Below are positions 1 to 55,377 of a DNA stretch of 55,377 bases, piece after piece; positions within the stretch are counted from its first letter, which is position 1, and the number at the start of each line of letters is the position of its first letter. Where the stretch lies: NCBI GenBank assembly GCA_003137095.1, contig PLET01000043.1:50454-105830 (forward strand), read 5' to 3'. The notes under the pieces are model-generated. The model was not told the DNA's origin. It saw nothing but the letters and a program-made list of their open reading frames with translations, and made no database searches. Made by a program: the position numbers and the translations under genes. The stretch is from Gammaproteobacteria bacterium. GTDB lineage: Bacteria > Pseudomonadota > Gammaproteobacteria > Steroidobacterales > Steroidobacteraceae.

Positions 1-2612
<2,612 letters not shown>

Positions 2613-2616
<4 letters not shown>

Positions 2617-3338
2617 GCGGGCCCGCCGGCCCGGCCTCCTGGCGGCTGGCGCCGCTCGCGGGACTGCTGGTCGGCGGCGTCGGCGGCCTCGTGTACTGGT
2701 TGGCGTCCGAGGTGTGGCCCACCAGTCTCGCCGTGGTGCTGTCCATGCTGGCCACCATCCTGATGACGCGCGCCGCCTGTGAAATCGGCTTCGCCGAGAC
2801 CTTTGCCGACGGCATATCACCCGCCGCCGGGATATCATCCGCCGCCGCCGCGCCGTCCGCAGCCGGCGGCGATGCGCGCCGCCTGATCGCCGCCATGCTC
2901 GGCCTGCTGTTGCTGCTGTGGATCAAGTACGACGCGCTGCTGGCTTTGTCGGCCGCCAATCTGCCCTTCACCCTGCCGCCGAATGTGGCGCTCGGCCTGA
3001 TCATGCTGGCCGGCCACGGCGCCGGTCGGGCCTTGATGGTGTCAGCCGTCGGACTGCGCGGCGCGCCGGCGCCGCGCGACGATGCGCGGCGCGACGAGCC
3101 GGCGCGCGTCTCCGGGATGGATCTGGCGTTCGCGCTGCTGATCGGATTCGCGCCGGCGACGCTGCTCGGCGTTCCCGGACTGATCGGACTGGTGGCCGCC
3201 ATCGTCAGCCGCATGGCGCTGGGCGCCTGGTTCAAACGCCGCAGCGGCGGCCCGCGCGCCGGCGGTCTTTGCGCCACGCAGCAGCTGGCCGAGGTATTCT
3301 TCTATATGGGAGCGCTTGCCACATGGATGTATATCTGA
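2613..3338 (+). CDS. cobS: CobS-like adenosylcobinamide-GDP ribazoletransferase, degenerate
   Basis: A 241-residue polytopic membrane protein of the cobalamin synthase family, which joins adenosylcobinamide-GDP to alpha-ribazole(-phosphate). It can be placed by its N-terminal membrane hairpin, the GFAETFADG segment (family: GLADTADG), and a C-terminal GG....(L)CATQQLAEV block (family: GGVTGD.LGATQQLSE). Compared with the family as I know it, it lacks about 30 N-terminal residues. The HEDGLAD acidic pair is altered, the KDSRIG-type motif is missing and the TGD aspartate is replaced. Family membership is likely, but catalytic competence is doubtful. It starts inside the uvrA stop and overlaps cobC by 16 nt, so translation is probably coupled. 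The cobC neighbour supports the assignment. Confidence 0.7.
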
Positions 3339-3889
3339 TCCGCCATACCCGGCCCGACATCGCCGACGGCGTTTGCTACGGAAGGCTCGACCTCGCCTTG
3401 CCCGCGGGCTTCGAGGCCGAGGCGCGTGCGCTGCAATCCCGCCTGCCGCCACCCGGGCGGGTGTTTAGCAGCGAATCACAGCGCTGCCGGCGCCTCGCCG
3501 AATACCTCGCAGCCGCCGCCGGCTCCCCGGTCACGCTCGACGATCGCCTGCGCGAACTCGATTTCGGCCGCTGGGAAGGCCAGCATTGGAGCGACATTCC
3601 GCGCGCGCAAACCGACGCCTGGACCAACGACATGTGGAATCTCGCCGCGCCGGACGGCGAGAGCTACTCCGCACTGCATTCGCGCGTCGCCGACGCCTGG
3701 GAATCCCTGCTGGTGGCCAGCGAGGACACCGTGGCGGTGGTCGGCCACGTCGGACCGCTGCGCGCGCTCATTACCATTGCCCTGGAACTGCCCGCCGAGG
3801 CGTTTCTGCGGATCAACCTCGACTACGGCGGCATCACCAAGCTCTCCGACGCCACCGGCGGCTGGCGGCTCGACTTCGCGAATCGCTAG
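3323..3889 (+). CDS. cobC: Histidine phosphatase, probable alpha-ribazole phosphatase
   Basis: A 188-residue cytoplasmic phosphatase of the phosphoglycerate-mutase-like superfamily. The catalytic RHT motif (YLIRHTRPD, residues 4-12) contains the phospho-accepting histidine. Also visible are the RLRELDFGRWEGQ block with its conserved Arg and Glu, and VVGHVGPLRAL with the second active-site His. ELDFGRWEG is typical of CobC-like members. In cobalamin assembly the enzyme removes the phosphate from alpha-ribazole-5'-phosphate or from cobalamin-5'-phosphate. Position directly behind a cobS-like gene, with overlap, supports that role. On its own, the family could act on other phosphomonoesters. The start was chosen at the ATG that places RHT at the N-terminus, as in all family members. 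Confidence 0.82.
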   Translation: MDVYLIRHTRPDIADGVCYGRLDLALPAGFEAEARALQSRLPPPGRVFSSESQRCRRLAEYLAAAAGSPVTLDDRLRELDFGRWEGQHWSDIPRAQTDAWTNDMWNLAAPDGESYSALHSRVADAWESLLVASEDTVAVVGHVGPLRALITIALELPAEAFLRINLDYGGITKLSDATGGWRLDFANR

Positions 3890-3926
3890 GCATGGACCAC
3901 GGCTTCGCGGCGCGCGTGCCGGCCGG

Positions 3927-5870
3927 TCAGCGTGGCGGATCGTATTTCTCGACGAAGGCCACGGCGCTCTTGAGCATGGCGGTGCGGGTGACTTCGCGCG
4001 AGAGGAAGTGATCCTCGTGATCCAGGGTCACGAACTCGTAGGGCTTGCCCGCGCGTTTCAAGGCCGAGGCCATGTACACGCTCTGCTCCATCGGCACGCG
4101 GGTGTCGTCCTTGCCGTGAATGAGGAGAATCGGCGCATCGGCCTGCGCCGCGAACAGCGCCGGCGAGATCGCCCGCAGCGCTGTTTCGCTGCCCTTGTCC
4201 GCACCCGTCACGCGCTGCCAGGAGCGAATCACCTCGGTATCGCGGCCCCCGTAATAGGATTTCTGCCAGTAGTCGAATTCCGGCAATTGCGACGGGCCGG
4301 ACACCGAGACGGCGCATCGATACAGGCCATGCTGCAGCGTCACGCCCGCGAGCGCGGCGTAGCCGCCGTAGCTGCCGCCGGCGATGCAGACGCGCGCCGA
4401 ATCGATGATGCCCTGCCGGGCCAGCTCCGCCACGCCGTCTGCGATGTCCGTGAGCATTTTCCCGCCAAACTGGCCGAAGCCGGCGCGCTCGAATTCCAGG
4501 CCGTGGCCGCCGGAGCCGCGATAATTCGGCTGAAACACCGCGTAGCCCCGGGATGCGAATGCCTGCGCCCACCAGTCGAATCCCAGCCGATCGCTGACGC
4601 CCAGGGGGCCGCCGTGCGGCAGCACCACCAGGGCCAGCGCCTTCGGATCGCGGCCGGGCGGCAGCGTCAAAATACCATCCAGGCCCAGGCCGTCCGCGGC
4701 GGTGTAATTGATCCTGCGCGTCGCACCCACATCGTGGCCCTGAATGTCCGGATACGCGTATCCCAACGGCTCGGCCTGGTCCGTTTTCATGTCGACCAGC
4801 CAGTACGTTCCCGAATCACCCGGACCCTGGGTCTCGATCAGCAGCAAATCGAGATTGCGGCTGTGGGATCGCATCCGCACCACATCGTGAGGAAAGGCAT
4901 GGATCGCGCTGTCGTAACGCTCCTGCATGCCGGGATCGAGGAACACGGCGCCAGGATGCTCCTCGACGGCGGCGCCCAGCAACAGCCCGGTGACCGGGTC
5001 GTGGAGGAAACCGGTCACCGCACGGCCGGCGAACAGGGTCTCGGCCGTGCCGTCGGCAATCGAAATCTCCTGGATGCGCTCGCGCTCGCCGATGGCATCG
5101 CGCACCACCACCGTACCGGCGCGCCGCCCCTGGCCCGCCAACTCGATCTCGCGGGTGGGTGAGTTGATCTTCAACAGCTGCCGATCCCGGTGGGCCCCGG
5201 CATACAGCTGCCACACGCCGTCGCGCTCCTGATATTCCGAATGGGCCAGGATCGTGCCATCCGGCGCCAGCACCCAGTCGTGCCGCAATTCCGAACCCTT
5301 GGCTTCGAGCTTGGCCGCGCCCGAGTCGAGATCCACCCGGTACAGATCCCGGTAGCCGTGCTGCAGGTAGTATTCGTTGCCCGCGCTGCGCGCTTCGGTG
5401 ATGCCGCCGAAGTAGCCGGTCCAATGGCCCGCCTGGTTGGCCGCGCCGAAATACCCGACGACGAAATGTTCCACGCCCGGGGTGTGCTGGAACACCGTCC
5501 ACGCACCGCCGCTCATTCCCACCTGATAGACGCTCTCCAACTCGTAGGAATGGCCGAGGTCCATCTGGGCATTGACGGTCGAGCTGATGCTCACCAGCAG
5601 ATGCTCCTCGCCCACCCAGGTGAGGTTGCGCAATTTGGCATCGCCCAATTCGGCCGAGCGCACCGCCTTGCGGGCGTGGTTGACGATCACGAGGCGGCGC
5701 TTGTCTCCCACCGCGCCGGCGAGCGCGATGCTGTCCCCCGACGGCGATAGCCGCGCCTGCTCGATGCCCGGCAGCCGCCCGTAGGATTCCAGCGGCGGCG
5801 CGGCCGCCGCGGCCGCGCACAGCAGGTTGAGGGCCAATGCGGTGGCCTTGATCGGGTGGTCGCTCTTCAT
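3927..5870 (-). CDS. S9 family prolyl oligopeptidase-like peptidase, exported
   Basis: A 647-residue serine peptidase with an N-terminal signal peptide (MKSDHPIKATALALNLLCAA), a ~370-residue beta-propeller region and a C-terminal alpha/beta-hydrolase domain. Catalytic residues visible are Ser500 in GGSYGG, Asp589 in HGKDDTRVP and His621 in DHEDHF. PHGGP precedes the nucleophile domain as in the oxyanion loop of dipeptidyl-peptidase/acyl-aminoacyl-peptidase relatives. It probably trims short peptides in the periplasm. The reading frame extends 26 codons upstream of the ATG chosen here; I chose that ATG because it begins a clean signal peptide. No clear Shine-Dalgarno is seen. It is convergent with cobC and appears monocistronic. 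Confidence 0.9.
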   Translation of the reverse strand: MKSDHPIKATALALNLLCAAAAAAPPLESYGRLPGIEQARLSPSGDSIALAGAVGDKRRLVIVNHARKAVRSAELGDAKLRNLTWVGEEHLLVSISSTVNAQMDLGHSYELESVYQVGMSGGAWTVFQHTPGVEHFVVGYFGAANQAGHWTGYFGGITEARSAGNEYYLQHGYRDLYRVDLDSGAAKLEAKGSELRHDWVLAPDGTILAHSEYQERDGVWQLYAGAHRDRQLLKINSPTREIELAGQGRRAGTVVVRDAIGERERIQEISIADGTAETLFAGRAVTGFLHDPVTGLLLGAAVEEHPGAVFLDPGMQERYDSAIHAFPHDVVRMRSHSRNLDLLLIETQGPGDSGTYWLVDMKTDQAEPLGYAYPDIQGHDVGATRRINYTAADGLGLDGILTLPPGRDPKALALVVLPHGGPLGVSDRLGFDWWAQAFASRGYAVFQPNYRGSGGHGLEFERAGFGQFGGKMLTDIADGVAELARQGIIDSARVCIAGGSYGGYAALAGVTLQHGLYRCAVSVSGPSQLPEFDYWQKSYYGGRDTEVIRSWQRVTGADKGSETALRAISPALFAAQADAPILLIHGKDDTRVPMEQSVYMASALKRAGKPYEFVTLDHEDHFLSREVTRTAMLKSAVAFVEKYDPPR

Positions 5871-6140
5871 GACAGTCGCTGGTAGGGGCCCTTGACGTGG
5901 AAGCTTAGTCCGACGCCGATGCGGCGCGGCCCGCAATCCGGAACGCATGGTTATTCAACTTAATGCCCTGCCCGACGACGACGCCCATGCAATCAATATA
6001 AAGCCGGTAAAATGCCGTCGGGATGACCAAACTTCGTGCCCAAATGGTTTAATGGCGCAACGTGTCAATTTTGCCGGTGAAACAACATTCTCGCTGAACG
6101 AATATCGACCCCGGATCGCACCATTGACGCCGGCGCCACC
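5871..6140. other. Intergenic region between divergent peptidase and thioesterase genes
   Basis: 270 bases separate the divergent S9 peptidase and thioesterase-like genes. It is more AT-rich between about 5985 and 6105 (for example TATAAA at 5997-6002) and must hold both promoters. I see no convincing -35/-10 pair, RNA gene or small ORF with a ribosome-binding site. Confidence 0.5.
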
Positions 6141-7235
6141 TTGCCGCTGAGGTTTTCCACTCTGTCGGAAGCTCAGGATTTCACAGCCAAGGCCTGGGAA
6201 GTGGGCCTGAGGGGCAGGAACCCCGAGCGCGACGTGGAATACTGGAAGCTCGGCATCAATCTGAGCCGCGCCCTGGATATCGTGCGCCATGTCTGGCACA
6301 CCACGGCGCTCGACCTGTCGACCAATCTGTTCGTGGAATCGCCGACCATCAACCGCATGGCCGCCAGGCTCTACGATGGCAGCGCCCTGCATCCGCAGGA
6401 ACTGGTGCGCATGCGCGAGGGCGATGACTCCCGGCCGTTGTATCTGTTCGCCGGCGGCACCGGTCTGCTGCTGCAGTACAGTGACTTCGTGCGCTCGCTC
6501 GACTATCCCGGCGTGATCTACGGCGTCCCCGTCACCGGCATGAATCGCAGGGACGAGTACTCCAGGTCCATCCCCGAAGAGGCCGCGCGCGTGGTGCGTC
6601 TCATCAGCCGCGTCCACCCGGGCGGAGCGTTTCGCATCATGGGCTACTCCTCCGGCGGCTGCGTCACCCTGGAGGCCGGCAGGCTGCTGCGCAGCCAGGG
6701 ACGGGAGGTGGGATTTCTCGGGCTGCTCGACACCGGACTGACCGACCACTACTGGCCGTTTGGCGTATGGCTCTCCTACATGCTGCCCGGGCTGATGGAG
6801 ACCGTGAAGAAGCGCGTGCAGCGCGTGTTTCAGGCGGCGGCGAAGGCGGGACCGGCCGCGCCTCCGGCCGACATCGTCGCCCCACGCCGCGGCACCCGTT
6901 ACGAATTTCGCTTCCGGGATCCGACCAAGCCGGATTATGCCTTCCGCAGTCCGCATTGGCGCAGCGACATCACGCCGAGCGACGGCCTGACGCGGCAGAG
7001 GAGTCTGGAGATGTGGGGCCTGTACGAGCCGGCGCGCTACGACGGCCAGGTGACGTTCTTCTTCGCGATCAGCCCGAACTCGATCTCGTGTTCTCCGCAG
7101 AAGTATTGGCCGGCTTATTTGTCCCATGTCGACTGGGTGCCCGTCCCCGGCAATCACATCACCATGATGGTCGGCCGCTACGCCGTCAAGCTAACGGCCG
7201 AGGTTTCGGCACGGCTACGCGCCACGCTCGGCTGA
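6141..7235 (+). CDS. Orphan carrier-like/thioesterase didomain protein
   Basis: A 364-residue protein. Residues ~95-364 form a type I/II thioesterase (alpha/beta hydrolase) as found at the ends of NRPS/PKS lines. The opening PLYLFAGGTG, nucleophile Ser170 in GYSSGG, Asp197 in LLDTG and His339 in PGNHITMM give a full catalytic triad. Residues ~40-85 resemble the last helices of a carrier domain (STNLFVES... aligns with ..DNFFELGGDS), but the phosphopantetheine serine is not at the expected place. It therefore looks like the tail of a lost megasynthase kept as a stand-alone hydrolase. The start is uncertain: the frame opens at 6081 and TTG at 6141 is the first recognised start, without a clear ribosome site. 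The 3' end overlaps the opposite gene by 50 nt. Confidence 0.7.
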   Translation: MPLRFSTLSEAQDFTAKAWEVGLRGRNPERDVEYWKLGINLSRALDIVRHVWHTTALDLSTNLFVESPTINRMAARLYDGSALHPQELVRMREGDDSRPLYLFAGGTGLLLQYSDFVRSLDYPGVIYGVPVTGMNRRDEYSRSIPEEAARVVRLISRVHPGGAFRIMGYSSGGCVTLEAGRLLRSQGREVGFLGLLDTGLTDHYWPFGVWLSYMLPGLMETVKKRVQRVFQAAAKAGPAAPPADIVAPRRGTRYEFRFRDPTKPDYAFRSPHWRSDITPSDGLTRQRSLEMWGLYEPARYDGQVTFFFAISPNSISCSPQKYWPAYLSHVDWVPVPGNHITMMVGRYAVKLTAEVSARLRATLG

Positions 7236-7659
7236 ATTGGCTGCGCGAGCCGGCAACCGGCTCGTACTCTGCGCCGATGCGGTGCGGTTCGACGGGCTGG
7301 CCCAATGGCCGCGACTGCCAGCGTTCGCGGGTCATCGGCCGCCAGCACGGCTTGGTGAAGCGGTCGCCATCCCACTCCATGGTCACTTCGTGCCAGCTCT
7401 CCTGATCGAACGGCGCGGGCTTCTGCGGCGCCGCCTCGTAGTGTTCGATCCAGCGGATCAGGTATATGTCGCGCACCGCATCGACGCCTAGCAGTCCCCA
7501 CGCTATGTCGGTGGCGAGTTCCTCCATGCAATGGGTGACGCTGATGAAGGTGCTGTCGCGCAGTTCCGTCAGCACGACCGTCAGCCATCCGTGGCGCCAA
7601 TACATGTCGACTCCGCAGATCCCGGCGCGCTTGTTGAAGCGATAGGTGTGCTTGATCAT
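7186..7659 (-). CDS. Conserved-looking hypothetical protein, 157 aa
   Basis: I do not recognise the family. From the ATG at 7659 it encodes 157 residues beginning MIKHTYRFNKRAGICGVDMY, with a folded-looking hydrophobic/charged pattern (aromatic-rich centre DIYLIRWIEHY, then a Trp/Asp-rich stretch) and a basic C-terminus. No signal peptide, membrane helix or known catalytic motif is seen. Amino-acid composition in this frame is balanced, whereas the overlapping minus-strand frame (7178-7708) is Arg/Ala-rich as expected of a shadow. The frame also extends upstream to 7716. Its last 50 bases overlap the thioesterase gene tail-to-tail. Function unknown. Confidence 0.55.
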   Translation of the reverse strand: MIKHTYRFNKRAGICGVDMYWRHGWLTVVLTELRDSTFISVTHCMEELATDIAWGLLGVDAVRDIYLIRWIEHYEAAPQKPAPFDQESWHEVTMEWDGDRFTKPCWRPMTRERWQSRPLGQPVEPHRIGAEYEPVAGSRSQFSRAWRVAVPKPRPLA

Positions 7660-7732
7660 GTCTCCGCAGCCCCGCACCGGATGCGATGTCCGGCGCCCGT
7701 TGCGCCACGGCTCCATTGTAGACCTATTGCGT

Positions 7733-7800
7733 CATCGCGCACGTTCGCGCGTTTCGTGCGTTTCGTGCGCGTGCGTTCGCCTGAGCGCACGACGCTTCGC
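7733..7800. repeat. Low-complexity CG-rich repeat between two minus-strand genes
   Basis: The spacer downstream of osmC and upstream of the 157-aa gene contains GTTTCGTGC twice in tandem (around 7751-7768) and many GCG/CGT steps, with a small GTGCG...CGCAC inverted repeat. No gene fits it. It could be a degenerate REP-like element or an mRNA end structure, but no T-run marks a terminator. Confidence 0.3.
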
Positions 7801-7827
7801 AAGGGCGTCACTGCCACCGCTGCCCGG

Positions 7828-8271
7828 TTATTTTTTCAACACCGCCGTCAGACTGATCTCCGGCACGCTCGCCAGCGCTTTCGACAAGGGACATTGCTGC
7901 TTGGCGCCCGCGGCGATTTTCTGGAACGTCGCCTCATCCAGCCCGGGTACGGCGGCCTCCAGCGTCAGCACGATGCGATCGATGAGAAATCCATCGCCCT
8001 GTGCGGCGAGGCGCACGCTCGCGCGGGTGTCGATCGCGCTGGTCGCGAAGCCCGCCCGGTCGCAGGCGAACGAGAAGGCCATGGTGAAGCAGGCGGCGTG
8101 CGCGGCCGCCAGCAATTCCTCCGGATTGGTGCCCCGCCGGTCGTCTTCGAAGCGGCTGGCGAAGCCGTACGGATAGGCGTTCAGTGCCGAGGTTTGGGTG
8201 CTGATCCTACCCACCCCTTTCTTGCCCGCCCCTTCCCAATGCACGCTCGCGGTTTTGTCGATCATGGCCAC
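7828..8271 (-). CDS. osmC: OsmC-type organic hydroperoxide reductase
   Basis: A 147-residue cytoplasmic thiol peroxidase of the OsmC/Ohr family that reduces organic hydroperoxides. It has the redox cysteine pair Cys61 (HAACFTMAF) and Cys127 (QQCPLSKAL), the NPEELLAAAHAAC block with its conserved Glu, and a typical length. The N-terminus (ASVHWEGAGKKGVGRIST) matches OsmC rather than Ohr. A good ribosome-binding site (AAGGAGT on the minus strand, 8276-8282) precedes the ATG. It lies 32 bases downstream of the TraB-like gene and could be the last gene of a pirin-traB-osmC stress operon, though it has its own strong translation signal. Confidence 0.93.
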   Translation of the reverse strand: MAMIDKTASVHWEGAGKKGVGRISTQTSALNAYPYGFASRFEDDRRGTNPEELLAAAHAACFTMAFSFACDRAGFATSAIDTRASVRLAAQGDGFLIDRIVLTLEAAVPGLDEATFQKIAAGAKQQCPLSKALASVPEISLTAVLKK

Positions 8272-8303
8272 TCCTTAATGGGGATATTGAAAACGCCCGC
8301 TCC

Positions 8304-9290
8304 CTACTGCGGCGCCTCGACGTCGAAGCCTCGGGCCCGCAGCTGATCGAGCACGCCGCCCTGTTCCAATAGCATATCCATGTTGAGCACGGCCAGCGTC
8401 ACGCCGCCGCTGAGCAGCCGCTGTTGCAGCGCGTCGAACCAGCTGCGTCGCACCTGCGCGATCAGATCGCCGGCGCCAGCATCGGTCAGCAACGCACTGC
8501 GGCAATCGCCCATCTCCGCCGCTTCCGGCAGACTTTGCATGCGCTCCACATCGCCCGTGGCCCAGGCGCGCGCGCGATCCACCAGCCGCGGCAAACCGCT
8601 CTCCACAGTGGCCAGGCCCGCAGCCACGCACTTGTTCTCGGTGGCCGGCTGCACCGTCTTCAAGGCATCCAACACATCGTGAATGCCGGCGATCTTGATT
8701 TCGGCAACCCGCACGTGATGCTTGTGCGCCAGCTTGCGCACTTCGCTGCCGATGTCCAGCCGCGTCGACAAGCCCACCCGATGCAGCGCCGCTTCCTGCA
8801 GAAACGCCATGGCAATGAACGGGCGGAAACGTTCCCACTTGGCGGCATCGCTGGTGTACTTGGCGCGCTGCGCCGCGAAGCGCGCATACAGATCCGCGGG
8901 CAGCACGTCGCGCAGCCGTTTGCCGCCCCGAACCATGAACAGATCGCGCTCGGTGATGAGCAGCCACAAGACGCGCGCGATGCCGATCTCGAAGGGCTTG
9001 GCCATCAGCACCTCACCGGCGCCGTCCAGCACGGTCTCGACCTGGCCGGTGCGCCAGGTCATGTCCTTGGGCAGCGGCGAGACGGTGCCGAGGATCCACA
9101 GGTGCGCGCCGCCGCGATGCACATGCCACAGTCCCGGGCCCGGCTGCTCGCCGCTGACGATCACGGTGTCGAGCACATCCGCCGCTGCGGACGGTTGGGT
9201 CTTCGGCGCGGACGGCGGGGTCTGTGCCGCCGCGCCGGCGGCGGCCGCGATCAACAGGGCCGCGGCGCAGCGGACGGCGAGCCGGCGCAT
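8304..9290 (-). CDS. TraB/GumN-like exported protein with altered active-site motifs
   Basis: A 328-residue protein with a signal peptide (MRRLAVRCAAALLIAAAAGA, then AQT). The body follows the TraB/GumN (TIKI/PrgY-like) pattern: LWHVHRGGAHLWILGTVSPL near the N-terminus, central helices, WATGDVERM, and a C-terminal ...NMDMLLEQGGVLDQLRARGF block. In canonical members the first motif ends GTIH and the last contains a GxxH. Here they read GTVS and LNMD, so both conserved histidines thought to bind metal are missing. It may be a non-catalytic relative. Its ATG overlaps the pirin stop by one base (TGATG), implying translational coupling. The frame extends further upstream, but the signal peptide and coupling fix this start. 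Confidence 0.75.
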   Translation of the reverse strand: MRRLAVRCAAALLIAAAAGAAAQTPPSAPKTQPSAAADVLDTVIVSGEQPGPGLWHVHRGGAHLWILGTVSPLPKDMTWRTGQVETVLDGAGEVLMAKPFEIGIARVLWLLITERDLFMVRGGKRLRDVLPADLYARFAAQRAKYTSDAAKWERFRPFIAMAFLQEAALHRVGLSTRLDIGSEVRKLAHKHHVRVAEIKIAGIHDVLDALKTVQPATENKCVAAGLATVESGLPRLVDRARAWATGDVERMQSLPEAAEMGDCRSALLTDAGAGDLIAQVRRSWFDALQQRLLSGGVTLAVLNMDMLLEQGGVLDQLRARGFDVEAPQ

Positions 9291-10159
9291 CAGGGTATTG
9301 ACGGCAGCGGAATGAATTCCGACTCGCCGGGCACCGGCGGAAACTCCCGGGCCGCCCAGCGCGTCTTGGCCGCTTCGATGCGCTGCGGGGTGGAGGCCAC
9401 GAAATTCCACCACAGATGGCGTGGCGTCGCGAAGCGCTCGCCGCCGAGCAGCATCAAGCGCGCTGCCGACGGCGCCGTCAGGCGCGCCGTGCCGCCTGCA
9501 GCCAGCACACCGAGTTCACCCGCCGCCAGCGCGGCCGCGCCGATCCGCAGCGCACCGCTCACCACGTACACGGCACGCTCGGTATGCTCGGCCGGCAACT
9601 CGAGCGCCGTTCCTTCGGGCAATCGCGCGTCCACGTACAGCGTCGGCCACAGGGTCGCCACCGGCGAGCGCAGGCCGAAGGCCGTGCCGGCCACCACGGT
9701 CAGATCCGCGCCATCCACCACCCGACGCGGCAGCGAGGCCGCCGGATGATGGGTGAACTGCGGCTCGACGTCCTCGGCGCCGTCGGGCAGCGCCACCCAG
9801 CTCTGGATGCCATGGATGGCGGCACCGGCGCTGCGCTGCGCCGGCGGCGTGCGCTCCGAGTGCACGATGCCGCGTCCCGCCGTCATCCAATTCACGTCGC
9901 CGGGGCGGATCTCCTGATCCGATCCCAGGCTGTCTCGATGCCGCAGGGCGCCCGCGAACAGATAGGTGACGGTGGCCAGCGCAATGTGCGGATGCGGACG
10001 CACGTCGATGCCCGTGCCCGGCGCGAACCCGGCCGGCCCGAGGTGATCGAAGAAAATAAAGGGGCCGACCATCTGGCGTGCGGCAGAGGGCAGTACGCGG
10101 CGTACGCTGAAGCCGCCGAGATCGCGCTCGCGGCCCGCGATGACCTGTGTGAGATCCAT
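9290..10159 (-). CDS. Pirin family bicupin
   Basis: A 289-residue cytoplasmic bicupin. The metal site of the N-terminal cupin is complete: His56 and His58 (RPHPH), His100 (GIVHSE) and Glu102, equivalent to the His-His-His-Glu iron ligands of human pirin. The FFDHLGP and MTAGRGIVHSER blocks are classic for the family. Bacterial pirins include quercetin 2,3-dioxygenases (YhhW) and redox-responsive regulators of central metabolism; the substrate cannot be read from sequence. It is followed by a coupled TraB-like gene and by osmC, which suggests an oxidative-stress setting. It lies tail-to-head upstream of nothing else on its strand for 57 bases. Confidence 0.93.
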   Translation of the reverse strand: MDLTQVIAGRERDLGGFSVRRVLPSAARQMVGPFIFFDHLGPAGFAPGTGIDVRPHPHIALATVTYLFAGALRHRDSLGSDQEIRPGDVNWMTAGRGIVHSERTPPAQRSAGAAIHGIQSWVALPDGAEDVEPQFTHHPAASLPRRVVDGADLTVVAGTAFGLRSPVATLWPTLYVDARLPEGTALELPAEHTERAVYVVSGALRIGAAALAAGELGVLAAGGTARLTAPSAARLMLLGGERFATPRHLWWNFVASTPQRIEAAKTRWAAREFPPVPGESEFIPLPSIP

Positions 10160-10216
10160 GCCCCCTATTATGGGCTAGCCACGCCGCAGACGCCCCTCAT
10201 CGGCTCCTTCAGGCGC

Positions 10217-11230
10217 CTAGGCGCGCAGATAGGGCTTGAGGTAGGTGTCTATATCGTGCTTGATTTCCTCGGGACTGGTCACCTTGCGGCGGCGCGCCTC
10301 GGCACCGGGCGCGGGCGGCGCCACCCGCGTGGTGGTACCGGGACGAAACACGCCGCGGGCAATCAGCACACCCACGTCGCTTTGCGCAAACATCGAGCTC
10401 GCCGCTTCGATCAGCCCGAACTGATCGAAGGCGCGGCGCAAGTTGCCGGCATGGTAAGCGTCGTAGGCGGCGGCATACAGATCGGCCAGGCTGACGTACG
10501 GACAATGGCCGACGAAGCCGCGCTCCATTTCCGTGATCATGGTGGCAACGCCCCGGCCCGAAAAGCATCCGAGCTCGTCGTGGGTACGCTTTCTGATTTC
10601 CGTCACCCGTTCGAGCGGATCGCCCGCCTCGTCCTTGACGTAGCGGAAGGTCGGTATGGTGTCGAACATTTCCACGATCAGATCGACGCTGAAGTCACCG
10701 CCGGTCTGCGCGAACAGCGGCAGGGAGGTTGCCTTGCCGAGCTGCTGGTAGTAGGCGAGCAGGTCTGCCGGCGCCGTCACGCCGGGCGGCGCGATGCAAA
10801 TGACGGCATCGGCGCCCAGCTTTTCGGCCTGCACCGCGTAGCGCTCGGTCTCCTTGAAATCCGCCGTGCGGCTCTGCACGCCGATCACGATCGCGGTGGA
10901 GCCGCCGTGCGCGGCGGACAGGATGGCCTCGGCGCCGCGCAGTCTCTCGTCTTCGGACAGCACCGTCCAGCCGCTCGCAATCTGCGGCCAGGCCAGGCCC
11001 TGGACGCCGCCGCGGTTGCAGAAGTGCACCTGCGCGGCCAGGCCGTCGATGTCGATCTGATTGTCGGCGGTGACCGGCGTGAAGCCGATGGGGAATATCC
11101 CCGCCAGGCGCTTCTTTTTCGCCGCCGCCCGCAACCCTCGGGGCAGCGCCAGCGCGGCGGCGCCCAAGGACAGCGCGCCGAGAAATTGCCGTCGATCCAA
11201 CCCCTGTGTGCCAACCCTGATGCCAGCCAT
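10217..11230 (-). CDS. Tat-exported DapA-superfamily lyase/aldolase, paralog 1
   Basis: A 337-residue protein with a twin-arginine signal (LDRRQFLGALSLGAAAL, RR at 13-14) followed by a TIM barrel of the dihydrodipicolinate synthase/N-acetylneuraminate lyase superfamily. The Schiff-base lysine is Lys199 (FRYVKDEAGDP). Two usual family signatures are changed: GTTGE is replaced by a PQIASGW segment and the LYNxP tyrosine segment reads LFAQT. It is therefore not DHDPS, and the chemistry (aldol cleavage or dehydration of a 2-keto acid) is unknown. Tat export places it in the periplasm. It shares its C-terminal TYLKPYLRA with the paralog at 21.6 kb. AGGGGG precedes the ATG and a Fur-like box lies 12 bases upstream, so iron control is likely. 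It is divergent from the IclR gene. Confidence 0.85.
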   Translation of the reverse strand: MAGIRVGTQGLDRRQFLGALSLGAAALALPRGLRAAAKKKRLAGIFPIGFTPVTADNQIDIDGLAAQVHFCNRGGVQGLAWPQIASGWTVLSEDERLRGAEAILSAAHGGSTAIVIGVQSRTADFKETERYAVQAEKLGADAVICIAPPGVTAPADLLAYYQQLGKATSLPLFAQTGGDFSVDLIVEMFDTIPTFRYVKDEAGDPLERVTEIRKRTHDELGCFSGRGVATMITEMERGFVGHCPYVSLADLYAAAYDAYHAGNLRRAFDQFGLIEAASSMFAQSDVGVLIARGVFRPGTTTRVAPPAPGAEARRRKVTSPEEIKHDIDTYLKPYLRA

Positions 11231-11241
11231 GCGCGCCCCCT

Positions 11242-11260
11242 GATAATGATTCTCATTATA
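11242..11260. promoter_or_regulatory. Fur box upstream of the Tat-exported DapA-like gene
   Basis: The 19-mer GATAATGATTCTCATTATA matches the classical Fur consensus at 16 of 19 positions and contains a perfect 7-bp inverted repeat (ATAATGA-TTC-TCATTAT). It lies between 12 and 30 bases upstream of the ATG at 11230, where bound Fur would block transcription or initiation. It stands out sharply from the GC-rich background. Confidence 0.75.
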
Positions 11261-11442
11261 TAATTACATAGCCTAACAAATGGGACAAGAACCACTCAAA
11301 CGCCCCCGCACCGCCCGTGGCGCCGCGCCGCGCCTTGCCGCTTCTTGGCATTTCTCGTAGACTCTACGTATTCCATTGTGGTGTCGCCCGCGTATCATGC
11401 CCCGCAGTGTGGCGCGCAGGGGTGATTTGGTGCGTGGCCGCA

Positions 11443-11483
11443 AATTATCACAATGTGAAATGTCATATCAGAATATGATAATT
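11443..11483. promoter_or_regulatory. Candidate operator: nested AT-rich inverted repeats before iclR-type gene
   Basis: AATTATCA at 11443-11450 is mirrored by TGATAATT at 11476-11483, and inside this lies TCATAT-CAGA-ATATGA at 11463-11478. The repeats end nine bases before the regulator's ATG. IclR proteins commonly bind palindromes overlapping their own divergent promoter, so autoregulation is the natural reading, but binding is inferred. Confidence 0.5.
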
Positions 11484-11491
11484 GCTTGAAA

Positions 11492-12343
11492 ATGCCGAAA
11501 TCCGAGCGCAAAGACAAGCCCGGCAAGCCGGCCGCCGCGCCCGACGTACCGGTCAAACGACAGGCGTTGGCGGGCACGCAAACCTTGGCGCGCGGCCTGG
11601 AGGTGATCGACGCCGTCGCGGGGGGGGCCACCAGCCTCGCCGAACTCGCCACCGCCATCGGCCTGACCCGCAGCACCACCCACCGGCTCGCGGCGCTGCT
11701 GGTGGAGCGCCGTTACCTGGATTTCTCACGCCGCGACGGCTACTCCCTCGGTCCGAAGCTGCTCGAACTCGGCTATGTGACCTCCCAGCGCATGAGCCTG
11801 CCGCGCGTCGCGCGCGATCATCTCGAAGCGCTCTCCGCCAGTTCCGGCGACACCGTGCATCTCGGCATTCTCGAGGGCTCGCGGGCCCTGTACCTCGACA
11901 AGCTGCCGGGCAGCCGGCGCGTGGAGATCAGCTCGCGCATCGGTGAGCGCCAGCCGCTGCGCTCCACCGGGCTCGGCAAGGCCCTGATGCTGGACGCCGA
12001 CGAGAAGCAGTGGCGCGAGTATTACGATCACGAAGCCCGCCTCGGCAACGGCTACGACGTGCCCCTCGAGGTATGGCTGCGCCGCATGCGCGAGTATGCC
12101 GAGAACGGCTATGCCTTCGACCTCGAGGAGAACGAGGACCGGATCCGCTGCGTGGCCGCGCCCATCCGCGGCGTCGACGGCGGCATCGTCGGCGCCATCA
12201 GTGTGTCGAGCGCCGCACAGTACATGGACGACCTGCGTATGCGCGGACTGACCTTCGACGTGAAGAAGACCGCCGCCGCCATCAGCGCGGCGCTTGGCTA
12301 CAATCCGGCCGCGGTACCGCGCGCCGAGCGCCGCAAAGCCTGA
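11492..12343 (+). CDS. IclR family transcriptional regulator
   Basis: A 283-residue DNA-binding regulator. Residues ~25-85 form the N-terminal winged helix-turn-helix (TSLAELATAIGLTRSTTHRLAALL). The C-terminal IclR effector domain spans ~100-265 (GDTVHLGILEGSRALYLDKL; LRSTGLGKALM; ENEDRIRCVAAPIRG). The family senses small organic acids and often controls adjacent catabolic operons (aromatics, uronates, glyoxylate shunt). Its place amid sugar-acid-like genes and its divergent orientation to the DapA-like gene make it the probable local regulator. I chose ATG 11492; an in-frame TTG at 11486 is possible. No good Shine-Dalgarno is visible. The nested palindromes immediately upstream suggest autoregulation. 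Confidence 0.9.
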   Translation: MPKSERKDKPGKPAAAPDVPVKRQALAGTQTLARGLEVIDAVAGGATSLAELATAIGLTRSTTHRLAALLVERRYLDFSRRDGYSLGPKLLELGYVTSQRMSLPRVARDHLEALSASSGDTVHLGILEGSRALYLDKLPGSRRVEISSRIGERQPLRSTGLGKALMLDADEKQWREYYDHEARLGNGYDVPLEVWLRRMREYAENGYAFDLEENEDRIRCVAAPIRGVDGGIVGAISVSSAAQYMDDLRMRGLTFDVKKTAAAISAALGYNPAAVPRAERRKA

Positions 12344-14347
12344 CTATTCCGGCAGCGCGAACGCCAGAAATCCCGCCGCGCTCGCGATGCACACATATTG
12401 CCTGCCGCCGACCATGTAGGTCATGGGTGAGGCGCGGAAATTCTCGTTGGCCGGGAAATGCCACAGTGCAGTGCCGGTGCGCGCGTCGAGCGCGGTGAAC
12501 ATGCCGCTGTCCTCGCCGACGAACACCAGGCCGCCGCGGGTCGAGAGCGTGCCGCTGGAGCCGCGCGTGCCGCCCACCATCACGTAGTCCCACACGGTCT
12601 TGCCGGTCTGGATGTCGAGCGCGCGCACCGAACGGTTGCCGCCCGCCAGCATGCTGCCGGTGCCGTTGAAATAGCGCTTGCCCATCTCGAACGGCGCAGG
12701 GATCAATTTGGTGATGGCGCAGCGGTCGGCGGCCAGGAAATAAAAGAGCTTCAGCGACGGATCGTACGCCGCCGACATCCAATTGGTTGCCGCCGCGGGA
12801 CACACCACCGAGCCCCCGGGCGTCGGCTCCCCGCCCGGCAGCAGAATGGCCTTGCCGGCCTTGGTGTAGCCGCTCGCCCAGGTCACCTTGTTCACGAAGG
12901 GCGTGGCGAGCAGCAGCTTGCCGTCGGTGCGGTCGAGCACGAAGAAAAAGCCGTTGCGGTTGGCCTGCACCAGGAGCTTGCGCGGCCGTCCGCCGAAATT
13001 CTCGTCCACCAGCATCAGCGGTTCGTCGGCGTCGTAATCGTGGGTGTCGTGCGGGGTGAACTGGTAATACCAGAGCAGCTCGCCGCTCCCCGGCCGCAGT
13101 GCCAGCACGCTGTCCGTGTACAGGTTGTCGCCCAGGCGCTGCGCGCCGTTGAAATCCGGGCAGGGATTGCCGACGGCCCAATACACGATGTCGAGTTCCG
13201 GATCGTAGGAGCCGCTCATCCAGGTCGCCCCGCAGCCGTGCTCGAGCGCGCTGCCCTTCCAGGTCTCGGCGAGTTTTTCGCCCGGCTGCGGCACGGTCCA
13301 GAACTGCCACTCGCGCCTGCCCGTGGCGGCATCATACGAGGCCACGAAGCCGCGCGCTCCCTCCTCGCCGCCGGCGACGCCGGTGATGACGTGAGTGCCG
13401 ATCACCAGCGGCGCGCCGCTCGCGCTGTACTGGGACTTCGGCCAATCGGTCATCGCGACGTCCCACACCAGAGCGCCGCTGTTGCGATCGAGGGCGAGCA
13501 GATGCGCGTTGTCGGTCATCATGAGCACGTGATCGGCCGCGATGCCCACCCCGCGGTTGGCGCCGCCGGCCGCTTCGCCGAGCAGCCCCGGGGTCTGCGC
13601 ACGCTTGTACGCCCACAGCTGGCGGCCGCTGCGCGCATCCAGCGCGTACACCGCGTTCACCGCCGTCACGTACATCACGCCGTCGATCACCACCGGCGTC
13701 GCCTCCAGGCGCGGCGCACCGGTCGCGGGGAACATCCACTGCAGCGCCAGCCGTTGCACATTGCCGGCGTTGATCTGATCCAGGCTGCTGTGGCGGTTGC
13801 TGCTGTAGCTGCCGTCGTAGCGCGGCCAGTCGAGCTTCGGCTCAACGGGCGCCTCGCGATAGGCCGCACCGTCGCGCGTCAACAGATGAATCCGGCCGGC
13901 GGCATCCGCGAGCTGCAGATTGAAATTCGTCTCGTTGAGGATGTCGCCCGTGAGCGTCGCGCCGCCCTCGAGCGGGACCGTGCGGTGCGGCTTCGGCACC
14001 TCACCCGCCGGCGCCAGGGTGTGCAGGAACGCGAGCAGCGGGGTCATCTCCGCAGCGGCGATGTCGTGCGCCGGCATGGCGCGCACGCCGCTGCGGATCA
14101 GGGCCGCGATTTCCGCATCGGGATGACCGGCAACGAAGGCCTTCAGGCTCGGCGCGCGCTCGCTGCCGTTGCCGTCGCCGCCGTGACACACCGCGCAGCG
14201 GCTGGCGAAGGATCCCGCGCCCTCAGAGGGTGGCGCCGCCGGCTGGACGGAGGGCGCCGCCGGTTGGGCACCGGCGGCGCCCGCGAGCAGCGCGAGCGCG
14301 GCAATGAGTCCGCGATGTGCAGGGTAGTCGGTCGACGGCATCCACAT
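12344..14347 (-). CDS. PQQ-dependent dehydrogenase with N-terminal cytochrome c (quinohemoprotein)
   Basis: A 667-residue periplasmic oxidoreductase. After a signal peptide (about residues 1-27) comes one c-type haem site, CAVCH at 51-55, with a possible Met ligand in RAMPAHD. An eight-bladed PQQ propeller follows (W-motif blades; GATWMSGSYDPELD, VGNPCPDFNG, NLYTDSVLAL, PHDTHDYDADEP). It oxidises an alcohol or sugar hydroxyl and passes electrons via its haem. The haem domain sits at the N-terminus, the reverse of classical type II quinohemoprotein alcohol dehydrogenases, which carry it C-terminally. The vicinal-cysteine loop of methanol/ethanol dehydrogenases is not obvious, and the substrate is unknown. 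It is convergent with the IclR gene (stop codons adjacent) and lies downstream of the TonB receptor on the same strand, 37 bases away. Confidence 0.9.
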   Translation of the reverse strand: MWMPSTDYPAHRGLIAALALLAGAAGAQPAAPSVQPAAPPSEGAGSFASRCAVCHGGDGNGSERAPSLKAFVAGHPDAEIAALIRSGVRAMPAHDIAAAEMTPLLAFLHTLAPAGEVPKPHRTVPLEGGATLTGDILNETNFNLQLADAAGRIHLLTRDGAAYREAPVEPKLDWPRYDGSYSSNRHSSLDQINAGNVQRLALQWMFPATGAPRLEATPVVIDGVMYVTAVNAVYALDARSGRQLWAYKRAQTPGLLGEAAGGANRGVGIAADHVLMMTDNAHLLALDRNSGALVWDVAMTDWPKSQYSASGAPLVIGTHVITGVAGGEEGARGFVASYDAATGRREWQFWTVPQPGEKLAETWKGSALEHGCGATWMSGSYDPELDIVYWAVGNPCPDFNGAQRLGDNLYTDSVLALRPGSGELLWYYQFTPHDTHDYDADEPLMLVDENFGGRPRKLLVQANRNGFFFVLDRTDGKLLLATPFVNKVTWASGYTKAGKAILLPGGEPTPGGSVVCPAAATNWMSAAYDPSLKLFYFLAADRCAITKLIPAPFEMGKRYFNGTGSMLAGGNRSVRALDIQTGKTVWDYVMVGGTRGSSGTLSTRGGLVFVGEDSGMFTALDARTGTALWHFPANENFRASPMTYMVGGRQYVCIASAAGFLAFALPE

Positions 14348-14384
14348 AGTGTAAACCGGTTGACCGGCGCAGCACCAAGCGCCC

Positions 14385-17297
14385 TCAGAAACGTTTGTTG
14401 AAGCTCACGCGAAAGGTGCGTCCCAACGGACTCGCCGATTCGCTCGCGAAGCCGCCCGAGGCGCCCGTCACCAGCTCCAGCGGCGGCGCCTCATTGAAGA
14501 TGTTGTAGACGTTGAGCTGCAGCCGCAGGCCCTTCTTGGCGCCGCTCGAGTCCGGGAAATCCCAGATCGCCGACCAATCCACGGTCACGAAGGGGCTCAC
14601 CCATTGCAGCTGATTGGCGAGGCCTGCGCCGTTCGGGTTGGTGGCGTAGCTGAAGGGCGTCCAGAGGTAGTTGTAGTGGCCGGTGTAGTTCACCGCCGCC
14701 TGCGTGCTCAAGGGACCGGCCTGCCAGCCGGCCGTGGCGCGCACATGCCAGGGGATGATGCTCTGCGCGCCGGCGTCATTCTGGAAATACTGCAGACCGC
14801 TGGTCAGATTGTCGGTGAAGGCCACGCCCGGCGCCGCCTGGGATTGGAACTTGAGCAGATATTCGCCGCTCAGATCCACCATCATCGTGCCGATGCCGAG
14901 CGGGTGCTGATAGTTGAAGTCGAAGTCCCAGCCGTCGATGTCGGTGGCGCCGAGGTTCGTGCGGCGCAAATCGGTGACCAGGTAGGTCGGTGGCGTGCCG
15001 GTGAAGTTGATCGCCCGTACGCCGTTCAGCAGCGCCGCGAGCGTGGCTTGCGGGATGGGACCGTAGCAGGGCCCTCCGGTCCCCGCGGGCACCGGATTGC
15101 CGTGCGCATCACAGCCCGTCGCCGATATCTGGTTGAAGGTATACACCTGTCCCGCCAGCGCCGGATTGTTGATGGCCGCCACGTTGTTCGGCGGGATTTC
15201 CACCTCGTTCAAGTAGCGGATCAAAAAGTACGTGGCGCTCGCCTTGAAACCCGGCAGCCAGGTCGGCTTGAAATCCAGACCGAAGGAGGCCGTTTTTGCG
15301 GTCTCCGGCTTGAGGTTCGGCTTGCCGCCGGCGAAGCCGATGGTCGACAGGCCGTTCGCCACGGGGAAATTGGTCGGTCCCACCGTGCTGCCGCTGGTGG
15401 TGCCCGCGGTCGCGCGGGTGTCGATCGCGTAGCTGTCGGCCAGCTGCGGCGCATGGAACGAGGTGCCGTAACTGCCGCGGAAGCTCAGACTCTCGACCGG
15501 CGACCACTCGACGCCGTATTTCGGATTGGTAGTCTTGCCGAAGTCGCTGTAATGGTCGTAGCGCTCGGCGAGCGACAGCGACAGGCGCCGCACGCCGGGC
15601 AGCGAGTTCGCGGATCCGATGAGGGGCACCGCCAGTTCGCCGAACACCGCGTCCACCAGGCGGCTGGCCGACTGGTTGTTGGGCTGGGTGAAATTCGGCT
15701 CGCCCGCAATGCCGATCGGATCCTCACCGCTGTACTGTTCGTGGCGGTTCTCCCCGCCGAGGGCGAGCTTCAGGTCGCCGCCCGGCAGCGCGAACAGCGT
15801 GCCGTCCGCCTTGACGTTGAAATCGTAGATGCGCTGCACCGCCTTGAACAACAGCGGCCAGTCCATGATGGCCTGGATGACCTGCGGGTTGGTCCTGCCG
15901 CCGAACGGATCGAGCGCCGTCGCCGTGGTCGTGCCGAACTCGGCCGCGTACAGGGCATTCGGATTCGGACCCGAGCTGTCGTTGTCGAGCGCGAGACTGG
16001 TGCTGTAGCCGTAGTTGAAATCCGTGGTCAGCTGCCAGGAGCGGCTCAGGTCCACGCTGGCGCCGAAATCGAGCATGCCGGATTGCGCCCGATAGTCGTT
16101 GACCACATTGCCGGCGGCGCCGAACACGCCGGAATTGGCAAACACCTGTTCCACCGACCCCGGCGTCACGGTGTAGCCGGCCGGCGCCAGGAAGTAGGGA
16201 TTGGTGCCCGGAATGATCAGCGTGCCGGTCTGCTGCAGCGTGCCCGGGATGCCGTTCAGCGAGCCGTTGTTCACCACCAGATTGGTCTCATTGTAGATCT
16301 GATGCGCCAGATCGTCGGTCCACTTGGCGTCGGCGAACAGATGCACGCGATCCCCCACGTCCTGGCGCACATCGCCCACCAGCGCATAGCGCCGGTTCGG
16401 ATTGATCAGCTGATCGTTGAGGCCCGGGTCGCAAGATGCCGCCTGGGTGATGGGCGGCACGTACTTGGCCTGTGCCGGGTTCGCCGCCGACAGCGCCGCC
16501 ACCGGGGTCACCGGTTCCTTCGCCAGGGTGCTGGAATTGTAGTAAACGCCGTTGAGCAGCACGTTCGCCGGACCGCCGCAGTAGGCGCTCAGGCCGTCCT
16601 TGCCGCCGTACTGGCGCAAATCCTGGGTGTAGTACGAACGGTCGCTGTTCAGGAGAGCGGAGTTGCCCTCATAGGTGCCGGAGAGGATCAGCGATCCCGT
16701 GCTCCACACCTTGCCGTAGGTCTGGCCGATGTTGTCGGCGTCGTAGCCGTTCGCCTTGGTATAGCTGCCGCTGGTGTCGAAGCCCTCGAAATTCTTCTTC
16801 AGAATGATGTTGATCACGCCGGCCACCGCGTCCGAACCATAGGTCGCCGAGCCGCCGTCCTGCACGATCTCGATGTGATCGATCGCACCGGCCGGAATCG
16901 AGGACGGATCGGCGGTGGTGAGCAGCGGCGAATCGCCCACCAGGCGATGGCCGTCGAGCATCACCAACACCGCGGTACCCGGCAGGCCGCGCATGCCGGG
17001 CACGGTGGCGCCGGTGCTGCGAAACTCCTGGTTGCCGCCGATGGGCAGGGTGTTGAAGCTGTTGAGCGCCGGCTGTGTCGCGAGCAGATCGGCGGTGTTG
17101 GTGGTGCCGGATTGGATGATCGTCTGGCTGTCGATCGTGGTGGCCGGTTCGCCGATCGGGCCCGATCCGCGGATCAACGTGCCGGTGACCACGACCTCCT
17201 GCAGCTCGGTGGTGTCGGCCGGTTTGTTGCCGGCCGCCTGGCCGAAGGCCGTGGCGGACAGGACACACGACGCCAGCATCAACAATGTCTTGTTCAT
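14385..17297 (-). CDS. TonB-dependent outer-membrane receptor
   Basis: A 970-residue outer-membrane transporter. It has a signal peptide (MNKTLLMLASCVLSATAFG), then a TonB box region (ELQEVVVTGTLIRG), a plug domain (TIDSQTI...; DGGSATYGSDAVAGVINIILKK, residues ~50-175), a 22-strand barrel, and the terminal aromatic signature (...FRVSFNKRF). Members with this plug (IEIVQDGGSATYGSDAVAGV) are common in Gammaproteobacteria and import oligosaccharides, aromatic compounds or metal chelates. Position directly upstream of a PQQ dehydrogenase and beside other periplasmic oxidases suggests uptake of the substrate used by this island. The 107-base upstream region carries two copies of the 12-base motif seen at other island promoters. 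Confidence 0.95.
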   Translation of the reverse strand: MNKTLLMLASCVLSATAFGQAAGNKPADTTELQEVVVTGTLIRGSGPIGEPATTIDSQTIIQSGTTNTADLLATQPALNSFNTLPIGGNQEFRSTGATVPGMRGLPGTAVLVMLDGHRLVGDSPLLTTADPSSIPAGAIDHIEIVQDGGSATYGSDAVAGVINIILKKNFEGFDTSGSYTKANGYDADNIGQTYGKVWSTGSLILSGTYEGNSALLNSDRSYYTQDLRQYGGKDGLSAYCGGPANVLLNGVYYNSSTLAKEPVTPVAALSAANPAQAKYVPPITQAASCDPGLNDQLINPNRRYALVGDVRQDVGDRVHLFADAKWTDDLAHQIYNETNLVVNNGSLNGIPGTLQQTGTLIIPGTNPYFLAPAGYTVTPGSVEQVFANSGVFGAAGNVVNDYRAQSGMLDFGASVDLSRSWQLTTDFNYGYSTSLALDNDSSGPNPNALYAAEFGTTTATALDPFGGRTNPQVIQAIMDWPLLFKAVQRIYDFNVKADGTLFALPGGDLKLALGGENRHEQYSGEDPIGIAGEPNFTQPNNQSASRLVDAVFGELAVPLIGSANSLPGVRRLSLSLAERYDHYSDFGKTTNPKYGVEWSPVESLSFRGSYGTSFHAPQLADSYAIDTRATAGTTSGSTVGPTNFPVANGLSTIGFAGGKPNLKPETAKTASFGLDFKPTWLPGFKASATYFLIRYLNEVEIPPNNVAAINNPALAGQVYTFNQISATGCDAHGNPVPAGTGGPCYGPIPQATLAALLNGVRAINFTGTPPTYLVTDLRRTNLGATDIDGWDFDFNYQHPLGIGTMMVDLSGEYLLKFQSQAAPGVAFTDNLTSGLQYFQNDAGAQSIIPWHVRATAGWQAGPLSTQAAVNYTGHYNYLWTPFSYATNPNGAGLANQLQWVSPFVTVDWSAIWDFPDSSGAKKGLRLQLNVYNIFNEAPPLELVTGASGGFASESASPLGRTFRVSFNKRF

Positions 17298-17354
17298 TCA
17301 ACATCCCCCTATCTGTTATTCGACTTATTCCGTCCGTCGCACGGCCGGCATATG

Positions 17355-17366
17355 TTGGGACGTTAT
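17355..17366 (+). promoter_or_regulatory. Candidate island operator motif, TonB receptor promoter copy 1
   Basis: TTGGGACGTTAT fits the consensus WTGNGACGYYWT that I derived from four intergenic sites in this island. It lies 58 bases upstream of the receptor start and forms an inverted pair with the copy at 17397-17408 (30-base spacer). Binding is inferred. Confidence 0.4.
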
Positions 17367-17396
17367 ACTACATTTTAGAATTGATGCAATATTGGG

Positions 17397-17408
17397 ATAG
17401 CGTCTCAA
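17397..17408 (-). promoter_or_regulatory. Candidate island operator motif, TonB receptor promoter copy 2
   Basis: The minus strand reads TTGAGACGCTAT, matching WTGNGACGYYWT. It overlaps the stop codon of the upstream cytochrome/HhH gene and lies 100 bases before the TonB receptor start, in inverted orientation to copy 1. Confidence 0.35.
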
Positions 17409-17908
17409 TAGAAAATCAGGCGGGCCCTGGCATCGAGACCCCGCCCATCGGCACCCACGACGCCCTTGAGATCCGCGAAATCGGCGATTTTTTGGTTTTT
17501 TCGCCGCACAATGATGGCCTGCACCGCCGCTTCCGGCAGATCCAGCACCCCCGCCAGCGCATCCGCATCGGCCGTGTTCACGTTGATGGTGGTCATGGTC
17601 CGGTACAGGAAATCCATGATGTCGTCGAATTGCGCGTCGCTGCCGCGCGCGCCCTGGTCCACCATTTTTTGCACCGTCTCGCGCCACGCCTCGTAGCTCA
17701 TGGGCGTGTCCATGACAATCTGCAACGGGTGGCACTGCCCGCATACCGCCTTGACCGAGGCGCCCTCCCGGGCGAGCTCCGCATCCTGCGCCCGATCCGC
17801 CGGTGGCGGTGGTGCCGCCGGCACCGGCGGTGCAGCCAACGCCGCGGCCGCCGCCAGCGCGGCCGCCAGCACCGCCGCCCCCGCCAATGCCGCCATCGGG
17901 GTCCTCAC
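17405..17908 (-). CDS. Exported cytochrome c-like/helix-hairpin-helix fusion protein
   Basis: A 167-residue protein with an Ala-rich signal peptide and Pro-rich linker (1-40), a single c-type haem motif CGQCH at 56-60, and a C-terminal helix-hairpin-helix module (~108-153, INVNTADADALAGVLDLPEAAVQAIIVRR). The second part resembles ComEA/DUF655-type HhH domains (VNTA...L..L.GI....A..I...R). HhH domains usually bind DNA, but in a periplasmic cytochrome they may serve as a docking module. It overlaps the downstream stop-start of the YVTN propeller gene by four bases (ATGA), so the two are co-translated. A role as electron carrier for the PQQ dehydrogenases is plausible but inferred. Confidence 0.75.
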   Translation of the reverse strand: MRTPMAALAGAAVLAAALAAAAALAAPPVPAAPPPPADRAQDAELAREGASVKAVCGQCHPLQIVMDTPMSYEAWRETVQKMVDQGARGSDAQFDDIMDFLYRTMTTINVNTADADALAGVLDLPEAAVQAIIVRRKNQKIADFADLKGVVGADGRGLDARARLIFY

Positions 17909-19242
17909 GGACGCGTTTGTTTCTCCCCGGTCAGCGTGATGGGCGCGCTGCCCGGCAGCGGCGTGACATGCGGTCCCACGCCCAGCTGCTCCGCGGTCAG
18001 GTAATCGCCGAAGCTGTTGGCGAACTGGTTGGAGACGCGCTGCGCGTGGCCGTTGTCGAAGGTCATGTCGAGCAGCTTCTCGCTGTACATGGGATGGCCG
18101 TACTCATCCTTCAGCTCGCCGACGATCTTGTGGGTCTTCACGTCGATCACATCGCCCGAGGAGGCGAAGGCCACGTTGCCGTCGAGGCCAAAGGTCAGCC
18201 AGAACGCACCGGCGGTGGTGTCGATGGTGTCGATCTCCTTCGGGTCATCCGTGTTCGAGAAGATGTGGATCTTGTTGAAGATGCCGTCCGTGACCCAGAC
18301 TTCCTTTTCATCCGGCGTGAGCGCGATGCCGTGGCTCGGGCAGCCGTGCGGAATGCGCGGGCGCGGCGTCGTGTTCCATTTCGAGCGCCAGTCCACACTG
18401 GTCACCTCGACGGTCTTGATGATCTGGCCGCTCGCGACGTCGGCGATCAGATAGCCCATGAAATTGTTGTTGTTGGCGTACACCCGGCTCGAATCCTTGT
18501 TGAGCACGAACACACGGACGTTGTCCGGAAAGCGGATGGTCTTGAGAACCTTGCGCGACTGCACGTCCGAGACGGTCATCACCTTGCCGTTCGGCGACAT
18601 GAAGGCCGTCTTGCCGTCCGCGCTCAGGTTCAGATTGTGGGACCCGAGACTCTGCGGCGCCTCCAGCTTGCCGATGAGCTTGCCGGTCGCGGCATCCACC
18701 TCGTACCAATAGTCCTGCAGATCGCCGCCCACCACGATGATCTTGCCGTCCGGGGTGACCTGCGGCCGCTCGCAGCACTTGCCGTCCAGCGTCACCGACC
18801 AGACCATCTTGTCCGTGCCCATGTCGATGGCGGCCATGCGCCCGCGGGCCGCCACGTAGATGAGGTTGGTGACCGGACTCGCCGCCACGCCCGACACCTG
18901 TTCGGGGCTCATGCTGGCCGCATATTCCCAGGTCGGCACGCGCTTGACGAAGCGGTAATTGTCACCCGCATCCAGCACCACGATGCCGACGCCGTTGAGC
19001 CACGCCGGCCGCTCCAGGGAGCCCGGCTCGGTGACATAGACGAGATGCCTGGCCCGCGGGCGGAAATTATCCGGCGGACCGCGTTTCTTGCGCGCCGCAA
19101 ACCGCGCCGCCTCCTCCGCCGGCGTGAGCGCCGCCGGCGCTGCATTCATGTCCGGTGAACCGCCGGGAGCCGCCGGCGTTTGCGCCAAAGCCGCCGCGCC
19201 GCCCAGCAACCCCAGCGCAGCCACAACCGATATCGCGTGCAT
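17905..19242 (-). CDS. Exported YVTN-type beta-propeller protein
   Basis: A 445-residue periplasmic protein: signal peptide (MHAISVVAALGLLGGAAALA), a short Pro/Ala linker, then about seven propeller repeats of the YVTN/lactonase-like type (ASPVTNLIYVAARGRMAAID; TPDGKIIVVGGD; SADGKTAFMSPNG; DSSRVYANNNN; TPDEKEVWVTDG). Such proteins often accompany PQQ-dependent oxidation systems, where they may bind the cofactor or substrate or act as scaffolds. No catalytic motif can be assigned. A Cys pair (GKCCERP) is notable. It is the first gene of a two-gene unit with the cytochrome/HhH protein and is divergent from the Tat-exported lactonase. The shared 102-base promoter region carries repeated AATATATGA motifs. 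Confidence 0.8.
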   Translation of the reverse strand: MHAISVVAALGLLGGAAALAQTPAAPGGSPDMNAAPAALTPAEEAARFAARKKRGPPDNFRPRARHLVYVTEPGSLERPAWLNGVGIVVLDAGDNYRFVKRVPTWEYAASMSPEQVSGVAASPVTNLIYVAARGRMAAIDMGTDKMVWSVTLDGKCCERPQVTPDGKIIVVGGDLQDYWYEVDAATGKLIGKLEAPQSLGSHNLNLSADGKTAFMSPNGKVMTVSDVQSRKVLKTIRFPDNVRVFVLNKDSSRVYANNNNFMGYLIADVASGQIIKTVEVTSVDWRSKWNTTPRPRIPHGCPSHGIALTPDEKEVWVTDGIFNKIHIFSNTDDPKEIDTIDTTAGAFWLTFGLDGNVAFASSGDVIDVKTHKIVGELKDEYGHPMYSEKLLDMTFDNGHAQRVSNQFANSFGDYLTAEQLGVGPHVTPLPGSAPITLTGEKQTRP

Positions 19243-19280
19243 TTGTGCTCCCCACCGCCCCTGCCAAGGACAGATTTTAT

Positions 19281-19309
19281 AATATATGATAAGGCGTCAC
19301 AATATATGA
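19281..19309. promoter_or_regulatory. Direct AATATATGA repeats and island motif in divergent promoter
   Basis: AATATATGA occurs at 19281-19289 and again at 19301-19309, exactly 20 bases apart (two helical turns). Between them the minus strand carries TTGTGACGCCTT (19291-19302), which fits the island motif WTGNGACGYYWT. The arrangement lies between the divergent YVTN and lactonase genes and is a good candidate for an operator. AATATATGA recurs at 32572-32580 upstream of the SDR gene. Confidence 0.45.
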
Positions 19310-19332
19310 AAATACGTCCGCTGCAAATCGCC

Positions 19333-19338
19333 AGGGGG
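19333..19338 (+). promoter_or_regulatory. Ribosome-binding site that fixes the lactonase start
   Basis: AGGGGG lies six bases before the ATG at 19345. It decides against the longer frame that begins at 19180, and places the twin-arginine motif near the N-terminus. Confidence 0.75.
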
Positions 19339-19344
19339 TCACAC

Positions 19345-20349
19345 ATGGACGACACGCACACGGCGGCCGGCGGTCTCGACCGGCGCGACTTCATCACGGG
19401 CACCGTCGCCCTATCCGCGCTCGGGCTGTCCTCGCTCGGCCAGCCCGGGGCCCGGGCCGCATCGCGCCCGCACGACATTCCCATCATCGATACCCACATT
19501 CATTTGTTCGACGCCAGCCGGCCGCAGGGCGCGCCATATAAGGGACCGAAGGAATTCACCTCCCACATCTCCCTGCCCGGAGCCTACCGCCAACTCGCCG
19601 CCCCCTTGGGCATCGTCGGCGCCATCGCGGTCGAGGCCAGCGGCTGGGTCGAGGACAATCTGTGGGTGCTCGAAGTCGCGCAGGGCAACGACATCATGGT
19701 CGGCACGGTGGGCAAATTACAGATCGACAAGCCCGAATTTCCCGAATACCTCGAGCGTTATCATCGCAATCCGTTGTATCGCGGCATCCGCCTGAACGTC
19801 AGCCCGCGCAGCCCCTTGGGACGGCAGCTCGAGATCCCCGCCGTGGTCGACAATCTCAAATTGCTGTCGCAGGCCGACCTGGCGCTCGACACGTCCAATC
19901 CCAGCCTCGACTTGCTGCAGGTGGTGGTGCGCATCAACGACCTGGTGCCCGACCTGCGCATCATCGTCGATCACCTGCCCGCCATGGATCCCACCGCCGA
20001 GGAAACCCCGGCCTACGAGACGGCGCTCGCCGAAATCCATCAGCGCCCGAACATCTACGTGAAGCTCTCGGAAATCCTGCATCGCGTGAACGGCGAGGTG
20101 GCGCAGGGCCTCGCACCACACCGCGAACGGCTGGATCATCTGATGAGCGTATTCGGCGAGGACCGGGTGCTGTTCGGCAGCGACTACCCCAACAGCGTGG
20201 GCACGGCCACCATCGGACAGGTGGTGGGCCTGGTGAAGGAATATTTTGCCGCCCAACCGCGCGCGGTGGCCGAGAAGTATTTCTGGAGGAATTCCGTGCG
20301 CTGCTACAAATGGGTCCGCCGCAACGCCCGCCAGCCGGTGCTCGCCTGA
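19345..20349 (+). CDS. Tat-exported amidohydrolase-2 (COG3618-type lactonase)
   Basis: A 334-residue TIM-barrel metal-dependent hydrolase with a twin-arginine leader (LDRRDFITGTVALSALGLSS). Family motifs are DTHIHLFD (first-strand HxH), RGIRLN, the DHLPAMDP His, KLSE and the C-terminal LFGSDYPNS aspartate. COG3618 relatives include L-fuconolactonase, L-rhamnono-lactonase and 2-pyrone-4,6-dicarboxylate hydrolase, so ring opening of a lactone is the best guess. Characterised members are cytoplasmic, while the Tat leader predicts a periplasmic enzyme able to follow a PQQ dehydrogenase that makes the lactone outside the cytoplasm. Its stop overlaps the next start (TGATG). Confidence 0.85.
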   Translation: MDDTHTAAGGLDRRDFITGTVALSALGLSSLGQPGARAASRPHDIPIIDTHIHLFDASRPQGAPYKGPKEFTSHISLPGAYRQLAAPLGIVGAIAVEASGWVEDNLWVLEVAQGNDIMVGTVGKLQIDKPEFPEYLERYHRNPLYRGIRLNVSPRSPLGRQLEIPAVVDNLKLLSQADLALDTSNPSLDLLQVVVRINDLVPDLRIIVDHLPAMDPTAEETPAYETALAEIHQRPNIYVKLSEILHRVNGEVAQGLAPHRERLDHLMSVFGEDRVLFGSDYPNSVGTATIGQVVGLVKEYFAAQPRAVAEKYFWRNSVRCYKWVRRNARQPVLA

Positions 20350-21611
20350 TGGCCCCGCACGCAGGGCGCCGCGCCGCCATTGCGCTGGCCGCTGCCGCGG
20401 CTTGCAGCGCCCACGCCGCGGACCACTGGCTTGGCGCCTGGGGTTTTCCGCCGATCCCGCAGCCCCCGCCCGCCGCAGCTCCGCCCGCCGCAGCGCCCGC
20501 TGCGGGTCAGCCGGCCGCCGTGCCGCGCGGCCCACCGCCGCTGGCGAACCTCAATGGCGTCACGGTACGCCAGCTCGTGAGAATCGCCGCGCCCGCCGCG
20601 CGCCTGCAGATTCGCGTGAGCAATGAGTTCGGCGACCAGCCGCTCAAGGTCGGTGCGGTGCATGTGGCCCTCGCCGCCGCCGATGGCGCCATCGTGCCGG
20701 GCTCGGATCATGCGCTCACCTTCTTTCATGCGCCCGCGGTGGCCATTGCCGCGAATGCGCCCATGCTGAGCGATCCCATCGATTGGCAGCTCCCGGCCCT
20801 GTCCCGGCTCGCGGTCAGCCTGTACATCGCCGGGAACAGCGCCGCGCCGGCGCACCGCGTCGCCGAATGGGTGTCCGCGCCGGGCGATTACACCGACGCG
20901 GAGCGCCTGCCCGGCTCGACCCTGGTGCGCGGCGGCGCACTGGTCTCCGAAGTGCAGATCGTCTCGCCCGCCGCGCGGCGCGTGGTGGTCGCGCTGGGCG
21001 ATTCCATTACCGAAGGCGCGCGCAGCACGGTCAATGAATTTCGCAGCTGGCCGGACCGCCTGGCCGAGCGGCTGAATGCGAATCCGACGACCCGCTCCTG
21101 GTCGGTGGTCAACGCCGGCATCGGCAGCAACCGGCTGCTGCACAATGGTCCCGGCAGCGGCGCCCTCGCGCGCTTCGATCGCGACGTGCTGTCCGTGCCC
21201 GGCGTGTCCATGGTGATCCTGCTCGAAGGAATCAACGACATCGGCTACAGCCACACCACGCCGGCCGAGGCGGTCGGCGCCGACGACATCATCGGCGCCT
21301 ATGTGCAGCTCATCGAGCGGGCGCATGAACACGGCCTGATCATCGTCGGCTGCACCATCCCGCCGTTCGAGGATTCGCATTACTACGAGGCGCAAGGAGA
21401 CGTGCTGCGCCAGTCGGTGAATCACTGGATCCGCAGCAGCGGCACCTTCGACGCCGTGGTGGACTTCGACGCCGTGATCCGCGATCCCGACCATCCCAGC
21501 CGGATGACGCCCGCGCTGCAAAGCGGCGATCACCTGCACCCCAATGACGCCGGCTACGCCGCCATGGCGCAGGCCATTGACCTGAAACTGTTCGCACGCA
21601 AGGAGCCATAG
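20349..21611 (+). CDS. Exported SGNH/GDSL-type esterase
   Basis: A 420-residue secreted esterase: signal peptide (~1-24), a Pro/Ala-rich linker (34-65), a beta-sandwich-like segment, then the SGNH hydrolase domain from ~211. Catalytic blocks: block I VVALGDSITEG (Ser219), block II Gly/Asn in NAGIGSNRLL, block III GINDIG, and block V DHLHPND (Asp394, His397). The whole-length pattern matches the rhamnogalacturonan-acetylesterase-like GDSL proteins common in polysaccharide-use clusters. It probably removes acyl groups from the carbohydrate imported or oxidised by this island. Translationally coupled to the lactonase by a one-base overlap, and 2 bases from the next gene, so part of one operon (19.3-23.4 kb). 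Confidence 0.9.
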   Translation: MAPHAGRRAAIALAAAAACSAHAADHWLGAWGFPPIPQPPPAAAPPAAAPAAGQPAAVPRGPPPLANLNGVTVRQLVRIAAPAARLQIRVSNEFGDQPLKVGAVHVALAAADGAIVPGSDHALTFFHAPAVAIAANAPMLSDPIDWQLPALSRLAVSLYIAGNSAAPAHRVAEWVSAPGDYTDAERLPGSTLVRGGALVSEVQIVSPAARRVVVALGDSITEGARSTVNEFRSWPDRLAERLNANPTTRSWSVVNAGIGSNRLLHNGPGSGALARFDRDVLSVPGVSMVILLEGINDIGYSHTTPAEAVGADDIIGAYVQLIERAHEHGLIIVGCTIPPFEDSHYYEAQGDVLRQSVNHWIRSSGTFDAVVDFDAVIRDPDHPSRMTPALQSGDHLHPNDAGYAAMAQAIDLKLFARKEP

Positions 21612-21613
21612 CG

Positions 21614-22828
21614 ATGGACGACACGGCCGAGACCCTGAATCACGCGGGCAGACGCGAATTTCTTCAGACCATCGGCGCACTGGCGGTGGGCGCCGGCGCG
21701 CTGCAGACCGCCGAGGTTCTGCAGCAAGGCGGTCGGGCGCAGGCCGCCGACGTGCAAGGCGCGGTGCAGAAGACCCCGAGCGGCAAGCCGCTGCGCGGCC
21801 TGTACCCCATCGTCGAAACACCGTTCACCGCCGCCGACAAGCTCGACACCGATGCGCTCGCCGCCGAGGTCAGGTTCATCAATCGCGGACGCTGCGGCGG
21901 CATGATCTGGCCGGTGTTCGCCAGCAGCTGGTCGACGCTGTCGGATGCCGAGCGCATCGCGGGCGCGGAAGCCATGCTCGCCGCCGGCAAGGGCGGCCGA
22001 TCGGCCATCGCCATCGCCGTGCAGAACACCGCCTGGGACACCGCCACCTCGGTGCGCTATGCCCGGCACGCCGCCGCGCATGGTGCGGATGCCATCGTCT
22101 CCATCCCGCCCAACAACGGCTGGAATGTCGCCGATGAGGCGATACTGGATTACTACAAGGCCATCGGCGCCGCCACCGACCTGCCGCTCATCGTGCAGAC
22201 GCGCGGCACCATGAGCGTGGAGTTGATGCTGCAGATGTTCCGGCAGATCCCCACCATGAAGGCCACCAAGGACGAGGTCGGCAATCCGCTCGAGCGCGTC
22301 GCGCCGCTGATCGCGGGCACCGACGGCAAGCTCGCCGTGTGGGCCGCCGGCGGCGGCACCGGCAACCAATTGCTCGAGATCCTGCCGCTCGGCGTCGTCG
22401 GCCTGTGCCCCACGCCGCAGTACGCCGACCTGCTGCAGCAGGCCATGGATCTGTACTGGGCCGGCAAGCAGCGCGAAGCCTTCGACATGTTCGGTCGCGT
22501 GCAGGCGTTCGCCACCATACCCGGCGCCACCGAATACCTCATGGTCGCCCGCGGTGTGTTCACCGAGGACAACAAGACCCGCCAGCAGCCCATGGAACCC
22601 GAAGCCCGGCGCCCCGGAGGTGGCGGCGCAGGCGCAGGCGCGAGCGCGGGCGGCGCAGGCGCAGGCGCAGGCGCAGGCGCGGGCGCGAGCGCGGGCGGCG
22701 CGGGCGGCGCGGGCGGCGGCACAGCTCCGGGCGGCGGCGGCCGCAACCGCGCACCGCTCACCGATGCGCAGAAGCAGCACGTCCGTACGGCGCTCGACAC
22801 CTATCTCAAGCCTTATTTGCGCGCCTGA
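21614..22828 (+). CDS. Tat-exported DapA-superfamily lyase/aldolase, paralog 2
   Basis: A 404-residue paralog of the 10.2-kb gene. Twin-arginine leader (AGRREFLQTIGALAVGAGAL, RR at 13-14), then a DHDPS/NAL-type TIM barrel with Schiff-base Lys219 (MKATKDEVGNP). As in paralog 1, the family GTTGE is replaced (PVFASSW) and the LYNxP segment reads LIVQT, so the two define one divergent subgroup rather than true DHDPS. A Gly/Ala/Ser-rich insert (~334-378), encoded by a repetitive tract, separates the barrel from a C-terminal helix ending TYLKPYLRA. Substrate unknown; a 2-keto-3-deoxy sugar acid is a reasonable guess from its neighbours. It sits between the SGNH esterase and the cupin in the same operon. 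Confidence 0.85.
   Translation: MDDTAETLNHAGRREFLQTIGALAVGAGALQTAEVLQQGGRAQAADVQGAVQKTPSGKPLRGLYPIVETPFTAADKLDTDALAAEVRFINRGRCGGMIWPVFASSWSTLSDAERIAGAEAMLAAGKGGRSAIAIAVQNTAWDTATSVRYARHAAAHGADAIVSIPPNNGWNVADEAILDYYKAIGAATDLPLIVQTRGTMSVELMLQMFRQIPTMKATKDEVGNPLERVAPLIAGTDGKLAVWAAGGGTGNQLLEILPLGVVGLCPTPQYADLLQQAMDLYWAGKQREAFDMFGRVQAFATIPGATEYLMVARGVFTEDNKTRQQPMEPEARRPGGGGAGAGASAGGAGAGAGAGAGASAGGAGGAGGGTAPGGGGRNRAPLTDAQKQHVRTALDTYLKPYLRA
22619..22740 (+). repeat. GC-rich coding minisatellite in DapA-like paralog 2
   Basis: Runs of GGCGCAGGCGCA and GGCGCGAGCGCG repeats, with one block (GCAGGCGCAGGCGC...GCGAGCGCGGGCGGC) present twice, encode a Gly-Ala-Ser linker of about 40 residues. The length is divisible by three and the frame is kept. 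Such tracts expand and contract by slippage. Confidence 0.85.
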
Positions 22829-22846
22829 AGGCGCCGAGGAATTCAC

Positions 22847-23359
22847 ATGAACCCACATCAAGACATAACAAGGAATCGCTCGCTTACCGTGGCCGTATCC
22901 GCGGCTCTGTGCGTGGCCGCCTCGCTGCTTGTGTCTCTGGCCGACGCGGCCGATCCGCCGGCGGCGCCGCCGCCGGGTTCGCCCGGCCTGTTTGTCGGCG
23001 CGGCACCGCTCGCCGCGGCACTTGACGCTGCGAAAGCCAAGTCCACCGATCTGGCGTTGGCCAGCGTCGGCGTCACCAATCAGTATTCCATCCACGAGGT
23101 GTATCGCGGCAAGTCCGCGCCGCCGGCCGTGCATCCCGGCTGGACCGAACTGCACTTCATCCTGGAGGGCAGCGCCACCTTCGTCACCGGCGGCACCATC
23201 AAAGGCTCCGGCCCCGGCGCCATCATCGAGGGCGGCGTGAGCCAGAAAATCGCCAAGGGCGACGCGGTGATCGTCCCGGCCAATACCCCGCATTGGTATC
23301 AAACCGTGGACGGCTCGGTCACCTATCTGGAAGTACGCTTCCGCGCACCCTCACCGTAA
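22847..23359 (+). CDS. Exported single-domain cupin
   Basis: A 170-residue protein with a signal peptide (RNRSLTVAVSAALCVAASLL) and a single cupin fold from ~70. The conserved motifs are readable: HPGWTELHFILEGSATFVTGG (motif 1; His/Glu ligands) and GDAVIVPANTPHWYQ (motif 2; final His). It may bind a metal and isomerise, epimerise or simply bind a sugar-derived ligand; the specific activity cannot be called. A clear ribosome site (GAGGA, 22836-22840) precedes the ATG, 18 bases after the DapA-like stop. Last gene of the lactonase-esterase-DapA-cupin operon. Confidence 0.82.
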   Translation: MNPHQDITRNRSLTVAVSAALCVAASLLVSLADAADPPAAPPPGSPGLFVGAAPLAAALDAAKAKSTDLALASVGVTNQYSIHEVYRGKSAPPAVHPGWTELHFILEGSATFVTGGTIKGSGPGAIIEGGVSQKIAKGDAVIVPANTPHWYQTVDGSVTYLEVRFRAPSP

Positions 23360-23401
23360 CCAGAAATTCGAGTACTGGGCCAAGTACGCGTCGCACCGGC
23401 G

Positions 23402-24565
23402 CTAGTCCGGATTCTTGATGTGCACGTCCCACACCTTGGCGAGGTGTGACTCTCCCGCCGGACCCTTGACGTACAGCACCACGGTGTAATTCTTCTCCCG
23501 GCCCGGCGTCAGCGGGTATTGGTGAATGGGATTCTGTTCGATCGATTGCGTGCCGTCGCCGAAATCCCATCTCCAGGAACTGACCTCGCCCTGCGAGTCG
23601 TCGTGGAAGGCGATGCTGCGCCGTTCCATGTCGAGCACCTTGAAAGACCACAGGGCATCGATGGGTTTGCGGAATTGCGGCTCGAGCGGCATCAGCCGGA
23701 ACGCCACCAGGTCCGATGCGTTGCCGAAGAAGGTCTGTTTGTGCGACAGGTTCCAGAACTTGCGCTTGTTGGAATTCACATCATCGTAATCGATCACCGC
23801 CCAGGACAGGCCGATGAGCTTGTTTTCGGTCAGCACCGACTCCACCGCGCGCTGCGGACCCTCGCAGCCGGCGTAGTCGAAGGGCGTGATCCAGAACTCG
23901 AGCACCAGGGTGCCGGATTCGCCCGGCTTGAAGTTGAACCGGGTCGCATGATTGGCGTACGGCAGCTCCTTGACGTAGTTGGCGCACTCCCACGCCATCA
24001 CCCAGTCCTTGCCCACCGCCGGCGTGAAGATGTGATAGTTCTGCGCATGCACGCCTTGGTACGAAAAGAACGCCTCGGACTTGGAAATGCGCGGGTCGAT
24101 GTTGGCCATGGCACCGACCGCCTCGGGTGTCCACAGGTCCCTGTGCGAAATGTCGATCAGCGGGCCGCCCGACAGATCGCCGTCGACCACCACTTCGAAG
24201 ATGTCGTTGTGCAAATCGAGGCGCGAGAAATCCCAGTAGTTGTCGTAGGCCTGGTACAGGAAATACAAGCGGTTGAGCCCCTTCACCCAGCCGACCTTCA
24301 CCTTGACGTCGAGGTCCTTTGGATCGCGGTGGGTGCCGTGGCCGCCGGGCGCTTCGGTATCCTCGAGCTGATCCATGCCGATGGCGTAGCTGTCCGGCAC
24401 GATGGCCCAGTCATCCGCATTGCCGTCGATGGTGGGGATCTTGTCCGGCGGGAACTGAAACACCTTGAAGATGACGTCCTGTCGTTCGAGCGCCAGGGCG
24501 GCCGGTGCCCCCAGCGCAGCGAGGGCCGCCAGCACGATGCCGCACAGCCAACGCCTCCGGATCAC
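23402..24565 (-). CDS. Exported carbohydrate-binding (CBM9-like) protein with C-terminal PKD domain
   Basis: A 387-residue secreted protein. It has a signal peptide (IRRRWLCGIVLAALAALGAP), a CBM9/DOMON-like beta-sandwich (about 30-250; IPTIDGNADDW, LYFLYQAYDNYWDF, NDIFEVVVDGD) that in relatives binds sugar ends or haem, and a PKD domain (about 310-387; SSWRWDFGDGTQS...YTVVLYV). It is likely a substrate-binding or scaffold protein outside the inner membrane. The start is GTG at 24565, inside the lldD stop (GTGA overlap). The longer frame upstream is antisense noise inside lldD. It is odd as the third gene of an MFS-lldD operon and links lactate oxidation to glycan handling. Confidence 0.8.
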   Translation of the reverse strand: MIRRRWLCGIVLAALAALGAPAALALERQDVIFKVFQFPPDKIPTIDGNADDWAIVPDSYAIGMDQLEDTEAPGGHGTHRDPKDLDVKVKVGWVKGLNRLYFLYQAYDNYWDFSRLDLHNDIFEVVVDGDLSGGPLIDISHRDLWTPEAVGAMANIDPRISKSEAFFSYQGVHAQNYHIFTPAVGKDWVMAWECANYVKELPYANHATRFNFKPGESGTLVLEFWITPFDYAGCEGPQRAVESVLTENKLIGLSWAVIDYDDVNSNKRKFWNLSHKQTFFGNASDLVAFRLMPLEPQFRKPIDALWSFKVLDMERRSIAFHDDSQGEVSSWRWDFGDGTQSIEQNPIHQYPLTPGREKNYTVVLYVKGPAGESHLAKVWDVHIKNPD

Positions 24566-25737
24566 GCGTCCGGTCCCAGGTCGAGCAGGTGGGGACCCGC
24601 GCGGCGCACCGCCTGGCAGCCGGTCAATATCATGGCGACTTCGAGCTCGGCGCGCAGCGTCTCGAGCATGCGCGCCACCGCCGGCTGACCGCCGGCGCCG
24701 AGCGCGTACACCCAGGCGCGGCCGATGAGGCAGGCCTTGGCGCCCAGCGCCACCGCCTTCAGCACGTCGAGTCCGGAGCGCACGCCGCTGTCGACGAACA
24801 CCTCGAGGTCGCCGCCCAGCGCGTCGACGATGCCCGGCAAGGCCGAGATCGGCGAGCGCACGCCGTCGAGCTGCCGGCCGCCATGGTTGGACACCACGAT
24901 GCCCTGCGCGCCCGCCGCGCGCGCACTGCGCGCATCCTCGGGGTCGAGCACGCCCTTGATCACGATGGGACCGTCCCATTCGGCGCGGATCCACTCGAGG
25001 TCCTTCCAGGTCATGGAGCGGTCGAAATTGCCGGTGATCCAGGCGAGGAAATCCGTCACCGACTTGCGGCCCGTGAGCGCGCCGGCCACCGAACCCAAAA
25101 TGTGCGGCCGGCCGTGCAGCCACACATCCCAGAGCCAGGCCGGATGGGTGAGCCCGTCCCAGGTCTGGTTGATGAACGCGGGCAGGCCCGTGAGGCCGCG
25201 AAACCCGGAGCGCACGTCACGATAGCGCGCCCCCGGCACCGGCAGGTCCACGGTGAGCAATAGCACCGGACTGCCCGCGGCCTTGGCGCGCTTCAGCAGC
25301 TCGCGCATATAGCCGCGGTCCTTGATCACGTACAGCTGAAACCACGGCGGCGGCGCGGCGCGCGCGACCTCCTCCACCGAGCAGATGCCGACCGTGGATA
25401 GGCAGAACGGCAGCCCCGCGGCAGCCGCGGCGCGCGCGCCCTGAACTTCGCCGCGGCGCGCGAACATGCCGGCCATGCCCACCGGTGCCAGGATCACCGG
25501 CATGGAGAGTTTTTGGCCGAAGGTTTCCACCCCCATGTCGAGCGCCGACATGTCGTGCAGCATCACCCGCTGGCGCAGGCTGATGGCCTCCAGATCGCTC
25601 ACATTGCGGCGCAAGGTGTGTTCGGCGTAGGAGCCGCCGTCGATGTATTCGAAAAAGATGTTCGGCAGGCGGCGCCGCGCCAGCTGCCGATAGTCCGCCA
25701 CCGATGCGGCGCGACGCAGCGAGATGCGCGAACTCAT
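24562..25737 (-). CDS. lldD: L-lactate dehydrogenase (FMN alpha-hydroxy-acid oxidase family)
   Basis: A 391-residue flavoenzyme of the glycolate oxidase/flavocytochrome b2 family. It follows E. coli LldD closely, by memory, along its length: FFEYIDGGSY near the N-terminus, FQLYVIKDRGYMRELLKRAKAAG, LTVDLPVPGARYRDVRSGFRG, SMTWKDLEWIRAEWDGP, IKGVLDPEDA, and the active-site SNHGGRQLDG with catalytic His and Arg. It oxidises L-lactate to pyruvate at the inner face of the membrane and feeds quinone. The start is the ATG overlapping the MFS stop (ATGA); the ORF runs on upstream but is then antisense to nothing conserved. Its presence fits a pathway in this island that ends in pyruvate plus L-lactate. 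Confidence 0.9.
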   Translation of the reverse strand: MSSRISLRRAASVADYRQLARRRLPNIFFEYIDGGSYAEHTLRRNVSDLEAISLRQRVMLHDMSALDMGVETFGQKLSMPVILAPVGMAGMFARRGEVQGARAAAAAGLPFCLSTVGICSVEEVARAAPPPWFQLYVIKDRGYMRELLKRAKAAGSPVLLLTVDLPVPGARYRDVRSGFRGLTGLPAFINQTWDGLTHPAWLWDVWLHGRPHILGSVAGALTGRKSVTDFLAWITGNFDRSMTWKDLEWIRAEWDGPIVIKGVLDPEDARSARAAGAQGIVVSNHGGRQLDGVRSPISALPGIVDALGGDLEVFVDSGVRSGLDVLKAVALGAKACLIGRAWVYALGAGGQPAVARMLETLRAELEVAMILTGCQAVRRAGPHLLDLGPDA

Positions 25738-27044
25738 GCAGCGACGGCCACGGGCCGTGGCAGCAGCGCATGGAAAGGATCGACGAAGGCCCAGGCGACC
25801 GCGCCCACCAGGCACACCGCCGAGGCGACCATGAACGAGCCGGTCCAGCCGGCCGCGTGCGCGATGACCGGCGTCAACGCCGCGGTGCAAACCCCGCCGA
25901 TCTGGCATCCCATGTTCATGATTCCCGACACCAATCCGGCGGAAGCGCCGCCGATATCCGCGCTGATGGCCCAAAACGCGCTCTGCGCAAAGTACAGCGC
26001 ACCCGCCCCGCCCGCCAGCACCAGGGCCGCCAGCCGCGCATCAGCGACGCGGGTGGCGCTCCATACGAACAGGCTGGCGGTGAGCAGGCTCAAACCCGCG
26101 ACACCGCAGCGCGCGCCGCGTTTGCCGACCCGCCGCACCAGCCGGTCGGACACCCAGCCGCCGGCCGCGGAGGCCACCGCCATGGCCACGAACGGCAGCG
26201 TGGCATACAAGGCGCTGGTTTTGAGGTTCAGGCCACGCACATCCGACAAATATTTGAAAAACCAGGTGAAGAAAATATACGCCACATAGCCGTAGCAAAA
26301 ATAACTCAAAGTGAGCACGGCCACCTGCCCATCGAAGACCACCTGGCGCCAGTCGAGGGGCCGCGGCGTACGCCCCTGCGGCGCCACGCCGGCGTCGCCC
26401 GCTCCGGCGTTGATATAGGCGAGTTCCTCGGCCGTGATGTGACGGGCCAGCGCCGGCGTGCTGCGCACCAGGGCAGCCCACAGCACCCAGGCCGCGAGGC
26501 CGATGAGCGCGCACACCCAAAACGCCCAGTGCCAGCTATGCCCCTGCATGATGGCGGTGATCAGCGGCGGCGCGACGGCGCCGCCCACCCCCACGCCGGC
26601 GAAGATCAGGCCGTTGGCCAGTCCGCGTTCCTGCGAGGGAATCCAGCTCGCCACCAGCCGGTTGCTCGCCGGAAAAATGATGGCTTCGCCGATGCCGAGC
26701 GCGAAGCGCACCGCCAGCAGCAGCCCCAGCGCCCCGGCGATGCCGCTCGGCACCGCCGGCAGCAGCGCGGTGAACACGCTCCACCACAGGATCGCCATGC
26801 CGATGGCGCGCGCCGCGCCGATGCGGTCCGCGATGCGCCCGGCGAGCGGCTGCGACAGCGCATAGCCCAGGATGAAGGCGCTGAAAACCGCGCCGAGCTG
26901 CACGTCGCTCAGCGAGAATTCCCGCTGCAGCGAGGAGGCCGCGACGGAGATGTTGTTGCGGTCCAGAAAGGAAACGGCTGCGACCACGAAGGTGCAGAAG
27001 ATCACCACCCAGCGTCTGCGCCCGTTGGGCTTGTTCGCGCTCAT
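25734..27044 (-). CDS. MFS transporter, anion:cation symporter (ACS) type
   Basis: A 436-residue, 12-helix inner-membrane carrier. The opening pattern (FLDRNNISVAA, then GAVFSAFILGYALSQPLAGRIADRIGAARAI) is that of the ACS family, which contains hexuronate, galactonate, glucarate and phthalate carriers. A long central loop (~200-230) separates the halves. It probably imports a sugar acid or 2-keto-3-deoxy acid with protons. GGGGAG lies eight bases before the ATG. It overlaps lldD by four bases, so carrier and lactate dehydrogenase are co-translated. It is divergent from the second PQQ dehydrogenase gene. The minus-strand frame continues past this start for another 3.3 kb, but only as antisense of other genes. 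Confidence 0.92.
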   Translation of the reverse strand: MSANKPNGRRRWVVIFCTFVVAAVSFLDRNNISVAASSLQREFSLSDVQLGAVFSAFILGYALSQPLAGRIADRIGAARAIGMAILWWSVFTALLPAVPSGIAGALGLLLAVRFALGIGEAIIFPASNRLVASWIPSQERGLANGLIFAGVGVGGAVAPPLITAIMQGHSWHWAFWVCALIGLAAWVLWAALVRSTPALARHITAEELAYINAGAGDAGVAPQGRTPRPLDWRQVVFDGQVAVLTLSYFCYGYVAYIFFTWFFKYLSDVRGLNLKTSALYATLPFVAMAVASAAGGWVSDRLVRRVGKRGARCGVAGLSLLTASLFVWSATRVADARLAALVLAGGAGALYFAQSAFWAISADIGGASAGLVSGIMNMGCQIGGVCTAALTPVIAHAAGWTGSFMVASAVCLVGAVAWAFVDPFHALLPRPVAVAA

Positions 27045-27107
27045 CCCGTATGCTCCCCGCCGCTCCCGCGGCCTTAGGTTTATAGCGCATCCGCCGTATT
27101 CGTATAA

Positions 27108-27119
27108 ATGGGACGCCAT
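27108..27119 (+). promoter_or_regulatory. Candidate island operator motif between MFS and PQQ dehydrogenase genes
   Basis: ATGGGACGCCAT fits WTGNGACGYYWT. Just downstream lies a separate inverted repeat GTATGT (27124-27129) / ACATAC (27144-27149). Both are in the 111-base divergent promoter region if PQQ gene translation starts at 27156. Confidence 0.4.
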
Positions 27120-27155
27120 TGTAGTATGTGGAACGGCGTAGTAACATACCGCCGC

Positions 27156-29486
27156 GTGGATAAACGGCTGGTCTTCAAGGCGTGCGCTGCCGTGCTCGGG
27201 GCCTTCGTCGCCGCATCGATGCCGACCGGGGCAGCGCCGGCCGCGGCCGCCACGCCCGTTGCCGAGCCACCCCCATTCAGCGCGCTCTGCGCCGTGTGCC
27301 ACGGCGGCGACGCGCAGGGCACGGACCGCGCGCCGCCGCTCACCAACAACCGCCGGCTGCGCAGCCGCAGCGAAGCGCAGATCGCGGACACCATCAAGAA
27401 CGGCCGCGCCAACATGCCGGCGTTCGCCTCCCTGCCGCCCGGGGAGATCCAGGAGCTCGCCCACTTCGTGCGCTCCTTGAATGCGAACGCCTTCGACATG
27501 CTGCCCGCCGGCAACCCCACCGCCGGCGCGGCGCTGTTCTTCGGCGCCGGCCGCTGCGCCGAGTGCCACATCGCGCGCGGACGCGGCGGCACCAACGGTC
27601 CCGACCTGTCGAATATCGGCCGTCAGCTGACCTTGGCCGAGCTCGATCAAGCCCTCGCCGATCCGCGCGCGCGCCATGTGGAGGGCTACGCCGAGGTGGA
27701 CGTGATCTTGCGTCGGGGCACCAGCCTGCACGGCTTTGCGCGCGCTCAAACCTCGCATGGCGTCGCCCTGCAAACCACGGATGGCCGGCTGCACCTGCTC
27801 GAGGAGGGCGATTACCGCCGCATCGTCCCGTCCGGCACCACCCTCATGCCCGCCTACGACGGCACCCCGCAGGAGCACGGCGACCTGATCGCCTTCCTGA
27901 GCCGCCTGGGCGGAACGGCCGTCGGCCCCAATCTCGAGGTGCAGGATGAGGTGAGCGCCGCGGACATCGCCGCGGTCACCGATCCGCGGCCCGGCGAATG
28001 GCCGACCTACGCCGGCCGCGTCGACGGCAACCGCCACAGCAGCCTGCGCGAGATCAACACCCGCAACGTCGGCGCACTGCGGCCCGCCTGGGTTCATCCT
28101 CTGGCGTATGACGCCCTCGAAACCACGCCCATCGTGGTCGACGGCGTGATGTACGTCACCGGGCCGAATCAGGTGCTGGCGCTCGACGCCCGCAGCGGCG
28201 CCGAGATCTGGGGCTACTCGCGCCCGCGATCCGCGCCCGAGGAGATCTCCGGGGATGCCGCCAAAGGCGCCCAGCGCGGCGTCGCCGTGCTCGGCAACCG
28301 GGTGTATTTCATCACCGACAATGCCCACCTGATCTGTCTGCACAAATTGAACGGTGCGCTGCTGTGGGATGTGTCCCTGCCGGGGCGGCCCGGCAAGTAT
28401 GGCGGTACCTCGGCGCCGCTGATTGCGGGCGATCTGGTGATCGCCGGCGTCTCCGGCGGCGATGAAGGCATCCGCGGATTCGTGGCGGCGTACAAGGCCG
28501 TGAGCGGCGAGCAAGCCTGGCGCTTCTGGACCGTGCCGCAGCCCGGCGAGCCGGCCGCCGCCACCTGGCAGGACAACCCGAATCCCCAGGGCGGGGCCAC
28601 CTGGACCACCGGCAGCTACGACGCCGGGCGCGGCGTGCTGTACGTGGCCACCGGCAATCCCTACCCGGACACCGACGGCGATCGGCGCGGCGGCGAAAAC
28701 CTGTACACCGACGCCGATCTGGCGCTCGACGCCAGGACCGGCGGGCTGCTCTGGTATTTCCAGTTCACGCCGCATGATTTGCATGATTGGGACGCGAACC
28801 AGCCGCTCGCCCTGGTGGACGCGCGCTTCCAGGGCCGCGAGCGCAAGCTGCTGCTGCACGCCAACCGCAACGGATTCCTGTACGTGCTCGACCGCAACGA
28901 CGGCAAGCTGCTGCAGGCGAGCGCCCTGGTGAAGAAGCTCACCTGGGCGGGCGGCATCGGTGCCGACGGCCGGCCGATCCTGTTGCCGAACAATCTCACC
29001 ACCGACGGCGGCACGGAAACCTGCCCCGCGGTGCGCGGCGCGACCAACTGGTATTCCACCGCCTTCAATCCGGCCACCCAGCTGTACTACGTGATGACGG
29101 TGGAGGACTGCTCGACCTACCGCAAGGCGCAGGACGGCGGCTACGGCCGCGTCAACCATCCGGAGGATCCTGCCATGAAGGTGCTGCGCGCCGTGCGCGT
29201 GGATTCCGGCCGCATCGCCTGGGAGGTGCCGCTGCCCGGCCAGCCCGAGCGCAACTATGCCGGCGTACTCAGCACCGCCGGCGGACTGGTGTTCTTCGGC
29301 GAGAGCAGCGGCGGGTTCGCGGCGGTGGACGCCTCCAGCGGCCGTTACCTGTGGCACTACGAGGCCAATCAGCCGTGGAAGGCCTCGCCCATCACCTATG
29401 AGGTGGCCGATGAGCGGGGCCGCCGCCAATACGTCGCGATCGCCTCGGGTCCGAACATCCTGTCGTTCGCGCTGCCGGACCACTAG
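27156..29486 (+). CDS. PQQ-dependent dehydrogenase with two N-terminal haem c domains
   Basis: A 776-residue periplasmic oxidoreductase. The signal peptide begins at a GTG (V-DKRLVFKACAAVLGAF). The first haem c motif CAVCH is at 45-49 (Met ligand candidate in ANMPAF) and the second, CAECH, at 134-138 (Met in TTLMPAYDG). A PQQ eight-blade propeller follows from ~285 (GATWTTGSYDAGRG, TGNPYPDTDGDR, NLYTDADLALD, PHDLHDWDANQP). It parallels the dehydrogenase at 12.3 kb but carries an extra cytochrome domain. It likely oxidises a sugar or alcohol and delivers electrons to a terminal oxidase. The frame is open to 27108 (ATG at 27126 also possible); I prefer 27156 because it gives a normal signal peptide. 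Followed by the enolase-superfamily gene after a hairpin. Confidence 0.9.
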   Translation: MDKRLVFKACAAVLGAFVAASMPTGAAPAAAATPVAEPPPFSALCAVCHGGDAQGTDRAPPLTNNRRLRSRSEAQIADTIKNGRANMPAFASLPPGEIQELAHFVRSLNANAFDMLPAGNPTAGAALFFGAGRCAECHIARGRGGTNGPDLSNIGRQLTLAELDQALADPRARHVEGYAEVDVILRRGTSLHGFARAQTSHGVALQTTDGRLHLLEEGDYRRIVPSGTTLMPAYDGTPQEHGDLIAFLSRLGGTAVGPNLEVQDEVSAADIAAVTDPRPGEWPTYAGRVDGNRHSSLREINTRNVGALRPAWVHPLAYDALETTPIVVDGVMYVTGPNQVLALDARSGAEIWGYSRPRSAPEEISGDAAKGAQRGVAVLGNRVYFITDNAHLICLHKLNGALLWDVSLPGRPGKYGGTSAPLIAGDLVIAGVSGGDEGIRGFVAAYKAVSGEQAWRFWTVPQPGEPAAATWQDNPNPQGGATWTTGSYDAGRGVLYVATGNPYPDTDGDRRGGENLYTDADLALDARTGGLLWYFQFTPHDLHDWDANQPLALVDARFQGRERKLLLHANRNGFLYVLDRNDGKLLQASALVKKLTWAGGIGADGRPILLPNNLTTDGGTETCPAVRGATNWYSTAFNPATQLYYVMTVEDCSTYRKAQDGGYGRVNHPEDPAMKVLRAVRVDSGRIAWEVPLPGQPERNYAGVLSTAGGLVFFGESSGGFAAVDASSGRYLWHYEANQPWKASPITYEVADERGRRQYVAIASGPNILSFALPDH

Positions 29487-29490
29487 CAAC

Positions 29491-29506
29491 GCGCCGTCTG
29501 CGGCGC
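29491..29506 (+). other. Intergenic hairpin between PQQ dehydrogenase and enolase-superfamily genes
   Basis: GCGCCG-TCTG-CGGCGC forms a perfect 6-bp stem with a four-base loop right after the PQQ gene stop. There is no T-run, so it is not a standard terminator. It may stabilise the upstream message or tune expression of the next gene, whose GGGAG ribosome site follows. Confidence 0.45.
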
Positions 29507-29522
29507 ACATTCGGGAGTCGTC

Positions 29523-30914
29523 ATGAACAAGCATCAGGATTTTTCTCGCCGCCGATTCCTGTCCGCCTCCGTGCTCGGCGGGGCCGCTGGCGCGGGGGCG
29601 CTGTGGGACCCCGGCCTGCTGGCGGCACAGACTGCGGGCGTGAAGCGCGGCGACCTCGCCGACCTCATCATCAAGGAGGTCAAGATCTACGTCACCGACC
29701 TGAAGGATCTGCGGCGCCTGAACACCACAGAAACCGGCGAGTTGCTGTCGGTGGTCACCAGCAACGGCATCGAGGGCAATTACACCATCGGCGATCGCAA
29801 CCGCACCGAAGGCTGGCTCGAGTGGGCGAAGAAGACGCTCGTCGGCAAGAGCGTCATCGATCTGCTGCCGACCCTCACCTCGACCAGCGGCATGAAGGGT
29901 CCCGCCGGCTTCGACGCCCAGCCGCTGCGAAGGCCGGGCGTGCCGAACCCGGCAGCCGGCGGTGCCAACGACGGTCCCGGCTCGGGTCCGGCTTTCGGCG
30001 GCGCGGCCGTCGCCGGGTCCGGGCTGCAGACCCGCGGCATGGGGTCCTGGCCGAACTGGTATACGGCCGCGGCCGACGTCTGTTTGTGGGACATCCTCGG
30101 CAAGTACGTCGGCCGGCCCATCTATCAAATTCTGCAGGGCGGTGCGAAGAACAAGACCCGCATGCTGGCCTACGCCAGTTCCCTGCACCTGCCCACCATC
30201 GAGGACTACGTGCCGGATCTGCTCAAGGCCAAGGAGCAGGGTTACCGCGGCTACAAGATCCATCCCGGCCGGGGCCAGCATGCCACCGGAGCGCAGATCC
30301 CGTCCTATGTAGGCCACATGGAAGAGATCCGCCAGGTGCGCAAGGCCGCCGGCGATGACTACGTGCTCATACACGATCCGGTGCAGCAATACAATCGCTA
30401 CGAGGCGCTCAAGGTCGGACGGCTGCTCGATGAGCTCGGCTATCTATGGTTCGAGGATCCCATTCGCACCACCGACCAGGAGGGCCTGATCGAGCTGCAG
30501 TCCAAGTTGGATCTGCCGCTGCACGTCGGCGAGTTCCTGTACTCAATCGCGGATTTCGCCGAGTACATCAAGAAGGACGCGCTCGGCGTGGTGCGGCTCA
30601 TCGCCGACAACGTCGGCGGCATCTCCGGATCCATGCGCGTCGGCCTGCTGGCGGATGCGCACGGCCTCGAGTGCGCGCCCCACAATTGGGGCAATGTGTT
30701 CGACCTGGCGCTGCATTTCCACATCGAGTTGGCGCTGCCCAACGCCTATTGGTTCGAGATGCCGTTCCCCGCGCAATACACCGACCGGCCGTACTTCAAG
30801 TACCAATTCCGCATCGACAAGGACGGCTATGTGCCTGCCCCCACCGAGCCGGGCCTGGGCTATCCGATCGACAAGGATGCGCTCGACAATATCACGCAGC
30901 GGATCAATCGCTAA
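29523..30914 (+). CDS. Tat-exported enolase-superfamily sugar-acid dehydratase
   Basis: A 463-residue protein with a twin-arginine leader (FSRRRFLSASVLGGAAGAG), then the mandelate racemase/muconate-lactonising capping and barrel domains. Active-site residues: Lys245-Ile-His247 on strand 2, metal ligands Asp285 (LIHDPV), Glu311 (WFEDP) and Glu337 (VGEF), and catalytic His387 (APHNWG). These are the features of acid-sugar dehydratases (fuconate, rhamnonate, galactonate types), which turn an aldonate into a 2-keto-3-deoxy acid. A Gly/Pro/Ala-rich loop (about 133-170) is unusual. Family members that I know to be characterised are cytoplasmic, so Tat export is the striking point. It ends 4 bases inside the convergent FAH-family gene. 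Confidence 0.88.
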   Translation: MNKHQDFSRRRFLSASVLGGAAGAGALWDPGLLAAQTAGVKRGDLADLIIKEVKIYVTDLKDLRRLNTTETGELLSVVTSNGIEGNYTIGDRNRTEGWLEWAKKTLVGKSVIDLLPTLTSTSGMKGPAGFDAQPLRRPGVPNPAAGGANDGPGSGPAFGGAAVAGSGLQTRGMGSWPNWYTAAADVCLWDILGKYVGRPIYQILQGGAKNKTRMLAYASSLHLPTIEDYVPDLLKAKEQGYRGYKIHPGRGQHATGAQIPSYVGHMEEIRQVRKAAGDDYVLIHDPVQQYNRYEALKVGRLLDELGYLWFEDPIRTTDQEGLIELQSKLDLPLHVGEFLYSIADFAEYIKKDALGVVRLIADNVGGISGSMRVGLLADAHGLECAPHNWGNVFDLALHFHIELALPNAYWFEMPFPAQYTDRPYFKYQFRIDKDGYVPAPTEPGLGYPIDKDALDNITQRINR

Positions 30915-31759
30915 CGCCAGGCCACCACAGTCTGGCGCTGGGATCCGAGCTTGGAGATGCCGAGTTCCATCACATCGCCCGGCTTGAGGAATATCGGCGC
31001 CGGCTTCTTGCCCATGCCCACTCCCGGCGGTGTGCCGGTGGTGATCAGGTCGCCGGGTTCGAGCGTCATGAAGCGGCTGATGTAGCTCACCAGCGTGCGC
31101 ACCGGAAAGATCATGGTCTTGGTGCTGCCGCTTTGCATGCGCTTGCCGTTGAGGTCGAGCCACATGTCGAGGCGCTGCGGATCGCCGACCTCATCCGCGG
31201 TGACGAGATACGGCCCCACGGGGCCGAAGGTGTCGCAGCCCTTGCCCTTGTCCCAGGTGCCGCCGCGCTCCAGCTGGTAGGCACGCTCCGACACGTCGTT
31301 GACCACGCAATACCCGGCCACGTGGTCGAGCGCCTGATCCTCCGGTACGTAGCGCGCGGTGCGGCCGATGACCACCCCCAACTCGACCTCCCAATCGCTC
31401 TTGACCGAATCCTTGGGCAGCATGACCTCATCGTTCGGACCGACGATGCAGCTGATCGCCTTGCTGAAAATGATCGGCTCGGCCGGCACCGGCATGCCCG
31501 ATTCGGCCGCGTGGTCCGAGAAATTCAAGCCCACGGCGATGAATTTGCCGATGCCGCGATACGGCGTGCCGATGCGCGGGCTGCCCGTGACCGCCGGCAG
31601 CCGGTCGAGGCTCTGCGCAGCGATGGTGCGCAGGGCGGCCGGGGAGAGCGAGTCGGGCGTGAGGTCCTTGGTCACGGACAGCAGCGAGCGGATCCGCCCC
31701 TCGGCGTCGAGCAGCCCGGGCTTCTCCGAGCCCGCCGGTCCATAGCGCAGCAGTTTCAT
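30911..31759 (-). CDS. FAH-family hydrolase, probable 2,4-diketo-3-deoxy-L-fuconate/rhamnonate hydrolase
   Basis: A 282-residue cytoplasmic enzyme of the fumarylacetoacetate hydrolase superfamily. The metal-binding DWEVELGVVIG block, KDSVKSD, GYCVVNDVSERA and ISTGTPPGVGMG-like (here ITTGTPPGVGMG) motifs are all present. The whole-length pattern, including MKLLRYGPAGSEKPGLLD, is that of the clade containing 2,4-diketo-3-deoxy-L-fuconate and -rhamnonate hydrolases, often mis-annotated as ureidoglycolate lyase. That reaction releases pyruvate and L-lactate, which agrees with lldD in the same island. It lies nine bases downstream of the SDR gene on the same strand, forming a two-gene operon. Confidence 0.85.
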   Translation of the reverse strand: MKLLRYGPAGSEKPGLLDAEGRIRSLLSVTKDLTPDSLSPAALRTIAAQSLDRLPAVTGSPRIGTPYRGIGKFIAVGLNFSDHAAESGMPVPAEPIIFSKAISCIVGPNDEVMLPKDSVKSDWEVELGVVIGRTARYVPEDQALDHVAGYCVVNDVSERAYQLERGGTWDKGKGCDTFGPVGPYLVTADEVGDPQRLDMWLDLNGKRMQSGSTKTMIFPVRTLVSYISRFMTLEPGDLITTGTPPGVGMGKKPAPIFLKPGDVMELGISKLGSQRQTVVAWR

Positions 31760-31768
31760 ACCGACAGT

Positions 31769-32512
31769 CTAATAGGTAGAACGGCCGCCGGATATGTCGA
31801 ACACCGCGCCGGTGGAAAACGAGCACTCGGCGCTCGCCAGCCAGGCGATCAGCGCCGCGTTCTCCTCGACGGTGCCGAAGCGGCCCGCCGGGATCTTCGA
31901 CAGCATGAAATCGATGTGCGCCTTGGACATCTGGTCGAAGATGGCGGTGCGCACGGCGGCGGGCGTCACCACATTGACCGAGATGCCGCTTCTGGCCAGC
32001 TCCTTGCCGAGGGACTTGGTGAGGCAGATCACCGCCGCCTTGGAGGCCGAATAGGCCGCGGCGTTGGGATTGCCGTCCTTGCCCGCCACCGAGGCCAGAT
32101 TGACGATGCGGCCGTATTTCCGAGCCACCATGTGCGGCACCACCGCGCGATTGACGTAGAAGGTGCCGTTGACGTTGACGTCCATCACCTTGCGCCACGC
32201 CTCGGTGGGATAGTCGGCGAGCGGCGCATTCGGCCCCGTGATGCCGGCGCTCACCACCAGCACGTCGATCTGGCCAAACTCCCGCAGGGTCGAGGCGGTG
32301 GCCAGGGCGACGGCCGCCTCGTCGGACTGATCCATCACGACGCGGTGGGCGAGTACCCCTGCGGCGGCCTCGAGGGCGCTCGCAGAAATGTCCCAGCCGC
32401 TCACCCGGGCACCCTCGGCGGCGAGGCGCTCGGCGACGGCCAAGCCGATGCCCGAGGCACCGCCGGTGACGACGGCAAATTGACCAGAGAAACGACCGGC
32501 AAACGGAGTCAT
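31769..32512 (-). CDS. SDR family dehydrogenase, probable 2-keto-3-deoxy-sugar-acid 4-dehydrogenase
   Basis: A 247-residue classical short-chain dehydrogenase. It has the cofactor loop VTGGASGIG (15-23), an Asp41 at the end of strand 2 indicating NAD+ rather than NADP+, SAGITG (the NNAG position is replaced by VSAG), and the catalytic Ser141, Tyr154 and Lys158 (AAYSASK). In non-phosphorylative L-fucose and L-rhamnose pathways an SDR oxidises the 2-keto-3-deoxy acid to the 2,4-diketo acid used by the FAH-family hydrolase encoded next door. Start: ATG at 32512; an in-frame GTG lies three codons upstream. AT-rich sequence with AATATATGA (32572-32580) precedes it. Confidence 0.85.
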   Translation of the reverse strand: MTPFAGRFSGQFAVVTGGASGIGLAVAERLAAEGARVSGWDISASALEAAAGVLAHRVVMDQSDEAAVALATASTLREFGQIDVLVVSAGITGPNAPLADYPTEAWRKVMDVNVNGTFYVNRAVVPHMVARKYGRIVNLASVAGKDGNPNAAAYSASKAAVICLTKSLGKELARSGISVNVVTPAAVRTAIFDQMSKAHIDFMLSKIPAGRFGTVEENAALIAWLASAECSFSTGAVFDISGGRSTY

Positions 32513-32553
32513 CGTCCACACCCGAGGCCAGCGACGGCTCTTGAAGTACCTGC

Positions 32554-32580
32554 AATATAGAACGTTATCTCAATATATGA
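32554..32580. promoter_or_regulatory. AT-rich promoter region with AATATA(T)GA repeats
   Basis: AATATAGA (32554-32561) and AATATATGA (32572-32580) lie 18 bases apart upstream of the SDR gene, echoing the paired AATATATGA copies at 19281 and 19301. It is the only AT-rich stretch between the SDR and NTF2-like genes and probably carries the SDR-FAH operon promoter. Confidence 0.4.
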
Positions 32581-32632
32581 TACTGACGTTCAAGAGCAGC
32601 GTCAATGCGCACGGCCGGCCGCCGCGCCGCCA

Positions 32633-33052
32633 TCACTGCCGATAGCGCGTCGGCAGAGGACCTGCACCGGGGCGCGGCACGAAGAATTCGCTGTAATTGA
32701 CGATTGAACCGTCGCGCAGTTCCAGTAGATCGACGAGTTCGGTGCGCACGGTGACGCCGGTGACCTTCGAATGGATGTCGACGCGCCAATGCGCCACCGC
32801 CTTCGGCCATTCCACCACCAGCGACAGCAGCCGGTAATCGGCCAGGCGGAACACCTTGACCATCATCATCAGCCACGGGCGGAATTGCACGAGGCCCATG
32901 GCGCTGATGGCGATGGGCTTGTCGGCGCTGGCGCCGGCGATCTCGAACACGCCGTCGGCGGCGAACAGCCGGCACATCCCGGAAAGATCGCCGGCGACGC
33001 GCGCACGGTGCAGTTCCTCGACCATGCGCTGCGCCTGCGCCCGCTCGATCAT
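32633..33052 (-). CDS. NTF2-like/SnoaL-fold protein
   Basis: A 139-residue protein with an NTF2-like pattern: an N-terminal helix (AQAQRMVEELHRARVAGDLSGM), CRLFAADGVFEIAG, and a long C-terminal sheet (HWRVDIHSKVTGVTVRTELVDLLELRDGSIVNYSEFF). The family includes SnoaL-type cyclases, ketosteroid isomerases, epoxide hydrolases and non-catalytic ligand binders; activity cannot be assigned. The ATG overlaps the stop of the alpha/beta hydrolase gene (ATGA), so it is the last gene of a four-gene operon that also holds the SerRS-like ligase and acyl-CoA dehydrogenase. The frame continues upstream but only as shadow. Confidence 0.75.
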   Translation of the reverse strand: MIERAQAQRMVEELHRARVAGDLSGMCRLFAADGVFEIAGASADKPIAISAMGLVQFRPWLMMMVKVFRLADYRLLSLVVEWPKAVAHWRVDIHSKVTGVTVRTELVDLLELRDGSIVNYSEFFVPRPGAGPLPTRYRQ

Positions 33053-33993
33053 GCGTCCGGCCGGAACGCGCCGCGCAATTCGCGGCCGATGATCTGGTAG
33101 GCGGTGCCGGCGTAGGGGATCACGGACCCCATTCCGTAGAACAGATGGATCATCCCCGGATGACAGGTGTAGCTCACCGGGGTGCCGGTCGCCGCCAGCC
33201 GGTCGGCATACTCGCGGCCCTCGTCGCGCAGCGGATCGAATTCGGCGGTATGCACCAGCGTGCGCGGCACGCCGGCGAGATCCGGCACCCGCAGCGGCGA
33301 GATCCGCGGATCGGCGGCATCGACGCCGTCCGGCAGGTAGTGCAGCAAATCGTGGGCAAAGGTGTCCTCGTCGACCAGATAGCCGCGCCGGAGCTCGCGC
33401 CGCGACGCGCTGGTGGAGAGATGGTCGAGCAGCGGACACAGCAGCAGCTGCAGCACCGGCGGCGGGCGGCCGCTGCGCGCCAGGCCGTGCACGGTGACCG
33501 CCGCCAGCGTGGCGCCGGCCGAGTCGCCGCCGATGCCGAGGCGCTTCGGGTCGATCCCGTAATCGGCCGCATGGGCCTGGACGTGGATCATCGCCGCCAG
33601 CGCGTCCTCGACCGCCGCCGGGAAACGGTGTTCCGGAGCCAGGCGGTAATCCACCGACAGCACCCGGCAGCCGCCGGCATTGGCAAGCGCGGCTGCGACC
33701 GCGTCGTGACTCGCCGCCGAACCCGACATCAGACCGCCGCCGTGAAAGTAGACCAGACCGGGCAGCAACCCCGGCGCCGCGTCCTTGGGCGTGTACAGTC
33801 GCGCGGACAGATCGCCGGCAGGAGTCGGGATGCGCCGCTCCTCCAGGCCGTCGAGCGGTGGCGTGGGGCCCGAGAATTTCATGAGCTCCAGATGGCCGGC
33901 GCGCCGCTGCGCGGCGCTCGCCGTCAAGATGCTCGGCGGGTTGCCCGCGTTCAGGACGTTCAGAAAGCGCTTGACGCGCGGATCGAGCGGCAT
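33049..33993 (-). CDS. HSL-family alpha/beta hydrolase (acetyl-esterase-like)
   Basis: A 314-residue cytoplasmic esterase of the hormone-sensitive-lipase family. The oxyanion HGGG is at 84-87, nucleophile Ser158 in GDSAG, Asp253 (TAEFDPLRDEG) and His283 (HPGMIH). RLAPEHRFPAAVED is typical. The family hydrolyses short acyl esters. In this operon it may release or transfer a product from the carrier protein, or edit it, but that is inference. It is followed with a 4-base overlap by the NTF2-like gene and preceded by the amino acid:[carrier protein] ligase with a 14-base gap. Start: ATG at 33993, giving a normal N-terminus. Confidence 0.88.
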   Translation of the reverse strand: MPLDPRVKRFLNVLNAGNPPSILTASAAQRRAGHLELMKFSGPTPPLDGLEERRIPTPAGDLSARLYTPKDAAPGLLPGLVYFHGGGLMSGSAASHDAVAAALANAGGCRVLSVDYRLAPEHRFPAAVEDALAAMIHVQAHAADYGIDPKRLGIGGDSAGATLAAVTVHGLARSGRPPPVLQLLLCPLLDHLSTSASRRELRRGYLVDEDTFAHDLLHYLPDGVDAADPRISPLRVPDLAGVPRTLVHTAEFDPLRDEGREYADRLAATGTPVSYTCHPGMIHLFYGMGSVIPYAGTAYQIIGRELRGAFRPDA

Positions 33994-34007
33994 GGGCGGC
34001 CGGCCGG

Positions 34008-34922
34008 TCAGACGCCCAGGGCGCGCCGCGTCGTGGCCGGCCAGCGGGCGGGATCCAGGCCGTGAACCGCGAACAGCGCCACCGCCAGGCGGTCGATGCC
34101 GAAAGCCACGCAACTGGTGTGTGCCAGCACGCCGCCGCCGTCGCGGATGTTCCACACCGTGCCGAAATGCTCGCGGTGATAATTGAAGCTCATGCAGGCG
34201 GTGGGCCGCGCGCCCGGATGGTACGGGATCAGCAGTTCGAATTTGAGCGCCTGTTGGCGCTGGCTCACGGCTTTGACCTGGCCGACGCGGCCGAAGAACG
34301 GATCGTTCGCCACCTCGATGCTGTGCGGCAGCGCGAGGTCCGCCGCGATCAGCGGCGCCTTGGCGAGATACCGTTCGCGAAACTCGACGATTTCCTCGGG
34401 CAGGCCGATGCGCACGAACTCGCGCATGCGGAAGCTCTGCAGGCGATCCAGATGCACCGACGGCTCGCGGCGGAAACAATCGGCTTCGATGTCGAACAGC
34501 CAGCCGCCCGCGGGCAGGACGCCGCGCGCGGCGGCGATCGGGTACAGCGGATAGCAAGCCGCCGGCGTGAGCACAAGCTCGGTAGGGCCGAGCGAGGCGG
34601 TCCAGTCCCCGCCGGTGAGCAGCCGGTCGGCCGACTCGCGGATCGATGCCTCGCTGCCGTGCAGGGCGCACACGCAGCCCAACAGGTTCGGGAAGCTGCC
34701 GAGATAGCCCGACTTCTCCAGCTGTCCGCGGCTCATCACCGGCGGAAAACGCAGGAACTCGGACTCAGGCTCGCGCAGCGAGGTGATGAAATTCTCGAGC
34801 GCCTCGACCACCCGCGTGTACAGCGCGGTGCGCGCATAGACGCCGTCCGCGCCCATCGGCCGAAACAGCTCCGGTTTCAGATCCGCCAGCGGGTCGGCGT
34901 TCACGGGAATCGAGTCAGCCAC
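34008..34922 (-). CDS. Amino acid:[carrier protein] ligase (SerRS-like, lacks tRNA-binding arm)
   Basis: A 304-residue class II aminoacyl-tRNA-synthetase homolog without the N-terminal tRNA-binding domain. It has class II motif 2 (DCFRREPS, ~149-155) and motif 3 (AFGIDRLAVALF). Three predicted zinc ligands are Cys123 (PAACYP), Glu168 (MREF) and Cys271 (TSCVAF). In the Bradyrhizobium enzyme, as I recall, the ligands are Cys131, Glu176 and Cys279, the same spacing shifted by eight residues. Such enzymes adenylate glycine or alanine and transfer it to the phosphopantetheine of a dedicated carrier protein instead of tRNA. A carrier protein is encoded divergently at 36.4 kb. It overlaps the acyl-CoA dehydrogenase gene by 8 bases. 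Confidence 0.9.
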   Translation of the reverse strand: MADSIPVNADPLADLKPELFRPMGADGVYARTALYTRVVEALENFITSLREPESEFLRFPPVMSRGQLEKSGYLGSFPNLLGCVCALHGSEASIRESADRLLTGGDWTASLGPTELVLTPAACYPLYPIAAARGVLPAGGWLFDIEADCFRREPSVHLDRLQSFRMREFVRIGLPEEIVEFRERYLAKAPLIAADLALPHSIEVANDPFFGRVGQVKAVSQRQQALKFELLIPYHPGARPTACMSFNYHREHFGTVWNIRDGGGVLAHTSCVAFGIDRLAVALFAVHGLDPARWPATTRRALGV

Positions 34923-36123
34923 GGATCGAGGTCGGCAGCGGCGCCATCAGCGACGCCGCGGCGAGGTTCGAGAGGATGCGGTCGTTGTTGATCATGAGCG
35001 GCGCCGACAGGATGTCGCGCAGATGCCGCCCGATGCTGAATTCGACGTCGTTGCGATAGCCCGACAAACCGCAGGCCCGCAGGGCGCTCATCACCGTGGC
35101 GAGCGCCAGCTCCGAAACCTGCACCTTGGTGAGGGTGATCAGGGATTGGAACTCGATGGCGGTGACCGCCTTGTCGTCGTTCATGATGTCCTCGTAGCGC
35201 TGCAGGGCGGCGGACAGAACCCCGCGCAGCGTGCGCAGCGAGGAGACCGCCTGGGTGACGTGCGCCGCGCCCGGCGGCATGCTGCCGTTCGACTGGCGCA
35301 TGGCATGGCGCACGAAGGCCTGGGCCTTGGCCGTGGCCGCCGCGGCGATACCCGCCCACACCGCGCCCCAGGTCAGGTGCGCGTACGGCACCATGGTCTG
35401 CGCATGGATCTTTTCGTACGGCTCGACCAGCAACTGGTCCGCCGGGGCGCGCACCTTGAGGGTGAAGCCCTCGCTGTGGGTGCCGCGCATACCGAGCGTG
35501 TCCCAACCCTGCAGGCGCTCCAGGGTGTAATCGGATTTGAGGATCAGCAGCAACACCTGATCGGAGGCGGCCGCATCCTCGGCGCGGCGCGCCGTGGTCA
35601 CGATGCCGTCGGCCTCCATCGCATAGGAGATGACCGTCGCCTTGCGCTCCAGGGTCACCAGATCGCCCTCGCGGCCGATGGCCGCTTCGCTGGCGCGCAC
35701 GTTGCCGCCGGTCTGGCCCTCGGTGGTCGAGGAGGCGAGCAGCAACTGGTCCGCCGCGACCCGGCGCAGGATCTTCTCGATGGCGGCATTGCCGCGGATG
35801 TGGCGCACGATGCACGCCATCTTGATCTGATGCATGGCGTAGATCAGCGCCGTCGAGCCGCAGGTCTGGCCGAGCGTGTAGCAGACATCGACGATCTCCG
35901 CGAGCGATGCGCCCTCGCCGTCGAGCGACTTAGGCACCATGATGCCGAGCAGCTGCTGTCTGCGGATCTCCTCGAAGGCCTCGCTCGGAAAGCGTCCATC
36001 CCGGTCCACCACGGCGGCATGCGCCTTGGCGACCTCGGCGGCGATGCGCGCACGCGCCTTCAGTTCAGCGGGATGAACCTCGATGACGCGCGCCGCGCCC
36101 GCGTTGCTGCGTGGCGCCTCCAT
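34915..36123 (-). CDS. Acyl-CoA dehydrogenase-like flavoprotein, probably acting on carrier-bound substrate
   Basis: A 402-residue FAD enzyme of the acyl-CoA dehydrogenase fold. It has an N-terminal helical domain (FPSEAFEEIRRQQLLGIMVPKSLDGEGASLAEIVDV), a central beta-domain (LASSTTEGQTGGN, GWDTLGMRGTHSEGFTL) and a C-terminal helical domain (ALRACGLSGYRNDVEFSIGRHLRDILSAPLMINNDRI). The usual Glu of the YEGT-type segment is absent (INNDR), so the catalytic base, if any, lies elsewhere. Acyl-CoA-dehydrogenase relatives are known to oxidise prolyl-carrier proteins, so oxidation of the aminoacyl-carrier made by the adjacent ligase is a sensible hypothesis. First gene of the minus-strand operon and divergent from the carrier protein. 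Confidence 0.85.
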   Translation of the reverse strand: MEAPRSNAGAARVIEVHPAELKARARIAAEVAKAHAAVVDRDGRFPSEAFEEIRRQQLLGIMVPKSLDGEGASLAEIVDVCYTLGQTCGSTALIYAMHQIKMACIVRHIRGNAAIEKILRRVAADQLLLASSTTEGQTGGNVRASEAAIGREGDLVTLERKATVISYAMEADGIVTTARRAEDAAASDQVLLLILKSDYTLERLQGWDTLGMRGTHSEGFTLKVRAPADQLLVEPYEKIHAQTMVPYAHLTWGAVWAGIAAAATAKAQAFVRHAMRQSNGSMPPGAAHVTQAVSSLRTLRGVLSAALQRYEDIMNDDKAVTAIEFQSLITLTKVQVSELALATVMSALRACGLSGYRNDVEFSIGRHLRDILSAPLMINNDRILSNLAAASLMAPLPTSIRG

Positions 36124-36365
36124 CTCTAAAGAGCACCAGAAGACAGGAATTGAAGCTGGATCATGTCACTGCATTATGCGGGCAACCTGTTGCACCGGCC
36201 AATACGCGGGTCTCGCTTTTTTCCAGGATATGTTAAATATCACCGCAGCGATATCTGCGCTCCGTCTCATCTTCGTAACGCCTTATGTCGCGCCGCTGCT
36301 TTATTGAAAATTCGCGCCGCGTAAGCAGGTATGATTCGAAGAGAATGGATCGTGGGAGATGATGA
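36124..36365. other. Divergent promoter region between acyl-CoA dehydrogenase and carrier-protein genes
   Basis: This 242-base region is AT-rich by local standards and should drive both the ligase operon and the carrier-protein gene. It contains GATATGTTAAATATCACC near 36223-36240, a GATATC palindrome, and a possible -10 TATGAT at 36330-36335 for the carrier gene, but its nearest -35-like TTGAAA is 20 bases away, which is too far for confidence. No gene is seen in it. Confidence 0.45.
36354..36358 (+). promoter_or_regulatory. Ribosome-binding site supporting a TTG start for the carrier protein
   Basis: GGGAG lies seven bases before TTG 36366. Nearby ATG codons (36362, 36373, 36379) are out of frame, so TTG is the best start. 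Confidence 0.6.
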
Positions 36366-36671
36366 TTGTTGAATGCGAATGACGCCCGCGGCAATGTCGC
36401 GGCGCCCGAAAATGTGGGATTCGAGGACGTACGCAACCGCCTGATCGGGCTGGTCCGGCACATCCTCGGCGAGGAAGGCGCGATTGCCGGTCCGTTTCCG
36501 ACCGACCGTCAATTGAGCGACCTCGGCATCAGCTCCCTGAAGATGCTGAATCTCATGCTCGCGGTGGAGGTCGAATTCGACATCGCCATCCCGCAGACCG
36601 AGATCACGCCGGAGAATTTCCACAGCGTCGAATCCATGCAGACCCTGACCGAGCGGCTGCTGCGCCGCTGA
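36366..36671 (+). CDS. Acyl/aminoacyl carrier protein 1
   Basis: A 101-residue protein with an acidic N-terminal extension (1-20) and a four-helix carrier domain. Phosphopantetheine attachment is predicted at Ser57 in DLGISSLKML, with flanking pattern LSDLGxSSL typical of carrier domains. The VEVEFDIAIPQTEITPENFHSVESMQTL tail is the helix III-IV region with the usual hydrophobic spacing. It is encoded divergently from the SerRS-like ligase and acyl-CoA dehydrogenase and is their likely partner: the ligase would load an amino acid on it. A TTG start is inferred from the upstream GGGAG. A 16-base tandem repeat overlaps its stop codon. Confidence 0.88.
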   Translation: MLNANDARGNVAAPENVGFEDVRNRLIGLVRHILGEEGAIAGPFPTDRQLSDLGISSLKMLNLMLAVEVEFDIAIPQTEITPENFHSVESMQTLTERLLRR

Positions 36672-36714
36672 TCCGCCCCGCCGCTGATCCGCGCGGCCGC
36701 TGATCCGCGCGGCC
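36667..36714 (+). repeat. Three tandem copies of a 16-bp unit after the carrier-protein gene
   Basis: GCTGATCCGCCCCGCC, then GCTGATCCGCGCGGCC twice, lie head to tail, followed by a decayed fourth unit. The first copy contains the carrier gene's TGA stop. GCGCGGCCGC segments can pair locally, so the tract may act as a transcript end between these convergent genes. Confidence 0.8.
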
Positions 36715-36739
36715 GCTGTGCCGGAACTCCGTGCGGCCG

Positions 36740-38188
36740 CTAGCGCCGCGTGAGCTCCTCCACCAGTTCGTCGATGTCCGCTTCGCTGGTCTCGCCGTGG
36801 GTTGCGCAGATGCGCACCACGTCGCGTCCCTCGAAGCTGGTCGCCGCCACCCACGCGCGTCCCGAGGCCACCACGCGCCGCACCAGCGCCCGCACCTCGC
36901 CGTGATCCGCGGGCGGCACGGCGTCGAGCACCGCGAGCTGCGAGTCGTTGGCGATTTCCCAGCCGCGCGCCGTCAATTTCTCCCGCACGCGCTCGATCAC
37001 CCGCACGCTGCGCTCGACGTGCGCGCTCAAGCCCCGCCAGCCGGCGGCCGCCAGCGCGAGAAACAGCCGCAGGCCGATGAAGCGTCTCGACCATTGCACG
37101 GAGTTCAGATACGGATCCGTGGCGGCGAGGCTCGAGGGCATGAAGCTGGTGGAGGCGTGGAACACCTCGGACAGCAGCGCACCGTGGCCGGTGATGAACA
37201 TGGCGCAGCCCATGGTGGTGGCCAGCCACTTGTGGGCGTCGATGGTGATCGAGTCGGCCAGCTCGATGCCCGCGAGCAGCGGCCGCAGCCGCTCCGAGGC
37301 GAGCGCGCCACCGCCCCAGGCCGCATCCACGTGGTACCACAGCTTCGCGGCGCGCGCGATCCCGGCACAGTCCTCGAGCGGATCGATCATGCCGCCGCCG
37401 GTGGTGCCCGCGGTGGCGACCACCATCACGGGCACCTCGCCGCGGGCGCGGTCCTTGGCGATCGCATCCGCCAGTGCGCGCGGCGCCATCCGGCCGCGGC
37501 CGTCGGTGTCGATCAGCCGCAGCGCGTCGCGCCCCACTCCCGCCTGATGCGCGATCTTCAGCCAGGCGATGTGGCATTCACGCGAGGTGTAGAACCGCGG
37601 CGCGCCGGGGAACGCGCGCGCGCCCTCGGCCGCGAAGCGCGGATGCGCCGCGGTCAGCGCGCAGATGAGCGCGGTGTAGTTTGCCTCCGAACCGCCGGTG
37701 GCGAAATGCCCGGTGGCATCGGCTGCGAGGCCCGCGCGGCGCGCCATGGCGCGTATCACGTGGCTCTCGATTTCCACCGGCACGGGTGAGGAGGCGGAGC
37801 TCGCGAGCTGCGGATTGAACAGGCTCGCGATGCGGTCGGCGCACAACGCCGGAAAGGCCGCGCCGGGGTTGAACAGGCCGAAATAGCGCGGATTGCCCAT
37901 CTGCACGATGCCGTGCTGCATCTGCTGCACGGTCCAGTGCAGCAGTGGTTCGAGCGCGCGCGGCGTCGCGAAATCGAATTCCGCGAGCTGCCCGCGGAAG
38001 ACGCGCATGTCCAGGGTGGGCACCACCGGCCCCGACCGGATGAGCAGCAGCGCGGCCGCCAGCTCCCGGCCGAGCCAATCCTCCACTCGCGCCCGCTCCG
38101 CGGCGCCCGGAAATAGCGCCGCCACCGGCGCGGGCAGCACGTCCGTCATCAGCGCGTCCGTCACCGGCGCGGGCTGCACGTCGACCAT
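36740..38188 (-). CDS. Group II PLP-dependent amino acid decarboxylase
   Basis: A 482-residue PLP fold-type I enzyme of the aromatic-L-amino-acid/glutamate decarboxylase group. The cofactor lysine is in TIDAHKWLAT; other marks are FATGGSEANYTAL (phosphate-binding loop), ATAGTTGGGMIDPL, YHVDAAWGG and an N-terminal NPRYFGLFNPG block. It presumably makes an amine from an amino acid that may be condensed with a carrier-bound acyl or aminoacyl group. Substrate choice cannot be read from sequence. The ATG overlaps the stop of the upstream Cys/Met-metabolism enzyme by one base (TGATG), so they form an operon. N-terminal residues 1-15 contain a short near-repeat (VQPAPVTDALMTDVLPAPV). Confidence 0.88.
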   Translation of the reverse strand: MVDVQPAPVTDALMTDVLPAPVAALFPGAAERARVEDWLGRELAAALLLIRSGPVVPTLDMRVFRGQLAEFDFATPRALEPLLHWTVQQMQHGIVQMGNPRYFGLFNPGAAFPALCADRIASLFNPQLASSASSPVPVEIESHVIRAMARRAGLAADATGHFATGGSEANYTALICALTAAHPRFAAEGARAFPGAPRFYTSRECHIAWLKIAHQAGVGRDALRLIDTDGRGRMAPRALADAIAKDRARGEVPVMVVATAGTTGGGMIDPLEDCAGIARAAKLWYHVDAAWGGGALASERLRPLLAGIELADSITIDAHKWLATTMGCAMFITGHGALLSEVFHASTSFMPSSLAATDPYLNSVQWSRRFIGLRLFLALAAAGWRGLSAHVERSVRVIERVREKLTARGWEIANDSQLAVLDAVPPADHGEVRALVRRVVASGRAWVAATSFEGRDVVRICATHGETSEADIDELVEELTRR

Positions 38189-39459
38189 CAGGCCGCCGCC
38201 GCCAGTGCCTGCGCGAGATCCGCGAGGATGTCGTCGATGTGTTCGATGCCGACGCTCAGGCGGATGCTGCCGGGCCCCACCCCGGCGGCCAGCTGTTCCG
38301 CTGCCGACATCTGCCGGTGGGTGGTGGAGGCCGGATGACAGGCGAGGGATTTCGCGTCGCCGAGATTGACCAGGCGCTTGAACAGCTTCAGGGCGTCGTA
38401 GAAGCGGATGCCGGCCGTGAGGCCGCCGCGGATCTCGAAGGTCATGAGCGAGCAGGCGCGCCCGCCCAGGTATTTGCGCACCAGCGGCTGATACGGACTG
38501 TCGGCGAAGCCGGCGAAATTCACCGACTCCACCGACCCGTGGGCGCGCAGGAATCCGGCGACCTTCACCGCGTTCTCGACGTGCCGCTCGATGCGCAGCG
38601 CCAGGGTCTCGATGCCCTGCAGGAGCAGGAACGCGTTGAAAGGCGCGAGCACCGCGCCCATGGTGCGCTGGTAGACGCTGCGCAGCCGGCCGATGAAGGC
38701 GGCCTTGCCGTAATGCTCGGTGTACACCATCCCGTGGTACGACAGGTCCGGCTGGGTGAACATCGGAAAGCGCGCGGCGTGCACCTCCCACGGGAAGCCG
38801 CAATCGACGATCGCGCCGCCGAGGGTGGTGCCGTGTCCGCCCATGAACTTGGTGAGCGAGTGCACCACCACGTCCGCGCCGTAATCCACGGGCCGCACCA
38901 GCATCGGCGTGGCGACGGTGTTGTCGACGATCAACGGCACGCCGTGGCGGTGCGCCACCGTGGCCAGGCCCTCCAGATCGCAGACGTTGCCGGCCGGATT
39001 GCCCACCGTCTCGCAGAACAACGCGCGGGTGTCCTCGTCGATCAGCGCTTCGAGGTCGGCGGCGCGGTCGGACCTGGCGAAGTGCACCTTCACGCCATGG
39101 CGCGGCAGGATGTGCGCGAACAAGGTGTGGGTGGTGCCGTAGAGCTGCGGCACGGACACGATGTTGCGCCCCGCCTCGGCGACGTTCTGCGCCGCGTAGT
39201 ACAGCGCCGTCTGGCCCGAGGCCACGCACAGCGCCTCGAGGCCGCCCTCGAGCTGCGCCACCCGATCCTCGAGGATGGCGACGGTGGGATTCTGGATGCG
39301 CGTGTAGCGGTAGCCCTCCACCTCGAGATTGAACAGCGCCGCGCCATGTGCGGCGCTGTCGAAGGCATATGCAGCCGTCTGGTAGATGGGCACCGCCACC
39401 GCCTTGGTCGCCGGGTCGCAGTCGAAGCCGCCGTGGATCGCTATGGTTTCGAGTTTCAT
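38188..39459 (-). CDS. Cys/Met-metabolism PLP enzyme, O-acetylhomoserine sulfhydrylase-like
   Basis: A 423-residue PLP enzyme of the MetY/MetC/MetB superfamily. Visible are SGQTALYYAAQN, YRYTRIQNPT (active-site Tyr/Arg of a partner subunit), VDNTVATPML and the cofactor lysine HSLTKFMGGHG. Length and the NFEEG-like insert (FPMFTQPDLSYHGMVYTEHYGKAAF) point to the O-acetylhomoserine aminocarboxypropyltransferase (MetY) group, which adds sulfide or thiols to O-acetylhomoserine. Here, away from other methionine genes and coupled to a decarboxylase, it may make a special sulfur- or gamma-substituted amino acid for the cluster. Divergent from the FATP-like ligase with only 31 bases between starts. 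Confidence 0.88.
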   Translation of the reverse strand: MKLETIAIHGGFDCDPATKAVAVPIYQTAAYAFDSAAHGAALFNLEVEGYRYTRIQNPTVAILEDRVAQLEGGLEALCVASGQTALYYAAQNVAEAGRNIVSVPQLYGTTHTLFAHILPRHGVKVHFARSDRAADLEALIDEDTRALFCETVGNPAGNVCDLEGLATVAHRHGVPLIVDNTVATPMLVRPVDYGADVVVHSLTKFMGGHGTTLGGAIVDCGFPWEVHAARFPMFTQPDLSYHGMVYTEHYGKAAFIGRLRSVYQRTMGAVLAPFNAFLLLQGIETLALRIERHVENAVKVAGFLRAHGSVESVNFAGFADSPYQPLVRKYLGGRACSLMTFEIRGGLTAGIRFYDALKLFKRLVNLGDAKSLACHPASTTHRQMSAAEQLAAGVGPGSIRLSVGIEHIDDILADLAQALAAAA

Positions 39460-39490
39460 GTCCGGTTCATCGGGTAGAATTTCAGCTTAA

Positions 39491-41275
39491 GTGTACCCCG
39501 CCAATCCCAAATTCGCGCGCGATGCGTGGCTGCGAGCGCTCGCCCGCACGAAGTCGATCGACGAACTTGGCATAACGTTGCCCATGCTGGTCGACCGCTG
39601 GGCGGCGCTGCGCACCGATTCTCCCGCGCTCATCGCCGACGGCGAGTCGCTCACCTATGCGGAGCTCGCGGGCCGCTGCAATCAATATGCGCGCTGGGGG
39701 CTGGCACAGGGCCTGAAGGCCGGCGATGTGGTCTCGCTGGTCATGCCGAATTGCGCGGACTATCTGGCCGTATGGCTCGGGCTCACGCGCATCGGCGTGA
39801 CGGTGGCGCTCGCCAACACCCATCTGACGGGAGATCTGCTCGCGCACGCGGTGTGCAGCGTCGAACCGCGGCTGGTGATCGCCGCCGCCGCGCTCGCGCC
39901 GGCGCTCGGTGCGGCGCGCGCGCGACTGGCGCCCGGCCGGGTGCGGGTGCGCGGTGCGAGCGGCCTCGACCTCGCGCCCATCGACGCGGAGCTCGCGCAA
40001 GCCGGCAGCGCGCCCCTGCGCGAATCCGAGTGTGCGGCGCCATCGCTCGATGCGACCGCACTTTACATATACACCTCCGGCACCACCGGCCTGCCGAAGG
40101 CCGCGCGCGTCAGCCATTACCGCGTCATGCAATGGAGCCACTGGTTCGCCGGGCTGACGGATACCGTGCCCGCCGACCGCATGTACGACTGCCTGCCGCT
40201 CTATCACAGCGTCGGCGGCGTGGTCGCCACCGGCGCGACGCTGGTGGGCGGCGGCGCGGTGGTGATTCGCGCGCGCTTTTCCGCCTCGGACTTCTGGCGC
40301 GACGTCACCGCCGAGCGCTGCACGCTGTTCCAATACATCGGCGAGCTGTGCCGCTATCTGGTCAACGCCCCGCAGCGCGAGGAGGAGACCCGCCACGCGC
40401 TGCGCCTCGCCTGCGGCAACGGCCTGCGGCCCGAGGTGTGGGAAGCCTTCCGTACGCGCTTTCGCATACCGCACATCCTCGAGTACTACGCGGCCACCGA
40501 GGCGAATTTTTCGCTGTACAACTGCGAAGGCGAACCCGGCGCCATCGGCCGCATTCCGCCGTTTCTCGCCCACCGCCTGCCGGTGGCGCTGCTGCGCTTC
40601 GATGTGGCCCGTGGCGAGCCGCTGCGCAATGCCGCCGGGCGCTGCGAGCGCTGCGCGACGGATGAGGTGGGCGAGGCGGTGGGCCGGCTGCCGCAGGCCG
40701 GCCGCGGCGGTCGCTTCGAGGGCTACGCGGAGCGCGAGGCCTCCGACCGCAAAGTGCTGCGCGATGTGTTCGAACCGGGCGACGCCTGGTACCGCAGCGG
40801 CGATCTGATGCGCCGTGACGCCCGCGGCTTTTATTATTTCGTGGATCGCGTCGGCGAGACCTATCGCTGGAAGGGCGAGAACGTCTCCACCACCGAGGTG
40901 CAGGCCGTGCTGCTGCAGGCCCCGGGGGTGCGCGACGGAGTGGTCTACGGGGTGAGCGTCCCCGGTGCCGACGGCCGCGCCGGCATGGCCGCGCTCATCG
41001 TGGATCCGGACTTCGATCCGGCGGCCTTCGCCGCACATGTCGGCGGGCGCCTGCCCGCCTACGCACGGCCGGTGTTTCTGCGGCTGCTGCCCGCGCTCGC
41101 GGCCACCGGCACCTTCAAGCCCATCAAGCAGGAGCTGCAGGGCGCGGCCTTCGATCCGGCGGTGGTGTGCGATCCCCTCTATGTCGATTTGGCCGGCGCG
41201 CCGGGCGAGCGGCGCTACGTGCCGCTCGATGCGGCACTGTACCGGTCCATCCTCGGCGGAGCGGTGCGGCTGTAG
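39491..41275 (+). CDS. Adenylate-forming acyl-CoA synthetase, FATP/VLACS-like
   Basis: A 594-residue class I adenylate-forming enzyme. It has the P-loop YTSGTTGLPKAARVSH, the EYYAATEANFSLYNCEGEPG segment characteristic of the fatty-acid-transport-protein/very-long-chain group, the hinge GDLMRRDARGFYYFVDRVGETYRWKGENVSTTEV and a terminal GTFKPIKQEL lysine region. It activates a carboxylic acid to its acyl adenylate and thioester (CoA or carrier protein). The GTG start directly follows an in-frame TAA (39488-39490), so translation cannot begin earlier. Divergent from the MetY-like gene. Likely supplies an acyl unit to the carrier-protein cluster; chain length unknown. Confidence 0.9.
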   Translation: MYPANPKFARDAWLRALARTKSIDELGITLPMLVDRWAALRTDSPALIADGESLTYAELAGRCNQYARWGLAQGLKAGDVVSLVMPNCADYLAVWLGLTRIGVTVALANTHLTGDLLAHAVCSVEPRLVIAAAALAPALGAARARLAPGRVRVRGASGLDLAPIDAELAQAGSAPLRESECAAPSLDATALYIYTSGTTGLPKAARVSHYRVMQWSHWFAGLTDTVPADRMYDCLPLYHSVGGVVATGATLVGGGAVVIRARFSASDFWRDVTAERCTLFQYIGELCRYLVNAPQREEETRHALRLACGNGLRPEVWEAFRTRFRIPHILEYYAATEANFSLYNCEGEPGAIGRIPPFLAHRLPVALLRFDVARGEPLRNAAGRCERCATDEVGEAVGRLPQAGRGGRFEGYAEREASDRKVLRDVFEPGDAWYRSGDLMRRDARGFYYFVDRVGETYRWKGENVSTTEVQAVLLQAPGVRDGVVYGVSVPGADGRAGMAALIVDPDFDPAAFAAHVGGRLPAYARPVFLRLLPALAATGTFKPIKQELQGAAFDPAVVCDPLYVDLAGAPGERRYVPLDAALYRSILGGAVRL

Positions 41276-41289
41276 CCGCAGACGCCGCG

Positions 41290-42033
41290 CTACGCGGTGT
41301 TGCCGGCGTCCACGGTGAGCACTGTACCGGTGATGTTGCGCCCGCCATCCCCCAATAGAAACTCCACGCTGCGCGCCACGTCGACGGGCTCGGCCATGCG
41401 CTTCAGGGCGCTGCGCCTGGCGATTCTCTCGCGCTGCCCCGCGCCGAGCTCCCCGGTCATGTCGGTGTCGATGAATCCCGGCGCCACCGCATTGACGGTG
41501 ATGCCGAGCTCGCCGACCTCGCGCGCCAGCGAGCGCGTGAAGCCCACGAGCGAGGCCTTGGTCGCGCTGTACACCGACAGCCCGGCGTAGCCGGTCGCGG
41601 CCACGATCGAAGCGATGTTGACGATGCGCCCGGCCCGCGCCGTGAGCATGGACCGCAGCACGTACTTGGTGAGCACGATGGGCGAGAGCGTGTTCAGACG
41701 GATGATCTTCTCGATGTCCGCGTCGCGCATCACGCCGAGCACACCGGCGGTGCCCAGGCCGGCGTTGTTGACCAGGCCGTACACGGTGCCGAAGTCCGCC
41801 CGCAGCCCCCGCACGAAGGCCGGCATGCCCCCGGTGTCGCTCAGATCGAAGGCGCGAAACTCGATCGCGCCGGCCGCCGGTCCCGCACCGTCGGCCGCCG
41901 CGCGGCTCGCGGCGGCGAGCTCATCGGTGCCGCGGCGCGCCACCGCGATGACGCGATAGCCGGCGGCGGCCAGGTTGACCGCCATCGCCAGTCCCAACCC
42001 GCGGCTGCCGCCGGTCACGACGACGTTACGCAC
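41290..42033 (-). CDS. FabG-like short-chain dehydrogenase/3-oxoacyl-carrier reductase
   Basis: A 247-residue classical SDR with VTGGSRGLGLA (cofactor loop, 6-16), Arg33/Arg34 after strand 2 suggesting NADPH, LVNNAGLG, and catalytic Ser142, Tyr155, Lys159 (VYSATKAS). VNAVAPGFIDTDM is typical of FabG-type 3-oxoacyl-[carrier protein] reductases. It is encoded downstream of, and overlaps by 8 bases, an AMP ligase preceded by a carrier protein, so a carrier-bound keto substrate is likely. It is convergent with the FATP-like ligase gene, with only 14 bases between. Confidence 0.9.
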   Translation of the reverse strand: MRNVVVTGGSRGLGLAMAVNLAAAGYRVIAVARRGTDELAAASRAAADGAGPAAGAIEFRAFDLSDTGGMPAFVRGLRADFGTVYGLVNNAGLGTAGVLGVMRDADIEKIIRLNTLSPIVLTKYVLRSMLTARAGRIVNIASIVAATGYAGLSVYSATKASLVGFTRSLAREVGELGITVNAVAPGFIDTDMTGELGAGQRERIARRSALKRMAEPVDVARSVEFLLGDGGRNITGTVLTVDAGNTA

Positions 42034-43465
42034 CGGGGCGCACCAGCTTGCCGGCCGCCGTCAGTTCCAGGGCCGGCACCAGGCGCAACATCGCCGGCAC
42101 CTTGTGCGCGGGCAGCGCACGCCGGCAGGCGTCGAGCAGCTCGCTCTTCACCGCCTCCGGGTTGCCGGCCGCGCGCGCCGCATCGGCCAGCACCACGTCG
42201 GCCACCACGATGGCGCCGGTGATGGGATTGCGCCGGCCGCGCACCAGCGAAGCGCGCACGCGCGCATCCGCGTTGAGCACCGCCTCGACCTCCTCCGGGA
42301 ACACCTTCAGTCCGCCGACGTTGATGACGCCGCCGCGGCGGCCGCGAAAATAATAGCGGCCGTCCACCATCTCCACCAGATCGCCGGTGTCGACATAGCC
42401 GCCGCCGCCCTCGAGCGGCCTGGCGCCCTCGCCGAGATAGCGCGCGGCATTGCGGCTCGAGCGGATGCGCAGCGTGCCGTCCTCCACCTTCATGTCGATC
42501 CCACCCCGGCCCTCGCCGAGCAGCGAGACCGGAAAGCCGGCGAGCCCATCCTCGACGTCGAAGGCCACCCCCGCCTCGGTGGAGGCGAAGGCATGCGCAA
42601 TGCGCGCACGCGGATAGGCGGCGCGCAGATGATCGAGCAGCGGCTGATCGGCGACCTCGCCCGACAGGCGCACGTACTTGGGATCCATCGCCGCGGCGGC
42701 GCCGCTCATCAGCGCCCGGCGCCAATGCGACGGGGTGCCGGACAGGTGGGTCACGCCCGCCGCGCCGGCGCGCGCCAGGAAATCCGCCGGCGGCTCATCC
42801 GCCGCGGACAAGAGCAGCGCCGAACCGCCGAGCAGCGCGCGCAGATAGATCTGCAGGCCGCCATAGCGGCGGATGTCGTAGAAGGTGCTCCACACGCACC
42901 GCTCGTCCGCCGGCGCGGCGCGCGGCAGCGCGCCGGCCAGGCTGTGCAGCGTGTGCAGCACCAGCTTGGGCGTGCCGGTGGTGCCCGAGGTGAGCAATAT
43001 CCATTCCGTGGCGTGGCTGGCGCGGCGGTTGATGGGCGCGGCCAGCGGCTGCGCGGCGAGCCGGCGCACTTCGAGCGGCACCGCCCCGGGCGCCTCGCCG
43101 GCACCGCACACGATGAGATCCGCCTGCGCCATCGCGGCCACCTCGGCCAGCGCCGTCGCGCTGAGATCCGGCGTGCACAACACCATGCGCCGCGCCACGC
43201 CGTCGAGTTCCACCAGGGCGATGGCGGTGGCCAGCTGCTCGCGGGTGGCGATGAGCACACACCGCCCGCGCAGGCTCTCGAGATCCGTGAACAGCGAACC
43301 GCCGGCGAGCGCCGACAATGTGCAGCTGCCGTGCCGGTCGTAGAGGACGCGGCGCGCCGCGGCGCCGTGGCGCGTCACCGCGTCCCACAGCGTTTCCAGA
43401 ACAGGCGTTTCCAATTCGCGTGGCGGATCAGGCGTGGGAGTGATCGTACAATTTGACGAAATCAC
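42026..43465 (-). CDS. AMP-dependent ligase partnered with a carrier protein
   Basis: A 479-residue adenylate-forming enzyme, compact like carrier-loading ligases. It has the P-loop LLTSGTTGTPKLVLHT, ASTEAG (motif A5), DTGDLVEMVDGRYYFRGRRGGVINVGGLKVFPEEVE (hinge and A8) and catalytic Lys in AAGKLVRP near the C-terminus. The N-terminus is short (about 60 residues fewer than acyl-CoA synthetases). It overlaps the carrier-protein gene by 38 bases if it starts at GTG 43465; later starts in this stretch are possible. The set carrier protein + ligase + FabG-like SDR looks like a self-contained loading and reduction module. Substrate unknown. Confidence 0.87.
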   Translation of the reverse strand: MISSNCTITPTPDPPRELETPVLETLWDAVTRHGAAARRVLYDRHGSCTLSALAGGSLFTDLESLRGRCVLIATREQLATAIALVELDGVARRMVLCTPDLSATALAEVAAMAQADLIVCGAGEAPGAVPLEVRRLAAQPLAAPINRRASHATEWILLTSGTTGTPKLVLHTLHSLAGALPRAAPADERCVWSTFYDIRRYGGLQIYLRALLGGSALLLSAADEPPADFLARAGAAGVTHLSGTPSHWRRALMSGAAAAMDPKYVRLSGEVADQPLLDHLRAAYPRARIAHAFASTEAGVAFDVEDGLAGFPVSLLGEGRGGIDMKVEDGTLRIRSSRNAARYLGEGARPLEGGGGYVDTGDLVEMVDGRYYFRGRRGGVINVGGLKVFPEEVEAVLNADARVRASLVRGRRNPITGAIVVADVVLADAARAAGNPEAVKSELLDACRRALPAHKVPAMLRLVPALELTAAGKLVRPGA

Positions 43466-43673
43466 CGAAGGTCACCGGAAATTCAACCCAGTCTGCCGAA
43501 TTGAAGGGATCGACGCTGAGTTCATCCTCGAGGCTGCTGACCACGATGGCGAAGCTGAGCGAATCGAGTCCGCAGTCGGTGAGCTTCAGGTCGTCGTTGA
43601 GCGGCGCGAGGGTGCGCCCCTGATCGCCTGCAACCTGTTTGAAAACGCTGACTACCGTGTCCCGTATCGACAT
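43428..43673 (-). CDS. Acyl carrier protein 2
   Basis: An 81-residue carrier protein with phosphopantetheine serine Ser38 in CGLDSLSFAIVV, preceded by LNDDLKLTDCGLDSL and followed by the SLEDELSVDPFNSAD helix III region. It is rich in acidic residues and of normal length. AGGAG upstream on the minus strand is 12 bases from the ATG, a little long. It heads the carrier-ligase-FabG operon and lies 66 bases from the divergent FemAB-like pseudogene. It is quite different from carrier protein 1, so each probably has its own loading enzyme: the SerRS-like ligase for CP1 and the AMP ligase for CP2. Confidence 0.9.
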   Translation of the reverse strand: MSIRDTVVSVFKQVAGDQGRTLAPLNDDLKLTDCGLDSLSFAIVVSSLEDELSVDPFNSADWVEFPVTFGDFVKLYDHSHA

Positions 43674-43739
43674 AATCCATTGGCTCCTGTTGCATTCGCC
43701 TCAGCGGCATTATCGCCCAGCGGCTAGACTACGCGAAAG

Positions 43740-44695
43740 ATGTACCAGCAAAATAGTATCAGTGCATCGGGTGCATCCGACGTGCCCGCAACGCCGGGCA
43801 CCGCCGTTGCGGCAGCCCAGCCGGAGTGTCATGTCGAGCTCACGGTCGAGGTCGCGGACACCCTGGCCACGCTCGAGGGCCTGCGGCCCGACTACGAGCG
43901 GCTGCATCGCGCCACCGCCAACACCTCGCCATTCGCCCTGCACGAATGGCACATGGCCTGGTGCTCGCACTTCCCGAATCTCGATCCCAAGGTGCACGAC
44001 GAGCTCGCCATCATGGCTTTGCGCAATCCGGCGGGCGACTGCGTCGCCATCGTGCCGCTGATCGCCAGCCGGCGGCGCTTCGGGCCGTTTCCCATCGTCT
44101 CGCTCGACCTGCTCGGCGGCGATCCGTCATCCACCGAAATCCGCACGCCGCTGGTGCAGGACGGCTACGAGAAACCGGCGGCGCGCGGTGCGCGTGTTGT
44201 TGGCGCAGCGGCGGGATTGGGATTGGATCTATTGGGCCAGCATGGCGGGCCGGGTGGGGGATGCAATCGCGGCGGGCGCGCAGCTGCACGTGCGCGTCGA
44301 GCCCCCGGGATACCTGCTCGATCTCGCCCCCCACCTGGGAGCTGTTCCGCAGAAACCTGAAGCGCAACGTGCGCGAATCCCTGCGGCATTGCTACAACTC
44401 GCTCAGGCGCGAGGGCATCGGCTTCAGCTTCGAGGTCGCCGCAAGCGCCGCCGACGTCGCCCGCGCGCATCGGCTTCGTGGTCGGCGACAGGATGCTCCT
44501 GTATTACTCGGGATTCGATCCGCGCTGCGCGCGCTACGGGGTCATGACGACCGCCATGGCGGAGGCTCTCAAATATGCCATCGCCCGCGGCTCTTATCGC
44601 GCATCGCGCTGCATTTTTATCTCGGTGCGCGTTCCGGCAGGGGACTGCCGTCGCTGCTGTCGCGGTTCTTCAGGGCACGCCGTGTGTGGCGCTGA
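43740..44695 (+). pseudogene. Frameshifted CelD/BcsL-FemAB-like N-acyltransferase pseudogene
   Basis: Pieces of one protein are readable in successive frames. 43740 to ~44180 gives a CelD/FemAB start (ADTLATLEGLRPDYERLHRA, FALHEWHMAW, VAIVPLIASRRRFGPF, SLDLLGGDPSSTEIRTPLV). ~44185 to 44330 continues with RRDWDWIYWASM. ~44335 to 44465 continues with ELFRRNLKRNVRESLRHCYN. ~44470 to 44600 has MLLYYSGFDPRCARYG and AEALKYAIARG, and the last piece ends at 44695. At least four frame changes, plus an apparent deletion between the helical linker and YYSGFDP, break it. CelD/BcsL-type proteins sit in exopolysaccharide loci and transfer acyl or aminoacyl groups. Neighbouring genes are intact, which argues against general sequencing error. 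Confidence 0.75.
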
Positions 44696-44715
44696 AATAG
44701 CGGTCATTCAACATA

Positions 44716-44746
44716 TTGACTCGCGATTTATCGACCTTGTTATAAC
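44716..44746 (+). promoter_or_regulatory. Predicted sigma-70 promoter for the exopolysaccharide operon
   Basis: TTGACT (44716-44721) and TATAAC (44741-44746) with a TG extended -10 (44738-44739); the 19-base spacer is long, but the extended -10 compensates. Transcription would start near 44753, giving a leader of about 80 bases before the glycosyltransferase ATG. Confidence 0.5.
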
Positions 44747-44834
44747 TTCACACTTGCATCGAACGGCGCTCCGCGCGCGGCAACATACTGTAATTGCTTT
44801 GTGCTTTAATTGATTCAACACGAGACGGTCCCAG

Positions 44835-46106
44835 ATGATGCATGCAGCGGTCTACAGCAATTCCAACGTGATCGAGAAAGATGCCAAGCGTCTCCGGCCG
44901 TGCGTTTCGATTCTCGGCATACGCGGCGTGCCGGCGGGTCACGGCGGATTCGAGACGTTCACCGCACGGCTGGCCCCGCAGCTCGTCTCGAGCGGCTGGG
45001 ACGTGACCGTTTATTGCCAGGAGGACGAGGCCCCGCCGGCGGCGCCCTCGGGCCCCGGGCACAGTGCCTGGGAGAGCACCTGGGAGGGCGTCAAGCGCGT
45101 CCACCTGCAGGTGGGCCCCGACACCCCGCTCAACAGCATCAAGTTCGACCTGCGCTGCATCGCCGACGTGCTCGAACGTCGTCCGGATCTGGTGCTGATC
45201 CTCGGCTACAACACGGCGATTTTTGCATTACGGCTGCGACTGGCGGGGATTCCCACCGTGTTCAACATGGACGGCGTGGAATGGCAGCGCGACAAATGGG
45301 GCTTGATCGCGCGCGCCTGGCTGTACATGAACGACTGGGCCGCGTGCCTGATCGCGTGCCATCTGATCGCCGATCATCCGCAGATCGAGCGCCATCTGGA
45401 GTCGCGCGTGCGGCGCGGCAAGATCACCGTCATCCCCTACGGCGCCGACATTCTCGAGCCGGCGCCCGATGACCCACGGCATGCGGCGGAGCTGCGCAAC
45501 GTCGGCCTGTCCTCGATGAAATACGCGACGCTGATCGCGCGCGCCGAACCGGAGAATTCCGTGCTCGAGCTGGTACGGGCGTTCTCCGCCCGGCCGCGCG
45601 GCATCAAGCTCGCCGTGCTCGGCAGCTACGAGCCCAACAAGGTGGCCTATCACGCCAAGGTGCTGGCGGCCGCCGGCCCGGAGGTGATCTTTCTCGGCGC
45701 CATCTATGACATATCGGTGGTGCAGAACCTGCGGCGGCATTGTCTCCTGTACCTGCACGGTCATCGCGTGGGCGGCTGCAACCCCTCCCTGCTCGAAGCC
45801 ATGGGCGCGGGCAATCCCGTGCTGGCGCATCGCAATCGCTTCAACTGCTGGGTGGCCGGGCAGGGCGCGCGGTACTTCCTCGGGGTTCAGGATTGCGATC
45901 TGATGCTCACCGCCATGCTGCGCGATCCGGCGGAGCTGCTCAGCAAGGGGCAGATCAACCGCCGCCGCGCCGGCGACATCTTCAATTGGTCCGACGTGCT
46001 GCAGTCCTATGGCGAGCTTTTGGCGGATGCCCGATCGGGCGTGGTCGCCGGTGGCTTTCACTGGGGGCGCCGGCCGCATTGGCAGCTCGACGGCGACGTT
46101 TCTTGA
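44835..46106 (+). CDS. DUF1972/GT4-type glycosyltransferase, rhamnosyltransferase-like
   Basis: A 423-residue cytoplasmic glycosyltransferase of GT-B fold. The N-terminal SILGIRGVPAGHGGFETFTARLAP block is the DUF1972 signature found in rhamnosyl- and related transferases of exopolysaccharide loci. Other marks are VFNMDGVEWQRDKWG and the C-terminal GGCNPSLLEAMGAGNPVLAHRN segment with the donor-binding Glu. It adds a sugar to the lipid-linked repeat unit. Two ATG codons are possible (44835, 44838). First intact gene of the polysaccharide operon, behind a predicted promoter. Confidence 0.88.
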   Translation: MMHAAVYSNSNVIEKDAKRLRPCVSILGIRGVPAGHGGFETFTARLAPQLVSSGWDVTVYCQEDEAPPAAPSGPGHSAWESTWEGVKRVHLQVGPDTPLNSIKFDLRCIADVLERRPDLVLILGYNTAIFALRLRLAGIPTVFNMDGVEWQRDKWGLIARAWLYMNDWAACLIACHLIADHPQIERHLESRVRRGKITVIPYGADILEPAPDDPRHAAELRNVGLSSMKYATLIARAEPENSVLELVRAFSARPRGIKLAVLGSYEPNKVAYHAKVLAAAGPEVIFLGAIYDISVVQNLRRHCLLYLHGHRVGGCNPSLLEAMGAGNPVLAHRNRFNCWVAGQGARYFLGVQDCDLMLTAMLRDPAELLSKGQINRRRAGDIFNWSDVLQSYGELLADARSGVVAGGFHWGRRPHWQLDGDVS

Positions 46107-46120
46107 ATTCTCCGGCAGTC

Positions 46121-47248
46121 ATGCATAACGGGCGATTCCTGCTTACCATGCGCAGCATGCGCACGCCGCCCCTCTTGCGATGCTCGCGGCTGGCTGCGGC
46201 GGCCGCTGTCGGCGCCTGCCTGGCGGCCTGCTCCGCGACGCCGACCGGCGCATCCGCGAATCACATTCCCGTGCTCGCCCTGGCGCCGCCCGCGCCCGTC
46301 CAGCCCGCGGCCGGCGCCACCGCATCCGACGCCTCCGCTTCCGTGGCGGCCGCGTCCGTGGCCGCCTATACCCTGGCGGTGGGCGATGAATTCGACGTGC
46401 GCATGCCCGATGCGCCCCAATACGATCAGACGGTCAAAGTGCGGCCCGACGGCAAGGTCGACTTGAGCCTCATCGGCACGGTCGAGGCCGCCGGGCGCAG
46501 CGCCGAGGAACTGCAGGCGGTGCTGCGCGACCGGTACCGGGCCATGGCCGGCTCCGACCAGCAGCGCGAGTATCTCATCCACGCCAACGACGAACTGGAG
46601 ATCAAGCTGCCCTACTACCCGAATCTCAACGACCAGATGCGGGTGCGCCCCGACGGCAAGATCGACCTGCAATTGGCCGGCACCGTGCAGGCCGAGGGCC
46701 TGAGTCCGGAGCAGCTGGAGGCCGAACTCAAACATCGTTATGCGGTGTACCTGCGCGAGCCCGAACTCACCGTGATCGTGCGCACCGCCACCTCGCAGAT
46801 GGTCCGCACCGCCACCGGCATGGGCCGCGGCGGCATGGCCGATCTGCAGCCTTTGGTCGTGGTGCGCAGCTTCCAGGCGCCGCAGGTGTTCATCTCGGGC
46901 GAATTGCCGAGGCCCGGCATGGTCCCCTACGTCAGCGGCCTGACGCTGCTGCAGGTGCTGGCCGAGTCCGGCGGCCAGCTGCCGAGCGGCGATGTGACCA
47001 AGCTCATCATCCTGCGGCGCACCTCGGCGACCACGGCGGACGTGCTGCGCCCGGGGCTCACCCGCTCCTTCCGCACCGAGCCGACGCGCGACGTGCTGCT
47101 CGCGCCCTACGATGTGATCGTGCTGCCGCCGAGCGGCGCCCAGAAGGTGGCCGAATGGATGGATAAGTACGTCTACAAGATATTCGCACCCCTCAAGAAC
47201 AGCTCCTTCAGCTATGTATATGCCGTCAACAGCAACAAGCTTTACTGA
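46121..47248 (+). CDS. Wza-type polysaccharide export lipoprotein with duplicated export domain
   Basis: A 375-residue outer-membrane lipoprotein. It has a signal peptide with lipobox LAAC (acylated Cys37), an Ala/Pro-rich linker (38-72), and two consecutive polysaccharide-export domains (about 74-137, YTLAVGDEFDVRM...VRPDGKVDLSLIG; and about 150-215, YLIHANDELEIKL...VRPDGKIDLQLAG). An SLBB-type ligand domain follows (VFISGELPRPGMVPY). Members of the Wza/GumB/EpsA group normally have one export domain, so the tandem copy is unusual. It forms the export channel with the Wzz protein encoded next (11-base gap). Later in-frame ATGs at 46148 and 46157 are alternative starts giving a shorter leader. 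Confidence 0.9.
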   Translation: MHNGRFLLTMRSMRTPPLLRCSRLAAAAAVGACLAACSATPTGASANHIPVLALAPPAPVQPAAGATASDASASVAAASVAAYTLAVGDEFDVRMPDAPQYDQTVKVRPDGKVDLSLIGTVEAAGRSAEELQAVLRDRYRAMAGSDQQREYLIHANDELEIKLPYYPNLNDQMRVRPDGKIDLQLAGTVQAEGLSPEQLEAELKHRYAVYLREPELTVIVRTATSQMVRTATGMGRGGMADLQPLVVVRSFQAPQVFISGELPRPGMVPYVSGLTLLQVLAESGGQLPSGDVTKLIILRRTSATTADVLRPGLTRSFRTEPTRDVLLAPYDVIVLPPSGAQKVAEWMDKYVYKIFAPLKNSSFSYVYAVNSNKLY

Positions 47249-47259
47249 GAGCGGCGCCC

Positions 47260-48615
47260 ATGTCTGAACCGCAACCGCTGTTTCCGATCGCCGACGAGGA
47301 CGACGCCTTCGGCCTGACCACACGCGATCTGCTCAGCCAGTGGTTCAAGCACTGGCCGACCGTTGCGATCTGCCTGCTGGTGGTCGGCGGACTCACCTGG
47401 GGCGCGCTGGCCCTGCAACCCTCGATTTACGAGGCCACCGCCAAGGTGTGGGTGCAGACCGAGCAGCAGGGCACGCCGTCCTTTCTGTCCGGCATCGCCG
47501 CCTACCGCGAGTCGCAGGTGCCCGAGCCGGTGAACCGCAAGATCGAGACCGAGATCCAGCTGCTGCTGTCGCGCTCGAATGCCGAGGCCGTGGTGGCGCG
47601 GCTGCACATCACCAAGGCGCAGCTGGTGCAGTCCCCGATCGCCTACCTGCTGGACGATCTGCCGTCCTGGCTGCGCTTCGACAAGCCGAAGTCGGCCAAG
47701 CAGGTCAACGATGAGATCGTCGAACTGTTCATGAAGGGCATCACGGTGGAGCCGACCCGCTCCAAGACCGCGGACACCACCTCGAACGTGCTCGAGACCC
47801 ATTTCGCCTGCGCCGACAAGGCGCTCGCGGCGAAGGCGCTGGCGGCTCTGCTGCAGGAATACATCCAGTTCGGCGCGCAGCACAACCGCGAGCTGGGCGA
47901 GACCACCTACCGGCTGGTCGATTCGAAGATCCGCGAGGAGACCTCGGAGCTCAACGACCTGGACGATCAGATCCTCGCGCTCACCGTCGAGCAGGCCTCG
48001 CGCGCCGAGGTCACCTCCAACACCCAGGCGGCGATGACGCGTATGGCCCACTCCACCCCCGGCGGCACCGGACTCGACGCCACGCTGTCGAGCAGCCGCT
48101 CCGGCACCGGGGCGTCCGGCCTGGGCATGCTCAAGTCCGAGACCATCGAGATGCAGGCCCGCCTCGAGGAGGCGCAGCAGCTGTACACCGATCAATCGCC
48201 GAACGTGCGCCACCTCGCCCAACAGCTGGCCGCCCTGCGCGAACGCCTGAATGCCGGCGTGCGCGCCAGCGCGGCGCTCGATGCGCGCCTCGAGCGCCTC
48301 GAGCGCCAGCGGGCGCTCGCCGTCGAACGCTACACGGGCCTGCGCCAGAAGCTAGACCAGATCCAGCTCTATCTGCAGCTGAACCCGGTGGAATCCGACA
48401 GCCGCCTGATCACCGAAACGCCGCTCCAGCCGTACAAGCCCAACATCAAGACCACGGTGCTGGTCGGTCTGCTCGGTCCCATGGCCGGCCTGCTGCTCGG
48501 CCTGATGATTGCCGGCCTGCGCGAGTACTTCGATCACCGTCTGCAGAACCCGCAGGAAGTGCAGCGGTTCCTCGGACTCGACACCCTGGGAATCGTGCCG
48601 AAGGTGTCCTTGTGA
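47260..48615 (+). CDS. Wzz/PCP-2a-like chain-length determinant without fused kinase
   Basis: A 451-residue inner-membrane protein. TM1 is near 32-52 (TVAICLLVVGGLTWGALAL), followed by a Wzz beta/alpha region (IYEATAKVWVQTEQQ) and a long periplasmic coiled coil (about 200-370). A Pro-rich PYKPNIKTT segment and TM2 (~395-415) come next, then a short cytoplasmic tail (YFDHRLQNPQEVQRFLGLDTLG). The tail resembles the start of the kinase linker of Wzc-type copolymerases, but the kinase domain is on the next, overlapping gene (GTGA). It controls polymer length and connects to Wza. Confidence 0.9.
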   Translation: MSEPQPLFPIADEDDAFGLTTRDLLSQWFKHWPTVAICLLVVGGLTWGALALQPSIYEATAKVWVQTEQQGTPSFLSGIAAYRESQVPEPVNRKIETEIQLLLSRSNAEAVVARLHITKAQLVQSPIAYLLDDLPSWLRFDKPKSAKQVNDEIVELFMKGITVEPTRSKTADTTSNVLETHFACADKALAAKALAALLQEYIQFGAQHNRELGETTYRLVDSKIREETSELNDLDDQILALTVEQASRAEVTSNTQAAMTRMAHSTPGGTGLDATLSSSRSGTGASGLGMLKSETIEMQARLEEAQQLYTDQSPNVRHLAQQLAALRERLNAGVRASAALDARLERLERQRALAVERYTGLRQKLDQIQLYLQLNPVESDSRLITETPLQPYKPNIKTTVLVGLLGPMAGLLLGLMIAGLREYFDHRLQNPQEVQRFLGLDTLGIVPKVSL

Positions 48616-49211
48616 GGGACGATCCGATGCTGTTCAACCGCCTGGCGTGGCGCATCGCGGAGCGCCTGCCGCCGACCGACGCCGGCGGCCGCTCGCTGCT
48701 GATCACCAGTGCGCGCCGCGGCGAGGGCAAGAGCTTCGTCGCCGACGCGCTCGCCAACGCCTTCGGCCAGCAGAGCGCCGGATCGGTGGTGCTGGTGGAA
48801 TGCGCCGGCGACTCCGGCATCGCGCCCGACGGCGCCCAGACCTGGAGCGAGCTGGTGGAGAGCGGCGTACTGGCCCAGGAAACGGCCGCGGACGGGGCGG
48901 TCACCCGCATGGCCTGCGGCCGCGGCCGCGGCGCCGCCCTGTATCGCATCCGCGGCATCGCGCGTGCGCTCGAGCTGCTGCGCAGCCGCTTCGCCGTGGT
49001 GGTCATGGACGGCCCGACGCTGGCGGACTGCGGCGTGCTCTCCGCCTGTACCGATGCCAGCCTGCTGGTGATCAACGCCGCGCGCACCCGGCGCGAGATT
49101 GTCAAGGGCAGCCTGCAGTCGAACTCCATCGCCGCCCGCAAGCTTCTCGGTGTCGTCTTGAACCAGAAGCCGCAATTCGTGCCGCGTTGGTTGTACCGGC
49201 GCGCACTTTGA
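48612..49211 (+). CDS. CpsD/Wzc-kinase-like ATPase, reduced
   Basis: A 199-residue cytoplasmic P-loop protein of the BY-kinase (CpsD/CapB) family. Walker A is TSARRGEGKS (32-41) and Walker B is VVVMDGP (129-135). The Walker A' position reads VVLVECAGD where active kinases have an Asp (I/LDxDxR), and there is no C-terminal Tyr cluster. The N-terminal RLAWRIAERLP matches the family's activator-contact region. It may bind and hydrolyse ATP to regulate Wzz without phosphorylating itself, or may be a degraded kinase. GTG start inside the Wzz stop implies coupling. Confidence 0.8.
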   Translation: MRDDPMLFNRLAWRIAERLPPTDAGGRSLLITSARRGEGKSFVADALANAFGQQSAGSVVLVECAGDSGIAPDGAQTWSELVESGVLAQETAADGAVTRMACGRGRGAALYRIRGIARALELLRSRFAVVVMDGPTLADCGVLSACTDASLLVINAARTRREIVKGSLQSNSIAARKLLGVVLNQKPQFVPRWLYRRAL

Positions 49212-49221
49212 GGGGCGGCCC

Positions 49222-50724
49222 GTGAACACGGTGCTGTCGATGTCCCTGACGCTCGGCCTGTGCGCGCTGGTGACGGTGGGCATGATCATCGGCGCGGACG
49301 CCAGCTCGCAGGGCTCGCTCAAGATCGCGTTCATGCTGGTCCTCGCCCTGTCGCTGCTCGCGAGCATGCTGTGGTATCGCGTCGCGCAGCGCCGCTACCT
49401 GCTCGGGCTCTTGTTTCTCACCGCCCCTTTCGACGTCAGCAAGGCGGTGGTGGCGCCGGTCGGACAGTTCTACTCCCCCGCCCTGTACGTCACCGTGGCG
49501 GAAGCGGTGACCGTCCTGCTGGCGCTGGTGTGGGCCGTGGAGCAGCTGTTCCAGCGGCGCATGAAGCTGCCGGTCAGCCCGCTCGATGCACTCGCCCTGG
49601 GCTTTCTGGCGCTGGTGTGGTTCGGCGCCCTGCATGCCGGCGCGGGAGTGCAGTCGTTTTCCTCGGCGACCGCGTACTCCCTGTGCGTGCTCGGCTTCTA
49701 CGTGGTCTCGCACACCGTGCAGACCAAGGAGGACGTGCGCCTGGTGCTGTTCATGGTGTTCATCTCGTTTTGCCTGCAGGCCGTGTATGTCGCCGCTCAG
49801 ATGGGCACGCATTCGTTCCTGACGCTGCCCGGCGCCAAGGTCGCACCGGTCGGCACCCAGGGCCTGAGTTTCGAGGCCGAGCAGGTCGAGGCCTTCCGCC
49901 CGGTCGGCTCCTTCGATCATCCCAACGCGCTCGCCAGCTACCTCACGCTGCTGCTGTCGCCCGCCCTCGCCCTGGTGCTGATGACCCGGCGGCGGCTGCC
50001 GGTCCGCGTCTGGACGGCCGCGCTCGTCGTGCTGACGGTCGCCGGGGCGCTGCTGCTGCTGACGCTGTCGCGCGGCGGCTGGGCCGCCTTTCTGCTGGGC
50101 GCGGCGCTGGTCGGCGTGGTGTATTGGCGCAAGCACCTGATCGGCTCAGGCTATCTGCTGGTCATCGCCGGCGGCACGCTCACGGCCTTGATCGCGGTGG
50201 TGGCGATCTACCCGCAGATCGTGCTGCGCCTGACCGAATCCGATGCGCGCTCGACCGAATCGCGCATCGTACTGAGCGATCAAGCGCTGACCATCATCAA
50301 GGCCCACCCGCTCATCGGGGTCGGCTACGGCGGCTACAATCGCGCCGCCATCGACAATACGCCGCCGTCCTTTGCGCTGATTTCCGAGGACTACCAGAAG
50401 CAGCTGCTGCAGCTGGTGGTGCACAACCATTATCTGCTGCTGGCGGCCGAGCTCGGCGTTCCCGCCATGCTCTACTGGATTTTCCTCATGCTGCGGTTCA
50501 TCCGCCAGGCGTGGCCGCTGTCCCGATGGAAGGACCCGGGAATGTTCGCCCTGGCCGTGGGGTTGGCGGGCGCGCTGCTCAGCCAGATGCTGTATCTGGC
50601 CTCCGACAATTATTACGCCGACATTCGCGTCTTTCTCCTCTGGGTGACCGCCGGCGTGCTGCAGGCCTTGAACCTACAGACCGATGGCGCACCGCGGGCC
50701 GCGCCTCTCGAAGCAGCACCGTGA
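49222..50724 (+). CDS. O-antigen ligase/Wzy-like polymerase
   Basis: A 500-residue polytopic membrane protein of the Wzy_C/O-antigen ligase family, with about 12 hydrophobic segments. Diagnostic is the large periplasmic loop with GSFDHPNALASYLTLLL and, later, the ligase-type block LTESDARSTESRIVLSDQALTIIKAHPLIGVGYGGYNRA with HNHYLLLAAELGVPA. It polymerises repeat units in the periplasm. The start is GTG 49222 with GAGGGGCG a few bases before it. It overlaps the flippase gene by 4 bases (GTGA). Confidence 0.9.
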   Translation: MNTVLSMSLTLGLCALVTVGMIIGADASSQGSLKIAFMLVLALSLLASMLWYRVAQRRYLLGLLFLTAPFDVSKAVVAPVGQFYSPALYVTVAEAVTVLLALVWAVEQLFQRRMKLPVSPLDALALGFLALVWFGALHAGAGVQSFSSATAYSLCVLGFYVVSHTVQTKEDVRLVLFMVFISFCLQAVYVAAQMGTHSFLTLPGAKVAPVGTQGLSFEAEQVEAFRPVGSFDHPNALASYLTLLLSPALALVLMTRRRLPVRVWTAALVVLTVAGALLLLTLSRGGWAAFLLGAALVGVVYWRKHLIGSGYLLVIAGGTLTALIAVVAIYPQIVLRLTESDARSTESRIVLSDQALTIIKAHPLIGVGYGGYNRAAIDNTPPSFALISEDYQKQLLQLVVHNHYLLLAAELGVPAMLYWIFLMLRFIRQAWPLSRWKDPGMFALAVGLAGALLSQMLYLASDNYYADIRVFLLWVTAGVLQALNLQTDGAPRAAPLEAAP

Positions 50725-52154
50725 GCCGGCGCGCCGTGCTCGGCAATTTCGCCTCGCTGGCGTCGCTGCGCGTGGGCCTGGCAGCGCTCACCTTCGCGCT
50801 GTTCTGGTTCCTGTCGCATCGGCTGAGCACGGCGCAGCTCGGCGGCTTCTCGCTGCTCATGAACGCGTTCTTCATGGTGCAGACCGTGCCCCTGCTGGGC
50901 ATGGGGTTGCCGTTGATCCGGCGCATCGCCGCGCGGCCGCAGGTGGCGGCGCGCGAGTCCAGCAACTCGTTCTTCTTTTCACTGCCCGTGGCCGTGCTGA
51001 TCGGCGGCGCCCTGGCGCTCACCGGCATCTGGTACGCCGACGGCGCCCTGCGCTGGCCGTTCGCGCTGCTCGGGCTGTCCATGCTGCCCTCCTCCTGGAC
51101 CGTGGTCGCCGAATGCGTGCTGGTGGGCCGGGAGAAGATGCGCGGCATCGCCTATGTGAATCTGCTCGAGGCACTCGGCCGGCTGATCGGCGGCATCGTC
51201 GCGGTGAGCCTCGGCAGCGGGCTCACCGGCCTGTTCGCGGTGTTCCTGTGCCTGCGGGTGTGCGCGGCGCTGCTGTATCTGTGCAACCCGCTGCTGCCGG
51301 TGCCCAGCTGGCGCCTGGTGCACGGCCGGGTGATGCTGCGCTACCGGCGCCAGCTCGCGACCTACCTGTCCATCGAGGTGGTCTCCTCGGTGCATGCGCG
51401 CATCGACATCATTCTGTTGTCCTGGCTGCTGTCGCTGCGCGAGGTGGGCATCTATGCGGCCGCCACGCGCCTGAGCGACGCCGCCGTCATGGTGCCCACC
51501 ATGGCCGCCATCGTGCTGCTGCCCACCCAGTCGCGCCTGTTCGAGTCCGACCGGGCCGCCTTCATGCGCCTGTTCGAGCGCGCCGTGCGCTGGTACCTGA
51601 TCGCAGGTTTCGCCGCGGCCCTGGCGGTGGTGGCGCTCGCGCCCTTCATCGTGCACCTGATCTATGCGCCGAATCTGGCGCAAGCGGCGTCCATACTGCA
51701 GATCCTGATCCTCGGCGCCTCGCTGATGGTGGTGGATCAGATGCTCTCGACCACGCAGATTGCCGCCAAGGCGCAGCGCGCCGATCTGCACGCCATGTGC
51801 AGCGGGCTGGCGACGCTGCTGGTGCTGCTGTGCGTGTTCAGTCATTTCTTCGGCCTGGCGGGCGCGCCCATGGCGCCGCCGGCGGCATTGCTGGTGCGGG
51901 TGCTGGTCCGGCTGTACTGGGCGCAGAAGCAGTTCGCCACGCGGATCCTGGGCGTGGCGCTGCGCGTTCTGGCCGCCGCCGCCGTCGCCATCGCCGTGTG
52001 CTTCTCCCACATCGCCGAGAACATGGCCGTCCGCCTGCTGCTCGCCTGTGCGTGCTACGCCGCCGCGCTGTGGGCGACCGGCTCGGTGCGGATGGCGGAC
52101 TGGCAGATGCTGCGCGATTGGCTGCTGCGCCGGCCGCGCCACAGCGCCGCATGA
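50721..52154 (+). CDS. Wzx-type polysaccharide flippase
   Basis: A 477-residue integral membrane protein with about 12-14 helices of the polysaccharide transporter/MVF-like fold. Family marks are LGNFASLASLRVGLAALTFALF at the N-terminus, the long hydrophobic helix pairs and the IDIILLSWLLSLREVGIYAAATRLSDAAVMVPT segment. It flips lipid-linked repeat units to the periplasmic face for Wzy. Translation starts at GTG in the polymerase stop and ends in an ATGA overlap with the next glycosyltransferase. The order Wzz-kinase-Wzy-Wzx-GT is that of a complete Wzx/Wzy-dependent system. Confidence 0.9.
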   Translation: MSRRAVLGNFASLASLRVGLAALTFALFWFLSHRLSTAQLGGFSLLMNAFFMVQTVPLLGMGLPLIRRIAARPQVAARESSNSFFFSLPVAVLIGGALALTGIWYADGALRWPFALLGLSMLPSSWTVVAECVLVGREKMRGIAYVNLLEALGRLIGGIVAVSLGSGLTGLFAVFLCLRVCAALLYLCNPLLPVPSWRLVHGRVMLRYRRQLATYLSIEVVSSVHARIDIILLSWLLSLREVGIYAAATRLSDAAVMVPTMAAIVLLPTQSRLFESDRAAFMRLFERAVRWYLIAGFAAALAVVALAPFIVHLIYAPNLAQAASILQILILGASLMVVDQMLSTTQIAAKAQRADLHAMCSGLATLLVLLCVFSHFFGLAGAPMAPPAALLVRVLVRLYWAQKQFATRILGVALRVLAAAAVAIAVCFSHIAENMAVRLLLACACYAAALWATGSVRMADWQMLRDWLLRRPRHSAA

Positions 52155-53275
52155 GGATCCTGCACCTCGATCCGGACGACGTCGACAACCCGCTGTCGGG
52201 AGGCGGTCCGGTGCGCACGCTGGAGATCTACCGCCGCCTGGCGCGCCGCCACGAGATCACGGTGCTGACGCCGACCTTTCCCGGCTCCACCCCCGGCCTC
52301 GAGCGCGCAGGGATCCAATACCGGCGCCTCGGCCGCAAGATCGGCGATCACGGCTCCTCGCATCATCTGACTTTTCTGGCGAGCCTGCCGCGGGCGGTGC
52401 GGCGCCATGATTACGACATTCTGATCGAGGATCTGATGCCGCCCTGCTCGGCCACCTGGACCCCCTGGTTCGCGCGCGCCGACCGCCCGCTGATCGCCTC
52501 GGTGCAGTGGTTCTTCGCACGCGAGTACACCCGCCGCCTGCGCCTGCCCTTCCACTGGGGCGAGGAGTACGGCATCCGCATGTACCGCCATTTTGTGGTG
52601 CTCACCCGCTCCATGCAGGAACTCATCGAATCGCGCCACCGCCGCGCGAATTGCCGGCTGATCCCGAACGGCGTGGACGACGCGCTGTTCGCACCCGCGC
52701 CCGCCGCCGGCGATTTCATGCTGTATCTCGGGCGCCTGCAGATCCAGGCCAAGGGGCTCGACCTGCTGCTCGAGGCGCTCGCACAGATCCCCGCCGCCGA
52801 ACGCATTCCCCTGGTGGTGGCCGGCAGCGGCCACGAGATGCAGGCCTGGGAGCGGCTGCTCGAGGCCTCCTCGATGCGGCCGTGGGTGCGCTGCGTCGGC
52901 CACGTCGATGCGGCCGAGCGCAACCGGCTGCTCGCGGGCTGCCGCTTCCTGGTGATGCCCTCGCGCATCGAGACCTTCGGCATGACCATCGCCGAGGCGA
53001 ACGCCGCGGCCAAGCCGGTGATCGTCTGGGATCTGCCGCCGATGAACGAGGTCGCGGCGCCGGCGAGCCTCAAGGTGCCCCCCTTCGACACCGCGGCCTA
53101 CGCCGCGGCGATACGCGCGCTGACGGCGGCAAGCGATGCCGAGCTTGAGAACCGCGGTGCCGCCGCCCGGCTCTGGGCGCGCCGCTACGACTGGGACGCC
53201 GCCGCACTGGCGCAGGAGAACTTCTACCTCGAGGTGATCGAAGCGCGCCGCGCCCGCAGCGTGCCGACCGCCTGA
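52151..53275 (+). CDS. GT4 family glycosyltransferase
   Basis: A 374-residue GT-B glycosyltransferase. The N-terminal SGGGPVRTLEIYRRLARRHEITVLTP is the acceptor-side Rossmann start, and the C-terminal FMLYLGRLQIQAKGLDLLLEAL and MPSRIETFGMTIAEANAAAKPVIVWD contain the E-x7-E donor-binding motif (Glu in RIETFGMTIAEAN). It retains the anomeric configuration. It acts on the cytoplasmic face to extend the repeat unit; the sugar cannot be predicted. Overlaps the flippase by 4 bases and is 2 bases from the first acyltransferase. Confidence 0.92.
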   Translation: MRILHLDPDDVDNPLSGGGPVRTLEIYRRLARRHEITVLTPTFPGSTPGLERAGIQYRRLGRKIGDHGSSHHLTFLASLPRAVRRHDYDILIEDLMPPCSATWTPWFARADRPLIASVQWFFAREYTRRLRLPFHWGEEYGIRMYRHFVVLTRSMQELIESRHRRANCRLIPNGVDDALFAPAPAAGDFMLYLGRLQIQAKGLDLLLEALAQIPAAERIPLVVAGSGHEMQAWERLLEASSMRPWVRCVGHVDAAERNRLLAGCRFLVMPSRIETFGMTIAEANAAAKPVIVWDLPPMNEVAAPASLKVPPFDTAAYAAAIRALTAASDAELENRGAAARLWARRYDWDAAALAQENFYLEVIEARRARSVPTA

Positions 53276-53277
53276 TC

Positions 53278-53829
53278 ATGGCCGCACCCTCCCAAGCCCC
53301 GAACTGGTCGCAGACGCGTTCCTTCATCCGCGAGGATTTCAAGCGCCTGTGCGCGGCGTATGACGGAGGCACCCTGTCGCGGCGCGTGTACTGGTTCTTT
53401 CTGCCGAATTTCCAGGCGGTGCTGCTGTATCGCGTGTGCCGCCATCTGTATCTTCGCAACTGGCGGCGCAGCGCGCGGCTCCTGTCCCTGGCCGCGCAGC
53501 GCCTGACCGGCGCCGAGATCTCGCCCGCCGCCGCCATCGGTCCGGGCTGTCTCATCGGCCATGCCTTCGGCATGATCGTGTTCGGCAGCTTCGGTGCGCG
53601 CTGCACCTTTCTCGGCCAGTGCGCGGCCATGGGCAACGGCATCGCGCCCGGCTATCCCGTGGTGGGCGACGATGTGATCTTCGGCATCCAGGCGATGGCC
53701 TTAGGGCCGGTGCGCATCGGCAACCGCGCCCGGCTGGGTCCGGCGGCGGTGGTGAATCGCGACGTGCCGGACGACGCGGTGGTGCTGGTGCTGCCCGCCA
53801 ACCCGATCCGCTCGCGGAGCGGCGCTTGA
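53278..53829 (+). CDS. Serine acetyltransferase-like left-handed beta-helix acyltransferase 1
   Basis: A 183-residue LbetaH acyltransferase. N-terminal helices (1-75; RVYWFFLPNFQAVLLYRVCRHLYLRNW) precede hexapeptide repeats (ISPAAAIGPGCLIGHAFGMIVFG... PVVGDDVIFGIQAMALGPVRIGNRARLGPAAVV). The catalytic His is in LIGHAFG. The CysE-like family includes polysaccharide O-acetyltransferases, which fits this operon. Paralog of the next gene (about half of positions alike by eye), so duplication is probable. Overlaps it by 4 bases (TTGA). Confidence 0.88.
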   Translation: MAAPSQAPNWSQTRSFIREDFKRLCAAYDGGTLSRRVYWFFLPNFQAVLLYRVCRHLYLRNWRRSARLLSLAAQRLTGAEISPAAAIGPGCLIGHAFGMIVFGSFGARCTFLGQCAAMGNGIAPGYPVVGDDVIFGIQAMALGPVRIGNRARLGPAAVVNRDVPDDAVVLVLPANPIRSRSGA

Positions 53830-54410
53830 GCGGCGCGCAGGAGCAGCTCTCCTTCGCGCAAACGCGCGCGCTCATGCGCTCGGATTTCGAGCGCCTGGTG
53901 GGCTGGTACGGCGGCGGTTCGCTGCCCCAGCGCGTGTTCTGGTACTTCCAGCCGAATTACCAGGCGCTGTTCTTCTACCGCCTGTACCGTTGGCTGTTCG
54001 TCAAAGGCTGGAAGAACAGCGCGCGGCTCTTGTTCCTGTACTCGCTGTACGCCACGGGCGTCGAGATCTCGCCCACCACCTCGATCGGCGCGGCCTGCCT
54101 GCTCGAACACGCCTTCGGCATCATCCTGTGCGGCAGGATCGGCGCGCGCTGCTCCTTCGCCGGGCAATGCGGCACGGGCGGCGGTATCGGCGAGGGCGAC
54201 ATCGGCGGCGGACCGGGTTTGCCGGTGGTCGGCGACGATGTGCGGTTCGGACCCAAGGCACTGGTGCTCGGCCCCATCCGCATCGGCAGCCGCGTGGCCA
54301 TCGGCGCATCGGCTATCGTGACCGTGGAGGTGCCGGATGACTCCGAGGTGCTGCCGCTGCCGTCGAAGATCATCCGCGTGAAGATGGGCCGGGCGGAGAG
54401 CGCGCCGTGA
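53826..54410 (+). CDS. Serine acetyltransferase-like left-handed beta-helix acyltransferase 2
   Basis: A 194-residue paralog of the previous gene with the same layout: helical start (RVFWYFQPNYQALFFYRLYRWLFVKGW), then hexapeptide repeats (ISPTTSIGAACLLEHAFGIILCG) with a catalytic His in LLEHAFG, and a Gly-rich insert (GTGGGIGEGDIGGGPG, ~115-130) missing in paralog 1. It probably O-acylates a second position or sugar of the repeat unit. The TTG start is inferred from the TTGA overlap with the previous stop and the in-frame alignment of the two paralogs from residue 5. Confidence 0.87.
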   Translation: MSGAQEQLSFAQTRALMRSDFERLVGWYGGGSLPQRVFWYFQPNYQALFFYRLYRWLFVKGWKNSARLLFLYSLYATGVEISPTTSIGAACLLEHAFGIILCGRIGARCSFAGQCGTGGGIGEGDIGGGPGLPVVGDDVRFGPKALVLGPIRIGSRVAIGASAIVTVEVPDDSEVLPLPSKIIRVKMGRAESAP

Positions 54411-55342
54411 TCGACGTGTCGGTGATCATCGTCAACTGGAAGGTGCGCGATCTGCTGCGCCAATGCCTGGCATCGCTCGGCACGCACTCGGGCCTGCTGC
54501 CCGCGAACCTGCAGGTGATCGTGGTCGACAACGATTCCGGCGACGGCAGCGTGCAGATGGTGACCGGCGAATTCCCCGGGGTCGCGCTCATCGCCAATGC
54601 CGACAATCCCGGCTTCGGCCGCGCCAACAACCAGGCCCTGCCGCTGTGCACCGGGCGTTACCTGCTGCTGCTCAACCCCGACACCTTGGTGCTGGATGGG
54701 GCGGTGCGCCGCATGATGCAACGCATGGACGAGCTGCCCGATGTGGCGGTGCTCGGCTGCCGTCTGCTCAACGCCGACGGCAGCCTGCAGCGCTGGACCG
54801 GGGGCGCCTTTCCGCGCCTCTCCAACGTCGCCGCGCATTATTTGTTTTTGGACCGGCTGCTGCCGCGCGCGCTGCGCCCGCCCACCCTCTACCTGGACCA
54901 CGACGTGACCGCCGACAAGGACGTCGACTGGGTGAGCGGCGCCTGCATGATGCTGCGGGCCCCGCTGCTCGGCGGCAGGCTCTTCGATCCGGCGTTCTTC
55001 ATGTACGGCGAGGACATGGAACTGTGCCATCGCCTGAAGACGGCGGGCCACCGCGTGCTCTACAGCCCGGTGGCCTCCATCATCCACTACCAGGGTGCGA
55101 GCATGAAGCAACAGCAGGGTGACGTGCTGCTCTCCTCGCTGAAGGGTCCGCGCCAGTTCTACCGTCAGACGCGCGGCGAGGGTGCGCTGCTGTGGATCGA
55201 CTCGCTCACCGTGGCGGGCTTCGCGCTGCGCTGTGCGCTGTACACCGTCGCCGCGTGGCTGCGGCCGCGGGCCGGCTACGCGGCCAAGGCCGCCTCCAGC
55301 AAAGACCTGATGCATCGCGCATGGCGTATCCAGCACGGCTGA
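54407..55342 (+). CDS. GT2 family glycosyltransferase
   Basis: A 311-residue inverting GT-A glycosyltransferase. It has SVIIVNWKVRDLLRQCLASL, VVDNDSGDGS (nucleotide site), NPGFGRANNQAL, LLLNPDTLVL (metal-binding DxD equivalent, PDT) and MYGEDMELCHRLKTAGHRV (catalytic ED). This is the rhamnosyl-transferase-like WbbL type, with a C-terminal tail that may lie on the membrane. GTG start within the previous stop (GTGA). The operon appears to continue past the window end. Confidence 0.93.
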   Translation: MIDVSVIIVNWKVRDLLRQCLASLGTHSGLLPANLQVIVVDNDSGDGSVQMVTGEFPGVALIANADNPGFGRANNQALPLCTGRYLLLLNPDTLVLDGAVRRMMQRMDELPDVAVLGCRLLNADGSLQRWTGGAFPRLSNVAAHYLFLDRLLPRALRPPTLYLDHDVTADKDVDWVSGACMMLRAPLLGGRLFDPAFFMYGEDMELCHRLKTAGHRVLYSPVASIIHYQGASMKQQQGDVLLSSLKGPRQFYRQTRGEGALLWIDSLTVAGFALRCALYTVAAWLRPRAGYAAKAASSKDLMHRAWRIQHG

Positions 55343-55377
55343 GGGCGCGGCCGCGTGCGCCCGGCGCGGTGCTCGGC
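55343..55377. other. Window edge, no gene called
   Basis: The last 35 bases are GC-rich. A GTG at 55354 could start a further operon gene, but too little is visible to say. Confidence 0.3.

Follow-up and report, generated by a model that had tools for sequence, protein, structure and literature searches.

What could be made by a cluster that combines two carrier proteins with a relative of seryl-tRNA synthetase (SerRS)? The window, a 55,377-nucleotide stretch of contig PLET01000043.1 from a gammaproteobacterium of the family Steroidobacteraceae, carries eleven intact open reading frames at 32633–43673, nine on the minus strand and two on the plus strand, with five neighbouring pairs overlapping by 1 to 38 bases each. 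The original prediction placed these genes in eleven named families and stated that no condensation or ketosynthase domain accompanies them. Both statements were borne out: all of the frames are open, Pfam and NCBIfam returned the same families, and Pfam scans of 30 window proteins (the eleven plus 19 further ORFs) detected neither type of domain. The prediction did not mention a MetA-like homoserine acyltransferase, which many relatives carry as a member of the set. From comparison of the sequences, we consider it probable that the genes encode a conserved pathway on free-standing carriers, free of nonribosomal peptide synthetases (NRPS) and polyketide synthases (PKS), that would oxidise carrier-bound glycine and join a homoserine-derived unit. 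If this is right, it would represent a new pathway logic, in which unattached carriers work with a relative of aminoacyl-tRNA synthetases and an enzyme of homoserine gamma-replacement in place of NRPS/PKS. No description of the wider gene set was recognised in the literature searched, which left most subscription journals out of reach. Two leads were dropped: the main text of a paulomycin paper (PMC4425429) contains neither ‘seryl-tRNA’ nor ‘CP ligase’, and the available part of a paper on DPO (PMC12930378) led nowhere.

The glycine ligase and its carrier protein

The predicted ligase (304 aa; 34008–34922, minus strand) consists of a SerRS-like core without the tRNA-binding extension. It scores 421.4 bits against the carrier-protein ligase model NF005479 (curated cut-off 357), and this match, together with the short length, led us to reject a true SerRS. 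Over 301 residues it is 65% identical to Bradyrhizobium Bll0957 (PDB 3mey), glycine:[carrier protein] ligase 1. Residues C123, E168 and C271, which we take to be zinc ligands by their equivalence to Bll0957 positions 131, 176 and 279, are the same in both proteins, as is A273, and the C/E/C triplet is present in all 18 aligned ligases (the truncated L042 was left out). Carrier protein 2 (CP2; 101 aa; 36366–36671, plus strand), the likely partner of the ligase, has aminoacyl carrier protein 1 (4h2s_C) as its best PDB match (E 1.4e-19), and its carrier serine, Ser57, is found in 88 of 88 CP2 matches, some of these loci being one genome fetched twice. Because the ligase resembles Bll0957 and has the same zinc positions, and because CP2 matches the solved partner of Bll0957, glycine is the likely substrate; by orthology, the ligase is strongly expected to activate this amino acid and to attach it to CP2.

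The pair of Bll0957 and aminoacyl carrier protein 1 is represented in the cluster by a homologous pair. Earlier work on Bll0957 reportedly dealt with the structure and loading of one ligase/carrier pair, whereas here eight further genes are present. A close Bradyrhizobium homologue (L087, 678 bits) lies in the arrangement CP2–flavoenzyme–ligase–GNAT. For an orphan enzyme, a glycine:carrier-protein ligase with several structures solved, the conserved partners now supply a likely pathway. That the end product of SerRS-like ligases is not known, as had been stated at the outset, agrees with a 2022 review in the part available (PMC9437257); the trio of ligase, carrier and flavoenzyme was already noted in 2010 (PMC2922099, in part).

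The flavoenzyme

The gene overlapping that of the ligase encodes a flavoenzyme with the acyl-CoA-dehydrogenase (ACAD) fold (402 aa; 34915–36123, minus strand; Pfam Acyl-CoA_dh_N). Its AlphaFold model (pLDDT 89) retrieves top fold matches with TM-scores of about 0.73–0.81. The best match is KijD3 and ranks 2 to 10 are dehydrogenases, the scores of 4kcf (KijD3) and DnmZ (0.79–0.81) being equal to or slightly above those of the dehydrogenases. In its modelled structure, the enzyme is as close to amine N-oxygenases as to dehydrogenases. An alignment of 32 sequences, from the 97 loci having the family, has no glutamate at either of the two sites that we take to be the usual ACAD catalytic positions: the IYEGT-type position is Ile in 29 and Val in 3, and the other (positions 244–250) has Ala/Ser-His instead. 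An acidic residue, D/E381, is conserved three positions past the missing glutamate.

If the substrate is glycine, its lack of a beta carbon rules out ordinary desaturation, and the enzyme would oxidise the CP2-bound glycyl group in another way, most likely by N-hydroxylation and alternatively to an imine. For the first there is a parallel in L-alanosine biosynthesis, where N-hydroxylation of a diaminopropane unit is attributed to the ACAD-like AlnG (PMC7347517, in the part available); that pathway differs in its substrate and its other genes, and AlnG is likened here by description rather than by sequence. Formation of iminoacetyl-CP2 (dehydroglycine) by hydride transfer, followed by addition of a carbon or sulfur nucleophile, would be a chemical variant of the same pathway. 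The exclusion of desaturation, the replaced glutamates in 32 of 32 sequences and the dehydrogenases at ranks 2 to 10 are all consistent with it, but the top rank of KijD3, the TM-scores of the N-oxygenases and the AlnG precedent point towards N-hydroxylation, and we regard the imine variant as possible though rather unlikely.

Conservation of the gene set

A ligase locus of the cluster type occurs in 13 of 148 genomes of relatives (the window's own included), and the gene set is more than a chance assembly. The neighbourhood had been predicted to be conserved in relatives, and this holds for the ligase locus and for the AMP-forming ligase (479 aa; 42026–43465, minus strand; Pfam AMP-binding and AMP-binding_C), a probable carrier-protein loader acting here on carrier protein 1 (CP1). 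Among the 148 relatives, the AMP-ligase is present in 11 of 13 genomes with a glycine-type ligase vs 1 of 135 others (up to 10 candidates scored per genome); in a 398-genome sample of the phylum the counts are 13/13 vs 1/385 (up to 4 candidates). These genomes share ancestry, so Fisher values for the co-occurrence overstate independence. In 9 of the 13 phylum-sample genomes the two ligases are on separate contigs or at least about 1 Mb apart. The prediction fails for CP1 (81 aa; 43428–43673, minus strand; Pfam PP-binding, 23.8 bits), which was not found next to the AMP-ligase in seven same-genus genomes (E up to 0.1). It does adjoin the AMP-ligase in G027, G034 and G087, and its carrier serine, Ser38, is present in 22 of 22 CP1 matches, some loci again being one genome fetched twice. 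The FabG-like SDR reductase (247 aa; 41290–42033, minus strand; Pfam adh_short, 171.6 bits) remains beside the AMP-ligase where the set is split. Five same-genus genomes have a gene for a phosphopantetheinyl transferase next to the AMP-ligase, and G004 has AMP-ligase, SDR and transferase without a ligase match.

A second survey used 80 named loci, which are the best 80 of at least 547 confirmed ligase matches and not a random sample; two strains contribute two loci each, and L051, L052, L053, L064, L074 and L110 are on contigs equal in length to those of loci in the relatives set. Within these best 80 of at least 547, the flavoenzyme is present in all 80, CP2 in 76, the HSL-type alpha/beta hydrolase (esterase, 314 aa; 33049–33993, minus strand; Pfam Abhydrolase_3, 224.8 bits) in 24, the acyl-CoA synthetase (594 aa; 39491–41275, plus strand; NF006134, 699.5 bits against a cut-off of 625) in 22, the SnoaL/NTF2-like protein (139 aa; 32633–33052, minus strand; Pfam SnoaL_2, 42.6 bits) in 17 and CP1 in 16. 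The esterase and the SnoaL/NTF2-like gene each occur in 12 of the 12 other same-family cluster loci. At 39 of the best 80 of at least 547 loci, none of the nine wider genes lies in the fetched stretch, and the link in most Bradyrhizobium would therefore rest on co-occurrence.

The order NTF2–esterase–ligase–flavoenzyme–CP2–decarboxylase–MetY–acyl-CoA synthetase is found in six regions reaching that far in that order, and in L030 all 11 families are present in a different order. The group II PLP-dependent decarboxylase (482 aa; 36740–38188, minus strand; Pfam Pyridoxal_deC, 196.9 bits when scanned from 38212) has as its nearest NCBIfam model L-2,4-diaminobutyrate decarboxylase, with a score far under the cut-off. 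Relatives with at least 63% identity are present in 12 of 148 genomes, every one a ligase genome. Gamma- and betaproteobacterial loci carry the decarboxylase and the SnoaL-like protein; in alphaproteobacterial loci their place is often taken by a tandem GNAT, a class IV aminotransferase, a cupin and a TPP enzyme. The fold call for the tandem GNAT is tentative (weak model, pLDDT 70), and a PDB profile search gave no match for it. One fixed block can be rejected as a description of the cluster: G003, G009 and G020 have the AMP-ligase on a separate contig, and two Bradyrhizobium genomes have the set spread over three loci. Its recurrence in a culturable genus turns the role of these genes into a concrete question. 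Two flanking genes were also considered and rejected as members: an SDR gene (31769–32521) has no match beside the cluster in same-family loci, and an FAH-family gene (30911–31759) has none beside same-family clusters and a single one among the best 80 of at least 547 named loci.

The homoserine branch

The MetY-like PLP enzyme (423 aa; 38188–39459, minus strand) is a single domain that scores 579.9 bits against TIGR01326 (cut-off 495.1). In a tree of 50 rows, from which duplicates, rows with stops and rows with fewer than 330 aligned residues were dropped, 37 pathway MetYs including that of the window form one clade (100/100 support), apart from 13 other MetYs that serve as outgroup and come only from the window's relatives. 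Nine positions differ between the two groups (34–37 of 37 vs 12–13 of 13), five of them in 37/37. The best 80 of at least 547 named ligase loci include 27 with MetY, in alpha, beta and gamma groups and in varying order, and 27 with a MetA-like gene. No MetA match was found in the window genome. All five MetA-bearing genomes among ten tested for MetX have a MetX-like match of 295–488 bits, none of the ten reaching the curated cut-off of 500 bits; the window genome itself has a weak MetX-like match (150 bits, G000:C24) adjoining a Cys/Met-metabolism PLP gene.

MetY and MetA are families of primary metabolism, and in the two Bradyrhizobium genomes they lie together, away from both the ligase and the AMP-ligase. 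They might thus be methionine-assimilation genes placed by chance beside an unrelated ligase/carrier/flavoenzyme operon. The distinct clade, the separate MetX-like/PLP pair at G000:C24 and the recurrence of MetY at ligase loci of three proteobacterial groups in varied order all speak against such a composite, which we consider very unlikely.

PLP-dependent gamma-replacement on homoserine-derived substrates is a feature of specialised metabolism in RtxA, Fub7, CndF and LolC; the pathway MetYs would share this chemistry by family and differ in forming a clade of their own, without the RtxA-type fusion. The C-terminal half of Bradyrhizobium elkanii RtxA resembles O-acetylhomoserine sulfhydrylase, the family of the cluster MetY, and makes dihydrorhizobitoxine (PMC3222319, in the part available). 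With a decarboxylase in the cluster and many Bradyrhizobium among its relatives, a product like rhizobitoxine or AVG can be envisaged: MetY would couple O-acyl-homoserine with an amino alcohol, such as ethanolamine from the decarboxylase reaction, and the resulting enol-ether amino acid would act as an inhibitor of PLP enzymes. We think this very unlikely: the single-domain MetY has no aminotransferase fusion as in RtxA, no desaturase family (cf. RtxC) was matched among the eleven genes, and the glycine ligase and AMP-ligase would be left without a role.

Proposed pathway

In the NRPS- and PKS-free pathway that we prefer, glycyl-CP2 formed by the ligase would be the substrate of the flavoenzyme. 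Reasoning from its family, MetY would convert O-acyl-homoserine to a vinylglycine-PLP intermediate and attach a nucleophile to its C4; the result would be a 2-aminobutyrate unit substituted at the gamma position. In many relatives the O-acyl-homoserine would be supplied by the MetA-like enzyme, and in the window genome perhaps by a MetX-like one. Gene linkage suggests that the AMP-ligase loads a second acid, which the SDR would reduce, onto a carrier; this would be CP1 in the window and might be a different carrier in genomes lacking CP1. Tailoring or release of the product, a small molecule derived from amino acids, could then fall to the decarboxylase, the esterase, the acyl-CoA synthetase and the SnoaL-like protein. 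A more specific version, speculative and improbable as it stands, has the N-hydroxyglycyl-CP2 group, or a fragment of it, as the MetY nucleophile at C4 of the vinylglycine intermediate; this would give an aminooxy- or N-hydroxyamino-linked glycine–homoserine product, finished by the AMP-ligase and SDR. Such a product, if real, would be a new class of NRPS-free N–O metabolite, common to Bradyrhizobium and uncultured proteobacteria.

Polysaccharide context

An exopolysaccharide-type locus continues the window from 44835, its polysaccharide genes adjoining CP1, and a gene for a bacterial sugar transferase (PF02397; 217.8 bits in G016) is about 1 kb from the AMP-ligase in the same-genus genomes G003, G009, G016 and G020. 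Iyer and co-workers proposed in 2010 a surface-sugar role for SerRS-like ligases beside a glycosidase and a conserved protein (PMC2922099, in the part available), and in keeping with that prediction the oxidised glycine could be passed from the carrier to a sugar of exopolysaccharide or lipopolysaccharide. The sugar transferases near the AMP-ligase in four same-genus genomes raised our estimate of this cell-surface role; these neighbours and the seven same-genus genomes lacking a CP1 match lowered that of the preferred pathway. We still hold the surface role to be unlikely. The eleven genes include no DUF1839 or glycoside hydrolase by Pfam, eight polysaccharide queries gave matches in 10 of 108 cluster-related loci (8 when two twice-fetched contigs are counted once), several of them weak or distant, and MetY, MetA and the AMP-ligase unit would be left unexplained.

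Where DUF1839 and a glycoside hydrolase do occur, in loci of Azospirillum and Mycetohabitans (L132, L134) that lend the surface role some weight, the SerRS-like operon is of a distant type. It has a carrier, an ACAD-like flavoenzyme and a ligase, as in the cluster, but DUF1839 and the glycosidase stand in place of MetY and the AMP-ligase. Ligases of this type are 40–51% identical to that of the cluster and have Gly at the position of A273 in the 5 rows aligned (L132 and L134 not among them). The neighbourhood of Agrobacterium Atu2574 probably also belongs to the distant type. The window genome encodes a second SerRS-like ligase (G000:C36), accompanied by a carrier, an ACAD-like gene and, judged by eye, GH2-like and export genes, an arrangement that again favours a surface role.

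The eleven-gene cluster

The source genome is a draft of 4.74 Mb in 129 contigs. The eleven genes named in the original prediction fill the span 32633-43673 exactly, with the families assigned by Pfam and NCBIfam. Pfam scans of 30 window proteins returned no ketosynthase and no condensation domain. Nine of the eleven genes are on the minus strand. The exceptions, both on the plus strand, are a carrier protein (CP2, 36366-36671) and the acyl-CoA synthetase (39491-41275); in same-family loci of kept order, these two likewise face the opposite way to their neighbours. A GNAT-like gene recognised by eye (43740-44813, plus strand) adjoins and is divergent from the second carrier gene (CP1, 43428-43673); it is split over reading frames in this assembly, and its first piece has no Pfam match. 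An enolase-superfamily protein (29523-30914, plus strand; Pfam MR_MLE_C) has, by eye, a twin-arginine-like signal at its N-terminus.

Glycine loading and the flavoenzyme

With 421 bits, the SerRS-like ligase passes the cut-off (357) of the curated NCBIfam model for amino acid:[acyl-carrier-protein] ligases, and its closest solved relative is the Bradyrhizobium glycine:carrier-protein ligase Bll0957 (E 1.9e-132; 65.4% identity, 301 residues). In a pairwise comparison, C131, E176 and C279 (Bll0957 numbering), the zinc-binding residues of the family, are identical in the window ligase, as is A281. At this last position, where Ala versus Gly may mark glycine versus alanine use, the aligned sequences have Ala in 13 of 13 cluster-type ligases and Gly in all five of the distant type. 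The best solved match of CP2 is 4h2s_C, 'Aminoacyl carrier protein 1', which was crystallised together with Bll0957. Since the solved proteins closest to the ligase and to CP2 are Bll0957 and its partner, the predicted transfer of glycine to CP2 has the best support of all the steps.

The AlphaFold model of the enzyme resembling acyl-CoA dehydrogenases (ACAD-like; pLDDT 89) retrieved KijD3, an amino-sugar-oxidising enzyme, at rank 1 of a fold search and acyl-CoA dehydrogenases at ranks 2 to 10; TM-scores were 0.79-0.81 for KijD3 (4kcf) and DnmZ, and 0.73-0.79 for the dehydrogenases among the matches listed. At the position of the catalytic glutamate of ordinary acyl-CoA dehydrogenases (motif IYEGT), all 32 aligned sequences have either Ile or Val, and the isovaleryl-type region of this alignment contains no Glu. 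Since position 381 remains acidic, the catalytic base may have shifted. Glycine lacks a beta carbon and could not undergo ordinary desaturation. N-oxidation is favoured over imine formation because of the analogy with AlnG, an ACAD-like enzyme described as N-hydroxylating a diaminopropane unit in L-alanosine biosynthesis (PMC7347517), and because monooxygenation was predicted in 2010 for relatives of the enzyme (PMC2922099).

Conservation and lineage variants

That the neighbourhood is conserved in relatives was borne out: 12 of 18 fetched regions are of the cluster type, giving, with the window, 13 of 148 genomes. A ligase match occurs in 21 of the 148 (own included), 17 of them above the cut-off. 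The other fetched regions are one fragment and five with a more distant ligase, where the ACAD-like gene is the only other gene of the query set present. The NTF2-like (SnoaL-like), esterase, ligase and ACAD-like genes are found in 12 of 12 cluster-type regions, the remainder being missing where regions end early, and one locus (L030) has all eleven families in changed order. Decarboxylase orthologues (at least 63% identity) occur in 12 of the 148, every one a ligase genome, with homologues at 50-55% in five others; MetY at 73% identity or more is confined to nine genomes, all with the ligase, and elsewhere its best identity is at most 64%.

A scan of GTDB contigs gave at least 547 confirmed ligase matches, and the best 80 of them serve as named loci. 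Among these best 80 of 547, the ACAD-like gene is present in 80 and CP2 in 76, while the fetched stretches hold MetY in 27, the esterase in 24, the acyl-CoA synthetase in 22, the AMP-ligase in 20, the SDR in 19, the NTF2-like gene in 17, CP1 in 16 and the decarboxylase in 12. Several wider genes are found in, among others, uncultured gamma- and betaproteobacteria, Bradyrhizobium, Rhodopseudomonas, Methylobacterium, Bosea and Caulobacter. Counting against a single pathway, 39 of the best 80, mostly Bradyrhizobium, have none of nine wider genes in the fetched stretch.

Clusters of the gamma/beta type have the decarboxylase and the SnoaL-like gene, and those of the alpha type often a tandem-GNAT-like protein, a TPP enzyme, a class IV aminotransferase and a cupin; decarboxylase and GNAT occur together in L030. 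The tandem-GNAT-like family (locus L112, 13476-14354, and relatives; about 290 residues; 57 of the best 80 of 547) has no Pfam match, and its fold assignment comes from a weak predicted model. A possible function in alphaproteobacteria is release of the product from its carrier. Within the 148 relatives, its profile matches only in the window genome (on another contig), G027 and G073. One same-genus genome (G016; locus L139, 416-3770) has three additional genes between acyl-CoA synthetase and SDR, by eye ATP-grasp-like, FAD oxidoreductase-like and alpha/beta hydrolase-like.

Co-occurrence of unlinked genes

In the two Bradyrhizobium genomes with loci L070 (B. barranii) and L087 (B. diazoefficiens), the genes absent from the ligase locus are present elsewhere: a second locus has SDR, AMP-ligase, CP1 and acyl-CoA synthetase, and a third has MetY adjoining MetA, with an esterase several kilobases off. 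Five other Bradyrhizobium loci (L068, L100, L101, L107, L109) have MetY and the esterase within the ligase locus. In the window's genus, the AMP-ligase is on a separate contig in G003, G009 and G020.

AMP-ligase orthologues (E <=1e-60) occur in 12 of the 148 relatives, that is, in 11 of 13 genomes with a cluster-type ligase and one of 135 others (G004); the two ligase genomes that miss it, G001 and G047, are both less than 90% complete. In a sample of 398 genomes of the phylum, the ligase (E <=1e-50) is present in 28, which divide into 13 with at least 57% identity and 15 with 46-51%. The AMP-ligase at 49% identity or more is found in 14 of the 398, namely all 13 of the former group and one of 385 others (G341, with a 49% ligase); three more matches, at 34-36%, were left out of the count. 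Ligase and AMP-ligase are unlinked (on different contigs or at least about 1 Mb apart) in nine of these 13, including the single-contig genomes G185 and G485. Co-occurrence was judged on the counts and Fisher values were not relied on, because genomes share ancestry.

MetY and homoserine acyltransferases

In a tree of 50 MetY sequences, all 37 pathway copies, dispersed Bradyrhizobium ones included, form one clade (support 100/100), and 13 copies from the window's relatives fall outside it. Nine positions separate the groups (34-37 of 37 vs 12-13 of 13). They include 51, 109 and 205, of which 205 adjoins the PLP-lysine motif; we infer that these differences may alter the nucleophile. Bradyrhizobium pathway MetYs form two separate subclades, one ligase-clustered (L112-L127) and the other comprising, among others, dispersed copies next to MetA (L181/L188). 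Two strains have two ligase loci each.

A MetA-type homoserine O-acyltransferase is present in 27 of the best 80 of 547 loci and in eight of 16 genomes tested, among which the window genome gave no match. Of ten genomes tested for MetX, five gave MetX-like matches of 295-488 bits, and each of these also has MetA; none of the ten reached the curated 500 bits. The window genome has, on contig C24, a MetX-like match, weak at 150 bits, that adjoins a Cys/Met-metabolism PLP gene, and methionine synthesis may therefore be independent of the cluster MetY.

Earlier work and polysaccharide neighbours

The link between ligase, carrier and oxidoreductase was already reported in 2010, when a surface-sugar role was proposed on the basis of loci that hold a glycosidase and a conserved protein (PMC2922099). 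The Azospirillum and Mycetohabitans loci have, after the ligase, a gene annotated DUF1839, which is probably this conserved protein. In a literature search of limited coverage, no description of the wider set, including its homoserine enzymes and the AMP-ligase, was recognised. Since the 2010 paper has the trio, the latter is known, and the wider set appears to be new within the literature searched.

CP1 adjoins the AMP-ligase in the window, G027, G034 and G087, and was not found (E <=0.1) in the fetched AMP-ligase loci of seven same-genus genomes (G002, G003, G004, G009, G014, G016, G020), which speaks against a fixed two-carrier set. The AMP-ligase has a phosphopantetheinyl transferase gene next to it in five of these seven (G003, G004, G009, G016, G020), identified by Pfam in G009 and G020 and by homology in the others; this fits the predicted carrier loading by the AMP-ligase. 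A bacterial sugar transferase gene then follows in G003, G009, G016 and G020 (loci L183, L182, L139 and L184, respectively), and the same four loci have, by eye, a DegT-type aminotransferase gene near the AMP-ligase. The window itself has polysaccharide genes (Pfam) after CP1, in an exopolysaccharide-type locus (44835-55342, plus strand) with glycosyltransferase, Wzz-like and O-antigen-ligase genes by Pfam and export and flippase genes by eye. The window genome also has a second operon with a more distant SerRS-like ligase, a carrier and an ACAD-like gene (locus L041, contig C36, 5934-15984), near which a GH2-like gene and polysaccharide-export genes were recognised by eye; this neighbourhood agrees with the surface-sugar role predicted in 2010 (PMC2922099).
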